A stretch of DNA of 64,000 nt from Sacculina carcini. Taxonomy: Eukaryota; Arthropoda; Thecostraca; Sacculinidae. This document shows, in pieces, positions 1 through 64,000 of this stretch (position 1 is its first letter; each line of letters opens with the position of its first letter). The stretch is taken from positions 4,192,448 to 4,256,447 of the forward strand of contig OU696589.1 in the NCBI GenBank assembly GCA_916048095.2, read 5' to 3'. A model generated the notes under the pieces. The model saw only the letters and a list, made by a program, of their open reading frames with translations. It was not told where the DNA came from and ran no database searches. Made by a program: the position numbers and the translations under genes.

Positions 1-1583
<1,583 letters not shown>

Positions 1584-2152
1584 TTGTTTCCTAATTCTGT
1601 CTTCTATGTGTATGTGCTTCATGCGTGTGTTTTCTGTTCTTGTGTCTGTATGTTTCTCCATTGTATGATGTATGTGTGTTGTTGTGTTGAGCTCTGTTAT
1701 CTGTGTTTGTGTGTCTGTTGTGTTGTGTTCTCTGTCTATTTGTTTGAGTGTATGTCTGTGTGTGTCTGTTATGTTGTGTTTTCTGGTTTGTATTTGTGTG
1801 TCTATTTTGTTGTGATTTGTCAATCTGAGTGTATGTCGTTGTATGCCTGTTGTGTTGTCTTAATGTGTTGTATGTTGTGTTGTCTTCTGTGCTGTATGTC
1901 GGCTTTGCTATCTTATTCAATATGTATGTGTGTGTGCGTGTGCATTTTTGTGTTTTTGAGTATGTAAACGTGAGTGTATGTTCGTGATTGTGCGTATATG
2001 TACTTGTCTGTCTGTTATATGTCTGTTTTGTGTGTGTGTATGGGTGTGTGTATGTAGGTGAGTGTGTGTGTTCGTGATTGTGTATGTGTATGACTCTTTT
2101 GCTTGTGTGTTTGTGTGTGTGTGTGTTGTGTGTGTGTGTGAGTGTGTGTGTG

Positions 2153-2215
2153 TGAGCGCTTTTGAGACCCTCGGGTGAAAAGCGCGATATAAATGTCTTA
2201 ATGTAATGTAATGTA

Positions 2216-2219
<4 letters not shown>
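2153..2219 (+). other. LINE 3' terminal hairpin and AATGT tail
   Basis: AGCGCTTTT and AAAAGCGC form a stem around a short loop containing GAGACCCTCGGGTG, followed by ATATAAATGTCTT and short AATGT repeats. In L2/CR1-type LINEs this 3' structure is recognised by the RT (family knowledge). The tail passes directly into (TG)n. Confidence 0.75.

Positions 2220-2297
<78 letters not shown>
2216..2297. repeat. (TG)n microsatellite between two LINEs
   Basis: About 80 bp of pure TG joining the 3' tail of the L2-like LINE to the 5' end of LINE A. Confidence 0.97.
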
Positions 2298-2298
<1 letters not shown>

Positions 2299-2461
2299 TC
2301 AGAACTGCAAACTTGTAAACTTGAGTGCAGGCGCACGGATTTTGCACTAGTGTCCAAGTTAGTACAGGTGAGGCACACTATATATTCAATTCTACTTGAA
2401 GATATCAGCAATTTTGGTTTCGTTAACAAAGAATTTAACTTGGTGTAATAACGTGAGCCAA

Positions 2462-3562
2462 ATGGCTGGTACGACAGTGAAAACAACCGAGAGTGGCACT
2501 AACAGTCCGCTGACTGAGCCCACCACGCTAGACAAGCCCGGTGGTAGTGAACGCAAACACTCTGAGACTGTTCCAACTACGGATGATCGGTGTATAGTAT
2601 GCAGCAAAAAATGCATGTCTGAGTGTGTGAAGTGTAGAAACTGTAAACGTTTTGTACACCCGAAGTGTTCTGGTCTGCCTGCGTACGCCATTGTGACCTT
2701 TCTTAATACGAGGAGTCAGTATACATGTGAACCGTGTGTTGTCAAGCAACTCGGTGAGCAAGCCGAAATGCTGTTTGCGAAAGTTCATGCTTTGATGAAT
2801 GGCGAAAACGGATCGAAACAAAGTGTGCTGAACTCCGATGATGCAATTGTGGATGACTGCACACACCAGGGTGTTGTTTCTGATGACGGTAAACAATCAG
2901 AACGTGTACAAAACGTCGTATCGACAAAAACGGATGCACGAAAAACAAAAGTGTGTCATTTCTACAAACAAAATAAATGTAAATACGGACTGAAGGGTCG
3001 TGACTGCCCTTATGCTCACCCAAAACTGTGCTACAGGTATAAACGGTGTGGTTTGGATCCAGTCAATGGATGCAAGAAAGGAAAAGATTGTCAATATTTC
3101 CACCCACCTATCTGTTCGGGCTCAGAAAAAAGAAGCGAGTGTTTAAACGAAAAGTGCACTCGTTTGCACCTAAGGGGCACACGTCGACGAGCCTCCGCGG
3201 AAAGTAAGCACTGGGAAGCTCCACGTCTGGAAAATGCCCCGGATCTCTCAAACAATGAGCGTGATCGAATTGCTGCGAGAACGACTGTACCACCGAAGCA
3301 CCGACACGAACGCGTACAGCCAGCGGCGCAACCCGCCTACCATTCGTACACACAGCCTGAATACTCGCAAACCGCGGTGCCTTTTTTAGTGCACCAGATG
3401 CAGCAAATGCAATCAGTGCAGCACCAGATACTGCAGCTGTTGAAGATGAATTCCTGGCAGTGGAGCCCCCAACACACCGACCACCAGAGCTTCTATCGCC
3501 ACAATCAACAGCAGCAACAACTGCCGCATCAAAACGCAGCACCAATGGCGTGTACAAGATAA
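2462..3562 (+). CDS. LINE A ORF1 protein: PHD-like plus three CCCH zinc fingers
   Basis: A probable nucleic-acid-binding ORF1 protein that would package the LINE RNA. I start it at the ATG at 2462, which is the first in frame; upstream starts in this frame are not ATG. Residues about 40-95 hold a Cys/His array of PHD type (CIVC, CVKC, then H-x2-C, then CEPC). Residues about 160-240 hold three CCCH-type fingers: C-x7-C-x8-C-x3-H, then C-x5-C-x3-H, then C-x4-C-x3-H. The C-terminal third is Gln-rich (QMQQMQSVQHQ), probably a coiled coil for multimerisation. PHD domains are known in some CR1-type ORF1 proteins; the CCCH triplet is less usual. LINE C encodes a homologue (12576-13907). The last 100 nt overlap ORF2, which lies in the -1 frame. 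Confidence 0.85.
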   Translation: MAGTTVKTTESGTNSPLTEPTTLDKPGGSERKHSETVPTTDDRCIVCSKKCMSECVKCRNCKRFVHPKCSGLPAYAIVTFLNTRSQYTCEPCVVKQLGEQAEMLFAKVHALMNGENGSKQSVLNSDDAIVDDCTHQGVVSDDGKQSERVQNVVSTKTDARKTKVCHFYKQNKCKYGLKGRDCPYAHPKLCYRYKRCGLDPVNGCKKGKDCQYFHPPICSGSEKRSECLNEKCTRLHLRGTRRRASAESKHWEAPRLENAPDLSNNERDRIAARTTVPPKHRHERVQPAAQPAYHSYTQPEYSQTAVPFLVHQMQQMQSVQHQILQLLKMNSWQWSPQHTDHQSFYRHNQQQQQLPHQNAAPMACTR

Positions 3563-6519
3563 TATACCTCAATGTAGCTGGCCTCTTACTGTACCGATTC
3601 AGAGGCAAAATAAAACTGCTAGAAGAATATGCAAAAAACGAAAATGCTTTTTTGATTTCTATTACCGAATCCCATCTTAAAGAATACGTTATGGACGCTG
3701 AAGTTCAAATGCCAAATTTCGTGTCATTCAGAACCGATAGGAGTGGCCAACGAAAGAAGGGAGGTGTTATCACCTTCCTGGGGCACAAATTTGCGTCAAA
3801 TGCAGAGGTGTTGCTCTCGTCCTCCAATGGCTTCACGGAGGTACAAGTACTGTTTCTTAAAAAGATTAATACACTGTATATTAACATGTACAGACCTCCA
3901 GATTGCCCAAAAAACAATTTCATTGACCAGTTGGTAGAAGTGAGGAAAGTAGTCGAGTCTGTGCCTGCTCCGACCCCCACCATCATATTCACTGGGGACT
4001 TAAATTTTCCGCATATAAACTGGGAATCAGAAACTGTATACGGTGGGTCCTTAGATATGAGGGACCAGGCAGAAATGTTCCTTATGTTAATCCGGGACCA
4101 CTATCTGAGCCAGTTGATTCGTTCTCCCACGAGAGGCGATAACGTGTTGGACGTTGTCTTGACAAACAACAACGACATTTTTGAAGAATACACTGTAAAT
4201 AAGACCCACCTATCAGACCACAATGTGATTACACTGACCACCAACTTTCTTCAGGCCCCAGTGGTGAAAGATTACGTCAATATGAACTCAATCACGTTTA
4301 GTTGTTTGAACTTTCATAGCCAATCGATCTGCTGGAACGACTTGAAGAACGACCTGAGGAGAGTGGATTGGCATCAACAGATGCTCGAGCGTGATCCTGG
4401 AGCTCAGTACAATGTCCTGATCTCTAAGTGCCTGGAAGTTTCATTGAGACACGTGCCTCACAAGAAGCCACTCCCTACAACGCACATACCGCGAGACAGA
4501 AAAGTCTTGATGAGAAGGAGATCAAAGTTGCGTAAAAGACTCGAAACTACTATTGATTTTCGGCGCAGAGCACAATTAGAGGGACAAATTGGATCCATAG
4601 AAAATAAATTGAAAGAGTCTGTGGAAACTGAAAACAACAGAAAGGAGGAGCATGCTGTGTCCTGCATTAAGAGCAACCCTAAGTACTTTTATAAGTATGC
4701 GGCCAACAAATTGCGTACAAGAACGGGCGTTGGTAGCCTGGTAGATGCCGACGGTCGGTCCGTGGATGACCCAGGAGATGTTGCTGATGTCCTTCGACAG
4801 CAATACGAGAGTGTCTTCAGTACTCCAGACAAATATCAAATCGTTACAACTCCCACAGATCTGTTCTCGGATACTGCAGAGTGTCTGACGGACGTTGAAC
4901 TCACTCCAGGTGGTATTGTGCAAGCAATCAACGAGTTAAGCGTCAACACAGCCGCTGGTCCAGATCAGTTTCCTGCAGCATTGCTGAAGGCGTGTGCCGA
5001 CGAACTCTGCATTCCTCTGTTGCTGCTTTATCAAAACTCTTTAAGGACTGGAATTGTTCCAGCTGGTTTGAAAAACGCGAAAATTACACCGATATATAAA
5101 GGCGGCAGTAGAACCGAACCAAAAAACTATCGACCAGTGTCTCTCACTTCCCACATCGTTAAGGTATTTGAGAAGATTCTGGTGAAGGAGATGGCAACAT
5201 ATCTTGAGGACAAGGGTAAGCTAAACGAGAACCAGCACGGATTTCGTTCAGGTCGATCCTGTTTGTCGCAGTTGCTCGCACACTACAACACTGTGTTGAA
5301 GTATTTGGATAACGGCCAGAACGTTGACGTGGTCTACCTTGACTTTTCAAAGGCTTTCGATAAGGTGGACCACGGCATACTCCTACGCAAAATTCGCCAA
5401 AGCGGAGTATCGGGAAACCTCGGACGTTGGCTGCACTGTTTTCTAACGGACAGAACACAGACTGTGGCAGTGAACGGTGCTGAATCCAGGCAGTCGAAAG
5501 TGGATAGCGGAGTGCCACAGGGAACTGTACTGGGCCCACTGTTGTTTATCATCCATATTTCTGATATTGATCTGAATGTGCAGCACTCGTCAGTTGCGTC
5601 GTTCGCGGATGACACTCGCGTCATGCGGCCGATTGCCTCGTCGGCAGACACTAATTTGTTGCAGGCGGATCTCGGATCCCTGTATCAGTGGGCTGAGCTG
5701 AACAATATGGCGTTTAACGACCATAAGTTTGAACATGTTAGCTACAGACACAATGCAGGCTGCGGATACTCGCACTGCTACATTGCCCACGATAATTCTC
5801 CCATCGCTATCAAACAGCACGTTAGAGATTTGGGTATCACCATGAGTAGCGATGGAAAATTTACTGTGCACATACAGAACGTGGTGAAGAGAGCCCGATG
5901 CCAAACCGGGTGGATCCTTCGTACATTTCGAACTCGAGACGAAACACTAATGCTGACTTTATACAGGTCGCTTGTGCTGCCGCTGCTGGAGTATTGCTGC
6001 CAACTCTGGAGTCCCTGGAAAGTCGGAGAAAAGCAGCTACTTGAAGGAGTTCAGCGGTCTTTCACCGCAAAAGTGGTTAATGTCAGGCATCTGGGATACT
6101 GGGACAGGCTTGTGGCTTTGAAGCTGTACTCGTTGGAGCGGCGCCGTGAGAGGTATCTGATCATCTATATGTTCAAAATACTGACAGGTAGGGTGACAAA
6201 CAGTGTTGGTATCCGTCTCTACACTCACGCGCGCTTGGGTCCCATGTGTCATATCGAAAAATCGAATCCCAGAGCGGCTGCCAGAATAAGAACACTCAAG
6301 GACAATGCATTCTCAGTTGGAGCCGCACGCTTGTTCAACGCGCTGCCCAGACATCTGCGTGTTACGGATGGTTACAGTCCGGAACAGTACAAACATAAAT
6401 TAGACGAGTTCTTGAGTACATTACCGGACCAGCCGAAACTGCCGCATTATAACATCCGAGCATCCAGCAACTCAATCGTAGACCAGCTGGCGCTGAGACG
6501 AGCGGACGGACATTTTTAG
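3460..6519 (+). CDS. LINE A ORF2: APE endonuclease-reverse transcriptase
   Basis: This protein nicks target DNA and reverse-transcribes the LINE RNA. The N-terminal APE-type endonuclease (about residues 32-265) shows LNVAGLL, the catalytic TESH, the YRPP block, GDLNFPHINW and the terminal SDHNVI. The RT (about 540-800) shows NYRPVSLTS, LDFSKAFDKVDHG (Asp near 628), SGVPQGTVLGPLLF and FADD at 5602-5613 (residues 715-718). A Cys-rich C-terminus follows. The listed start is a GTG; there is no ATG in this frame before the endonuclease core. ORF2 lies in the -1 frame and overlaps ORF1 by about 100 nt, so translation by frameshift or reinitiation is likely. I see no canonical X_XXY_YYZ heptamer in the overlap. 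The frame is intact. Confidence 0.88.
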   Translation: MEPPTHRPPELLSPQSTAATTAASKRSTNGVYKIIYLNVAGLLLYRFRGKIKLLEEYAKNENAFLISITESHLKEYVMDAEVQMPNFVSFRTDRSGQRKKGGVITFLGHKFASNAEVLLSSSNGFTEVQVLFLKKINTLYINMYRPPDCPKNNFIDQLVEVRKVVESVPAPTPTIIFTGDLNFPHINWESETVYGGSLDMRDQAEMFLMLIRDHYLSQLIRSPTRGDNVLDVVLTNNNDIFEEYTVNKTHLSDHNVITLTTNFLQAPVVKDYVNMNSITFSCLNFHSQSICWNDLKNDLRRVDWHQQMLERDPGAQYNVLISKCLEVSLRHVPHKKPLPTTHIPRDRKVLMRRRSKLRKRLETTIDFRRRAQLEGQIGSIENKLKESVETENNRKEEHAVSCIKSNPKYFYKYAANKLRTRTGVGSLVDADGRSVDDPGDVADVLRQQYESVFSTPDKYQIVTTPTDLFSDTAECLTDVELTPGGIVQAINELSVNTAAGPDQFPAALLKACADELCIPLLLLYQNSLRTGIVPAGLKNAKITPIYKGGSRTEPKNYRPVSLTSHIVKVFEKILVKEMATYLEDKGKLNENQHGFRSGRSCLSQLLAHYNTVLKYLDNGQNVDVVYLDFSKAFDKVDHGILLRKIRQSGVSGNLGRWLHCFLTDRTQTVAVNGAESRQSKVDSGVPQGTVLGPLLFIIHISDIDLNVQHSSVASFADDTRVMRPIASSADTNLLQADLGSLYQWAELNNMAFNDHKFEHVSYRHNAGCGYSHCYIAHDNSPIAIKQHVRDLGITMSSDGKFTVHIQNVVKRARCQTGWILRTFRTRDETLMLTLYRSLVLPLLEYCCQLWSPWKVGEKQLLEGVQRSFTAKVVNVRHLGYWDRLVALKLYSLERRRERYLIIYMFKILTGRVTNSVGIRLYTHARLGPMCHIEKSNPRAAARIRTLKDNAFSVGAARLFNALPRHLRVTDGYSPEQYKHKLDEFLSTLPDQPKLPHYNIRASSNSIVDQLALRRADGHF

Positions 6520-7335
<816 letters not shown>

Positions 7336-7363
7336 GTAAAGTAAAGTAAGTAAAGTAAAGTAA

Positions 7364-7628
7364 ATTGCATTTATTGCACATCCATCAAGATATACATCAT
7401 CAGGCTTTTCAGTACAATATGAACATGCACACGCTCACACACGCACACACATACACACCCAAACACGCTCACACACACACACACGCATTCACCCATGATT
7501 AACTACATATGGATGCACATTCACAACATCATCATATATACATACATACGCAACATATACACATATATCATAACTCAAAAGGTTTGTGTGTATGAAATTT
7601 TCGAGTTGTATTCGTGACGTAGTGTGTT
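7364..7628 (-). other. LINE B 3' UTR
   Basis: Non-coding stretch between the ORF2 stop and the TTTAC tail. It holds imperfect CA/TA-rich repeats (about 7430-7560) and the motif read on the minus strand as TGCAATAAATGCAATTTAC, which includes AATAAA next to the tail. Confidence 0.7.
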
Positions 7629-10517
7629 TCATGTAAATGTTCCGTATGCGTATCGGGCAGCGTCGTAATTGATTCGTCTTCTGCCAGCGTCTGTTGTAAT
7701 CCTCGGGTAGATGATGTCGCTGCGTCTTGTCGTTCTGTATTCGTTTCGTCGGTCTATCGTGTTGTATAGGAGGTTCGGAGTATTAGTTCGCAGAATCGTG
7801 TATATAAGTCGTTTTCGGTTGGTCGTGATGAGATCGTTTATTCTCGGGATTCCCAGTTTGGTTAATGCGTCAGATATGTGGTCGCGTTTTCGTCTGTTCG
7901 TTAGTATTCTCGCGCAGAAGTTGAGGACTTTTTGCAGTTTGTTGAGCTGTGTTGGTCCTGTTGTGCCGTAGATTGTGATGCAGTATGAAAGTGTAGACAT
8001 GATGAATGCATTGATAAGAAGTCGATGTGTTTTGCTAGGTAGAGATGATTTGGCGTTGTTCAAAGCGATAAGCATACCAGTCGATTTGCGAGCGAGGTTA
8101 TCGATATGCTCTTCGAAGTGGAGGTGTTTGTCCAGGGTGATACCTAGCAACTTGATAGTGTTCTGTTCGGCAATTGTTGTATCCAAAAACCGTAGCGTGA
8201 TAGCAGGAAATGTTTTAAGAAGGTATTTGGTTCCAGCTAGTAGGATTTGTGTCTTTTGAGGATTTATTTTCATTTTGTTTGTGGTATAATAGGAATAGAT
8301 GTGCTGAAGATGTTGTTCCAGGTAATGTATTGTTGTGTTCAGTTCAGATCTGTTGGTCGATATCATGAATGTTGTGTCGTCTGCGTATTGGACAACTTGC
8401 AATATTTCTGGTGTATGAGATGACAAATCGTTCGAAAATAACAAAAACAGCACACAACTGAGACTGCCTCCTTGAAAGATGGACATGTTTGGTGTGGTCG
8501 CTCTCGTAGTTGACAATTGATGTCTGCCCGGCTGTTGTATTCTCACTTGCTGAGTGTGATTTCGCAGATATTGTCGGAACCATCGTTCATCAATATTATA
8601 CGATCGTATTTTATCAAGCAGCAGGTCGTGGTCAACTATGTCGAAACATTTCGACAGGTCGATGGATGTCACAATGGTCGCTTTTCTTTCTTGCATTGCA
8701 GCATAGATGTTGTCAGTGATCACTGCCAGCGCCGTTTCACACGAGTGATGTTTGCGATAGCCATGGTGCGAGTCGCTCAGGATATGCTGCTTCTCGATAT
8801 ATGCAATGAGCTGAATCTGGACTATTTTCTCAATAATCTTCATGACCGGTGGCAGGATGGATATTGGCCTGGTATCGTTGGGTCCCTTTGGCACTGGCAC
8901 AATTATTGCATGTTTTAGTCGCGACGGCACCTCACATGTGGTCAAACTTTGATTGACGATGTCTAAAAGTGCATGGCATATTCCATCGTAGAAATTAATG
9001 ATCATCTTCATGCTGAGGCCGTCTGCATCTTCAGTTGTAGTCGGCTTCATTTTTCCAACGACACTGGTCAGTGTAGGCATATCAATTGGGCTGAGCTCTA
9101 GATATCCTGTGTTGACTCTTGGAAGCCTATTGTTGATATGAAAGTCACTTTTGGGTATTTTTTGAGAGGTTTCAAGTCCAATTTGTACATAATAGTCGTT
9201 TAACTCGTTCGCATCATGTGTCGTTTCAATTGTTCGTTTCTTGTTGCCTATGATGTGTTGGCATTCCCTCCATAACTCGTGGGGTCGTTTGTGTCGCATT
9301 CGCTCTGTGATGTTTGTCGCAGAATAAGTTCGTACAGCAATCTTGCACTGTTTGTTCAATCGCCTGTATTCATCCATCATTTTATGTCGTAATGCGTATT
9401 TTCGTCTTTCGTATAGTGTTCGGATGACACAAGGAAGCGGTCGTCTGTGGGTGTTTCGTATTTTTACAGTTCGGGCAGGCAGATATGTGCTTAAAAACTG
9501 ACTGAAGATGCCAATGAAGTGTGCGTATTTTTCCTCGATGGAAATGCTTGCATAGAATGGAATCCAATTGGAGTTTCTCAGTATGTTGATGCATAGTGGT
9601 ATATTGAGATGGTGATACGTTCGTGTCGTTTTAACATTGTCAGCAATGATCGTGTTTTCGAGTCGCAGATCAACTATGGTGAAATGATGTGGAGTACCAT
9701 AAAAACATTGCTTCACTTCAGTGCTCACACAATGTGCGTCATCGCTAATAGCGACAATATCGAGCAAACTATTTGAATGTGCATATGTAGGTACAGTGGT
9801 GTTGCATATCTTCATTCTGTAGTTGGTCACAATATTTCTCAGTCTTATTGCAGGCAATTGCAATCTTAATAGACACGCATTGAGATCACCCCCTACTATG
9901 ATTTTGTCATGTTTCACTTCACAAATCACATATTGCAATTGCTCCTCAAAGTCGTCTAGGTCATCTTCAACTTGTCCGAAAGCGTACACAGGCGGTCTGT
10001 ACACGCTTCCTATGACAAGCGAGAGACCAGAGCTCAGTGTTTTAACCCATAACACTTCCAAGTTACTACGATGTTTCGTCTTGGCTACGCTAATCACTTC
10101 GTGAGGTATATTCGTTTTCATTAGAATAGCAACTCCTCCGTATCCCTGAGGCTGGGTGGATGATGTTGGTCTGTCGCAGCGTATTAGTTTATAATTCTGG
10201 ATGTTTAATAGTCGACTCGGTGTATGAGGTTTTAGCCATGTCTCGCTGAGAATTAAAATATCGAATCGTAATGTATGTGATTGAATGTCGAAACGTATAT
10301 CCGGTATCTTACTATTGAGTGATTGTATGTTTAATTGTGCTACTGTGATGAGTTGGGGTAAAGGAATCGTACTTTTGTGTTCGCATGCTTCGTATTTGGT
10401 CAATCGTTTTTTGTAGTTTCTTCTGTTTCTGTTCGCTTGATAATCGTCGCCTGAATTGAATTGAGCGACGGTGAAATGTGTTTTTGAGTCGAAATGATCA
10501 CGCGAAACATCACTCAC
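7629..10517 (-). CDS. LINE B ORF2: APE endonuclease-reverse transcriptase
   Basis: An endonuclease-RT polyprotein of 962 codons with no internal stop. Endonuclease: LNIQSLNSK, the catalytic SETW, VYRPP, GGDLNA. RT: RPISILPPVMKIIEKI, SIDLSKCFDIVDH, FQGGSLSCVLF (the usual PQG is FQG here), catalytic YADD at 8376-8387, and LGITLDKHLHFEEH. The frame opens at a GTG (10517-10515) that overlaps the ORF1 TGA. No ATG precedes the endonuclease core, and an A_AAA_AAG site lies directly upstream. The protein is therefore probably made as an ORF1-ORF2 fusion by -1 frameshifting. The FQG variant may reduce activity; PQG is normal in most LINE RTs. Confidence 0.87.
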   Translation of the reverse strand: MSDVSRDHFDSKTHFTVAQFNSGDDYQANRNRRNYKKRLTKYEACEHKSTIPLPQLITVAQLNIQSLNSKIPDIRFDIQSHTLRFDILILSETWLKPHTPSRLLNIQNYKLIRCDRPTSSTQPQGYGGVAILMKTNIPHEVISVAKTKHRSNLEVLWVKTLSSGLSLVIGSVYRPPVYAFGQVEDDLDDFEEQLQYVICEVKHDKIIVGGDLNACLLRLQLPAIRLRNIVTNYRMKICNTTVPTYAHSNSLLDIVAISDDAHCVSTEVKQCFYGTPHHFTIVDLRLENTIIADNVKTTRTYHHLNIPLCINILRNSNWIPFYASISIEEKYAHFIGIFSQFLSTYLPARTVKIRNTHRRPLPCVIRTLYERRKYALRHKMMDEYRRLNKQCKIAVRTYSATNITERMRHKRPHELWRECQHIIGNKKRTIETTHDANELNDYYVQIGLETSQKIPKSDFHINNRLPRVNTGYLELSPIDMPTLTSVVGKMKPTTTEDADGLSMKMIINFYDGICHALLDIVNQSLTTCEVPSRLKHAIIVPVPKGPNDTRPISILPPVMKIIEKIVQIQLIAYIEKQHILSDSHHGYRKHHSCETALAVITDNIYAAMQERKATIVTSIDLSKCFDIVDHDLLLDKIRSYNIDERWFRQYLRNHTQQVRIQQPGRHQLSTTRATTPNMSIFQGGSLSCVLFLLFSNDLSSHTPEILQVVQYADDTTFMISTNRSELNTTIHYLEQHLQHIYSYYTTNKMKINPQKTQILLAGTKYLLKTFPAITLRFLDTTIAEQNTIKLLGITLDKHLHFEEHIDNLARKSTGMLIALNNAKSSLPSKTHRLLINAFIMSTLSYCITIYGTTGPTQLNKLQKVLNFCARILTNRRKRDHISDALTKLGIPRINDLITTNRKRLIYTILRTNTPNLLYNTIDRRNEYRTTRRSDIIYPRITTDAGRRRINYDAARYAYGTFT

Positions 10518-10523
10518 TTTTTT
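10514..10523 (-). promoter_or_regulatory. Candidate -1 frameshift site A_AAA_AAG_TGA at the ORF1/ORF2 junction
   Basis: Read on the minus strand, the last ORF1 codons are CCA AAA AAG TGA. The heptamer A_AAA_AAG (10523-10517) is in the zero frame and the stop codon follows at once. Slipping back one base enters the ORF2 frame, which is open from there and has no ATG. A_AAA_AAG is an established efficient slippery heptamer (for example in bacterial dnaX). I did not find a convincing downstream stem. Confidence 0.7.
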
Positions 10524-11722
10524 GGAGATTCGTTGAGAGTTTGCTGCATAATGCGGTTTTTGGCGGCCTGGAAACAGGGACAGTTTGTGGAGAACGCAGC
10601 GTGCGCTGTTTCGAAGCGTTTAGTCAACGAACAATTGGCGCACTTGACCTCACCGTTACGCGTGCACTCGGTGGTCTTGTGTGCTTCCGAGCAATACCCA
10701 CACACAACATCATGTTTCTGACAATCTCTCGTTTTGTGGCCGAATGCTTGACATTTTGTACATCTGAGTACCCAATATCTATCGTAGACCCGGCACCGAG
10801 TTGTATTGATATACAAATAGCCTGTGGCCATAACAGCGTTTCGTATAGCTGGAGTAGTAGTGATTACTACCTGTTTGCTGTGTTCATTGACCATCTTCGA
10901 GAAAAGCACTCGAAAGTGGTTCGGATTATTGATCAACGGAGCGATGGTAGGATTTTTCAATTTGATATAATCAACGATCTCCTGGTCTGGTATGTCCTTT
11001 TCTACTTGTGTGACGGTAAGTTTTGGCATCAGTTTGGGCAGCATAGATGCAGTATGAGTGTTGGCAGACTGCAGCATCGTGACAACGCTGTCAGCAGCCC
11101 GCGAGTCTGGTAACGTCACCCGCAAATCTCCGCTACGTGTGTTGGTCATTCTGATGATGGGAACATCTTTCAAAGTTTCTGCAATGAACTTTCTGTCCAC
11201 TGGAGTGTCTTGTTTAGATTTCACAACTACGTTGTAGTCGGATGTTTTTGCTTCGGCGGTCGAAATAGCGATTTGAGCGTGGGAAGGCGGTGTTGCAGCG
11301 GAATGCATAGATGTAACTGAACTCGCTGTGGCAGTAGCTACCTGATCCACACGGGTCATTACCTCATCCAGTCGAGAAACGATGTCATCTAGACTCGGCG
11401 TTTTGCGGCGTAAATCAGCTGACGCGTGCTGTGGTTCAATCCATGACTTTATGGCTGCATAGTCAGCGTGCTTATTCTCTACGCATGTTGGACAAGTATA
11501 TTGCACTCGAGATGTAAAGTAAGTCACCACAGAGTACATCGGTAGACCAGTGCAACTGATATGATGCAGCTTGTTGCATGCAAAACACTCAATCGCCAAA
11601 CGTTCGACAGTGTCATCACAAATATTGCATGTCACACCTGGTTTTGGTGAAGCAAGCCGTGCGATGTTGAAATTCGCGATGGGCGGCTCGTTGTTCCCAG
11701 TAGCAGGTGTATCTGATGACAT
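10514..11722 (-). CDS. LINE B ORF1: PHD-like and CCHC zinc-knuckle Gag-like protein
   Basis: An RNA-binding ORF1 protein (402 residues from the ATG at 11722). N-terminal residues about 28-80 form a PHD-like Cys/His array (CNIC, CFAC, H-x2-C, CPTC) resembling the N-terminus of LINE A/C ORF1. A helical stretch follows (RLDEVMTRVDQV), then an RRM-like/pre-knuckle region (VPIIRMTNTRSGDLRVTLP). Near the C-terminus are CCHC knuckles (CTKCQAFGHKTRDC and CGYCSEAHKTTEC) and a third Cys-rich unit, as in jockey/I-type Gag-like proteins. It ends in the slippery codons before TGA. The frame upstream of the ATG runs through (TG)n and is not coding. Confidence 0.85.
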   Translation of the reverse strand: MSSDTPATGNNEPPIANFNIARLASPKPGVTCNICDDTVERLAIECFACNKLHHISCTGLPMYSVVTYFTSRVQYTCPTCVENKHADYAAIKSWIEPQHASADLRRKTPSLDDIVSRLDEVMTRVDQVATATASSVTSMHSAATPPSHAQIAISTAEAKTSDYNVVVKSKQDTPVDRKFIAETLKDVPIIRMTNTRSGDLRVTLPDSRAADSVVTMLQSANTHTASMLPKLMPKLTVTQVEKDIPDQEIVDYIKLKNPTIAPLINNPNHFRVLFSKMVNEHSKQVVITTTPAIRNAVMATGYLYINTTRCRVYDRYWVLRCTKCQAFGHKTRDCQKHDVVCGYCSEAHKTTECTRNGEVKCANCSLTKRFETAHAAFSTNCPCFQAAKNRIMQQTLNESPKK

Positions 11723-12575
<853 letters not shown>

Positions 12576-13907
12576 ATGGATAACTCGCCAATTTCGGAAA
12601 GCTACTGTAAAGTATGCAAAGAACAGTGCGTCCATGAATGCTTGAAATGCACCAAATGTAAATGTTACATACATACGGAATGCTCGAATCTGCCAGTGTA
12701 TGCAATAGTACACTTTTTCAGTAGCAGGTGTCAGTATACGTGTGAGCAATGTACCCGAATCCAGCTAGGTGAAAATTGTGATCAGGCGTTTGCGCATGTG
12801 TGTACTGTTATTGAAAAAGAGAGAGTTTCGAAGCAAACAGTGCAAGAAAAAAGTGAAAGCCGTGCTCCAACAATCAAAGTTACCGATGAGCAGTGCTCAC
12901 TCGCTCAATTGCCGCCTACTCAATTGTCCATGACGCACGGACAGAGCGGTGAAATAGACCACGTGAAGACTGTTATTACAAGCGGAAGAGAGAAGAAACA
13001 AACAGTACGACAATCAAGTGCGAAAATTGACATCGCTACTACAAATGAAATTACGGATGAGCAGTCTTCACTCTCTCAATTGCCCATGACACATGGACAG
13101 AGTGATGAAGCAGACCGTGGGAGAATTCAATCAGAAAAAAATATGCAAAACACTGACCGGCGAAGTAAAATAGTGTGCCATTTTTACAAACAGAATAAGT
13201 GTAAACATGGACTAAGAGGTAGAGGCTGTCCATATGCACATCCTAAACTCTGCAACAAGTACAAAATGAATGGCTGTGACCCTGTCAAGGGGTGCAAAAA
13301 AGGAAACACCTGTCAATTCTTCCACCCAAAAATTTGTTTCGACTCTGAAAAAAAGCGGGAATGCTTGAATGCGGAATGTAGAAATTTGCACCTCAAAGGT
13401 ACCCGCAGGTGCACACGGGACGAAATGGTTACTGGTCAAACAAGACAGCGGTCATCACGAGAGGCAATTCAATCAAGAGAGGCAATTAAATCAAGAGAGG
13501 CAATTCAAACAAGACAGCGATCATCACCAGATACCATCCAAACAAGACAAATGGTATCACCAGATACCATCCAAACAAGACAAATGGTATCGCCAGATAC
13601 CATCCAAACAAGGCAGCTGACATTGCCGAATAGTCAGATCTATAAACCACCGCAAAAGCCGGGCCCATCATATAACACTTGGACCCACAAACAGACACAA
13701 GATAACACTGGTGTACAGCAAAATAATTCTTTTTTATTCCAACAGTTGCAGCAAATGCAACACGTTCAGCAGCAAATGCAACAAGTACAGCAACAAATAC
13801 TAAATATGTTAACAGTGGTTCCGTGGCACTTGAGCCAGGAACAAACACAACAGCAAATTCAACAACAACCGGGCATGACCATGCTCCCGCCTTATACAAG
13901 TTTATAG
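12576..13907 (+). CDS. LINE C ORF1 protein: PHD-like plus CCCH zinc fingers
   Basis: Homologue of LINE A ORF1 (443 residues from the ATG at 12576). The PHD-like array is near residues 10-65 (CKVC, CLKC, CSNLP, CEQC). The CCCH fingers are near 190-275 (C-x7-C-x8-C-x3-H, then C-x5-C-x3-H, then C-x4-C-x3-H). Compared with A it carries an insertion of tandem 11-residue repeats (QTRQMVSPDTI, about 13500-13612) and a longer spacer before the CCCH fingers with repeated SLSQLP/SLAQLP motifs. The C-terminus is a Gln-rich helix (QQMQHVQQQMQQVQQQI). It overlaps the -1-frame ORF2 by about 85 nt and ends in TAG. Confidence 0.84.
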   Translation: MDNSPISESYCKVCKEQCVHECLKCTKCKCYIHTECSNLPVYAIVHFFSSRCQYTCEQCTRIQLGENCDQAFAHVCTVIEKERVSKQTVQEKSESRAPTIKVTDEQCSLAQLPPTQLSMTHGQSGEIDHVKTVITSGREKKQTVRQSSAKIDIATTNEITDEQSSLSQLPMTHGQSDEADRGRIQSEKNMQNTDRRSKIVCHFYKQNKCKHGLRGRGCPYAHPKLCNKYKMNGCDPVKGCKKGNTCQFFHPKICFDSEKKRECLNAECRNLHLKGTRRCTRDEMVTGQTRQRSSREAIQSREAIKSREAIQTRQRSSPDTIQTRQMVSPDTIQTRQMVSPDTIQTRQLTLPNSQIYKPPQKPGPSYNTWTHKQTQDNTGVQQNNSFLFQQLQQMQHVQQQMQQVQQQILNMLTVVPWHLSQEQTQQQIQQQPGMTMLPPYTSL

Positions 13908-15394
13908 TTTTGAATATTGCTGGCCTCCTACCTTACAAATTCAGAGGTAAAGTACAATTACTATCAGAAATGGCATTAACTGAAAATGCAATCGTGATCT
14001 CGTTAACCGAATCGCACTTGACAGAGGAGATCAGAGAAGCTGAAGTGAAAATACCGAACTATACACTGTTTAGAATGGATAGACCGATGCAACGAAAAAA
14101 AGGTGGCGTCATCATGTACGTTCACGACAGATTTGCAACTAAGACGAAAGTACTTTTCCAGGAATCGAACCTGTACACTGAATCACTAGTTCTCTACCTA
14201 AAAGATATCAACTGGGTATTTTTAAACATATACAGGCCGCCAGCATGTCCAACAGATAAATTCATCGAACCAATAACAAAAATACAACACATTTTTGACT
14301 CATTGCCACCACCCATGCCTACCATTATACTCACTGGTGATCTCAACTTTCCGCTAATAGATTGGAATGCGGATAGTGTACATGGAGGTGATAGGGACAT
14401 GCGGACACAAGCAAGAACTTTCCTGAATTTTGCCGAGAAGTACTGGCTCAATCAAGTCATCGATACACCGACAAGACAAAGAAACATATTAGACATAGTG
14501 ATGACTAATAATCAGGATGTTCTACATAGCGTTAGTGTAGATAAGACGAATTTGTCAGACCATAACGTGATTACTGTCACGACTAACCTGTTTACTCAAA
14601 ACGAGCCAAATAGTGACTGGAACTGTTCTCATGAAATCAGCTTTAACCAACTGAACTTTCTGAGCGAGTCAGTTGATTGGGAACAAATAAAAAATGAACT
14701 AAATGAAGTGAACTGGAGCTTGATTCTGAATCAATGCGACCCGGACACCCAATATGACATCATCGTTGCAACATGTTTGAAAATATCACATAGGCATGTA
14801 CCTCTGAGAAGAAGAACTATATCAACCTACCACGGAAATATTCACATTCCCAGGGATCGAAAATTATTGATGAGGAAAAGAACTAAATTGAAAAAGAGGC
14901 TCGCTAATAAAGACAGCATAAAATCACACACCCAACTGCAACAGAAAGTTGACAATATCAATGAAAAACTCAGAATATCAGTTGAATCTGAGAACAACCG
15001 GATGGAAATGCGTGCTGTGTCATGCATTAAAACAAACTCCAAGTACTTCTACAAATACGCTTCCAATAAAGCTGTGGTTAAAGCGAGGGTCGGACCACTG
15101 ACTGATGAAGATGGTCATTCCATGTACAAACCTCACGAAATCGTCCAAAAACTAATGACTCATTACAAAAAAGTCTTCAGCAACCCTGTGGATGAAAAGG
15201 TCATAAAATCACCCGAAATATTTTTCAATCAAGGGACTGGACAAGAGCCACATTTGACGAACATTGAGTTGAACAGCGCTATGATACATCAGGCAATCAA
15301 GGAGCTGAAAAATAACTCAGCTGCTGGTCCCGATCAATTTCCTGCCATTGTGCTTAAAAACTGTGCACAAGAACTTCGTCATCCTCTGCATATA
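13823..15394 (+). pseudogene. LINE C ORF2, 5' part, disrupted by element H
   Basis: APE endonuclease and the start of the RT. Motifs: LNIAGLL, LTESHL, YRPP, GDLNFPLIDW, SDHNVI, then SAAGPDQFPA. The frame opens with a GTG; no ATG precedes the endonuclease core, as in LINE A. At 15395 the frame enters the LTR of element H and stops at 15493, so the RT catalytic blocks are cut off. 14606-15395 is repeated at 16984-17773. Confidence 0.85.
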
Positions 15395-15395
15395 T
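14606..15395 (+). repeat. 790-bp duplication, left copy
   Basis: Segment of LINE C ORF2 that recurs at 16984-17773 (offset 2378) with no difference that I could see. Together the copies flank LTR element H like an oversized target duplication. Confidence 0.92.
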
Positions 15396-15834
15396 GTGGT
15401 GTAATCGTGTGTAGTGAGAGAGAGAGTGTGTGTGTGAAAGATTGTGAGTGCGTGAACGTGTTAGTGTGTCTATGTGTGATCGTGTATAGTTGAATTGTAT
15501 ATTGCGTGCGAGAGTGTGTGAGCGAGTGTGTCTAGTTGTTTCGGTGTGTGTGTGCAGTTGTTTCGGTGTGTGTGTGTGTGTGTGTGTATGCGTTTGTCGA
15601 GTATGCATGCCCCGCGGCGGCGAGCGATTGACCGGCTCGCCGCTGATTGGCTGTTGCGGCGGGTGAGGACTGTGTGCGCGTATGTGTGTGTCCGTGTGTG
15701 CTCCCGTGTGACACGGTGTGAGCGTGGAGTCGTGTTTGTGGTGCGATCGGAGTGTGACGTCTTGTAGGCGCGCGTGGGGCGGTGATGCCCACGCGCGCCT
15801 GTCTGGAATATAATTTAGATTTTTGTTTTTTACA
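15395..15834 (+). repeat. Element H 5' LTR
   Basis: 440 bp, begins TGTGGTGTAATC and ends TTACA. TG-rich, with a GCGCGCGTGGG...CCCACGCGCGC hairpin-forming stretch near 15769-15798. Confidence 0.88.
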
Positions 15835-15847
15835 AGCTATTTCGGCC
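15835..15847 (+). other. Element H primer-binding site, complementary to the 5' end of tRNA-Phe
   Basis: AGCTATTTCGGC begins at the first base after the LTR. Its reverse complement, GCCGAAATAGCT, equals nucleotides 1-12 of metazoan tRNA-Phe(GAA) as I know it. A conventional site would start TGG and match the tRNA 3' end; none is present. Confidence 0.75.
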
Positions 15848-16539
15848 TTTTTGTTTTGGAAATATTTTTGTCTGCGACCCGGCTTCAGCAGCGGAGATGG
15901 TGCCTTCCAGCATCAGTAGCGGCCTACCAGCGGAGAACAGCGGTGGAGGTGCTCGATGGCGTGTCAGGCTGGTGTGCAGGGGACGGCAGTGCAGCATGAT
16001 GCCGGAGGGAGGCAGCTGAGGAGCTGTGGCCGAGGGATGCTGGTCGTCTCGCCTGCACTGGTGTAAGGCACGTCGCCGGGCAACTACAGGATTGTCGGTG
16101 GAGGCGACGATTGCTCGTGGAGGATGCTGGTGCTGGACGGCAGGTGACAGAGAGGGGCTGCTGAAGCCGGGGGAAAACATGACGAACGACGGCGACGGCG
16201 TGGCCTGTGTGAGCGGCGACGTCCCGGCTGTTTGCGGCAGGGTGCTGAAGAGCACTAGAGTCGACGGGAGCATAGTGGGTGCTGGGGTCGAAGTGTTGTG
16301 TCCTGTCGCGGCAGCCGGTGATGAAGAGGACGGCGGGCTGCGGCGGAGCACTGAAGAGCACGGGCGGAGGCGGGAGCGTGGTGGACGCTGGGGCCTGAAG
16401 TGTTGTGTTTCGCCGCAGCCAAGGTGTGTGCATCTGGTGGAGGCCGTCGTCTAATTAGATTTTGGTTATTGGTTCATTTTTCCTGGTTTGCTTGGTTCGC
16501 GGTTTTTTGTTGATTTGTTTCTTTAAAAACAGGTGGAGG
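15848..16539 (+). other. Element H internal region, non-coding
   Basis: About 690 bp, GC-rich, with open frames on both strands but no Gag, protease, RT or integrase motif. The frames look like composition artefacts. It ends with TTAAAAACAGGTGGAGG before the 3' LTR. Confidence 0.7.
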
Positions 16540-16979
16540 TGTGGTGTAATCGTGTGTAGTGAGAGAGAGAGTGTGTGTGTGAAAGATTGTGAGTGCGTGA
16601 ACGTGTTAGTGTGTCTATGTGTGATCGTGTATAGTTGAATTGTATATTGCGTGCGAGAGTGTGTGAGCGAGTGTGTCTAGTTGTTTCGGTGTGTGTGTGC
16701 AGTTGTTTCGGTGTGTGTGTGTGTGTGTGTGTATGCGTTTGTCGAGTATGCATGCCCCGCGGCGGCGAGCGATTGACCGGCTCGCCGCTGATTGGCTGTT
16801 GCGGCGGGTGAGGACTGTGTGCGCGTATGTGTGTGTCCGTGTGTGCTCCCGTGTGACACGGTGTGAGCGTGGAGTCGTGTTTGTGGTGCGATCGGAGTGT
16901 GACGTCTTGTAGGCGCGCGTGGGGCGGTGATGCCCACGCGCGCCTGTCTGGAATATAATTTAGATTTTTGTTTTCTACA
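16540..16979 (+). repeat. Element H 3' LTR
   Basis: Direct repeat of 15395-15834 at offset 1145 with one visible difference. It is followed by TCAA and then the second copy of the duplicated LINE C segment. Confidence 0.88.
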
Positions 16980-19266
16980 TCAACCAAATAGTGACTGGAA
17001 CTGTTCTCATGAAATCAGCTTTAACCAACTGAACTTTCTGAGCGAGTCAGTTGATTGGGAACAAATAAAAAATGAACTAAATGAAGTGAACTGGAGCTTG
17101 ATTCTGAATCAATGCGACCCGGACACCCAATATGACATCATCGTTGCAACATGTTTGAAAATATCACATAGGCATGTACCTCTGAGAAGAAGAACTATAT
17201 CAACCTACCACGGAAATATTCACATTCCCAGGGATCGAAAATTATTGATGAGGAAAAGAACTAAATTGAAAAAGAGGCTCGCTAATAAAGACAGCATAAA
17301 ATCACACACCCAACTGCAACAGAAAGTTGACAATATCAATGAAAAACTCAGAATATCAGTTGAATCTGAGAACAACCGGATGGAAATGCGTGCTGTGTCA
17401 TGCATTAAAACAAACTCCAAGTACTTCTACAAATACGCTTCCAATAAAGCTGTGGTTAAAGCGAGGGTCGGACCACTGACTGATGAAGATGGTCATTCCA
17501 TGTACAAACCTCACGAAATCGTCCAAAAACTAATGACTCATTACAAAAAAGTCTTCAGCAACCCTGTGGATGAAAAGGTCATAAAATCACCCGAAATATT
17601 TTTCAATCAAGGGACTGGACAAGAGCCACATTTGACGAACATTGAGTTGAACAGCGCTATGATACATCAGGCAATCAAGGAGCTGAAAAATAACTCAGCT
17701 GCTGGTCCCGATCAATTTCCTGCCATTGTGCTTAAAAACTGTGCACAAGAACTTCGTCATCCTCTGCATATATTATACAGAAATTCTCTTGATACCGGTA
17801 TAATACCAAGAAAATTGAAAATGGCCACTATTACGCCAATTTACAAAGGAGGATCAAGGGCCGAGCCGAGTAACTATCGGCCAGTTGCTCTGACGTCACA
17901 TATAATCAAAGTCCTTGAGAAAATTATAGTTGGAAAAATGACGGCATACTTGGAGGGTAATAACAGAATGAACCCGGACCAGCATGGCTTTCGTGCCGGA
18001 CGCTCGTGCCTCTCACAATTGCTGGCTCACTATGATGCAGTCATACAAGCACTTGAGCAAGGCACAGACGTAGATGTAGCCTACCTTGATTTTTCGAAGG
18101 CCTTTGACAAAGTGGATCATGGCATTCTACTGCACAAAGTCAGACAGAAAGGCATAACCGGAAAGCTTGGTATGTGGCTACATGCATTTCTCAATGGAAG
18201 ACTGCAATGTGTAGCGGCTGACGGGGCAGTCTCACAAACATCAGAAGTTATTAGCGGTGTACCACAGGGCTCCGTACTTGGGCCCCTACTCTTCCTGATA
18301 CACATATCAGACATTAATCAGCACGTTAATAATTCCATGGTGGCTTCGTTCGCTGATGACACAAGAGTTCTGAAGGCAGTTTCATCAATAAATGATACTA
18401 TACAACTTCAATCGGACTTGACCAGACTGTACCAATGGGCTGAACAAAACAATATGACCTTCAATAACAAAAAATTCGAGTGTATACACTACAGGTCAGG
18501 AGCAAGCACTAGCGATTCTCACAAATACTTGGCGTCGGACGGCTCACATATAGCAACAAGACAGCATGTGAAGGACCTGGGAATCACTCTGAGTTCAGAT
18601 GGAAGTTTTTCGATGCATATACATCATACAGTGAAAAAAGCAAGAAGCCAGGCTGGTTGGATACTCCGCACTTTCCGAACAAGGCAAAAAACACCGATGC
18701 TCACACTGTACAAGGCATTGGTCATACCTTTGCTCGAGTACTGTTGCCAATTGTGGAGCCCATGGAGAGCAGGAGAGAAACAGGTTCTTGAGTCAGTACA
18801 GCGATCCTTCACATGTAGAATATCTGACGTACAACATCTGAACTATTGGGAAAGACTGAAGCAGCTAGACCTCTACTCACTGGAAAGACGGAGGGAAAGA
18901 TACGCCATATTGTATATACAAAAGATCCTCTCCGGAGAAGCTTTCAACAGCATTAATATACAAACAGTCATTCACCCAAGACGAGGTCGTCTCTGTCGCA
19001 TACGAAACATCAACCTGCGTGCAATTACAAGAGTCAAAACAATGAGCGACAATACGCTTGCTATTAGGGGCTGCCGACTCTTCAACGCATTGCCAAGACA
19101 GCTGCGAGACTCAGTTGACATGAGATTGAACCTGTTCAAAACACATCTGGACAAATTCTTGCGGGAAATCCCCGATCAACCCAAGCTGCCGAGTTACCAC
19201 ACCAGAGCCGCCAGCAACAGCATCCTGGACCAGTTGGCGCTGAAACGAGCAGAAGGGGTGTACTAG
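16980..19266 (+). pseudogene. LINE C ORF2, 3' part: end of endonuclease linker, RT and C-terminus
   Basis: Continuation of LINE C ORF2 after element H and the duplicated segment. RT blocks: NYRPVALTSHI, AYLDFSKAFDKVDHG, SGVPQGSVLGPLLF, the catalytic FADD at 18349-18360, then LGITLSSDGSF. A C-terminal region matches LINE A throughout and ends with TAG at 19264-19266. No stop occurs here, so apart from H and the duplication the ORF is undamaged. It cannot be expressed as a complete ORF2 because the endonuclease lies on the far side of H. Confidence 0.86.
16984..17773 (+). repeat. 790-bp duplication, right copy
   Basis: Repeats 14606-15395. The four bases before it (TCAA) differ from those before the left copy (CGAG), so the right copy may come from a different LINE copy or haplotype. 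Confidence 0.92.
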
Positions 19267-19699
<433 letters not shown>

Positions 19700-19700
<1 letters not shown>

Positions 19701-19959
19701 CTGAAACAAAAGAAAGTACAAATAGATTTGTGAGCCATAAAACGTTATATATACAGGATAATTGTAAGTACAAACAAACAAACAAAATGATTGCCCAAAA
19801 TGTGCTATTGAACACACAAATGTGCTATTTAACACACACATATACCCGAAGATGTGCACGCAAAACACGATGGTGCAAGACAAAATTTGTTGTTGTTATA
19901 CAGAAAATACCCAAAGCGCTGCCAGATGAACACACAAAAATAGCCCAGATTTCATAACA
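19700..19959 (-). repeat. Probable 3' LTR of broken Gypsy element K
   Basis: On the minus strand, the pol end of K is followed by the purine tract ATGGGGAGAT (19969-19960) and then TGTTATG (from 19959), the normal order of polypurine tract and LTR start. The far end of this LTR is not clear; it must lie before the LINE P motif near 19700. The second LTR is not in the window. Confidence 0.5.
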
Positions 19960-19969
19960 ATCTCCCCAT

Positions 19970-20527
19970 CTAAAACTCGCAAACATAGTCTCCAAAACGA
20001 CTGGGCGGACTACGGACGCGACTCGACCTTCGAACAGTCTGAACCTCATCACCAGCTTCGACTCTACTCTCGTTTGCTTCGTCGCTTGTCGTTTGCTTTC
20101 GGCTGCTTCGTTTGCTTCGCCACCAGTCTCCCCCGAGTGTCTGGATGCCTGTGGTCCGGAAGGATCTGAGTTCGAAAAATCAGTATTCGCCGAAGTGGTA
20201 GGGCTCGAAGGCGTCACCTCGAGTCGCCGGTTCATTCACAGCATCACTGGAGATAACAGTAGACTCACGATCAGTAGAAATATGTTATCGTGCCAAGTGT
20301 CTTGTAAATACGGTCGTTTCGACACCTGCTCGATTTCAAATATGAGCATAATGTGGATTTGCCTGTATGAGTTCCACTTCTTCAACAAGAGTTTCATTTT
20401 TGCTTGCCCGTACGTGGCGCTTCAGAAGAACAGGACCTGGATGACAGAGCCAAGAAGGAACCGATGCACCTGAAGAAGAACGTCGTGTGAAGTTGAATAG
20501 TCTTTTATGTGGAGTTGAATTGATAGT
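19970..20527 (-). pseudogene. Element K: Gypsy-type pol C-terminal fragment
   Basis: Minus-strand remnant of the end of a Ty3/Gypsy polyprotein. STPHKRLFNFTRRSS, GPVLLKRHV and LVEEVELIQANPHY resemble the integrase C-terminal region of element I (ATPHERLFAFQRRSG, ALLRKFV, LVERVEIISATPNY at about 30100-30280). A basic tail (RRSSRVRSPP, FGDYV) ends in a TAG at 19972-19970. The frame is broken in the middle and the upstream part is cut at about 20527. It is a relic of a relative of element I, not a gene. Confidence 0.65.
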
Positions 20528-20580
20528 GTGGCGTGTCATGCATATTATATTTATTATATATTAATGTGTGTATATTTAAA

Positions 20581-20825
20581 TGTGTATGCGTGCGCGTATG
20601 CGTTTATATGTATGTGCCGCATGTGTTTGTATGTTTGTGTGGCATGCCTTCCAGGATGTTCGGTGTAGGTAAGGTGACGTGTGTCTGCGTACAACCAGCA
20701 AACACGCTTGTTGCATGTGTATACGTGTGCGTATGTGTCTCTATGTATGTGCCGTATGTGTCTGTATGTTGCTGTGGCATGCGTTCTAGAATATTCCATG
20801 TAGGTTAGGTGACGTATGTGTGCGT
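20581..20825 (+). repeat. Two diverged ~136-bp tandem repeats
   Basis: ATGTGCCGCATGTG near 20611 and ATGTGCCGTATGTG near 20749 head two similar TG-rich units. Each is followed by GTGGCATGC(C/G)TTC and a GTAGGT-x-AGGTGACGT motif. Confidence 0.7.
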
Positions 20826-20829
20826 GTTA

Positions 20830-21154
20830 GCTTGCGAAAATAGTTCAGCCAATCACAGTAGCCTACGTGCTGGCGTGATCACATAGCTATCAATCGGGTG
20901 GTTACATTTGTCTTTTGCTAATGCCTGGCCAATTATGTTCCAATGTTCATACGTGGTCGGGTCGATGCACACGCACGGCCAAGTTTATTTAAGTCCCGTC
21001 GCCTCGGTGCGCGGGTAGTTGGACTGGGACTTTGGCAATAGCTTGATTGACAGGGCTACTCTCTGTGTCTCGCTCGCCTTGTGTCAGTTCGACCCGAGCA
21101 TCGTCCGACACATTGTGTTGGATAACGTGCTCGTTGCGATTGCCGCGCATTGGC
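20830..21154 (+). promoter_or_regulatory. Promoter-like segment, probably LTR-derived
   Basis: No ORF. It contains CCAAT at 20849-20853 and 20929-20933 and a TATA-like TATTTAA at 20986-20992, followed by a GC-rich stretch, the usual order in an animal polymerase II promoter or LTR U3. Which element it belongs to is unclear. Confidence 0.35.
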
Positions 21155-21284
21155 CTAGGATATTACCTGTATTTCTTGTAACGATGCAGTAGCTGTTTCA
21201 GTGGAGGACTCGCTACACCACTGTTACGGAATTCTGTGCCGCGGCCTTCGTGCCGAGGTTTTGCTGGTCTCCGGCCTTTGATAT
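21155..21284 (+). repeat. ~130-bp tandem repeat, unit 1
   Basis: Contains ATTACCTGTAT, GCAGTAGCTGTTTCAG and GTGCCGAGGTTTTGCT. It recurs with about ten differences at 23542-23680. Removing element G puts the two units next to each other. Confidence 0.8.
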
Positions 21285-21658
21285 TGTATTTGAATGCAAG
21301 CACGAAAAATAAAAAAGAACAGGAAAGCACAATTCCACACGATCACACCGCAACACAATGCACTAAATACTACTCTCTCCACCGAACAACACTAAACCAC
21401 CGCACAAACACCACACTCTCACTTCACCAGTAACGCACTGCCCAACATGCACGAGCGACCGTTGACTCCGGGCGGATACCACCCGCGCATGCATGCACTC
21501 ATAGCTCGCGCTTATGCAACGCAGCTACCTCCGCGCGCGCATACAACAACGTACACAAAATCACACTCCCACGTACGCACACAAATACATATGCACGCAC
21601 ACACAATTCTATATAGTACAAAATATAATACAATGCAATATACAATAAACACAATACA
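21285..21658 (-). repeat. Element G 3' LTR (minus-strand sense)
   Basis: 374 bp, TG...CA ends, direct repeat of 23163-23536. The left flank ends in GATAT. Confidence 0.88.
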
Positions 21659-21681
21659 TATCCCCCTGATTCTAAGAATCA

Positions 21682-21838
21682 CTATGCCCGATTAGAATTA
21701 TACACAACATAATCATTGAACCGCGCCGGACGCTGACTCTGTCGCTGTGGTCGCGTCTGCTGCTGACCGCTACTCGCCGGATCAGTCCCGGCAGTCCTCT
21801 CACCGTACACCATGACGGCAGGCTCGCTCGATCATGGG
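21682..21838 (-). pseudogene. Element G pol C-terminal remnant
   Basis: Short minus-strand frame ending PARFNDYVVYNSN-stop (TAG at 21684-21682), typical of the basic tail at the end of a Gypsy polyprotein. It is fused to the protease/RT linker by a large internal deletion near 21838. The purine tract AATCAGGGGGATA lies between it and the 3' LTR. Confidence 0.5.
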
Positions 21839-22488
21839 CAGCGAGCAGGCCCATGTACACTCTCATCATAGGGAGTCAACCATTTGTTGCTGATCCACTC
21901 ATTGATCTCTCTGTCAAATGCCTCCTTGGCGTGTTGCCTCACATGATATTGTGAAGTTTCGTTTGTCAAACGATGAGGCTCGTGGTCGTCAAGCCACTTC
22001 CACTTGCAAGTCCACATGTTTTTAACTGCATCAAACCGTGCCTCATGCCCAGGTTTTGACTCAACAATATCACCAGCCGCAGCACAGTATGCGGCCTTGG
22101 CACTCACTTGAAAACGCACCCTACCGTCAGCACTTACACAAACACCCCCCAGCGCTGATATGGCGTTCATTCCCAGAATCGCATCATATCCCATCGGCTT
22201 GTGCTGCACAACGAGGGCTTTCACCACAACTGACTGTTCCTCGACACTCACACAACATTCACCAACACCCGAACAGTCAAAGCTCATGCCACCCAGAGTA
22301 TTCTCATGAGTCGTTACTGGTGTCCATGTTTTACAAACACCACTCCACACAATACAGCGAGAACAACCGGTATCAACAAGCACACAAGACTCACGTTGAA
22401 CAATAAACACAGTGACTGAAGGAAGCGCCTCATTGCTCACTGAGGAGAGGGTGCTGGCGCTGACGAGCCCTCTCCTTCCTCGTTTCCC
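21832..22488 (-). CDS. Element G aspartic protease (-1 frame of gag) with start of RT region
   Basis: A retropepsin-like protease reached by -1 frameshift at 22488-22482. Right after the shift it reads GKRGRRGLVSA; the active-site block is VLVDTGCSRC, and the flap/C-terminal region has YDAILGMNAI. A linker (CKWKWLDDHEP, SQYHVRQHAK) and the edge of the RT region (WLTPYDESVHGP) follow before the internal deletion. Element D encodes the same order. This protein would cleave Gag; with no RT downstream, G depends on another element for copying. Confidence 0.8.
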   Translation of the reverse strand, partial: GKRGRRGLVSASTLSSVSNEALPSVTVFIVQRESCVLVDTGCSRCIVWSGVCKTWTPVTTHENTLGGMSFDCSGVGECCVSVEEQSVVVKALVVQHKPMGYDAILGMNAISALGGVCVSADGRVRFQVSAKAAYCAAAGDIVESKPGHEARFDAVKNMWTCKWKWLDDHEPHRLTNETSQYHVRQHAKEAFDREINEWISNKWLTPYDESVHGPARCP

Positions 22489-23140
22489 TGACAGTCCTTC
22501 GCCATGTGACCCAATTTGGAACAATTATAACATCGTATCCGATATTTCCTTTTGGGGCACTCTCTACTCAAATGACCAGTCTGATTGCAAATATAGCATT
22601 TTCGGGGTGAAAGCGACCCGACATTGGCGGCTAGACAGTTTGATGGGTTTTTTGTCGTTTGCAACACCATGCGAGTTCTGCTCGTAATATCACTCAACGA
22701 CATAGACTCTGACACTGTGCTTGCACGAATACTGGTCGCCACGTGCTCGGGTAGGCCATTTACAAATGCACATATCAGCAGATTATCGGATACGCCACCG
22801 AATGAAACAGCGAGTTTTTTTTCAAATCTGCTAAATATACGTCAGGCGACTCACCTTCTTGCAGACGACGACTGGTGAACAGGGCGTATGCACGGAATCT
22901 GTCGACTCCAAACGCCGAGAACAAAGCGCTGCGAGTCCCTTTCGCACAACGGCGAAGTTCTTCCGGCAGTTGGGACCACACAACAAACGCGCCTTTTGAG
23001 AGACGTAGTGGCACTACGCTCATCACATCGACGCCTTTGAGCTGACACATCATCTCCGTGCGAGTCCACCATTCCACAATGCCACTCTGACAATCAAGTT
23101 CTGGTATAACGCGAGCGTCGAAACCACATGAAGACTCCAT
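22437..23140 (-). pseudogene. Element G gag with two zinc knuckles, one frameshift
   Basis: A structural protein that packages retroelement RNA. The ATG at 23140-23138 starts a capsid-like region (ARVIPELDCQSG, LSKGAFVVWSQLP, SPDVYLADLKK) homologous to element D Gag. A run of eight T on the plus strand (A8 in gag sense, 22815-22822) breaks the frame. It resumes as FVNGLP...ATSIRASTVS and carries two CCHC knuckles (CYICNQTGHLSREC and CYNCSKLGHMAKDC), ending at 22437. The homopolymer break may be a real indel or a sequencing error. Confidence 0.8.
22443..22488 (-). promoter_or_regulatory. Element G -1 frameshift signal: G_GGA_AAC plus stem-loop
   Basis: On the minus strand, gag codons CAG GGA AAC place the heptamer G_GGA_AAC at 22488-22482 in the zero frame. 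After a 5-nt spacer (GAGGA), AGGAGAGGG pairs perfectly with CCCTCTCCT around a 16-nt loop containing CGTCAGCGCC. The frame after a -1 slip is open into the protease. Element D has the same arrangement. Confidence 0.85.
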
Positions 23141-23150
23141 TTTTCGGAAG

Positions 23151-23162
23151 GGCCGGTTAGCT
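23151..23162 (-). other. Element G primer-binding site, complementary to the 5' end of tRNA-Ile
   Basis: On the minus strand AGCTAACCGGCC starts exactly after the 5' LTR. The plus strand reads GGCCGGTTAGCT, which equals nucleotides 1-12 of metazoan tRNA-Ile(AAT) as I know it. The site has no TGG start and is not a tRNA gene, because no tRNA body follows. Confidence 0.75.
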
Positions 23163-23536
23163 TGTATTTGAATGCAAGCACGAATAATAAAAAAGAACAG
23201 GAAAGCACAATTCCACACGATCACACCGCAACACAATGCACTAAATACTACTCTCTCCACCGAACAACACTAAACCACCGCACAGACACCACACTCTCAC
23301 TTCACCAGTAACGCACTGCCCAACATGCACGAGCGACCGTTGACTCCGGGCGGATACCACCCGCGCATGCATGCACTCATAGCTGGCGCTTATGCAACGC
23401 AGCTACCTCCGCGCGCGCATACAACAACGTACACAAAATCACACTCCCACGTACGCACACAAATACATATGCACGCACACACAATTATATATAGTACAAA
23501 ATATAATACAATGCAATATAAAATAAACACAATACA
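23163..23536 (-). repeat. Element G 5' LTR (minus-strand sense)
   Basis: 374 bp; the right flank GATAT matches the left flank of the other LTR. Confidence 0.88.
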
Positions 23537-23541
23537 GATAT

Positions 23542-23680
23542 TTATTGCGAGATTATTACCTGTATTATTTGTAGCGGTGCAGTAGCTGTTTCAGTGGAGG
23601 ACTCGCTACACCACTGTTACGGAATTCTGTGCCGCTACCTTCGTGCCGAGGTTTTGCTCGTCTCCGGCCTTGTGATATTC
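23542..23680 (+). repeat. ~130-bp tandem repeat, unit 2
   Basis: Second unit of the repeat at 21155-21284, separated from it by the insertion of element G. Confidence 0.8.
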
Positions 23681-23704
23681 TTTGTACTATTGTTACTGTG
23701 ACTT

Positions 23705-24864
23705 TACACCGCCGGTGTAATGTGAAGAGGCACATTGCTAGAGCTTGCATCCAGTGTCAGAAAAACAAAGTGACTCGCCACACCAAATCACCAATCGGAA
23801 CATTTGACGCACCAAAAGAACGCTTCGACCACATCCATGTTGACCTCGTGGGTCCTCTACCCCCGTCTCGTGGTTGTTCTTACATCCTCACTTGTGTCAA
23901 CCGTTTCACTCGATGGCCGGAAGCCATCCACATTCCAGATTCACGCACCGAGACAGTCGCACGTGCGTTCATCAGCAGCTGGATCGCGAGGTACGGCGTG
24001 CCAACCACCATCACAAGTGACCGCGGTGCTCAATTCGAGTCGGCGTTGTGGAGTGACATGCAGCGCATGCTTGGTTGTCAACGAAAGCGCACAACCAGCT
24101 TCCATCCGGCCTGCAACGGCATGGTGGAACGGCTGCACCGGCAGCTGAAAACGGGACTGAGGGCTCATGATCTCATCTCCTGGACAGACGCTCTGCCTCT
24201 GGTTCTGCTAGGCATCCGAGCCACGCACAAACCGGACATCGGTGCCACAGCAGCGGAGCTCGTGTACGGCTCTACGGTGAGATTGCCCGGAGAGTTCTTT
24301 CACTCTTCAGCACCGGCTTCTGACCCGTCTTCGTACGTGAACAGACTGCGACGTCATATGGCGAAACTTTGGCCAACTCTGCCACGTCCGGTTCAGCAGC
24401 GTTCATACATTCCCAGTGCCCTGTCAACGTGCACTCACGTTTTCGTGCGCAAAGATGGTCATCGCTATCCCCTGGAGAGTTGGTACGACGGTCCCTTCTT
24501 GGTGAAGGCCAGGACTGGCAAGACCATTACCATCATGAGACGCAGCAAAGACGACGTCATCTCCATTGATCGCTGCAAACCGGCATTTGTCGAAATAGCT
24601 GAAGAACGTGTTGCTTCATCGCCAATCATAAACGACTCCACGTCAACAGAACCTGACACTACCGAGTTGTTTGTCAGAACCGACGCGCCTGTATACCGGA
24701 CATCTGAGTGCACAGACAGCAGCAAGCACAGAACTTCACAGCACACACACCCACCGGTGGTTACAAGTAAGTCGTGCATCAGAACACGCAGTGGACGCAT
24801 TGTACGTGCCCCACAGAGATATCGACATGTCGCCTTCGTACTCGACAGTCTAGGGAGGGGGTAG
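23705..24864 (+). pseudogene. Element J: Gypsy-type integrase, truncated at the zinc-binding domain
   Basis: Integrase that would insert retroelement DNA. Only the last part of the HHCC domain remains (RACIQCQKNK), so the 5' side is deleted at about 23705. The catalytic core is complete in motifs: HVDLVGPLPPS (first Asp), TSDRGAQFES (second Asp), MVERLHRQLK (Glu). The C-terminal domain has HRYPLESWYDGPFLV and TITIMRRSKDDVI, a GPF/Y-like module. The frame is open to TAG at 24862-24864, preceded by the purine run GGGAGGGGG, which then passes into a 3' LTR. Protease and RT are absent. It is unrelated to element G, whose integrase is lost. Confidence 0.82.
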
Positions 24865-25380
24865 TGTAGCCACACACATCAATTCTGTTCCATGTATGTC
24901 AAATGTGTAAACTGTTTTATTGTATTTGCATTTGCCAATTATATGAATGCCACTATATCACTGTCACTGTATTACAGCGAGTGTCATTACGTATTAATTC
25001 CGTTATATAACAATTATGTGTGCACGGTGTTTGTATATGTTTTTGATTGTTATTGCTGTTTTATTTATCACAAAATGTCAGACGCGCATGCGCGTCAGAC
25101 AAACACACACACACACACACACATTCGTCATGTTGCACCAATGCCACCTAGACTAGGTATCTAGGTGGCGTTGGTTGCACACGGTAGCAGTGACGTCACG
25201 TGTAACACTACACCGTACGGTTACAACGTGCGGTATATAAAGCGTGCACTTTCGGCATTAAAGGTCTCTTTCACGTCGTCGGCTCTGAGTTTGACTGGTC
25301 TCCACGGTACCGCTCCCGCTCCCTGTAAAATTAGCGAATTAACCTACGAAATATACATTTCGGTCTTTTTAAAGACCACA
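24865..25380 (+). repeat. Element J 3' LTR (right end approximate)
   Basis: Starts TGTAGCC immediately after the polypurine tract and stop. It contains a (CA)n run (25105-25124), the inverted repeat at 25131-25180 and a TATA box GGTATATAAAG (25232-25242) upstream of a GC-rich segment. No second LTR copy is in the window, so the right end (about 25330-25400) is a guess. Confidence 0.5.
25131..25180. repeat. Imperfect inverted repeat with CCACCTAG / CTAGGTGG core
   Basis: Arms GCACCAATGCCACCTAG and CTAGGTGGCGTTGGTTGCA around ACTAGGTAT. Related to the perfect palindrome at 19479-19507. Confidence 0.75.
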
Positions 25381-25790
25381 TCGCCCTCACAGCGTTTTGC
25401 CAAGGATAGATTGTGCTCTGCCGCCTGCCTTGGACTGAATTCCGTAGCCGGTTATTCCTCCGAGACAGACACCCATAGAGGTGGGCTTGAGCACATTTGA
25501 TTCTGAGGCATCAGACGTTCGCTTTAAACCGTCGAGTCTGGCTAGTGTCACTAAGCGGTGCACTCCCAGCTCGGACGTCTCTTAGCAAGACGGAAGGTTT
25601 TTATACCGAGCGTCGCGCTGTCGGGTAGTCGATTTCGGGTCGACAGACAGGGCACACCCTGTCGTTCCAGTGCGCTGCAGTTGGCGTTAGTGAGTGACTG
25701 GGTCTCACACCCTCCGTCACTCGTACACTACGCCACTGGTTCACGGCACACCTGCTGCCACAGCCACTGGGACTGATCGCTAGCGGCATC
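25381..25790. other. No recognisable gene
   Basis: Mixed-composition sequence with short frames only. It may include the 3' end of the J LTR and the 5' part of the hAT remnant, but nothing convincing is visible. Confidence 0.5.
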
Positions 25791-26086
25791 ATGCCCATCA
25801 GCGACAGTGCACCATCAGCGGCTCTTAAACATATCAGGGATGCAGGTGTTTCACAAGCATTCCCAAATGTGGACATAGTTTGCCGCCTTTACTTGACGCT
25901 ACCATCTTCTAACTGTGAAGGGGAGCGTTCATTATCTGTCTTGAAAATAATAAAAAACCACCTCCGTTCGACAATGAGCAAAAAAAGTGTAGCATGGCGT
26001 TGTTGACTATTGACTCCGGTCTCCCGAATAATATTGATTTCTACAATGTTATTGATGATTTTGCTAAAATGAAGTCCAGAACATAG
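25791..26086 (+). pseudogene. hAT transposase C-terminal dimerisation domain, broken
   Basis: The C-terminal hAT dimerisation region: FPNVDIVCRLYLTLP, NCEGERSLSVLKIIKNHLRS, then after a frame change MALLTIDSGLP, NIDFYNVIDDFAKMKS and a TAG at 26084-26086. This is the conserved C-terminus of hAT/ZMYM-type transposases. The frame breaks at a run of seven A (25980-25986). The upstream catalytic domain is absent. A hAT-like terminal sequence at 30925-31044 in the same orientation may be the right end of this element, with Gypsy element I inserted between. Confidence 0.75.
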
Positions 26087-26671
26087 TTTATTTACTCGTG
26101 TAATATTGCTGGTGGAATGGTAGTCACCGGGCACCTCATTAGTACGATTACGATACATGTTTCATGAATACGATTGGTTTTGTATCTACTCCAAGGAAAA
26201 TTTGCAGCGAATTTGCGCCTTCCAGATATATTTACATTTGTATAAACAAATTTGCAGGGACATTCTTACAAATATTAGATAGAGCTAGCTGGGTCAAAAC
26301 TGCACCTGTGAGGTGAAATATTGTCTGCAACAGTGAATGAAATATTGGATATAGCAATATTGAGCGCTCAGTTTTTAATGTATGAAAGTGTTAGTATAAT
26401 CTATATTATTTTTTATCTTTTAATGTATCTTGTGTTGTATGTTGTGTTGTAATGTATTATGCGTATTTTGTGCTTGTATTCTATTAGCGATTGGAGATGG
26501 ACGAATTTGAGTCGTGCAGGATATCAGTCAGGCAAATCATTCTATATTACGGGTTCCATTTTGGGTTTAGGAGGTGCAAAAATGTTGTTGAAGCCCTTAT
26601 TATATACCCATATTCTGCATGTGTTACTGAAAAGTTGATAAGGTTTTCGGCGGCGTAGGCAAGGTGTTGGT
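26087..26671 (+). other. Probable hAT 3' flank, no gene
   Basis: AT-rich non-coding sequence between the hAT transposase remnant and element I. It ends in TTGGT, the target duplication of element I. Confidence 0.45.
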
Positions 26672-26949
26672 TGTAATGATATTTTGCGCCCAATTTGGTT
26701 TACGCCAAGGGTGGCAACTAAGCCATACCTGGCAATATTGTCATTTTGTATCTCTGTGTTTATTGTGTCTCGTCAAAGGCTCTACGGTGATGTGGTGTTG
26801 TTGCTTATCAAGTAACTGTATTTTTGTATATGTCATCTGATAATGTGAATATTTGTAACATATTATTTTGGTGTTGTTTTCAGATGTACTTGGTTGTTTT
26901 AGTTGAATAAAACCTTAAGTAGAAGGTCGAGGGTTTTCGGAACGCGACA
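26672..26949 (+). repeat. Element I 5' LTR
   Basis: 278 bp. A TATA-like TATTATTTTG (26861-26870) lies about 37 bases upstream of 26898, where the self-priming model would place the RNA 5' end. Confidence 0.9.
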
Positions 26950-26950
26950 A

Positions 26951-26964
26951 TTTATTCAACTAAA
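26951..26964 (+). other. Element I self-complementary primer-binding site
   Basis: TTTATTCAACTAAA, one base after the LTR, pairs perfectly with TTTAGTTGAATAAA at 26898-26911 in the LTR. In Tf1 the first bases of the mRNA fold back on such a site, are cut and prime reverse transcription. Confidence 0.7.
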
Positions 26965-26968
26965 CATT

Positions 26969-28555
26969 ATGGATCATATACTAAAACCGACGGGTTTCGA
27001 AGGGCTCCCAGAAACGACTGCGGACGAATGGAATCATTGGGAACGAACGCTGATGAATTGCATAGAATCGTTAACAATATCAAATCCGAGCAATCCACCG
27101 AACAAACTCAGTGTGTTAACGAATTTGGTATCACCAAGGGTTTATGCACTGTTTTCTCAGTGCTCGACATTCGAAGGCGCGATCGAAATTCTTCGATCAG
27201 CGTACGTGAAACCAGCGAATAAGGTTTTCGCCCGCCATTTGCTGGCTACCAGAAAACAAAACGAGGGTGAATCGGTTGATAATTTTGTACAGAGTCTGAA
27301 AAAGCTAGTAAAAGATTGTTTCTTTGAAGCCGTTTCTGCATCAGAACATACAGAACAAGCTGTGAGGGACGCATTCATTACGGGTCTTGCTTCTACAAGT
27401 ATACGTCAAAGATTACTGGAGAAGTATGAACTCGCGCTAGATGATGCCGTAGCAACCGCCAGAAGCCTGGAGATGGCGCAGGAAAATGCCGCCGCTTATA
27501 ACAGTTATGCTGTTGTAGCTCAAGTGACGGTCGAGCAAGGCAAACAATCTGAAAGTCATTCTTCTATCGACATCAGCGAGCAATGTGCGGCGATTGGCCA
27601 CCAACCAGTGAAGCGACAAGCTAAATGCCAGTTCTGCGGACGGCTTAATCATCCTCGTTATGCCTGTCCAGCCAGAAACGTTGAATGCTACTTGTGTGGC
27701 AAAAGAGGACATTTTTCAACTGTATGTCGTTCAAATGTCAAAGAGAGACCATCGAATGCGAAATTGCAAGCTGCTTTCACTGCAGCTAGTGCTGTAATGC
27801 CTTCTCGAACGCAGTGTTCAGTGGTGAACGTCAAAATCGAAGACACTGATGTCAAAGCAATGGTAGACAGCGGCAGCACCCACAATTTTATCAGAGATGA
27901 TGTTACAAAAAGCCTAGGCATGAAAGTGGCACCATCATGCGAAGCGGTGACAATGGCTTCTTCGCGACTAAGATGTCACACAAAAGGGGAGTGCGTCTCA
28001 TCTGTATCAGTCAATGAAAGAATATATCAGGATGTGCGGTTTTCTGTGATGACGGATTTATGCACGCAAATGATTCTGGGGCAAGAGTTCTTGAGGCTTC
28101 ATGGCACTGTTGAGTTTGTCTTCAGCGGAGATTCACCGATTTTGCATGTATGTGGTGCTGCTCACATGAAGATCGAGCCACCACCACTTTTCACCAACTT
28201 ATCTGATGATTGCAAACCCATTGCAACCAGAGGCAGACAATACTCTGTTCCTGACCGGCAGTTTATTCGAGCAGAAGTGGAAAAGTTACTGAAAGAGGGT
28301 GTGATTGTGAAATCTACTTCGCCGTGGCGCGCACAAGCACTCGTTACTCACAATGAAAGACAGAAACGCCGCATGGTAATCGATTATTCCAGCACCATTA
28401 ATCGTTTCACTCACCTTGATGCGTTTCCGATACCCAAAATATCAGACATCATACGACAACTCTCCAAATTTAGAATTTTCAGCAAACTTGACCTCAAGTC
28501 AGCGTATCATCAATGCCCAATACGAGCAGATGAAAAAAAAGTTCACTGCATTTGA
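26969..28555 (+). pseudogene. Element I gag-protease-RT, 5' part
   Basis: Starts at the ATG at 26969. The Gag capsid-like region (about residues 10-190) is followed by two zinc knuckles (CQFCGRLNHPRYAC and CYLCGKRGHFSTVC, near 27628-27730). The aspartic protease active site is AMVDSGSTHNF (near 27860) with ILGQEFL. The RT begins with QFIRAEVEKLLKEG, VIDYSSTINRFT and KLDLKSAYHQCPI. The frame ends early at 28555 because an A8 run (28533-28540) has one base too many relative to the continuing RT in the next frame. Confidence 0.85.
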
Positions 28556-29969
28556 AGCAGGTGGCAGTCTCTATGAATTTACCCGGTTGCCTTTTGGCCT
28601 CACCAATTCGGTAGCCGTATTCCAGCGTATTATGCACAATATCATTACTGAGAACAACTTGAAAGGAGCATTCGTGTACATCGACGACATTGTTATTGGC
28701 GGTGCGACAAAAGAAGAACTTGAAAAGAATATGAATGCTTTCAATGATGTGGCTCGTCGACTCAATCTCCAGCTGAATGACGACAAATGTGAGTACGGAA
28801 TCACAAAGTTAAGGTTTCTCGGCCATATGCTCGACAATGGAACCATCAGTCCTGATCCAGAACGACTCACACCATTGAGAAATCTTCCCATCCCGTCGTG
28901 CAGTAAGTCGCTCAAGCGGGCATTGGGGCTGTTTTCCTACTATTCTCCATGGGTTGAAAATTTCTCAGATCGTATATCTCCACTCTTAAATGTAAAATCA
29001 TTCCCAATGGTGAGCCAGCTCAGAATGAGATTTCAGAACATCAAGGATGAGATATGCCGAGCATCGGTGGCAGCAATTGAGGACGATGTGCCATTCAGAG
29101 TGGAAACAGATGCATCTGCGATGGCGGTAGCTGCTTGTTTATCGCAGAATGGACGTCCGGTCGCGTATTTCTCCAGGACTCTGACTCAAGCTGAGCGATC
29201 GCATTCAGCAGTGGAACGTGAGGCTGCAGCTATTGTTGAATCAGTCCGTAAATGGCGTGATTTGCTGCTAGGTAGACATTTTACTATTGTTACGGATCAG
29301 CAAGCTGCCTCGTATATGTTCAACACCAGAGCGCCAAATCGAATAAAAAATGATAAGTTGTTGAGGTGGAGATTGGAACTGGCGAATTACTCATATGATA
29401 TAGTATACAGGCCAGGAACTCTGAACGCACCAGCTGATGCGCTGTCACGCTCATGTGCAGCAACATGCACAGTGTCCCTCAAAGATTTCCATATAGCGCT
29501 CTGTCATCCTGGCACAGCAAGGCTTTATCATTTTGTGCGTCAGAAGAACTTACCGTTTTCTATGGAAGATGTTAAGCGAGTGTGCGCCCAGTGCCACATT
29601 TGTGCAGAATTAAAACCAAGATTCTACAAGCCTCCTGCTGGCCGTCTTATCCAATCACGATCACCTTTTGAAAGACTGTCTATGGATTTTGTGGGACCAA
29701 AACCGTCAAGAAACAGAATGCGATATCTCCTTGTGATTGTAGATGAGTATTCACGCTATCCGTTTGTTTTTCCATGTGAGGACATGTCTACTAAGACGGT
29801 TATACATTGCCTTCAGAAACTGTTTGCGCTCTGCGGATGTCCTGAATCGATGCATAGCGATCGCGGGGCGCAATTCGTGTCATCGGAAGTAAAGGAATTT
29901 TTTGTGGAAGCATGGTATTATTATTACTCACTCTACACCGTATCACCCAAGTGGAAATGGACAATGTGA
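28541..29969 (+). pseudogene. Element I RT-RNase H-integrase, middle part
   Basis: Continues the RT with FTRLPFGLTNSVAVFQR and the catalytic YIDD (near 28678). RNase H has VETDASAMAVAACLS, a conserved Glu in AVEREAAAIV, and TDQQAASYMF. A linker with NAPADALSRS precedes the integrase HHCC region (HIALCHPGTARLYHFV, CAQCHIC), then MDFVGPKPS and HSDRGAQFVS. A T6 run (29898-29903) shifts the frame, and the translation that follows (YYYYSLYT) is out of frame and stops at 29969. Confidence 0.83.
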
Positions 29970-30624
29970 ACGCATCAATGGAATAGTATGGAAAGCGATT
30001 CAACTAGCTTTAAGATCTAGCGGACTTGATGACAGTCACTGGCAAGAAGTACTCGATATGGCCCTGCACGCCATTCGCTCGCTCCTCTGTACCTCTACCA
30101 ACGCGACTCCTCACGAAAGACTGTTTGCTTTTCAAAGAAGGTCAGGCCACGGCTATACCATACCAGAATGGCTGCAAGGAGGCCCGGCACTGCTTCGAAA
30201 GTTTGTACGCCAACGCAAGTCTGATCCACTTGTAGAACGGGTTGAGATCATTTCAGCAACTCCAAATTATGCCAGAGTTCGTTTTCCTGATGGTCGTCAA
30301 TCAACCGTGTCAACTGGAGATCTAGCTCCTTCACCAGATACCAGTGAGCGCTCTTTACTCTCGCACGAACACCCGGAAGCATCTGAGATTGATGTGTCTC
30401 TTCAACCGTCGGCTGGAAGTCCTTGCGAAGCTGAAGATCGGAATGCAACTATGCAGAGCGAAGATCCTGAAAGGACCAGGGGCAAGCGAAACATTCCTGA
30501 TCAAGCGACGGAAGTTCACCGCGAGGAACACCATGCAGACGTGGATCAGAGGGATGCTCTCTCATTTATTCCAGATGTTACAAGACGTGGTCGGGTCGTG
30601 ATCAGGAATCGGCGATATCAGTAA
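29904..30624 (+). pseudogene. Element I integrase, 3' part
   Basis: Carries the rest of the integrase core (THSTPYHPSGNGQCERING with the catalytic Glu in CERI) and the C-terminal region (ATPHERLFAFQRRSG, ALLRKFVRQRK, RVRFPDGRQSTVS), ending with TAA at 30622-30624. GCAGCGGAGAG before the 3' LTR is the polypurine tract. If the two homopolymer differences are sequencing errors, element I would be intact. Confidence 0.82.
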
Positions 30625-30641
30625 AATAATGCAGCGGAGAG

Positions 30642-30919
30642 TGTAATGATATTTTGCGCCCAATTTGGTTTACGCCAAGGGTGGCAACTAAGCCATACCT
30701 GGCAATATTGTCATTTTGTATCTCTGTGTTTATTGTGTCTCGTCAAAGGCTCTACGGTGATGTGGTGTTGTTGCTTATCAAGTAACTGTATTTTTGTATA
30801 TGTCATCTGATAATGTGAATATTTGTAACATATTATTTTGGTGTTGTTTTCAGATGTACTTGGTTGTTTTAGTTGAATAAAACCTTAAGTAGAAGGTCGA
30901 GGGTTTTCGGAACGCGACA
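30642..30919 (+). repeat. Element I 3' LTR
   Basis: 278 bp with no visible difference from the 5' LTR; followed by TTGGT. Confidence 0.9.
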
Positions 30920-30924
30920 TTGGT

Positions 30925-31044
30925 TGACTGAACTGAGTGGGGCGCCACATTATCACGCCAAGGTTTGCTTGTTCATATCTCATATCATGGGGGCCCCGCG
31001 AATCTGAACTGCCTAGGGCCCCGCGAAGTCTTAATCCGGCCCTG
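30925..31044 (+). mobile_element. hAT-like terminal sequence (right end)
   Basis: Ends TTAATCCGGCCCTG. Read from the other strand it begins CAGGGCCGGATTAAG, the CAG(N)G-type start of hAT terminal inverted repeats. Two GGGCCCCGCGAA repeats lie inside. It probably belongs with the hAT transposase remnant at 25791-26086. The opposite terminus was not found. Confidence 0.5.
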
Positions 31045-31650
31045 GCTATATCATCTGCATAGGCAAGTGCCCCCAGTTTCACGGCTGGTCGCCATTGGCA
31101 AAGTCGTGGCCTCACGGTGTAGGATTCCTCCTGCTTGACGCTGCATTTGATGATGTCACCAGCACAAACATCACCAGCACAAACAAGTATGGCACAAGCG
31201 TATTGCCCTGCAGAGCGCCGCATGACGTGTCAAAATCGTTAGTGCATTGGTTGCACTGAACACGTACATGCGCCACCGTGTCGGTGTAGAGACTCATGAC
31301 TGCGTTCACCAGCGTATTGTCCACTGCATAGTGTCGCAGTATGACATGAAGGGAACCGAGGTTCACTCTGTCGAACGCTTTGTGGAAGTCAACGAACACG
31401 ACGCACAGATACTTCTTTCTGGAGCGGCAGGTGTCCAAGCATACTCGCAATGCGGCGATTTGCTCTGAAGCACTCCGATGCCGTCTATACCCTGATTGTA
31501 CTGGTTATATTTTGTCCTCCAACGATCTACGAAGACGTTGCAAAAGAACTTTGTTGCACACCTTGGCGGCAGCACTCATTAACGCAATTCCTCGCTGGTC
31601 GTTGAAGGCAGTGCTGTTTGCTTTTTCAGGGATGCAGATAATTTCAGATG
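31045..31650 (-). pseudogene. LINE M: RT fragment, RTE-like
   Basis: Minus-strand RT pieces in several frames, in RT order: IICIPEKANSTAFNDQRGIALM (N-terminal block), QSGYRRHRSASEQ, FVDFHKAFDRVN, FDTSCGALQGN, and LAYADD near 31054-31070. Frames change between blocks, so it is an old, broken copy. The GIALMS and LAYADD forms suggest an RTE- or R2-like clade, but I cannot decide. Its left end is cut by the hAT-like terminus. Confidence 0.6.
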
Positions 31651-31994
31651 CTGTCAAGATAAGTCTCGGATGCTGCTCAAAATTTTTGTGGCCGATCTTT
31701 GTACTTCTTCCAATTTCTTCTTGTGTGTTTTCAAATGTGGGTGTCAAATGACTGCGGCGTATTCCATAGTAGGTCTTATAGTTGATTCTATTAATTCTCT
31801 TAGCATGTTTTCGTCAATGTATGAAAAAGCCGCTTTTATGTTTGCTATCTTGCTGTTTGTTTTCTTAACGATGCTGGATATATGATTTTCCGGGGACAGA
31901 ACATTATTTATTTCGACTCCCAAATCGTTTTCCTTGTTTGTTGCTTGCAATGAAATATCTCGTATCTTGTAGTTCCAATGTGGTCTTATCTTTC
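31651..31994 (-). pseudogene. LINE L: RT thumb and C-terminal region
   Basis: Minus strand. KENDLGVEINNVLSPENHI and ANIKAAFSYID are the post-catalytic LGV...HI block of CR1-type RTs, followed by STIRPTMEYAAVI, HPHLKTHKKKLEEVQ with one stop. The upstream half of this RT lies at 41258-41742; the two halves were separated by LTR element D (TSD CTTTC). Confidence 0.75.
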
Positions 31995-32508
31995 TGTAAT
32001 TTCACAGTGTTCATCAGAGGCGCCAGAGAGAGCGATGCGCGAGATGTTCCGATATATTGAACGTTTGCTTACATGACATTCAAAGTTTGTATGTCTGTGT
32101 GTCTGTATACACGCGCAGCACTGGTCGCGTTGGCAGACGCCGTGTATGTGTGTGTGCAGTCATGTGTATGTGTGGGTGTGTATGTGTGCGCGTGTGCGTC
32201 TATCCTGTACTGTCTTGGTGGCGATGTAACTGGGGGAAGTATGGGCAGTGTAAAGGGGGTTCGATGACGCGTTGAGTTTCATGGGGAGTCGAGATCGAGC
32301 GTTCATGGTGTGAGTGTGAACGGTGCGCGGAAGCTTTGAGTGACAGTGTACGGCGGTGTGCAGAGTGCATTGTTCTTGGTGTTTTGTACTCGTTTCCGCG
32401 GTGTGAATATCGAGTGTTGCGTGTATTTACTCGGTGTCATATTGTGCGATTGTGTGATTGTGTTATATATATTTCATCGTCCATCATTTGTTCTCCAATA
32501 CAACTACA
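31995..32508 (+). repeat. Element D 5' LTR
   Basis: 514 bp ending CAACTACA, immediately followed by the unusual primer site. TG/GT-rich centre; no strong TATA box before the gag leader. Confidence 0.88.
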
Positions 32509-32521
32509 AGCTATTTCGGCC
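32509..32521 (+). other. Element D primer-binding site, complementary to the 5' end of tRNA-Phe
   Basis: AGCTATTTCGGC starts at the first internal base and is identical to that of element H. It is complementary to tRNA-Phe nucleotides 1-12. The gag ATG follows one base later (32522). Confidence 0.75.
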
Positions 32522-33277
32522 ATGTCGGTGCACGGTGATGAACAAGGGACCAGCATGGACGTGCGTCTAATTCCGGAGTTCAGTGGATCGGACGCGCAGA
32601 ATATCACAGAGTGGTTGGACAGATTGGAACTCGTGTGTGAGCTTCGAGGCGTGACTGACGTGGCAACCGTCATTGCTCTGCGTTTGGCCGGCGGTGCTTT
32701 TGCTGTGTACCAGCAGCTACCGATCTCTGACAGAAAATGCGTGCAGAAAGTGAAGTCGGCCCTGCAAGCGGCATTTGGAATTGATCCGTACACAGCCTAC
32801 GAGCGGTTTCATGCCCGCACTCTACACCCCAACGAGACGCCCGATGTATACCTGGCCGATCTCAAGAGATTGGCTTCAGCGTTTGGTGGAGTACCTGACA
32901 TGGCTCTCCGGTGTGCATTTGTCTCGGGTTTGCCTGCAGAGGTGCGCACAACGTTACGTGCGAATTCTCGACTTGAGTCGCTGGATCTGCCACAGCTGAC
33001 AGCTAGGGCTCGCATACTGCTCCAAGAGAACCAGCACAACGAAGTGTGTCTGGCCGCCAGGGAACCAACAGCAACTCATACAGCACAGCGAGAATTCAAG
33101 TGTTTCTGTTGCGGAGGCATTGGTCATATCCAGCGCCATTGTCCATCCAACCGCAACCGCAGCAAATTTGATCACGACAAGCACAACAAACAAAACGGCC
33201 GAGACAGTCAGGGCAAGTCGGGAAACGACAGCGGAGAGGCGTCGTCAGCGCCGGACTCCTCTCCGAGACAATACTAG
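32522..33277 (+). CDS. Element D Gag
   Basis: A Gag-type structural protein of 251 residues starting at the ATG that directly follows the primer site. Capsid-like part: VRLIPEFSGSDAQNITEW, LAGGAFAVYQQLP, TPDVYLADLKRLA, AFVSGLPAEVRTTL. One CCHC knuckle (CFCCGGIGHIQRHC) near residue 195, then a basic and Ser-rich tail ending TAG... in the zero frame at 33277. The last 58 nt overlap the protease frame. Intact, and homologous to Gag of element G, which has two knuckles. Confidence 0.85.
   Translation: MSVHGDEQGTSMDVRLIPEFSGSDAQNITEWLDRLELVCELRGVTDVATVIALRLAGGAFAVYQQLPISDRKCVQKVKSALQAAFGIDPYTAYERFHARTLHPNETPDVYLADLKRLASAFGGVPDMALRCAFVSGLPAEVRTTLRANSRLESLDLPQLTARARILLQENQHNEVCLAAREPTATHTAQREFKCFCCGGIGHIQRHCPSNRNRSKFDHDKHNKQNGRDSQGKSGNDSGEASSAPDSSPRQY
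33220..33270 (+). promoter_or_regulatory. Element D -1 frameshift signal: G_GGA_AAC plus stem-loop
   Basis: Gag codons TCG GGA AAC put the heptamer G_GGA_AAC at 33220-33226 in frame. After the 5-nt spacer GACAG, CGGAGAGG pairs perfectly with CCTCTCCG around an 18-nt loop containing CGTCAGCGCC. A -1 slip leads into the open protease frame. Compared with element G the first stem pair changes from C-G to A-T, a compensatory change. Confidence 0.87.
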
Positions 33278-33580
33278 CCAGGACGCTACCGACGGTGAAT
33301 GCGACCATCGACGGTGTTGAGCGACGTGCGCTCGTCGACACGGGCTGCAGTCAAAGCATAGCACATGTGTCCTGCTGCAGAAAATGGGCGCGCAAAAAGG
33401 TGAGTGTCGTAACCATGAGCGGTGAGAGATTCTCGACGTTGGGAACGGGCACAGTGACACTCAGTATTGGTGATGATGTTCTACCGTGCCATGAAGTTGT
33501 TGTTTCACAGACAAGGCCACTGGGGTTCGATTTCATCTTGGGAATGAATGCAATCACGTCGTTGAAGGGTGTGTGTATAT
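33223..33580 (+). pseudogene. Element D aspartic protease, split by element E
   Basis: The -1 frame after the slippery site (GKRQRRGVVSAGLL), then VNATIDGVERRALVDTGCSQS with the catalytic DTG, and FDFILGMNAITSLKGVC. At 33581 the LTR of element E interrupts it; the frame resumes at 38152 after E and its target duplication. Homologous to the element G protease. Confidence 0.85.
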
Positions 33581-33848
33581 TGTGGGAGTGCGCAGCGTGA
33601 AGAAAATTACCTCAACAGATGTCGCTAGCAGTCGGGCATCGAGAGTGGGTCGTCTGCTTAGCGCTAGCAGTCGGGCATCGAGAGTGGGTCGTCTGCTGAT
33701 CCTACTGAGCCGTTTAAGTGAACGGCAGTGAAGTTTTGAAGCCCGCGTGTTTCGTGTGTGTTGCTCTTGCGAGTCGCTACTTTCATTTGTGTTACAGTGT
33801 TGTTTGTGTGTTATGGTTATCTTGTTAATACAGTCTCAGACTTGAACA
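33581..33848 (+). repeat. Element E 5' LTR with internal 39-bp duplication
   Basis: CGCTAGCAGTCGGGCATC starts at 33623 and again at 33662. The duplication is present in both LTRs, so it predates this insertion. Confidence 0.9.
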
Positions 33849-36800
33849 TGGCGCAGCCGACAGGATCCAGTGATACTCATTCAATGAGTGATTCTTCATT
33901 TTCATGGAGCGGTAAAATTTCTGTGCCAGCAAAACTGGATCTATCTATTGACCGAAGCGAAGCGTTCACGTTGTGGCGAGAGCGCTGGACCGACTACGTG
34001 CTACTTTCCGGTCTGAAAAGTCAGAGTCGGGAAGTTCAGATGGCAGTATTTCGGTCGTGCATCAGCGACGAAAGTCTGAGAATTGTAAAAAGCCTCGATA
34101 TCGCCGAAACAGACAAGAACAATGTGGACGTAATCTTGCGACACTTGGATGTTTATGCCAAAGGGCAAGTAAACGAGGTGATCGAGCGCAAAAACTTCAA
34201 CTCACGTGTGCAAAGAAATGGCGAGTGCTTTGACGATTTTCTCATCAGCCTGCGCGAATTGGGCATGTCGTGTAATTTTTGTGACAAATGTCAAGATAGT
34301 CTCGTCCGCGATCGCATCGTGGTGTGCATGCGAGACACAGCCACCATTAAGAAACTGTGTAGCGTGAAAAGCTTGGACCTTCCGACGGCTATCGATATTT
34401 GTAGAGCAGAAGAAGCCGCCAGTCGCGATACGGAGAAAATAGAGACCGATAGAGTCGGCAGAGTGCACGGTGTTCGCAATGGCTTCAGTAAGCATGCCAG
34501 CCGAGCACCTTCGAGTTCTGAACCAGAGTGTCCCCGGTGCGGAAGACACCACGCGCGCAAAGGCAAGTGCGCAGCACATGACCAGAAGTGCAGAAGATGC
34601 GGCAAATTAGGTCATTTTGCCACGAAATGCAAGACATCCCTCGATGACAGAGATCGCGCCGAGAACATAACCGTTGCCAACAAACAGTGGAAAAACAGGT
34701 ATGTGTCAGCAGCGATTGTTTCAAGCGTCATGTCAGTCCGAGCTCCCCGTGTGGATGTTGTCGTCGATGGACATGTGACGGTGTCTGCGTTGCCGGACAC
34801 AGGAGCCGACATTACAGTGGCTGGGGTGGATGTGCTGGAAAAATTTGAGCACATCAACAACCTGCTGCCCAGCACGGATCGACCGTATTCAGCCGATGGC
34901 ACCAGAATGTGTCCAGTCGGTATATGTCCAACGACCGTTTCCCTCGGCGAGTTGTCAGTCGAAGTGGACGTGCATGTACTCAAAGGAGTATCCGGAATGC
35001 TTCTGTCGTGGAACGTGTGTCGAGAATTGGGCATCATTTCGAGGGACTATCCGAATCAACTGAACCCGTCCGCGGTGAACATCGTCGCAGAGGCCAACGA
35101 TCGAAAGCGTATATCGTCAGCTGAAGATGTCATCAGCGAATTTCGCGACGTCTTCAGTGAAGAGATTAAATGCTTGCCGGGTGAATCGTTCAAGATCAGA
35201 GTCGCCGATGGTAGCAGACCTCACAGCGTCACAGCGCCGCGTCGGGTGCCACTCCCGCTACGTGATGCCTTGAAAGAGGAACTGCACTCACTGGAGTCAC
35301 AAGGTATCATCACACGTGTAACAGAACCGACGGAATGGTGTTCCCCGATCGTGGTGACGCCGAAGAAAGGTGGGAAAATTCGTCTGTGTGTCGATCTCAC
35401 CAAACTCAACCGATGCATTCAGAGAGAATTGTTTCAGTCCAGCACACCAGCGGAGTGTGTAGCATCTATGGTAACGGCTGAAGCAAAATATTTTGCAGTG
35501 TTTGACGCAGCTAAAGGCTATCATCAGTGCCCGCTCAGTCAGGAAAGCCAACCGTTGACCACCTTCATCACTCCGTTTGGTCGATACATGTTCCGCCGTG
35601 CGCCGTACGGCATCTCGTCGATATCTGACCACTACAATCGTCGGATGAACGAGGCTCTTGAGGGACTGACAGGAGTCCAAAGACTAGTAGATGACGTCAT
35701 CATTTATGGCAGCTCAAAAGAGGAGCTTCAAGAACGTGCCACCAATTTCTTGGTCAGATGCCGTCAGCGGAAAATAACTTTGAATCGCAACAAAGTTCAG
35801 TATATGCTGCCACGGTGTAAATTCGCAGGATTCGAAGTCAGCGCAAGCGGGTATTCTATCGACACTGCTCTGAACGAGGCTATCTCGAAATTTCCGGTTC
35901 CGACAAACTTGACGAATCTGCGCTCATTCTTTGGTCTGTGCAACCAAATCGGTTCATTTTCGCCGGATCTGTCAAAATGGTTGGTTCCTCTTCGTGGATT
36001 GTTGAGCACGAAAAACACGTTTTTGTGGAAAGACCGGCATACTGCAGCATTTCATGAAGCACGAAAAGCTTTGTCATCACAAGATGTGCTGAAATATTTC
36101 GACGCTAAAGCTCCGACATACCTGCATACAGATGCTAGTCGTCTGAACGGGCTTGGTTTCATGCTTCAACAAAAACAGCCGAATGGCGAAATGGGCGTCG
36201 TGCAATGTGGATCGCGCTTTCTGAACGACGCAGAAAGCCGTTATGCCGCGATCGAATTGGAGCTGCTGGCCATAGTGTGGGCATTCAAAAAATGTCGCCC
36301 GTTTCTTTCCGGTCTTGAACACTTCGAGGTTTTGACAGATCACCGGCCATTAGTACCAATCCTCAACTCAAAATCGCTCGATGACCTGGCTAATCCGCGC
36401 TACAGCGTTTGCGGTTTAAGCTGGAAGAGATTGGACCATTCTCCGCTCGATGGGTCCCGGGGAAGCAGCACACTGCCGCTGACGCGCTTTCGCGGCATCC
36501 CGTTTCGCCCGCAACGGAGAAAGAAGAGGCCGATGACGGCACGACCATCGCTGCGTGTGTCACTACGGATCCAGAGATCCCCGACCTCAATCTACAGCAG
36601 CTTAAGGCGGAATCTGCAGCTGACCTTGAGCTACAGATGCTCCAGCAAACCATCATGGACGGATTTCCGGATCGCAAAGGCGATATGAACAACAAGCTTC
36701 AACGCTACTGGCCTGTACACGAACGACTGTCGGTGGAAGACGATCTGGTGTTCCTTGGTCGCCGGCTGGTCATCCCGAAGTCCATGAGGTCACAAATATT

Positions 36801-37926
36801 GCGTGACCTGCACGCGAGTCATGCGGGCAAAGAAAAAACCAAGCAGCGAGCTCGGCAGGCCGTTTATTGGCCCGGTATTGATGTCGACATCGACAACATC
36901 ACCAAACATTGTGGTAAATGCCAACAATACCTACCATCACAGGCTCCAGAAACCATGACGCGTCATGCAAAGGCTACTCGACCGTTCGAATACGTCTCCG
37001 TCGACATTGCTGAACACGGAGGACACAAGTTCATCGTGCTGGTGGACCATCTCTCAGGGTGGCAATTCGTCAACGACCTGGGATCATCGGCGGTCACAAG
37101 ACGTCTACTTGATACTTTCCGTACCATCTTCTGCATGGTAGGCGTGCCTGTGATAATCTACTCCGACGGAGGACCGCAGTTCACATCGGGAGAATTCGCT
37201 CGATTTGCGGAGCTATGGCGTTTCCAACACGTGCGCTCATCACCCCATCACCCGCAATCGAACGGAAGAGCCGAGGCCGCCGTCAAATCGGCCAAAGCGC
37301 TGATTAAAAAGTGCTGGGATGGGGGGAGAGGAGGCCTTGACGCTGACAGCTGGGCCAAAGGCATACTTCAGCAGAGGAACACGCCTGGACCAGACAGCAG
37401 ATCGCCGGCGGAGATTCTCTACGGTCGTCCGGTGAGAGACATGGTGCCTGCACACAGACGACAGTTCAGCTCAGAGTGGCAGAAGTCCAGCGAAGAAGCG
37501 GAGCGCGTGATGGACACTTACGAGTGCAAATCCGAGGAGAGGTACAACCAGGGCACCAGAGACTTAACCGAGCTAAGCCCGGGAAACAACGTCGCGGTCC
37601 AGTGTCACGCGACCAAGGAATGGACCAGGTATGGAGTGATCGTCGAGAAATTGCCGCATCGTCGATACCTTGTCAAGATGCTCAGCGGACGAGTGGTAGC
37701 TCGCAACCGACGACACATTCGCCTGAGATTCGGCCACGCTCTGAGGCCAGACGTCCAGCCAACAAGTGCATCATCCGAAGGAGACGCAGCACAGAGGAGC
37801 GAGGAGCCATGGAGATCAACTCGCTCTCGTCGTCGTCCCCAAAGGCTCATCGAAGTCATGAAAATGACTAGGGGGGCGTGTGGGAGTGCGCAGCGTGAAG
37901 AAAATTACCTCAACAGATGTCGCTAG
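33848..37926 (+). pseudogene. Element E gag-pol polyprotein, one frameshift
   Basis: The ATG uses the last base of the LTR and the first two of the primer site, so residues 2-5 (AQPT) are written by the primer site. Order: Gag with CNFCDKC, then two zinc knuckles (CPRCGRHHARKGKC, CRRCGKLGHFATKC, near 34529-34630); protease (ALPDTGADITVAG, near 34791); RT (VDLTKLNRCI, FDAAKGYHQCPL, APYGISSISDHYNRRM, catalytic LVDD near 35685); RNase H (TDASRLNGLGFML, AIELELLAIVWAF, TDHRPLVPIL). A missing base near 36401 shifts the frame. Then KQHTAADALSRHP, integrase HHCC (HASHAGKEKTKQRARQAVYW, CGKCQQY), SVDIAEHGG, YSDGGPQFTS, GRAEAAVKS. There is no stop before the 3' LTR; translation would end at 37926. Confidence 0.88.
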
Positions 37927-38146
37927 CAGTCGGGCATCGAGAGTGGGTCGTCTGCTTAGCGCTAGCAGTCGGGCATCGAGAGTGGGTCGTCTGCTGATCC
38001 TACTGAGCCGTTTAAGTGAACGGCAGTGAAGTTTTGAAGCCCGCGTGTTTCGTGTGTGTTGCTCTTGCGAGTCGCTACTTTCATTTGTGTTACAGTGTTG
38101 TTTGTGTGTTATGGTTATCTTGTTAATACAGTCTCAGACTTGAACA
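37879..38146 (+). repeat. Element E 3' LTR
   Basis: 268 bp, no visible difference from the 5' LTR. The purine tract TAGGGGGGCG precedes it. Confidence 0.9.
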
Positions 38147-39035
38147 TATATCTACTGACAGTAATATTACGTTCAATCCATGTGCGAATGATTCTGTGTT
38201 ACGTGGTAAACTGGTGCACACTCACACTGCGTTGGGTTCGTCTGAGGATAAAAAGCATGTGGATGACGACATACACGTCGATGAAAAGGATTTTTCACTA
38301 TCATTCACCGACAGGGGTGGTTTCTGGACAGTTCGCTGGAAGTGGGCCAACGGTGTAGAGCCTGGGATGTGACACAATCAGATATCAGAATACCACGTGA
38401 AAAAGTCTAATCGACCTCAGTACGTGACGGAATTGCGTGATTGGATTGCCAGAGGTTGGCTGGTGGAGTATGATGAATCCAGGTTCGGTCCGGTAAAAGG
38501 CCTCATACCGTTGATGGCTGTCGAGCAGCCAAATAAAAACAAGGTCCGGCCGGTACTCGACTACAGGGAAGTGAACAAAAGCATTGATAGCCACACAGCG
38601 GATGCTGACGCGTGCGGCCAAAAGCTGCGTGAATGGCGTCGTATGGGCGTCAATGTGGGTATATTGGACCTTGAGAAAGCTTACTTGCAGATTCGAGTTG
38701 ACCAGTCACTGTGGCCGTATCAAACTGTTGTGATCGACGGAACTCGCTTTTGCCTCACAAGACTTGGATTTGGTTTGAATGTGGCGCCAATGGTTATGAA
38801 GGCAGTGGTGGACGCAACACTGAAGATGGACCGAGAGATAGAAAGTGTGGCATCAGCCTATGTGGATGACATTTTGTTCAAGGCCGATATTGTCTCACCG
38901 GAACGCATCAAATGCCACTTTGCACGATATGGGTTGAGCAGCAAGGCTCCCGAAGTCGTCGCAGATGGGTCGAGAGTATTGGGTCTGCGTATTTGGGAGG
39001 AGCGTGGACAACAATTTACCGGAATTGCCAGCTAA
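38147..39035 (+). pseudogene. Element D protease end and reverse transcriptase
   Basis: Resumes the D frame after E. A linker with TVRWKWANGVEP (compare CKWKWLDDHEP in G) is followed by an in-frame TGA at 38370-38372, then SEYHVKKSNRPQ and YDESRFGPVKG. The RT has VRPVLDYREVNKSIDSHT, GILDLEKAYLQIRVD, CLTRLGFGLNVAPM and the catalytic AYVDDI near 38858-38875. Near 39010 the frame shifts by +1 and this reading ends at 39035. Confidence 0.83.
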
Positions 39036-39678
39036 GCTCACAAAAAGGTCATTGTTTTCGTATTGTGGGGCACTCATTGCTCATTATCCGTCGTGTGGTT
39101 GGTTGAGAGTGGCTTCAGCATTTGTCAAGAGAAAGGCGAACGCTGTGTCCTGTGGCTGGGACGACGAAATCAACGATGATCATCTCAAGAGTGTCGTAGC
39201 TGATTTGGACAGAAAAGTCAACCGAGAAGATCCATCACATGGGCGTTGGGACGTGAGTGAGATTACTGCTCGTCTTTGGGTAGACGCAAGCTCGCTGGCA
39301 ATTGGAGCATGTCTTGAGTCAAACGGAGACGTGATTGAAGATGCCGCATGGCTAAGACGAGATGACGCCACGCATATTAATATGGCAGAACTAGATGCGG
39401 TGGTCAAGGGCATCAATTTGGCCATTGTGTGGGAAATGAAAAGTATCGAATTGATGACGGACTCCGCAGTGGTGCATAAATGGGTGAAAGATGCGTTGTC
39501 TGGAAAATCACGCGTCAAAACAAAGGCCGCGGGGGAAATGCTCATTCGCCGCAGAATCAGCCTCATTGCCGATCTTGCACATGAATATGACATGTCAATT
39601 GAAGTGAAACTCGTTAAGAGAACTGCTCTGCAGAGAACAAAGCAGATGTGCTCACTCGGGTGCCACGGACCTGGTTGA
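39010..39678 (+). pseudogene. Element D RNase H
   Basis: A connection region (LFSYCGALIAHYPSCGWLR) leads into an RNase H domain with LWVDASSLAIGACLE, INMAELDAVVKGINL and LMTDSAVVHKWV, giving the Asp, Glu and Asp of the active site. The frame breaks near 39635; the next frame continues with NKADVLTRVP. Confidence 0.8.
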
Positions 39679-40748
39679 AGGATAATGAATTGCGTGACGC
39701 GCCGATTTGTGCCGCTGGAATAGATAGAAATCAACTGATCAGTAATATCCACCACGATTCTGGTCACCCAGGCGTCAGGAAGTCACTGTTTTTTGCTCGA
39801 AAAGCCGACCCAGGTGTCACCCGACGCGAGGTATATGCAGTAGTGCGAAAATGCGATGTGTGCAACTCCGTAGATCCCGCCCCAGTGAAGTGGAGGAATG
39901 GAAACTTGAGCGTCAGAGATGTGTGGGACAGGATTGCCATTGATTTCACGCACTACGGTGGTTGTCATTACCTCTCAATCATCGATTGTGGACCGTCTCG
40001 GTTCACTCTTTGGAAATGTGTTCGTGTGCAGACAAGTGCTGTTGTGGTGGCATTACTTGAATCGCTGTTTCTTGAGAGGTCTGCCCCGCGTGAAATTTTG
40101 CTCGATAACGACACTGCGTTCAGAAGCAGAGAGTTTCGGCAATTCGCGGCCAGTTGGGGGGTGAGAATCCACTACCGATGTGCTCATGCACCATCCGGCA
40201 ACGGTATAGTGGAGAGATGTCATCGTTCGGTTAAAACAATCGCTGCTCGCAAGCAATGCACCATTCAGGAAGCTGTATATTGGTTCAACGTCCGGCCGCA
40301 AAACAATGATGAATCAACATCTCCATTCAACATGCTGTATCAGTACACTGCGCGAGTAAAAGGACTCAGTCATGATTTATATGTTGCCCGCCAGGACGTC
40401 GAAGAGTGCCCGTTTGTTCAAGGTGACTTGGTGTGGGCAAAGCCACCAAACAGTCGCTGTTACAGCACATATTTACCCGGCGTAGTGACTCGTGTTGTGT
40501 CTAATCAATCAGTGGAGGTTGACGGTGTGCCGCGACATGTTCGGGACCTGCGTATGCGGCATACTGAGCCCGAAGTCGCTCAGCAACCGATTTCAGACGA
40601 TGAAGAGCTGGTCTTGAGTTTTGGGCGAGCCCCGAGGGCCAACGTGGCATCGCACGACGTCGCACCCGCAGAATCGCCTCGGAGGTCTAATCGACGGCGT
40701 GTAGCCCCTCGGTGTTTTTGTTGCGATGAGCAACAGGAAGGAGTGTAA
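39636..40748 (+). CDS. Element D integrase and C-terminus
   Basis: Integrase with the zinc-binding domain (IHHDSGHPGVRKSLFF, CDVCNS), the catalytic core (IAIDFTHYGG, LLDNDTAFRS, NGIVERCHRSVK: Asp, Asp, Glu all present) and a C-terminal region (LVWAKPPNSRCYSTYLPGVV, RHVRDLRMR). It ends with RSNRRRVAPRCF and a TAA at 40746-40748 that overlaps the first bases of the 3' LTR. ACAGGAAGGAG before the LTR is the polypurine tract. This part is open, but upstream breaks mean it is not made from this copy as part of a normal polyprotein. Confidence 0.8.
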   Translation, partial: NKADVLTRVPRTWLKDNELRDAPICAAGIDRNQLISNIHHDSGHPGVRKSLFFARKADPGVTRREVYAVVRKCDVCNSVDPAPVKWRNGNLSVRDVWDRIAIDFTHYGGCHYLSIIDCGPSRFTLWKCVRVQTSAVVVALLESLFLERSAPREILLDNDTAFRSREFRQFAASWGVRIHYRCAHAPSGNGIVERCHRSVKTIAARKQCTIQEAVYWFNVRPQNNDESTSPFNMLYQYTARVKGLSHDLYVARQDVEECPFVQGDLVWAKPPNSRCYSTYLPGVVTRVVSNQSVEVDGVPRHVRDLRMRHTEPEVAQQPISDDEELVLSFGRAPRANVASHDVAPAESPRRSNRRRVAPRCFCCDEQQEGV

Positions 40749-41257
40749 TTTCACAGTGTTCATCCGAGGCGCCAGAGAGAGCGATGCGCGAGATGTTCCG
40801 ATATATTGAACATTTGCTTACATGACATTCAACGTTTGTATGTCTGTGTGTCTGTATACACGCGCAGCACTGGTCGCGTTGGCAGACGCCGTGTATGTGT
40901 GTGTGCAGTCATGTGTATGTGTGGATGTGTATGTGTGCGCGTGTGCGTCTATCCTGTACTGTCTTGGTGGCGATGTAACTGGGGGAAGTATGGGCAGTGT
41001 AAAGGGGGTTCGATGACGCGTTGAGTTTCATGGGGAGTCGAGATCGAGCGTTCATGGTGTGGGTGTGAACGATGCGCGGAAGCTTTGAGTGACAGTGTAC
41101 GGCGGTGTGCAGAATGCATTGTTCTTGGTATTTTGTACTCGTTTCCGCGGTGTGAATATCGAGTGTTGCGTGTATTTACTCGGTGTCATATTGTGCGATT
41201 GTGTGATTGTGTTATATATATTTCATCGTCCATCATTTGTTCTCCAATACAACTACA
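40744..41257 (+). repeat. Element D 3' LTR
   Basis: 514 bp with about eight substitutions relative to the 5' LTR; followed by the duplicated target CTTTC. Confidence 0.88.
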
Positions 41258-41742
41258 CTTTCCTTGTCCAAATCGAAGAACATGACATTTATTTGTATTG
41301 AAAGGCATTTGCCACTCCTCACTCCATCTTGATAAATTGTCCAGACATGTTTGCATGATAATGCAGTCCTCTAAGCCGGTTATATCCTTTTGTATTTTTA
41401 AATCATCGGCGAACATGTTCATATAAACACTTGTCGGCACTATCTCCTCGATGTCATGAATAAACATTACAAATAGTATATGTGCTAGAGCTGTGCTCTG
41501 AGGCACTCCGCTGGTGACACTTCGCCATGAAGAGTAGTGACCCCGTACACATGTCCGCATTTCTCTATCCGTTAGGAAGTCACCTATCCATCTTTCTAGT
41601 TGCTTGCTGACTCCTCCAGTTTTTGTCAATTTGTATAACAATTTCTTGTGAGAAACCTTGTCAAAGGCCTATTCAAAATCGATGTAGATTGAATCAGTCC
41701 AGTGGTCTCTTTCTTGAATGTTCTTTGTGACGCGACTGTAGA
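41258..41742 (-). pseudogene. LINE L: RT palm region
   Basis: Minus strand. IDFE-stop-AFDKVSH, then LLYKLTKTGGVSKQLERWI, VTSGVPQSTALAHILFVMFI (PQS in place of PQG) and the catalytic FADDLKI, ending in CHVLRFGQGK where element D begins; the RT continues at 31994-31651. The stop in the AFDKV block and the altered PQG show it is dead. Its upstream end is cut by a TG-rich microsatellite at 41743. Confidence 0.8.
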
Positions 41743-41955
41743 AACTGTGTGTGTGTGTGTGTGGGTGGGTGGGTGTGTCTGTGTGCGTGTGTATGTGCAA
41801 TCTTCCAGCCATACTCACCTAATTGTGTTTATGTAAAAGGGAATTTACGGGCGTTAGTGGGGATTTAGCTCGAAAATGTAATGCACACTTGAGATAAATG
41901 AACAGCTATAAGTGTTGTATAATTGAAAAAGAGTTCCACTTTTATTCTCCAACTA
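41743..41955. other. Microsatellite and spacer, no gene
   Basis: TG/GGGT repeats (41743-41793) and about 160 bp of AT-rich sequence leading into the tandem array. Confidence 0.7.
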
Positions 41956-43770
41956 GCATTAAAACCCGCCCGTTGTGCGGAACAATTCATAAAAATATTG
42001 CAAATTAAAAATAAATAAGGAAAACTCATGAAAACCTTAATAAATTAAAAAGTCTAAATTTCACTATTTTTAATTTTATTTTGACAAAATATTTTCACTC
42101 AGCCCGCCTCATATTTAAACCCGCCCGACGTGAGGAAAAATTCAGAACTCGAACACCATCCGTTCTGGTTGTTGAAGTCAAATCCATTAGTTTTGTATAT
42201 GAATTCATTCTACACGGTGAAATTGAACGTTTTATTGCTGCCCGCGGGACATTTTTATTTCATAAAAATGAGCCATCGTTTGTGTTTGAAGCCCCTGATC
42301 ATTGAACCAGCGAACCATGAACCAGCGCAATTATATCACCTCATATTCAAGCATACATACACAGACAGACAGATAATTTATTCTTTATGTATATATATAG
42401 CATTAAAACCGCATTAAAACCCACCCGTTGTGCGGAACAATTAATAAAAATATTGCAAATTAAAAATAAATAAGGCAAACTCATGAAGACCTTAATCAAT
42501 TAAAAAGTCTAAATTTCATTATTTTTAATTATATTTTGACAAAATATTTTCACTTAACCCGCCTCATATTTAAACCCGCCCGACGTGAGGAATAATTCAG
42601 AACTCGAACACCATCCGTTCTGGTTCTTGAAGTCAAATCCATTAGTTTTGTATATGAATTCATTCTATACGGTGAAATTGAACGTTTTATTGCTGCCCGC
42701 GGGACATTTTTATTTCATAAAAATGAGCCATCGCTTCGTTTGCGTTTCAAGCCCCTGATCATTGAAGCAGCGAACCATGAACCAGCGCAATTATGTCACC
42801 TCATATTCAAGCATACATACACAGACAGACAGATAATCTCTTCTTTATGTATATACTAGCATTAAAACCCGCCCGTTGTGCGGAAGAATTCATAAAAATA
42901 TTGCAAATTAAAAATAAATAAGGCAAACTCATAAAAACCTTAATCAATTAAAAAGTCTAAATTTCATTATTTTTAATTTACATTTTGACAAAATATTTTC
43001 ACTCAGCCCGCCTCATATTTAAACCCGGCCGACGTGCGGAATAATTCAGAACTCGAACACCATCCGTTCTGGTTCTTGAAGTCAAATCCATTAGTTTTGT
43101 ATATGAATTCATTCTACACGGTGAAATTGAACGTTTTATTGCTGCCCGCGGGACATTTTTATTTCATAAAAATGAGCCATCGCTTCGTTTGCGTTTGAAG
43201 CCCCTGATCATTGAACCAGCGAACCATGAACCAGCGCAATTATGTCACCTCATATTCAAGCATACATACACAGACAGACAGATAATTTATTCTTTATGTA
43301 TATATATATAGCATTAAAACCGCATTAAAACCCGCCCGTTGTGCGGAACAATTCATAAAAATATTGCAAATTAAAAATAAATAAGGCAAACTCATGAAGA
43401 CCTTAATCAATTAAAAACTCTAAATTTCATTATTTTTAATTTTATTTTGACAAAATATTTTCACTCAACCCGCCTCATATTTAAACCCGCCCGACGTGAG
43501 GAAAAATTCAGAACTCGAACACCATCCGTTCTGGTTCTTGAAGTCAAATCCATTAGTTTTTTATATGAATTCATTCTATACGGTGAAATTGAACGTTTTA
43601 TTGCTGCCCGCGGGACATTTTTATTTCATAAAAATGAGCCATCGCTTCGTTTGCGTTTGAAGCCCCTGATAATTGAACCAGCGAACCATGAGCCAGCGCA
43701 ATTATGTCACCTCATATTCAAGCATACATACACAGACAGACAGATAATTTCTTCTTTATGTATATATATA
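41956..43770 (+). repeat. Four head-to-tail ~450-bp units, short members of an AT-rich element family
   Basis: Units start at 41956, 42411, 42859 and 43322 (next at 43771), spacing 448-463 bp. Each starts GCATTAAAACC(C)GCCCG and shows TTTTGACAAAATATTTTCAC and CTGCCCGCGGGACATTTT. Each ends in a CATACATACACAGACAGACAG microsatellite plus TTATGTATATATATAG, where the next unit begins. The first 300 bp match the start of the two long units that follow. The frames inside are composition artefacts. Tandem insertion, variable middle and a 3' microsatellite resemble Helentron/DINE-type non-autonomous elements, but no protein or diagnostic terminus proves that. Confidence 0.8.
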
Positions 43771-45690
43771 GCATTAAAACCCGCCAGTTGTGCGGAGCAA
43801 TTCATAACATGAAATTCATATTCAATTCATAAAAAATATGGAAAAATAAAAATGAAATAGGGTACACTCATAAAAATATTAATCAATTGAAAATTATAAG
43901 TTTAATTATTTTTATTTCGACACAATATTTCCCCTCAGTCCGCCTGAGTCATTTTTAAACCCGCCCGTCGTGCTGAATAATTCAGAACTCGAACACGATC
44001 CGTTCTGCATCTTGAAGTCAAATCCATTGGTTTTGTGTATGGATTAATTCTACAGGGTAAATTGAACGTTCTATTGTCTATAATTGCTGCCCGCGGAACA
44101 TTTTTATTTTAACATTTTAAAAAAAAAAAAACTTTTTTTAAATGAACCATTTGAAAAAATGATCTAAAAACACTTTTTTAAACCCACCCGTCGTGCGGAA
44201 CAATTCATACAATAAAATTCATATCAAATCCATAAAATATAATGAATACAAATTGAAAAGCAAAAAATGTAACCTATAAATATCTTAACCAATAGAAAAG
44301 TCTAAATGTGAATATTTTTGTTCTTATTTTGACAAATATTATCCCTCAACCCGCCTGATATATAAATCTGCCCGTCGTGTGGTATAATTCAGAACACAAA
44401 CACGAAACAAACAATGAAAGATGATGAAATCTTTTCATCAGACTGTTTCCAAACTATATTTATTACTTAACATCATTCCCCAATATCATTTGCTTAAGTA
44501 CTATTTCACTTTTACCGCTATAATATTTATTGTTAAAATTTATATATTTTCCGATATCATTAAAACCCAATATAACCTGAGTCAAACCTACCCAACCCAA
44601 CCCAACCATTCAATCTTGACCGCTCTCAGCCTAGTCTGAGGTGATTTAACTTATTAGTTTGTGATCACAAAATATACTGATGCGATCATAATTTGTAATC
44701 AGAAGACTGAGATTATCTACCCCAGGGGTCCTAAACACGCGGCCCACCAATACTTTTCTCTCAACCCGCCAATATAGTATCGGGACCAAACTGTAAGGTA
44801 GCTAAATTCACATTTGTTGCATAATGCGATATAATTTTACACCATTATCATATTATCTCATAATTCCCGGTTAATGCTTCCACTAATGCATCATATTCAT
44901 ACAGTTGTTATTTTTTGGATTACATCGATAATGCAGCCCTTGATATTACAGCCGATATTATATTATGCAATCTATATTCTGCTACGTATTATTCCTAATA
45001 CATATATCATCAGATCGCAAAATATATTTAAAGGTTCACATAATTCTCCAAAATCATTTGCTTAAGAGCTATTCTACTTTTATCGCTAGAATATTTACTG
45101 CTAGCAAAATATCATATACCTCGCTATCATTTAAACCCACTCTTTATAGATACATTTAATTCGCCCGTCGTGCGGAACAGTTCATAAAATATAATTAATA
45201 TTCAATTCATAAAAAAATTAGTGCAAATTGAAAAAGAAAAACAAACCCACAGGAAAGTTATAGCTAATATAAAAGTCTAAATGTGAAATTTATGTTTCAA
45301 TTTAGAAAACATGTTTTTCCACAACACTATCAAAACAATGCAACCTTCTGTCATCTCTATAATTCCAGGTTAATGCTTCCGCTAAAACAGCATAAGTTGG
45401 CATTACATGATATTGCAACCCATATCCTTATGCAACTTATGCTTATGCAACTTGAAATTAAACCAATTAAATTACACAGTTAAATTCAGTAGTTTACTTT
45501 GTTCCCAATAGCATTTTACCCGCCCGTCGTGCGGAACGTTATTGAGGACAATAAAGCCTTTATATTCAGTAGAGTGTAGCATTAATTAAACTGTACGCAA
45601 TAAAACCACACCATCCATGCTTGGAGATAATATGATGCATTCTTAATTGTGATTGGGCTTCAGTGAAATTTAATCGGTGTATATTCATGT

Positions 45691-46447
45691 GTAATCGCAA
45701 GTGCGCATAATAGCTGTCAAATTGGCAACATGATAATTTGACTTTACACCGCCGTAACTTCCTTCAGATACACTTTGTAAAATTACAAATTATACCGTAT
45801 TGTAGAAAACAAGATTTCTAGCACGATGGTATAATTTATTTTTATGTTTAGCAAATAGTTACTGAGAAATAGTAGAAAAATTAATTAATTTTATTCGGCC
45901 GGTGTTCAAGTGAAATTTTGGATGTATTTGAGAATTTTGCCAATTTTACACGTTTTTTGTATCATTTGTGGTTATAAATTATAGCTTATCTTGTAGAACA
46001 CAAAATTCTCTACACAGTAGTATATTCCTGAGTAATCGCAAGTGCGTAAATTGTGATTGGACTTGAGTGAAATTAAATCAGTGTATATTCATGTGTAATC
46101 GCAAGTACGCATAATAGCTGTCAAATTGGCAACATGACATTTTGACTTTACACCGCCGTATCTTCCTTCAGATACACCTTGGAAAATTAAGAATTATACT
46201 GTATTGTAGAAAACAACATTTCTAGCACGATGGTATAATTAATTTTAAGGTATGACAAACAGTTCCTGAGAAATGGGTAGAAAAATGTATAAATTTTAGT
46301 CACCCGGTGTTCAAGTGTAATTTTGGATGCATTTGAGAATTTTGCCAATTTTACACGTTTTTTGTATCATTTGTGGGTATAAATTATACCTTTTCTTGTA
46401 GAACACAAAATTCTCTACACAGTAGTATATTCCTGTGTAATCGCAAG
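45691..46447 (+). repeat. 342-bp tandem repeats in composite unit 1
   Basis: GTAATCGCAAGTGCG(C/T) starts at 45691, 46032, 46095 and 46437: spacings 341, 63 and 342. The 63-bp step is a short insert also found in unit 2 (55714-55778). The last repeat is split by element F and continues at 50982. Confidence 0.85.
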
Positions 46448-46646
46448 TGTTCGAAAGACCGTCAATGAACGTAATATATTTTCTATGCTGCCCAGAAAAT
46501 TATATAAACAAACAATAAAGTCAAACCGTCCAGAACATTCACAATCATACACCAGAAAACACGCTTCCTTTCCACCCCGTAAAGCCTAACACTCGCCACC
46601 TTCGTCCCCGATCCGAGCCCCAGTGCTGCCAGTTCACACTCCAACA
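46448..46646 (-). repeat. Element F 3' LTR
   Basis: 199 bp, TGTTGGAG...CGAACA on the minus strand. Confidence 0.92.
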
Positions 46647-46673
46647 TCTCCCCCTCGCGTTTGGAACCAAACG

Positions 46674-49600
46674 TCACATCGTCTCGATGAGGCGACGTGG
46701 CGGTCGTCGAGCACGGGTCGGGCGACGGGGTGCTGGAGTCGGAGACAACACGGGTGCCTCGTCAACAGCAGGCGATGTGTTGGGTCCGGCTGCCTCGACT
46801 TCGTTGGCCGGCGTGTGCGACTGATGTGCCGATGCTGCGATATCAGTCGTGTCGGGGGCGGCGTGTGCGTAGCGACTCCGAATGAACCGTCGATTGCGGC
46901 ATAGCACGCGACCGCTGGACATCCGGATCAAGTATTGCCGATTTGGATTGACGGCAACAATGACACCGTATCGAGACCATCGCCGGGTGGGAAAGTCTTG
47001 CACAGCCACGTGGTTGCCAACCGCGAGCGTCTGGAGGTCCCGAGCCGCACTATTGTACCGCTCCACGGCGCGCGGCGGGACTCGGTCGGCGGCGTCAGCA
47101 GCTGCTCGCCACTTCTGAGCGAAGGCGCGTCGGTGAGCTGGCACAGCGTCTTGCACGGCGCGACCGAACACAACCTCAGCAGGCGACAGCCCGTTGGATG
47201 CCGGCGTGTTGCGATACTGCAGAATGCCGCGTGTCCACTTGTCTTGCTGGAGCGATCGCGTCCGGTGGCACCAGCAGTGAGCGACAAGCCGCTTCATGCT
47301 CTTGACTGCTGCTTCCGCCTGCCCGTTGGACTGTGCGTAACCCGGTGATGATGTGCGATGTTCCACCCCCCACACATGGAGGAAGTTGCGGAACGCCGCC
47401 GACGTCAGCTGCGGTCCGCCGTCGCTGTAGATCACATCTGGCGCACCTGCAAAACAAAACAAAGACTGCATGGTTTTGATTAGTTTGGGAGCGGATGTGT
47501 CGAAACCAAGCTCAGCGATAGTGGGCCACCTTGACAGATGATCCACAACCACAAGAAAATGTCGTCCGGCGTACTCGAAGAAATCGGTAGAGACGACCTG
47601 AAAAGGACGCTGCGGCTTCGCATGAGCCCGATATGTTTCGCGCTGCTGCGACGGGAGGGCGTGTTGGCACGACTCGCACGACCTGGTTGTTGCCTCGACA
47701 TCGCGATCGATTCCTGGCCAGTATACCACTCGTCTGGCCCTGGCCTTGGTCCGTTCTTGCCCTTGGTGGCTATCATGTAGCATGGCCAATATGTTCTTTC
47801 GCATACTGCGAGGAACGACCAATCGGCACCCACATAGAACGATACCGTCGTCTTCTGTCAGTTCGGAGTGTTTAGGCCAGTACTGACGAATCGACTCGGG
47901 AAGCTCTCGTTTAGACGACGGAAATCCATTTTTAATGAATTGTCTGAGTGTCATCAGCTCCGAGTCGGACTCGGTTGCCGCGCGCACCTCCAACAATCGT
48001 ATATTTATCATTTCTTCATCGGCTATGGCGTTAAACATGGCACATATGGATGGAGCAGAAGCGTCCTCGGCCATTTCGTCTTCCGGAGTAGGTCTACTGA
48101 CGGGCGACCGAGAGAGCGCGTCAGCGGCTTGATTGTCTGCGACCTTGCACCAAGAGATATTGAAATTGAATTCCATCGTTTTGAGGCGGAGTCTTTGTAG
48201 ACGGGGATTCTCAATCTCATCGAGACGTCTAGACCCGAAGATGGACACGAGTGGTCGGTGATCCACGACTACATCGAATTTCTCCAGACCCAGAAGAAAC
48301 TGACGACACTTGTGCATCGCCCATGCCACGGCTAACGCTTCGAGTTCGATGATGGCATAGCGTGTCTCGGCGTCGCTCAAAAAACGGGATCCGGCTTGAA
48401 CGACTTTCCCGTTGCCGTCCTGCTGAACTTGAGTGAGGACGAACCCAAGGCCGTTCAGTCTGCTGGCGTCTGTAGTCAGCGTCGTTGGCCTCGAAGAGTC
48501 GTAAAATGCCAGTGTCTTCGGTGATGAGAGCATCGACCGAGCGCGTTGAAAGGCGGCATCATGAGTGTGGTCCCAGTGAAACTCATTACTTGTTTTGAGA
48601 AGCGGACGCAGTGGTTGCAACAATGGCGCAATCTCGTTGGAAAACGACGCTGTCTGGTTCGCCAGGCCACAAAACGAGCGGAGCTCTGAGATGTTGGTCG
48701 GCTTCGGGAACATCGCAATAGCGTCCGTGAGTGCCGTGTCTATCCGATAACCGTTCTTGTCCAACACGTAGCCAGCAAATCTTGCGTGTGTCTCTGCTAC
48801 GCGGAATTTGCTACGGTTGAGTGATATTCCAGCGTCCGAACATCGCTGCAGGAACTGTTTCACGTGGTCGATGTGCTCCTCAAGCGTCTTATCGTACAGT
48901 ACTACGTCATCGACCACGCGTGCGAAGCGCTGTAAGCCTGAGAAGCACTCCGCCATGCGTCGATTGTAGTGTTCCGATATGCTACTGATTCCGTATGGGG
49001 CGCGCAAGAATCGGTAGCGGCCAAAAGGCGTCAAAAACGTCGTCAGATTTTGACTCTCTTGATCGAGCGGACACTGATGGTAGCCCTTCAGTGCGTCAAA
49101 CGTCGAAAACCATCCCGCTTCAGCTTGCTGGATTGATGCTACAGCCTCTGCTGGTGTCTCAGACTGGTATCGCTCACGAATGACGTACTTATTCAGATGT
49201 GACAGATCAACGCAGAGACGTATGCTGTTGCTGTTCTTTTTGGGCGCCACCACTATTGGCGCGCACCATTCTGTTGCCTCAGTAGTTGGTGCGATAATGT
49301 CATTTTGCACCAGAGTGTCTAGTTCTTTTTTCAATTTTTCGCGGAGAGCGAATGGCACCCGTCGTGGTGTTGTGACACAGAACGGCTTTGCGTTGTCGTA
49401 CAAGACAATACGGAATTTTTCGCCGGGCATCGACCTTATCTGTTCGTCGAAAACACGAGGGAACTGGTCGATTAGCCGCTGCGTCCACTTTTCGCCTGTT
49501 GCAGTGTCGCTCTGTGTCATGTTGCGTCGGGCTGGCGGCGATGGCGTTGTTTGCGGAGATTGGCGCGGCAGCGGCTGCGGCCTCTCTCGTGCGTCTCGCA

Positions 49601-50783
49601 CCTGGAAGACTTGCCGAGGATAATCCTTTGGGAGGAATCCGAGGTCTCTCGAGGCAAGCCATGACAGAACAAGCCCTTGCGCACCAGGCAACACGTGGAA
49701 CTGTACGCTGGTAGTGCGGTCGCCGCACGCCACGGATGCGTCAAAAACACCGATCGGTACCACTGTAGACTGATCCGCCAGCTTGGGGTGTCCTTGCGGT
49801 GGCTTCAGCTCGTCGGAGATGATGTTAAGCGTGTCCACGGCGTCAACACCAGCCACGCAAATGTCAGCGCCGGAGTCCGGCAGTGCCATCATCTCCGCGC
49901 GAGCTCGAGACGTGCGCACCGTTACGTTGACTTTCGGCGCCTGAGCCGCGCCCATAGTAGCAATTATGGCTGTAACTTGGGTTTTACCGCTCCGTTGCCG
50001 GCATACCTTGGCGAAGTGTCCCCGTTTTTTGCACTTGTTGCACACTGTGTTTCGTGCGGGACAGTCTTTGACATCTGTGTGCCATGCGCCGCCACACCAA
50101 GAACACTTTTGACGGTGTTTGTTCGAGCCTGAGGCACTGGCTTTTGTTACTCGGTTCACCTGGTGGCCAACGATAGCCGATGCGTCTCTGTTGCCGGCTT
50201 CCTCCGCGCGGCATATATCGATCGCTGTCTTGAGAGGGAGTTTCGGAATGGCACATAACTTCTGGATGGTTGAGGAGTCGCGCAAACCAATCACGATCCT
50301 ATCGCGAATCAAGGACTCCTTGCAATTGTCACAAAAATTGCACCGTGATGCGAGGTCTTTCAACGACGTGAAAAAATCATCAAAGCCCTCGTCGCGCTGT
50401 TGACAGCGTGAATTGAACGTTTTGCGCTCAAGAACCTCGTTGGTTTGCCCAATAATATACTGAGACAGCGCTGCGATCACTGCCGACACGTCGTCACGTG
50501 CGTCAACGGGTAAGTCCAGATTCTCAACAACCTTAAGGGTGTCATCGCTAAGGCAGGCGCGCATAGCGGCCATCTGCACCGCTCTAGGGGCTGACGACAA
50601 ACCACTTAGGAGATAAAAATCGTCCCATCGCCACTTCCACGCTCTGAGAGACGCCTCTCTGTCCACTGAGACGTCTAGCTTCTGTGGTTGGGACGCTTTA
50701 CCCAACCAGGCAAAAGGCTCGGTCACCCGCGGGGTGGGAACAGGTCGACTAGGTGAGGGAGACTCAATTGTCGGCTGCGCCAT
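46674..50783 (-). CDS. Element F Gag-Pol polyprotein, intact
   Basis: Single 1369-residue polyprotein; the ATG spans the LTR end and the primer site, so MAQPT is written by the primer site as in element E. Capsid-like Gag to about 215; zinc knuckles 227-261 (CSWCGGAWHTDVKDC, CNKCKKRGHFAKVC); protease with PDSGAD at 302-307; RT about 480-650 (VDLSHLNKYV, FDALKGYHQCPL, APYGISSISEHYNRR, catalytic VVDD 623-626, with Val where many families have Tyr); RNase H (TDASRLNGLGFVL, IELEALAVAWAM, DHRPLVSIF, ADALSRSP); integrase with HHCC (HDSHQGQERTKAR, CESCQ) and DDE (STDFFEYAG, YSDGGPQLTS, GQAEAAVKS); a basic C-terminus ending RRPPRRLIETM. No gag-pol frameshift is needed. Confidence 0.93.
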   Translation of the reverse strand: MAQPTIESPSPSRPVPTPRVTEPFAWLGKASQPQKLDVSVDREASLRAWKWRWDDFYLLSGLSSAPRAVQMAAMRACLSDDTLKVVENLDLPVDARDDVSAVIAALSQYIIGQTNEVLERKTFNSRCQQRDEGFDDFFTSLKDLASRCNFCDNCKESLIRDRIVIGLRDSSTIQKLCAIPKLPLKTAIDICRAEEAGNRDASAIVGHQVNRVTKASASGSNKHRQKCSWCGGAWHTDVKDCPARNTVCNKCKKRGHFAKVCRQRSGKTQVTAIIATMGAAQAPKVNVTVRTSRARAEMMALPDSGADICVAGVDAVDTLNIISDELKPPQGHPKLADQSTVVPIGVFDASVACGDRTTSVQFHVLPGAQGLVLSWLASRDLGFLPKDYPRQVFQVRDARERPQPLPRQSPQTTPSPPARRNMTQSDTATGEKWTQRLIDQFPRVFDEQIRSMPGEKFRIVLYDNAKPFCVTTPRRVPFALREKLKKELDTLVQNDIIAPTTEATEWCAPIVVAPKKNSNSIRLCVDLSHLNKYVIRERYQSETPAEAVASIQQAEAGWFSTFDALKGYHQCPLDQESQNLTTFLTPFGRYRFLRAPYGISSISEHYNRRMAECFSGLQRFARVVDDVVLYDKTLEEHIDHVKQFLQRCSDAGISLNRSKFRVAETHARFAGYVLDKNGYRIDTALTDAIAMFPKPTNISELRSFCGLANQTASFSNEIAPLLQPLRPLLKTSNEFHWDHTHDAAFQRARSMLSSPKTLAFYDSSRPTTLTTDASRLNGLGFVLTQVQQDGNGKVVQAGSRFLSDAETRYAIIELEALAVAWAMHKCRQFLLGLEKFDVVVDHRPLVSIFGSRRLDEIENPRLQRLRLKTMEFNFNISWCKVADNQAADALSRSPVSRPTPEDEMAEDASAPSICAMFNAIADEEMINIRLLEVRAATESDSELMTLRQFIKNGFPSSKRELPESIRQYWPKHSELTEDDGIVLCGCRLVVPRSMRKNILAMLHDSHQGQERTKARARRVVYWPGIDRDVEATTRSCESCQHALPSQQRETYRAHAKPQRPFQVVSTDFFEYAGRHFLVVVDHLSRWPTIAELGFDTSAPKLIKTMQSLFCFAGAPDVIYSDGGPQLTSAAFRNFLHVWGVEHRTSSPGYAQSNGQAEAAVKSMKRLVAHCWCHRTRSLQQDKWTRGILQYRNTPASNGLSPAEVVFGRAVQDAVPAHRRAFAQKWRAAADAADRVPPRAVERYNSAARDLQTLAVGNHVAVQDFPTRRWSRYGVIVAVNPNRQYLIRMSSGRVLCRNRRFIRSRYAHAAPDTTDIAASAHQSHTPANEVEAAGPNTSPAVDEAPVLSPTPAPRRPTRARRPPRRLIETM
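50768..50782 (-). other. Element F primer-binding site (tRNA-Ser type)
   Basis: On the minus strand TGGCGCAGCCGACA follows the LTR. It is shared with element E and fits the CCA end of a serine tRNA, as in 17.6/297-type elements. Confidence 0.75.
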
Positions 50784-50981
50784 GTTCGAAAGACCGTCAA
50801 TGAACGTAATATATTTTCTATGCTGCCCAGAAAATTATATAAACAAACAATAAAGTCAAACCGTCCAGAACATTCACAATCATACACCAGAAAACACGCT
50901 TCCTTTCCACCCCGTAAAGCCTAACACTCGCCACCTTCGTCCCCGATCCGAGCCCCAGTGCTGCCAGTTCACACTCCAACA
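50783..50981 (-). repeat. Element F 5' LTR with TATA box
   Basis: 199 bp, identical by eye to 46448-46646. On the minus strand TTTATATAA (about 50842-50834) is a TATA box, which leaves a transcript leader of only about 60 nt before the gag ATG. Confidence 0.9.
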
Positions 50982-51950
50982 GCAAGTGCGCATAATAGCT
51001 GTCAAATTGGCAATATGTCCTTTTGACTTTACACCGCCGTCACTTCCTTCAGATACACTTTGGAAAATTAAGAATTATACCGCATTTAAAAAAATACAAT
51101 TTCCAGCACGATGATATAATTTATTTTAATGTGTGGCAAATAGTTCCTGAGAAATAGGTAGAAAAATGAATTAATTTAGGCGCCCGGTGATCAAGTGTAA
51201 TTTTGGATGTATTTGACAATTTTGCCAATTTTACACATTTTTTGTATCATTTGTGGGTATAAATTATAACTTTTCTTGTAGAACACAAAATTATCTACAC
51301 AATAGTATAATTTTTATAGCTGTACCATTGCTGGTTTATGAGGAATAGATAGGGGAATATTTACCAAAACATTCACGGTTTCCAGTGCTAATTTTGCATT
51401 TTTGACTTTGTCATTTTGACTTCACACCGCCGTAACTTTTTTTAATACACTTTGGAAAATTAAAAATTATACCGTGTTGTAGCAAACAAAATTCCCAGCA
51501 TGATGGTATTATTTATTTAGTTGTGTGATAATTAGTTTTTGATACATAGAGAAAAAAGTATAGAAAATCGGACGCGTGGAGTATAAATATAATTTTGAAT
51601 ATAGATTGAAATTTTGTCATGTTTACATCTTTTATGTTCTATTTTTGGATATGAATTATAACCTATCTTGTAGAACAGAAAATTCTCTACACAGTGGTAT
51701 AATCTGTTTGGCTGTACCATTTCTGGTTTATGAGGAGTAGATGGCAGAGCATTGACCACAATTTTCGCATTTTTCAGGGTTCATTTTGTCTTTTCACCGC
51801 TATAACTTTTTTTGATTTCATTTTTGAAATTTAAAATTTAATCTAAAGTGTAGACAAGAAAATTTCCAACGTGATGGTATAAATTGTTAGCGGGTAGGCT
51901 AAGTGGTGGCCGAATAATAGCTGATAGAAAATGGACCAAGGAGGGTCGAA
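50982..51950 (+). repeat. Right part of composite unit 1
   Basis: Completes the 342-bp repeat broken by F, then carries two degenerate relatives (around 51420 and 51790) in which CCGCCGTAACTT becomes CCGCTATAACTT. No gene. The corresponding segment of unit 2 is 56119-57090. Confidence 0.7.
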
Positions 51951-52016
51951 CACACACACACACAGACACACACACACACACACACACAGAGGATCTCTTT
52001 TATATATATAGATATA
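51951..52016. repeat. (CA)n microsatellite and terminal TATATATATAG motif
   Basis: ACACACAGACACAC run followed by GAGGATCTCTTTTATATATATAGATATA, then the next unit begins at GCATTAAAACCCGCCCG. The same end occurs at 57100-57183. Confidence 0.8.
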
Positions 52017-55000
52017 GCATTAAAACCCGCCCGTTGTGCGGAGCAATTCATAACATGAAATTCATATTCAATTCATAAAAAAATATGGAAAAATGAAAAT
52101 GAAATAAGGTACACTCATAAAAATATTAATTAATTGAAAATTATAAGTTTAATCATTTTTATTTCGACAAAATATTTCCCCTCAATCCGCCTGAGTCATT
52201 TTTAAACCCGCCCGTCGTGCTGAATAATTCAGAACTCGAACACGATCCGTTCTGCATCTTGAAGTCAAATCCATTGGTTTTGTGTATGGATTAATTCTAC
52301 AGGGTAAATTATACGTTCTATTGTCTATAGTTGCTGCCCGCGGAGCATTTTTATTTTTTTTAAATACTTTTTTTTAAATGAACCATTTGAAAAAAATGAA
52401 CTAAAAAATGGAAACACTTTTTTTAAACCCGCCCGTCGTGCGGAACAATTCATACAATAAAATTCATATTTGAAGTCAAATCCATTGGTTTTGTGTATGG
52501 ATTAATTCTACAGGGAAAATTGAACGTTCTATTGTCTATAGTTGCTGCCCGCGGAACATTTTTATTTTTTAAAAAAAATTACCTTTTTTAAATGAACCAT
52601 TTGAAAAAATGGTCTAAAAACACTTTTTTAAACCCACCCGTCGTGCGGAACAATTCATACAATAAAATTCATATCAAATCCATAAAATATAATGAATACA
52701 AATTGAAAACCAAAAAATGTAACCTATAAATATCTTAACCAATAGAAAAGTCTAAATGTGAATATTTTTGTTCTTATTTTGACAAATATTATCCCTCAAC
52801 CCGCCTGATATATAAATCTGCCCGTCGTGTGGTATAATTCAGAACACAAACACGAAACAAACAATGAAAGATGATGAAATCTTTTCATCAGAATGTTTCC
52901 AAACTATATTTATTACTTAACATCATTCCCCAATATCATTTGCTCAATTACTATTTCACTTTTACCGCTATAATATTTGTTGTTAAAATTTATATATTTT
53001 CCGCTATCATTAAAACCCAATATAACCTGAGTCAAACCTACCCAACCCAACCCAATCATTCAATCTTGACCGCACTCAGCCTAGTCTGAGGTGATTTAAC
53101 TTAATAGTTTGTGATCACAGAATATACTGATGCGATCATAATTTGTAATCAGAAGACTGAGATTATCTACCCCAGGGGTCCCAAACACGCGGCCCACCAA
53201 TACTTTTCTCTCAACCCGCCAATATAGTATCGGTACCAAACTGTAAGGCAGCTAAATTCACATTTGTTGCATAATGCGATATAATTATACACCATTATCA
53301 TATTATCTCATAATTCCCGGTTAATGCTTCCACTAATGCATCATATTCATACAGTTGTTATTTTTTGGATTACACCGATATTACAGCCCTTGATATTACA
53401 GCCGATATTATATTATGCAATCTATATTCTGCTACGTATTATTCCTAATACATATATCATCAGATCGCAAAATATATTTAAAGGTTCACATCATTCTCCA
53501 AAATCATTTGCTTAAGAGCTATTCTACTATTATCGCTAGAATATTTACTGCTAGCAAAATATCATATACCTCGCTATCATTTAAACCCACTCTTTATAGA
53601 TACATTTAATTCGCCCGTCGTGCGGAACAGTTCATAAAAAATAATTAATATTCAATTCATAAAAAATTAGTGCAAATTGAAAAAGAAAAACAAACCCACA
53701 GGAAAGTTTTAGCTAATATAAAAGTCTAAATGTAAAATTTATGTTTCAATTTAGAAAACATGTTTTTCCACAACCCGCCTCATATTTAAAGCTGCCCGTC
53801 GTGCGGAATAATTCAGAACTCAAACACGAAACAAACACAAAGAAAATTGATGAAAAACGACCAATAGAAAAGTCAAATTTGTAAATTCTTGTTTTAATTA
53901 TTGACGATGTTTTTCCCTCAACACTACTCAAATTCACACCCGTCCTTCGTGTGTAGTAATTCAGAGGTGTAACACTATCAAAACAATGAAACATCTCTAT
54001 AATTCCAGATTAATGCTTCCTCTAAAACAGCATATGCATATACTTGGCATTGCATGATATTACAACCCGTATCCTTATGCAACTTAAGCGTATGCAACTT
54101 GAAATTAAACCAATTAAATTACACAGTAAAATTCAGTAGCTTACTTTGTTCCAAGTAGCATTTTACCCGCCCGTCGTGCGGAACATTTGATGTGTAAATA
54201 TTGAGGACAATAAAGACTTTCTATTCAGTATAGTATAGCATTAATTAAACTGTACGCAAAAAAACACACCATCCATGCTTGGAGATAATATGATGCATTC
54301 TTAATTGTGATTGGGCTTCAGTGAAATTTAATCGGTGTATATTCCTGTGTAATCGCAAGTGCGCATAATAGCTGTCAAATTGGCAATATGTCCTTTTGAC
54401 TTTACACCGCCGTAACTTCCTTCAGATACCCTTTGGAAAATTATAAAGTATACCGTATTGTAGAAAACAAGATTTCTAGCACTATGGTATAATTTATTTT
54501 CATGTATAACAAATAGTTACTGGGAAATAGTAGAAAAATAAATTAATCTTAGTCGCCCGGTGTTCAAGTGAAATTTTGGATGTATTTGAGAATTTTGACA
54601 CTTTACACGTTTTTTGTACCATTTGTGGGTATAAATTATAGCTTATATTGTAGAACACAAAATTTTCTACACAGTAGTATATTCCTGTGTAATCGCAAGT
54701 GCGCATAATAGCTGTCAAATTGGCAATATGTCCTTTTGACTTTACACCCCCGTAACTTCCTTCAGATACACTTCGGAAAAATTAAACATTATACCGTATT
54801 GTAGAAAACAAAATTTCTAGCACGATGGTATAATTTATTTTTATTTATAACAAATAGTTACTGAGAAATAGTAGAAAAATGAATTAATTTTAGTCACCCG
54901 GTGTTCAAGTGTAATTTTGGATGTATTTGAGAATTTTGCTAATTTTACACGTTTTTTTGTACCATTTGTGGGTATAAATTATAGCTTATTTTGTAGAACA

Positions 55001-57103
55001 CAAAATTCTCTACACAGTAGTATATTCCTGTGTAATCGCAAGTGCGCATAATAGCTGTCAAATTGGCAATATGTCCTTTTGACTCTACACCCCCGTAACT
55101 TCCTTCAGATACACTTTGGAAAATTAAACATTATACCGTATTGTAGAAAACAAAATTTCTAGCACGATGGTATAATTTATTTTTATTTATAACAAATAGT
55201 TACTGAGAAATAGTAGAAAAATGAATTAATTTTAGTCACCCGGTGTTCAAGTGTAATTTTGGATGTATTTGAGAATTTTGCTAATTTTACACGTTTTTTT
55301 GTACCATTTGTGGGTATAAATTATAGCTTATTTTGTAGAACACAAAATTCTCTACACAGTAGTATATTCCTGTGTAATCGCAAGTGCGCATAATAGCTGT
55401 CAAATTGGCAATATGTCCTTTTGACTCTACACCCCCGTAACTTCCTTCAGATACACTTTGGAAAATTAAACATTATACCGTATTGTAGAAAACAAAATTT
55501 CTAGCACGATGGTATAATTTATTTTTATGTGTAACAAATAGTTACTGAGAAATAGTAGAAAAATGAATTAATTTTAGTCAACCGGTGTTCAAGTGTAATT
55601 TTGGATGTATTTGAGAATTTTGCCAATTTTACACGTTTTTTATATCATTTGTGGGTATAAATTATAGCTTATCTTGTAGAACACAAAATTATCTACACAG
55701 TAGTATATTCCTGTGTAATCGAAAGTGCGTCAATTGTGATTGGACTTCAGTGAAATTAAATCAGTGTATATTCATGTGTAATCGCAAGTGCGCATAATTG
55801 CTGTCAAATTGGCAACATGACATTTTGACTTTACACCGCCGTAACTTCCTTCAGATACACTTTGGAAAATTACAAATTATACCGTATTGTAGAAAACAAA
55901 ATGTCTAGCACGATGGTATAATTTATTGTAATGTGTGACAAATATTTCTTGAGAAATAGGTAGAAAAATGAATTCATTTTAATCAACCGATGTTCAAGTG
56001 TAATTTTGGATGTATTTGAGAATTTTGCCAATTTTACACGTTTTTTGTACCATTTGTGGGTATCAATTATAGCTTATATTGTAGAACACAAAATTCTCTA
56101 CACAGTAGTATATTCCTGTGTAATCGCAAGTGCGCATAATAGCGGTCAAATTGGCAATATGTCCTTTTGACTTTACACCCCCGTAACTTCCTTCAGATAC
56201 ACTTTGGAAAATTAAACATTATACCGTATTGTAGAAAACAAATTTTTTAGCACGATGGTATAATTTATTTTAATTTGTGACAAATAGTTCCTGAGAAATA
56301 GTAGAAAAATGAATTAATTTTAGTCGCCCGGTGTTCAAGTGTAATTTTGGATGTATTTGAGAACTTTGCCAATTTTCCCCTTTTTTTGTATAATTTGTGG
56401 GTATAAATTATACATTTTCTTGTAGAACACAAAATTATCTACACAATAGTATACGTTTTATAGCTGTACCACTGCTGGTTGATCAGGACTGGATAGCGGA
56501 ATAATGACCAAAATATTAACGTTTTTGTGTGCTAATTTTGCCTTTTTGACTTTATCATTTACACTTCACACCGCCGTAACTTTTTTTAATACACTTTGAA
56601 AAATAAAAAATTACACCGTGTTGTAGCCAAGAAAATTTCCAGCATGATGGTATTATTTATTTAGATGTGTGATCATTAGTTTTTGAGAAAGAGAGAAGAA
56701 AGTATAGAAAATCGGACGCGTGGAGTTTAAAAAATATTTTGAATGTTGATTGAATTTTTTCCCTTTTACATGTTTTATATTTAATTTTTAGGTTTAAATT
56801 ACAGTGCGTTAAATAGAACATAAAATTTTCTACACAGTGGTATAATTTGTATAGTTTTACCATTGCTGGTTTAGGAAGAGTATTCTTCAGAAAATTGACC
56901 AAAATTTTCGCATTTTTCAGGGTTCATTTTGTGTTTTCACCGCTATAACTTTTTTTGGTTTTATTTTTAAAATTAAACATTTAACCTGCAGTGTAGACAA
57001 GAAAATTTCCAACATGATGGTATAAATTTTGAGCGGGTACGCTAAGTGATGCCCGAGTAGCAGCCCATAGAAAATGAACCAAGGAGGATGGGACAAACAC
57101 ACA

Positions 57104-57159
<56 letters not shown>

Positions 57160-57183
57160 GGATCTCTTTTATATATATAGATA
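52017..57183 (+). repeat. Long composite unit 2 of the AT-rich family
   Basis: About 5.2 kb, same order as unit 1: AT-rich block with GC hairpins (52017-54290, including a local partial duplication near 52465-52640), 342-bp repeats (54348-56460), the CGCTATAACTTTTTTTGG block, (CA)n (57100-57157) and the terminal TATATATATAGATA. Longer than unit 1 mainly because it holds more 342-bp repeats. No credible coding sequence. Confidence 0.77.
54348..56460 (+). repeat. 342-bp tandem satellite array
   Basis: GTAATCGCAAGTGCG-type starts at 54348, 54688, 55032, 55373, 55714, 55778 and 56119: a period of 340-344 bp with one 64-bp insert. Each unit has TGTCAAATTGGCAA, TTTACACC(G/C)CCGTAAC, CACCCGGTGTTCAAG and TGTAGAACACAAAATT. 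Confidence 0.9.
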
Positions 57184-58282
57184 AGTGTCGTAATAGGCGA
57201 ATATAAACGGAACTATTTTTCTCTCTCCCTGTTTTTTAGCCTTTTCTTTTTGAATGATATACCAAACGCAGAACAATAATCTAACAGGGCTGATAACGCA
57301 TCACTAAACACCTGTTCTCCTTTTTGAATTGGAGAAAATCTAAAAAATGTAAAATCACCAACACGTAAATACCATCGTCATTGCCTCTGCAAGCGGATAT
57401 TGTATTCCAAGATACGACAATCTATAGAAGCCACCCGAAAATAATAAGCAATGAACACGAAATTGGAGAAAACGAAGAACTCATCTTCAATATGTTTGAG
57501 TTTTGTTTGTATTTAATTCAAGCCACCATCACCTTTAACACCTGATTGCAGAGAATTGCAGCATTACCCACTACACACAACACAATTTTACTGTGTGTGT
57601 GTGTATGCGCGCGTGCGCGTGCGTGTTGTTATTCCATGCAGCGCTTGTACATGTACGTCTCTCCGTTGAATTCAATTGTTCTGTGCTCCTTGCATTGCAG
57701 CGGCCTCAAGCAATAACACCTGTATTAATAGCAGCAACAGCAAAAACAACAAGTACTTACTGTACAATCAACAACAGCAGACGAGCGAACAAAAAAATAA
57801 ACAACAGAATGGCTTAAATTCAAATGGGAACCAAAGCACAAAACAAAGATACACCATGTGCAAACTGTAATGTGAACGATGTATTCAATGACAATTAAAA
57901 CGATTATGTGAAACTGGAAATATACGCCGCACAAGAGTTCAGACGACGCCAGCAAAGAACACGGAGAAGAAAAAGGCACACAAGATCCTCTCATACTCGC
58001 ACGTAAAACCACTAGACACACGCATACGCGAAAAGCACTGAAACAACTATCACCGCACAAAACACCACACACTAAACCAACACCACATCACGACTCACAC
58101 TGACTCGTCACATTCTCGCTAACGCAATCAACTGTCACTCGCGCACACACCAGCATGCAAACACACACGCACATACACACACACATGTTCATTTGCACGC
58201 GCATGACATTCGAGGCACCTACAGTAACGTTTCCAATGACACGCTCAACCGTGCAAGCGTACACTTACAAAATCTCGCACAA

Positions 58283-58365
<83 letters not shown>

Positions 58366-58568
58366 CACACACATACGCACACAAAATATACAATGAATCA
58401 TATACAATCTCACACACACAAATATACAATTAATACACGCGCTAACCACACAAACGTTAGAAAAAGAACTGAATGATAGGCGAACGGAGTTAGGATCGGA
58501 GTGAAAGCAGAGTGGAAAAATAAATAGATACATTAAGAATTATATTTTTAACAACAACGTGTATTTGC
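57184..58568. other. No gene; AT-rich spacer with microsatellites
   Basis: Only short, unsupported frames. Contains GT/GC-alternating sequence (57591-57626), (CA)n at 58285-58359 and scattered CA-rich stretches. Confidence 0.7.
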
Positions 58569-58573
58569 TATAG

Positions 58574-58606
<33 letters not shown>
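58569..58606. repeat. (ATACAT)n at the 3' end of LINE N
   Basis: Five to six ATACAT hexamers; on the minus strand this is the TATATG-type tail of LINE N. Confidence 0.85.
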
Positions 58607-58607
<1 letters not shown>

Positions 58608-58647
58608 CTATACATATCAACCAACATATAATTTACACAATCTTTGT

Positions 58648-58690
58648 GACAGGGACCCACATAAGCATGCGCTTTTTTCATGTGGGCCCT
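58648..58690 (-). other. LINE N 3' UTR hairpin
   Basis: GGGACCCACAT and ATGTGGGCCC pair around a loop containing AAGCATGCGCTT, which can itself pair. A plausible RT recognition structure near the tail. Confidence 0.65.
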
Positions 58691-58815
58691 TTACAATGAA
58701 TAAAGACAGCGTACAAAAAGACAGTGACATCGTAACAAGATATAAATAATTACAACCAATATAGGCACACTGCTGAATCAGTCGATCGTCTCTCCACACG
58801 TCGAAGCATCACTGA

Positions 58816-61632
58816 TTAGTTACATTTATCTTGATTCATCCCTTCAATGAATTTCTTTTTAAATGTCTTCAATGTCCTACTTTGTTTGACGCATTTTTGT
58901 ATTCCATTCCACACGGTTACTCCTCTAACGCTAAAGCTTTGTTGTCTAGCTCGAGTTCTCGGGAACCTATGTTCAAATTTGTCCGGGTGTCTCTTGTTTA
59001 TTTGAAATAAAGCCTGCAGGTGTTTGGGTAATAAATTATTGTGTGCTCGGTACATGAAAGCTGCCGTGTTCAACTGTACTAAACTGTTGAAGTCAAGTAT
59101 TTTATACAAGTTGAAGTGAGCTTTTGTGGTCTCATAAACTCTTATCTTTGCTATTATCCGTATCAAACGTTTTTGAGAAGTTATAATTTTTGTCAGTCTA
59201 GATTCATAAGTTGCTCCCCAAATATTATTACAATAATCCAGATAAGGTTTTGCAAGGCTATTATATAAAGTTACACTGGCTTTTTCACCGATAAAATTTC
59301 TCAGTTGGAACATAGAATAGGATATTTTTGCCAACTTGTTTGTAACTGAGTTTATATGATTGCGCCATGTTAGATTTTGGTCAATTGTCAGTCCCAGGAA
59401 TTTGACCGACTCAACCTCCTCAATGACCGTTCCGCCTACTTTCACAGATATTCCACAGTCTTTTTGATTTTTCTTGTTTTGAAAGCATATGTACTTTGTT
59501 TTGTCGGTGTTTAGTACAAGTCTGTTTTCATTCAGCCATTTGTCAACAAGTTTTAATTCTCCATCAATAGTTCTTTGTATATCCTCAATATACGGGGATG
59601 AAAAGAATAGATTCGTGTCATCAGCGAAAAGCACCTTTTTACAGCTATTTGATACGCTGAGTAAGTCGTTAATATACAGGAGAAAAAGTTTAGGGCCAAG
59701 GACTGACCCCTGTGGGACTCCACATGTGATGACTTTTTTGTCCGATATCGCCCCACGATAATCGACCATTTGGTGACGTTCATTCAGATAACTCTCAACC
59801 CAATCTTTAGCCTTGCCTCGTATGCCGTACACTTCCAACTTATTTAAAAGTATTCGATGATTCACTGTGTCAAACGCTTTTCTCAAATCTACAAATATTC
59901 CTATTGTGAAATTGTTCTTGTCCAAGGAGTTGGAAATGAATTCTATGGTATCGGCGATTGCGTCATTCACATACTTTTTCGACTGAAACCCATACTGACC
60001 AGAATTTATGATTTTGTTTTTGGAAATAAACGAGCTCAATCTTGAATCAAACAATTTTTCTATAATTTTTGAAAATTGAGGAAGAAGAGAAATTGGTCTA
60101 TAATTTGTGAAATTTGTTCTTTTGCCTTTTTTGAAAATTGGTATGACTTTGGCTGTTTTCATTTGAGCAGGGAAGACTCCACGTGTGAACGACAGGTTGC
60201 AAACATACTGTAGAGGTGTTGAAATGAACCTGACCGCTGTTTTTAGCAATCTCATGTCGATAAAGTCATCATCACAGGATTTCTTGCTCTTACATGACAT
60301 GATGACGTTGTAGACCTCAGCTTGGGTGACAGGACTCAGGAAAATTGTTGACTCAACTCTTTTCATATTCATTGTCTTGAGATCTGCCGTGGCTTTTGGA
60401 ATATTTTTTGTCACATCATTGGCTGCTTCAACAAAGAAGTTATTAAATGCGTTCGAGATATCATCGCCAGATTTGTAATCATGGCCGTTCTGATGAAACA
60501 CACATGAATGAGTGTCAGTTTTTTCTCGTCCTAACGCTTTGTTCAGAATTTTCCATGTGCTTTTTGTGTCATTTTTTGCTTGGTGGAGCGCATTTGAGAT
60601 GAAATTTTGTTTCGCCTGACGTATGTGGGAAGTCAACATGTTTCGATATTCCTTATATCTCATATTATCTTTTTCTAATCGAGTCTCTAGGAATTTCTTA
60701 TGGAGTTTGTTTTTATATTTACATGATGTTTTCAGTGCACTTGTCATCCATGGCCTAGTTTCCATTCTATTGTATCTGCTGATTCTGCGAACAGGGAAAC
60801 AATGGTCAACGAGCGTGATGAACTGGTGTAGAAAATCACTGTAGGCTTGATCAACGTCCTCATATTGAGTGCATGTCCAGTTTGTTTTACCCAATAGTTC
60901 TAAGAATTCTTGTTCAGACTTCCTTGAAAATGTCCTCATCAATACACTTTCTCTTTGCCTAGAATGGCCTGGTCCACCAACTAGTGCATATATGGGTAGA
61001 TGGTCACTGATGTCAAAAGTGACTGTTCCTGACATAATCTTTTTTTTGGTAACGTTGGTGAATATATTATCAATAGTCGTTTGTGATGTCGATGTTATTC
61101 TTGTTGGTGATGTAATTAACGGAACAAAACCGTGACCAAAAAAAGCGTTAATTAGGTTATTTGCTTCCTGTTCATCCTTCTTTGCGAAGTCTACGTTGAA
61201 GTCTCCTACTACAAACCAATTATTTTTGTCACTTTCTTCGAGAGTTTCACACACAAAATCTACGAAGCTCCTCATGCTCGACGCTGGAGACCTGTATACA
61301 CAGGTTATGATAAAAACATGGTGATTGAAGTTCGCTTTCAATGTTAGTGCTTCTAACACACCATTTGTTTGTGTAGCCTTGACTGAATTTTGATCTACAA
61401 TTGCTTTATTGTGAATGTAAACGGCTACTCCCCCTCCTCTTCTACTGTTGCGATTCGTAGTGAAAAGCTGATATGTTTTTAACTGATATAAGTCTAAGTT
61501 AGTATTATTATCGAACCAGGTTTCCGATACTGCAATTATATCAGGCAGTTTTCGACCACTTACGGATAATGACTCCAACAATTCTTGAAGTTTGTGAAAA
61601 TTTGCCCTGACGCTACGGATATTGACATGCAA
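58816..61632 (-). CDS. LINE N ORF2: APE endonuclease-reverse transcriptase
   Basis: 938 codons without a stop. Endonuclease begins at once (HVNIRSVRANFHKL) with VSETWFD, GGGVAVYI, TCVYRSPAS, VGDFNVDF, FDISDHLPI. RT: NYRPISLLPQFSKIIEKL, QYGFQSKKYVNDAI, VDLRKAFDTVNHR, TCGVPQGSVLGPKLF, catalytic FADD at 59617-59628, KFLGLTIDQNLTW, then a C-terminal region with VWNGIQKCVKQSRTLKTFKK. All catalytic motifs are present. The first codon shown is not ATG; the frame stays open for another 17 codons upstream, so the true start may be missing. CR1/jockey-group by motifs. Confidence 0.88.
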   Translation of the reverse strand: MHVNIRSVRANFHKLQELLESLSVSGRKLPDIIAVSETWFDNNTNLDLYQLKTYQLFTTNRNSRRGGGVAVYIHNKAIVDQNSVKATQTNGVLEALTLKANFNHHVFIITCVYRSPASSMRSFVDFVCETLEESDKNNWFVVGDFNVDFAKKDEQEANNLINAFFGHGFVPLITSPTRITSTSQTTIDNIFTNVTKKKIMSGTVTFDISDHLPIYALVGGPGHSRQRESVLMRTFSRKSEQEFLELLGKTNWTCTQYEDVDQAYSDFLHQFITLVDHCFPVRRISRYNRMETRPWMTSALKTSCKYKNKLHKKFLETRLEKDNMRYKEYRNMLTSHIRQAKQNFISNALHQAKNDTKSTWKILNKALGREKTDTHSCVFHQNGHDYKSGDDISNAFNNFFVEAANDVTKNIPKATADLKTMNMKRVESTIFLSPVTQAEVYNVIMSCKSKKSCDDDFIDMRLLKTAVRFISTPLQYVCNLSFTRGVFPAQMKTAKVIPIFKKGKRTNFTNYRPISLLPQFSKIIEKLFDSRLSSFISKNKIINSGQYGFQSKKYVNDAIADTIEFISNSLDKNNFTIGIFVDLRKAFDTVNHRILLNKLEVYGIRGKAKDWVESYLNERHQMVDYRGAISDKKVITCGVPQGSVLGPKLFLLYINDLLSVSNSCKKVLFADDTNLFFSSPYIEDIQRTIDGELKLVDKWLNENRLVLNTDKTKYICFQNKKNQKDCGISVKVGGTVIEEVESVKFLGLTIDQNLTWRNHINSVTNKLAKISYSMFQLRNFIGEKASVTLYNSLAKPYLDYCNNIWGATYESRLTKIITSQKRLIRIIAKIRVYETTKAHFNLYKILDFNSLVQLNTAAFMYRAHNNLLPKHLQALFQINKRHPDKFEHRFPRTRARQQSFSVRGVTVWNGIQKCVKQSRTLKTFKKKFIEGMNQDKCN

Positions 61633-61684
61633 CAGTGAGACACCCGAATGCTTACTGAGTGTTTCTGAAAGTGTGGAAATTCAC

Positions 61685-62040
61685 TTCAAAAGTATCATTT
61701 CAACTCATTCCCAATTCATTCCGCCTCTTAATTTCATATTTCATTTCCGTTCACAGCTTTCAGATATAATTTCCATTCAACTCCAATTTATTGAACTTAT
61801 ATGACGTCACAAAATATCCGAGTGGATCGCGATATACAAAGTTGGCGCATGAAGGAAAATTGTGGTTGGTTGTCTTGGAGTGTGTAAACCGGTCAAACTT
61901 CAATTGTCATTTTCATTGTCAACTCAGTCAATTTTCAACTAATCTATTGTCAACAAATTTCAGCTTGATCGCTTGATTTCGATCGCTTGTGGTACCTTAT
62001 TGTCAACTTGTTCGATATTGTCAACATTTGGTACGTTACC
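61685..62040. other. No gene; spacer between LINEs N and O
   Basis: AT-rich, with several TTCAACT/TTCATTTC-type short repeats (61680-61800). Nothing recognisable. Confidence 0.6.
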
Positions 62041-63147
62041 TTCGGCAAATCTGTTCTGCTAATATCATTAGATTTTTCATCTGCCTTTGATCTCGTCAAT
62101 CATTCCATTCTTTGTGAAGATCTCGCCCATATTGGCCTTTCTTCCTCAGCTCTTTCTCTTGTCTCTTCCTACCTTCATAAACGTTCCTTTTCTGTCCGCT
62201 GTAATTCCCGGATGTCTGTCAATGTTCCGTTGACTTCTGGCGTCCCACAGGGTTCTCTCCTGGGACCACTCCTTTTCAACCTCTACGTCTCGTCCCTTTG
62301 TTCTGTCCTCAGAGAATACCCTATTTCCTTTCACGTCTATGCTGACGATGTACAAATTTACTTTCCCTTATCTTTACATAATTCTACTTTGGTATCTAAA
62401 CTTCTTTCCCATATTTCGTCATGGGCTGCCTCCAGATACCTCCTTCTTAATCACGACAAAACTGTCTACTTAGCTTTTCATCCTCCAAGGATAACCCCTA
62501 CCACTGTCTCCTTGCCTCTAGCTTCTCAAATTCGCAACCTTGGCATCACATTTGATCCGACAATATCATTTTCTCAACACTTTTCTCAACTCACTCGCTC
62601 TTGCCGCTTCATTCTGAGAAAATTTTATCCCATACGTTCTCTTTTGGACGAATCTTCGGCTGTTCTTCTCGTCAATTCTTACATTTTCACTCGCCTAGAT
62701 TACTGTAACTCCTTGTTTTTTCACCTTCCCCTCAAAAGTATCCGCCATCTACAATCCATTATCAACCTTGCCTGTCGCTTCGTTCTTAAACTTCCTCCCA
62801 AAACGCCAACTTCAGCTCACCTTCACCGCCTTGGTTGGCTCACTGCTCATTTCCGAATTCGCTACAAAATTTGCTGTTTGGTGTACAAAATCCTTTACTG
62901 TCCTTCACCCCCGTCCTATCTACGCTCACTACTTCTGGTTCAAGAGAGTTCTTCACGTCGCCATCATACTCCTCTAATATGTCCCCCTGCGTTGAAACAA
63001 TCCACTTGGTCTGCGAAATCATTCTTTTTTTCTGCACCCCGCATTTATAATTCACTTCCTCCTCGCCTCCTCCGAATGAAATCCTACTCATCTTTCTCCT
63101 CTGAGCTGCACAAACATTTCCTTTCTTTGGCCTCAGAGTCTTCTTAA
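62041..63147 (+). pseudogene. LINE O reverse transcriptase C-terminal part
   Basis: Begins in the third RT block (ISLDFSSAFDLVNHSI), then PLTSGVPQGSLLGPLLFNLY, catalytic YADD at 62338-62349, RNLGITFDPTISFSQH, and a C-terminal region with LDYCNSLFFHLP, LHRLGWLTAHFRIRYK and FFFSAPRIYNSLPPRL. It ends in TAA at 63145-63147. No internal stop. Block spacing and wording match the L2-like fragment at 255-1583. It lacks the endonuclease and the first RT blocks. Confidence 0.85.
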
Positions 63148-63579
63148 GTTTACTTGTTTGCAATGTTATAATTGATTTATTCTTCCTATTGATATTGATT
63201 TAATCCGTTTTTCCTTTTATTTAATGATTTATCTCTTTTTTGCACATTTTAGTTACATATTCCGGACTCATAATTGCTACATGTTTGTGTTTCTGTTCTG
63301 CGCTGTATGTTTACTTCACCCAACGTGCGCAATTGACCCAATTTTCCCACTTGCTCCAGTATTATTTTGCGTGTCGCGCGCTTGTAACTATTGTGTGCGC
63401 TATATTAAATACATGTTTGTTGTTGTTGTGTTGTTACTCCACTTCTGTCTACCACATCAAGGGTACGGGCGGCATTGACGACTTCGCTGGTGACCGTCCC
63501 GTGAGAGGACGATTTTCACAAACCACCTTTGTTCATATTGTCAATTATAAGCGCATTATCTCTATGTAAGTTGATATAA

Positions 63580-63690
63580 TTTGTATTGCGAGAGTGACTG
63601 TCTGGAAGTTTATATTGTGAGAGTGTGCAGATTGTATTGCGAGAGTGCGTGTGGAAGTTTATACCGTGAGAGTGTGTTGTAATCAGGAGT
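63580..63690 (+). repeat. Two ~55-bp imperfect tandem repeats
   Basis: TTGTATTGCGAGAGTG...GGAAGTTTATA(T/C) occurs twice in a row, each followed by GTGAGAGTGTG. Confidence 0.75.
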
Positions 63691-63862
63691 TAAAATTGAG
63701 TTTGGAGTACGTTCAATAAAGTTGTTTCCGTTCATCTGTCATATTCCTTCATGAAATTCTAACATTGTGAAAATCCCCATTTCCTTTTTCATCTGTTCCC
63801 TTTCATCCATTCAACTGGGGTTTCAGTATGTAAATTGTATTGTTGTAGTGTGTTAGTTCAAC

Positions 63863-64000
63863 ATGAGTGTTCAGCAGGTTAGTGATATTCGCGATAAATC
63901 CCCAGAACCACCCGAGCTGGATTGCATGGTGAATCCACCGGAACTAGACACTCAACTACGAAAACGAGAAGTGCTTCAGCATGAAATTCACATGCTCATG
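63863..64000 (+). CDS. Unidentified reading frame running off the window
   Basis: ATG at 63863 opens a frame of 46 codons without a stop to the edge: MSVQQVSDIRDKSPEP, a Pro/Glu-rich start, then LRKREVLQHEIHMLM, which looks helical. AACATG preceded by TG-rich sequence and an AATAAA at 63715 could fit the start of another retroelement gag, but no LTR boundary or primer site is clear. I do not recognise the protein. Confidence 0.35.
   Translation, partial: MSVQQVSDIRDKSPEPPELDCMVNPPELDTQLRKREVLQHEIHMLM

Follow-up and report, generated by a model that had tools for sequence, protein, structure and literature searches.

The 64,000-nt stretch of Sacculina carcini DNA analysed here (the window) raises the question of which RNA primes reverse transcription in LTR retrotransposons whose internal region opens with the complement of a tRNA 5′ end. 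Six LTR elements were delimited in the window. With sites beginning AGCT in three of them (D, H, and G), sites beginning TGG in two (E and the element at 46448–50981), and a self-complementary site in one (F), three kinds of site occur among the six. An earlier note on this DNA had read the 12 nt at the LTR edges of D, H, and G as sites that may be primed by a very short 5′ fragment of tRNA-Phe or tRNA-Ile.

Three LTR elements carry the complement of a tRNA 5′ end at the LTR edge

Element D (31995–41257, + strand) is a full-length element bounded by a TG..CA LTR pair and the target-site duplication (TSD) CTTTC, and is interrupted by the nested element E. Its 514-bp 5′ LTR (31995–32508) ends in ..AACTACA and is followed directly by the 12-mer AGCTATTTCGGC (32509–32520, + strand). 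Gag (32522–33277; recognised by its open frame and position, with no Pfam match) has its ATG one base (C) past the 12-mer. The remaining features, all on the + strand, are a protease (33172–33580; PF13975, 2.9e-7 on 33172–33597), the frame of which is cut by the E insertion; a reverse transcriptase (RT; 38373–39035; PF00078, 5.4e-9); DUF7047 (5.9e-24) together with an RNase H of the RVT_3 type (3.5e-5; both by Pfam, 38938–39678); an integrase (39618–40748; PF00665, 4.3e-10); a putative polypurine tract read from the sequence, acaggaaggag (40733–40743); and the 3′ LTR (40744–41257). D has the gene content of an LTR retrotransposon, with gag (by position), protease, RT, RNase H, and integrase all present, and its integrase lies after RNase H, not before RT as in the Ty1/copia order.

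Element H (15395–16979, + strand; LTRs 15395–15834 and 16540–16979) is short, with no coding region recognised by eye, and carries the same 12-mer at its LTR edge (15835–15846, + strand). Its two LTRs are near-identical. In place of a short TSD, part of a non-LTR element, 0.79 kb long, stands in one copy on either side of H (window 14606–15394 and 16984–17772), and TCAA follows the 3′ LTR of H. Coding relatives may mobilise short elements such as H in trans. Element G (21285–23536, − strand; 5′ LTR 23163–23536, 3′ LTR 21285–21658) is an internally deleted relative, has a TG..CA LTR pair and the TSD GATAT, and carries AGCTAACCGGCC at 23151–23162 (− strand, read 23162–23151).

The site of D and H is complementary to nt 1–12 of the animal tRNA-Phe sequence (5′ end GCCGAAAUAGCU), and the site of G is complementary to nt 1–12 of the host tRNA-Ile(AAT). 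The motifs and coordinates given in the earlier note hold for all three elements, as does its observation that the site begins exactly at the LTR edge, except that the D site ends at 32520 and not at 32521. All three sites begin with AGCT; they lack the TGG that a conventional site shows at the LTR edge as part of a complement to the tRNA CCA end. Nor are they complementary to an anticodon stem or loop region: the match is to nt 1–12 of the host gene for Ile and of the animal tRNA-Phe sequence for Phe.

Two of the remaining elements carry the conventional-looking TGGCGCAGCCGACA, namely E (33581–38146, + strand, nested in D, TSD TATAT), at 33849, and the element at 46448–50981 (− strand, TSD GCAAG), from 50782 downwards. 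Long direct-repeat arrays lie on both sides of the latter (window 41935–46475 and 50964–56475), with a start-to-start spacing of mostly ~340–460 bp. In element F (26672–30919, + strand, TSD TTGGT), positions 26951–26964 are complementary over 14 nt to positions 26898–26911 of the element's LTR, an arrangement suggestive of Tf1-like self-priming in this genome.

The presence of such a neighbour favours the explanation that the RNA of D, G, and H likewise folds back and, in the manner of Tf1, brings its 5′ end into pairing with the site. However, the longest stretch of LTR complementary to the element's own site measures 5 nt in D, 5 nt in G, and 4 nt in H, and across 48 sites (two of them in tRNA genes) the longest complement within 600 nt upstream is 4–9 nt, and at most 6 nt in 44 of the 48. 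With F as the positive control and a complement of at least 10 nt between LTR and site as the threshold, self-priming was rejected for D, G, and H, and we consider it very improbable as an account of these sites.

Genome-wide counts far exceed those of reversed patterns

In the window, AGCTATTTCGGC with up to one mismatch has three matches, against a shuffle mean of 0.19, and none of 100 shuffles reaches three. The third match (24589, − strand, one mismatch) lies inside a coding stretch that resembles an integrase gene (putative). AGCTAACCGGCC with up to one mismatch has a single match, and 3 of 100 shuffles contain at least one; the G site alone is weak evidence within the window and could be chance there.

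Across the 264-Mb genome, with the reversed pattern as control, AGCTATTTCGGC has 2021 matches (1005 + 1016 on the two strands) vs 5 reversed (2 + 3), and AGCTAACCGGCC has 402 (205 + 197) vs 22 reversed (10 + 12); ten of the 402 are identical full-length, intact tRNA-Ile(AAT) genes. Chance resemblance, for which the shuffles leave room in the case of G, is rejected by these counts, by the window shuffles for AGCTATTTCGGC, and by the motif-blind sample described below, and its probability is negligible. The corresponding 12-mer of tRNA-Tyr, in the same register, is not enriched genome-wide, with 6 matches (4 + 2) vs 8 in the control (2 + 6). tRNA-Tyr genes are present in the genome, and three of the six matches are Tyr gene 5′ ends by coordinates. 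For want of an excess, tRNA-Tyr was rejected as a third tRNA with the same TAGCU end. The pattern TACAAGCTA gave 3502 matches vs 1732 in the control, and no spectrum of other tRNAs emerged.

Host tRNA genes and tRNA-Phe-like pieces

The complement of the Ile site, GGCCGGTTAGCT, forms nt 1–12 of the tRNA-Ile gene in ten identical full copies. A difference between host tRNA 5′ ends and the sites had been named as a test of the 5′-end match; for tRNA-Ile, the two agree. The gene starts with GGCCGGTTAGCTCAG and is uninterrupted past nt 12; an intron at that point, which would free a 12-nt exon, was rejected for tRNA-Ile, as the genes contain no intron at 12/13.

tRNA-Phe is indispensable in any animal. 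Assembly-wide pattern and sequence searches revealed no recognisable tRNA-Phe gene: GCCGAAATAGCTCAG has 0 matches in the genome; GCCGAAATAGCTNAR has 2, neither of which is a tRNA; and a D-arm/anticodon pattern retrieves tRNA-Tyr and five other places but no recognisable Phe gene. The tRNA-Phe genes may be unassembled, masked as N, or unusual in sequence. With the animal tRNA-Phe sequence as query, the genome matches solely nt 38–72 (L021) and nt 38–67 (L022). The claimed match to tRNA nt 1–12 is borne out by ten host genes for Ile, and for Phe it rests on the animal sequence together with the tRNA-Phe-like piece of L021.

Both pieces are in sense orientation and start at nt 38 (L021 1501–1535, − strand; L022 1501–1530, − strand). 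In L021, the piece lies between inverted arms akin to H-type interiors, continues into an H-like interior past TTTCGGC, and has a T in place of A58; in L022, it is fused inside an LTR. A58 is methylated in many tRNAs, and in tRNA-Phe the base next to nt 38 (nt 37) is heavily modified. The two loci look like possible products of an RT that copied mature tRNA-Phe by template switching and stopped at the modified nt 37.

These loci bear on the explanation that the 5′ piece annealing through nt 1–12 is longer (a 5′ half, or the entire tRNA) and that a nuclease of the element or the host shortens it to nt 12, by nicking or trimming, only once it is in the particle. Since L021 and L022 resemble cDNA of tRNA-Phe downstream of nt 37, tRNA-Phe past nt 12 may be near the RT. 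However, they are only two loci and are silent on what primes, and at the LTR edge the pairing can reach no further than nt 12, since the complement of nt 13 gives way to CA. We regard a longer piece as possible but rather unlikely; it overlaps with the use of a short fragment proposed below (same site, same tRNA end), so that the probabilities of the two are not exclusive.

The site is conserved across a clade of relatives

As a sample blind to the motif, we hand-picked 20 RT matches with 53–99% identity to D from 150 scored of 2741 candidates, and read 321 nt located ~1.2–1.5 kb upstream of each RT. The exact site is present in 17 of the 20, each time after ACA (16 Phe, 1 Ile), and the one-base variant AGCTATTTCGTC is present in two, likewise after ACA. 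The remaining member (L058) has no site in the 321 nt read, and a pattern listing places AGCTATTTCGTC 914 nt upstream of its RT. Conservation in other copies had been set beforehand as a test, and the 12 nt are kept in nearly all sampled members and at the LTR edges of many families. The variant AGCTATTTCGTC, which has one mismatch to tRNA-Phe, has 37 matches genome-wide vs 21 in the control, six of the 37 sitting on one 0.7-Mb contig (C32). At the LTR edge (L057, L059), it appears to mark a low-copy subfamily of the D clade that would use either tRNA-Phe with one mismatch or another primer.

The edges of the site are sharp. The fetched loci and the window contain 68 exact sites, 59 after removal of 9 duplicates; at least 37 of the 59 are in loci chosen by the motif, for which the flanks alone count as evidence, and 15 are in loci chosen by RT. 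ACA precedes 42 of 45 distinct Phe sites (the others having ACT, CTA, and TTC) and 12 of 14 Ile sites, the remaining two being tRNA genes. The base after the block is mixed in the elements (Phe: C17, A15, T9, G4; Ile: A4, C4, T3, G1). With one member taken from each of 21 rough clusters, some of which mix unlike sequences, the information content drops from 2.0 bits in the block's final column to 0.35 one column later, and stays at or below 0.64 before the ACA; over the 36 columns tallied, conservation is limited to the block and the preceding ACA. Eight elements combine a TG..CA LTR pair, a TSD-like repeat, and the site: D, G, and six motif-chosen loci (L037, L039, L041, L049, L053, and L054), in a TSD search that let the ends shift by 8 nt and in which the repeats of L053 (TATAT) and L049 (AAAAAT) are simple sequence.

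Some loci contain more than one copy of the site. L024 has a partial tandem copy near 1504 (AGCTATTTC followed by AGCTATTTCGGC), and in L046 (~8740) and L047 (~8190) the 3′ LTR is succeeded by another interior with the site AGCAATTTCGGC, an arrangement resembling tandem elements with a common LTR.

Given its place next to the LTR end and, for several families, immediately ahead of the gag ATG, the site might instead function in packaging or in translation start, be recognised by integrase as an end, or be targeted by silencing 5′ tRNA fragments, with priming located elsewhere. Against such a role, the two versions fit two different tRNAs in one register, and the conservation ends with the block and its ACA. 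We consider another role improbable, and return to the clade that carries the putative primer-binding site.

In the fetched loci, coding sequence adjoining the sites is homologous to D in at least one of gag, protease, RT, RNase H, and integrase, and the RTs of the carriers are mostly 40–66% identical to that of D outside D's own subfamily. As judged from sequence homology, the coding carriers examined form one clade. Several site-bearing loci (H-type and others) gave no coding match. Ty3-like pol pieces in eight loci (L036, L037, L040, L042, L043, L048, L049, and L052) lie upstream, on the opposite strand, or well beyond the site, and are taken as neighbours of the site-bearing elements. By Pfam, D has DUF7047 and the RVT_3-type RNase H, while E, F, and the element at 46448–50981 have RT_RNaseH domains. 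A profile of the clade compared with solved structures gave weak retroviral RTs as best matches. Database searches found 184 relatives of the D RT, 120 of which were listed. Few of the matches listed are named, and those named are from Trichuris, Trichinella, Amphibalanus (barnacle), Chionoecetes (snow crab), and two labelled as bacterial MAGs. No relatives were found in viral and genome contig collections.

The RT tree, built with few outgroups and with a very long F branch that makes the placement of F uninformative, places the Ile user L019 as sister to the Phe user L045 (support 95/93), and puts two further Ile users, L039 and L014, in other parts of the tree, within a fan of low resolution. 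This arrangement supports the switch between tRNA-Phe and tRNA-Ile that the earlier note had suggested among relatives. Given these separate positions of the Ile users, the primer has probably changed between Phe and Ile two or more times.

A proposed primer from the 5′ end of a mature tRNA

We propose, with good confidence, that one LTR-retrotransposon clade (RT with DUF7047) uses the 12 nt as its primer-binding site, and that the primer is the 5′ end of a mature tRNA, released as a fragment with its 3′ OH at or near U12. Most families would use tRNA-Phe, and others tRNA-Ile(AAT). The proposal draws on features read from sequence: the position of the site, the exact match, the sharp edges, the two versions in one register, the conservation across the sampled clade, and the lack of self-complementarity. 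Against it stand the shortness of a 12-nt primer, the failure of the assembly searches to reveal a recognisable tRNA-Phe gene, a primer 3′ end that the shared nt 8–12 leave unfixed, and the low-copy AGCTATTTCGTC subfamily, which would mismatch tRNA-Phe at one base.

In the proposed mechanism, tRNA nt 1–12 would anneal to the 12 nt with which the internal region opens, and synthesis of minus-strand DNA would proceed from the 3′ OH of the fragment, at or close to U12, into U5 and R. We infer both the existence of the fragment and its priming role, as well as the cut of the tRNA, which would follow nt 12 (or 10); a cDNA primed in this way would begin with GCCGAAAUAGCU or GGCCGGUUAGCU. The outer edge of the site, at tRNA nt 1, suggests the 5′ end of a mature tRNA, and the CA that ends the LTR defines the inner edge. 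tRNA-Phe and tRNA-Ile have UAGCU at nt 8–12 in common, so the sequence does not fix the primer 3′ end: it may be nt 12, or it may be nt 10 if integrase trims off the 2 nt AG. For the nuclease, copia may offer a precedent in the RNase P cut within tRNA-iMet. As to how the site is passed on, the accessible text of PMC7472051 describes Ty1 and Ty3 as inheriting it from their own RNA, and HIV and MLV as copying it from the primer on one strand.

Comparison with known priming systems

The accessible text of Kojima 2024 (PMC10886601) describes tRNA 3′ ends as primers in most elements, the anticodon loop as used in most fungal Helenus and some Copia elements, and 3′-truncated tRNA primers in plants as confined to Copia lineages. 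In its accessible part, the plant survey of Neumann 2019 (PMC6317226) distinguishes three primer types (an entire tRNA, a half tRNA generated by a cut in its anticodon stem, and a self-primer), with sites sought through tRNA 3′ ends and self-complements. A site for a tRNA 5′ end is not mentioned in the accessible text of PMC4600332, PMC7773854, and PMC7472051, and no description of one was found in the literature searched, which was mainly open-access; titles and abstract openings are likewise silent. This points to a primer type that is new relative to the literature searched, which is not proof of novelty.

The clade probably represents a fourth class of LTR-retroelement primer, consisting of the first 10–12 nt of a mature tRNA that is cut within the D arm. 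Such primers would be used clade-wide, with at least two exchanges between Phe and Ile. If true, a D-arm-cut primer would add a fourth type to the three above, and there would have to be an activity, of the host or the element, that releases very short tRNA 5′ pieces whose 3′ ends are usable. A pipeline built only on tRNA 3′ ends and self-complements would miss such a class, and with RT relatives in whipworms, Trichinella, a barnacle, and the snow crab, the same question can be asked elsewhere.

Among known systems, half-tRNA priming in copia and similar elements uses the 5′ part of the tRNA. The likeness of the D clade to this priming in copia, Ty5, Osser, and Bianca would lie in a primer derived from a tRNA cut inside the mature molecule and not from its CCA end. 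In the accessible text of Neumann 2019 and Kojima 2024, however, copia-type sites pair with the anticodon region (of tRNA-Met, or of tRNA-Ile in Bianca) and are found in Ty1/copia only, whereas the D clade appears to use nt 1–12 of tRNA-Phe or tRNA-Ile and has its integrase after RNase H. Ty3/Gypsy elements with TGG sites, such as E and the element at 46448–50981, resemble D in their LTRs, 5-bp TSD, and protease–RT–RNase H–integrase order. They differ in a site that starts with TGG and pairs with a tRNA 3′ end (a putative pairing for these two elements) and in the Pfam RT_RNaseH domains that both possess and that were not seen in D. Self-priming of the Tf1/Sushi type shares with the proposed mechanism a short primer cut from an RNA and a site at the LTR edge; its primer is the element's own 5′ RNA, the complement of which is present in F but not in D, G, and H.
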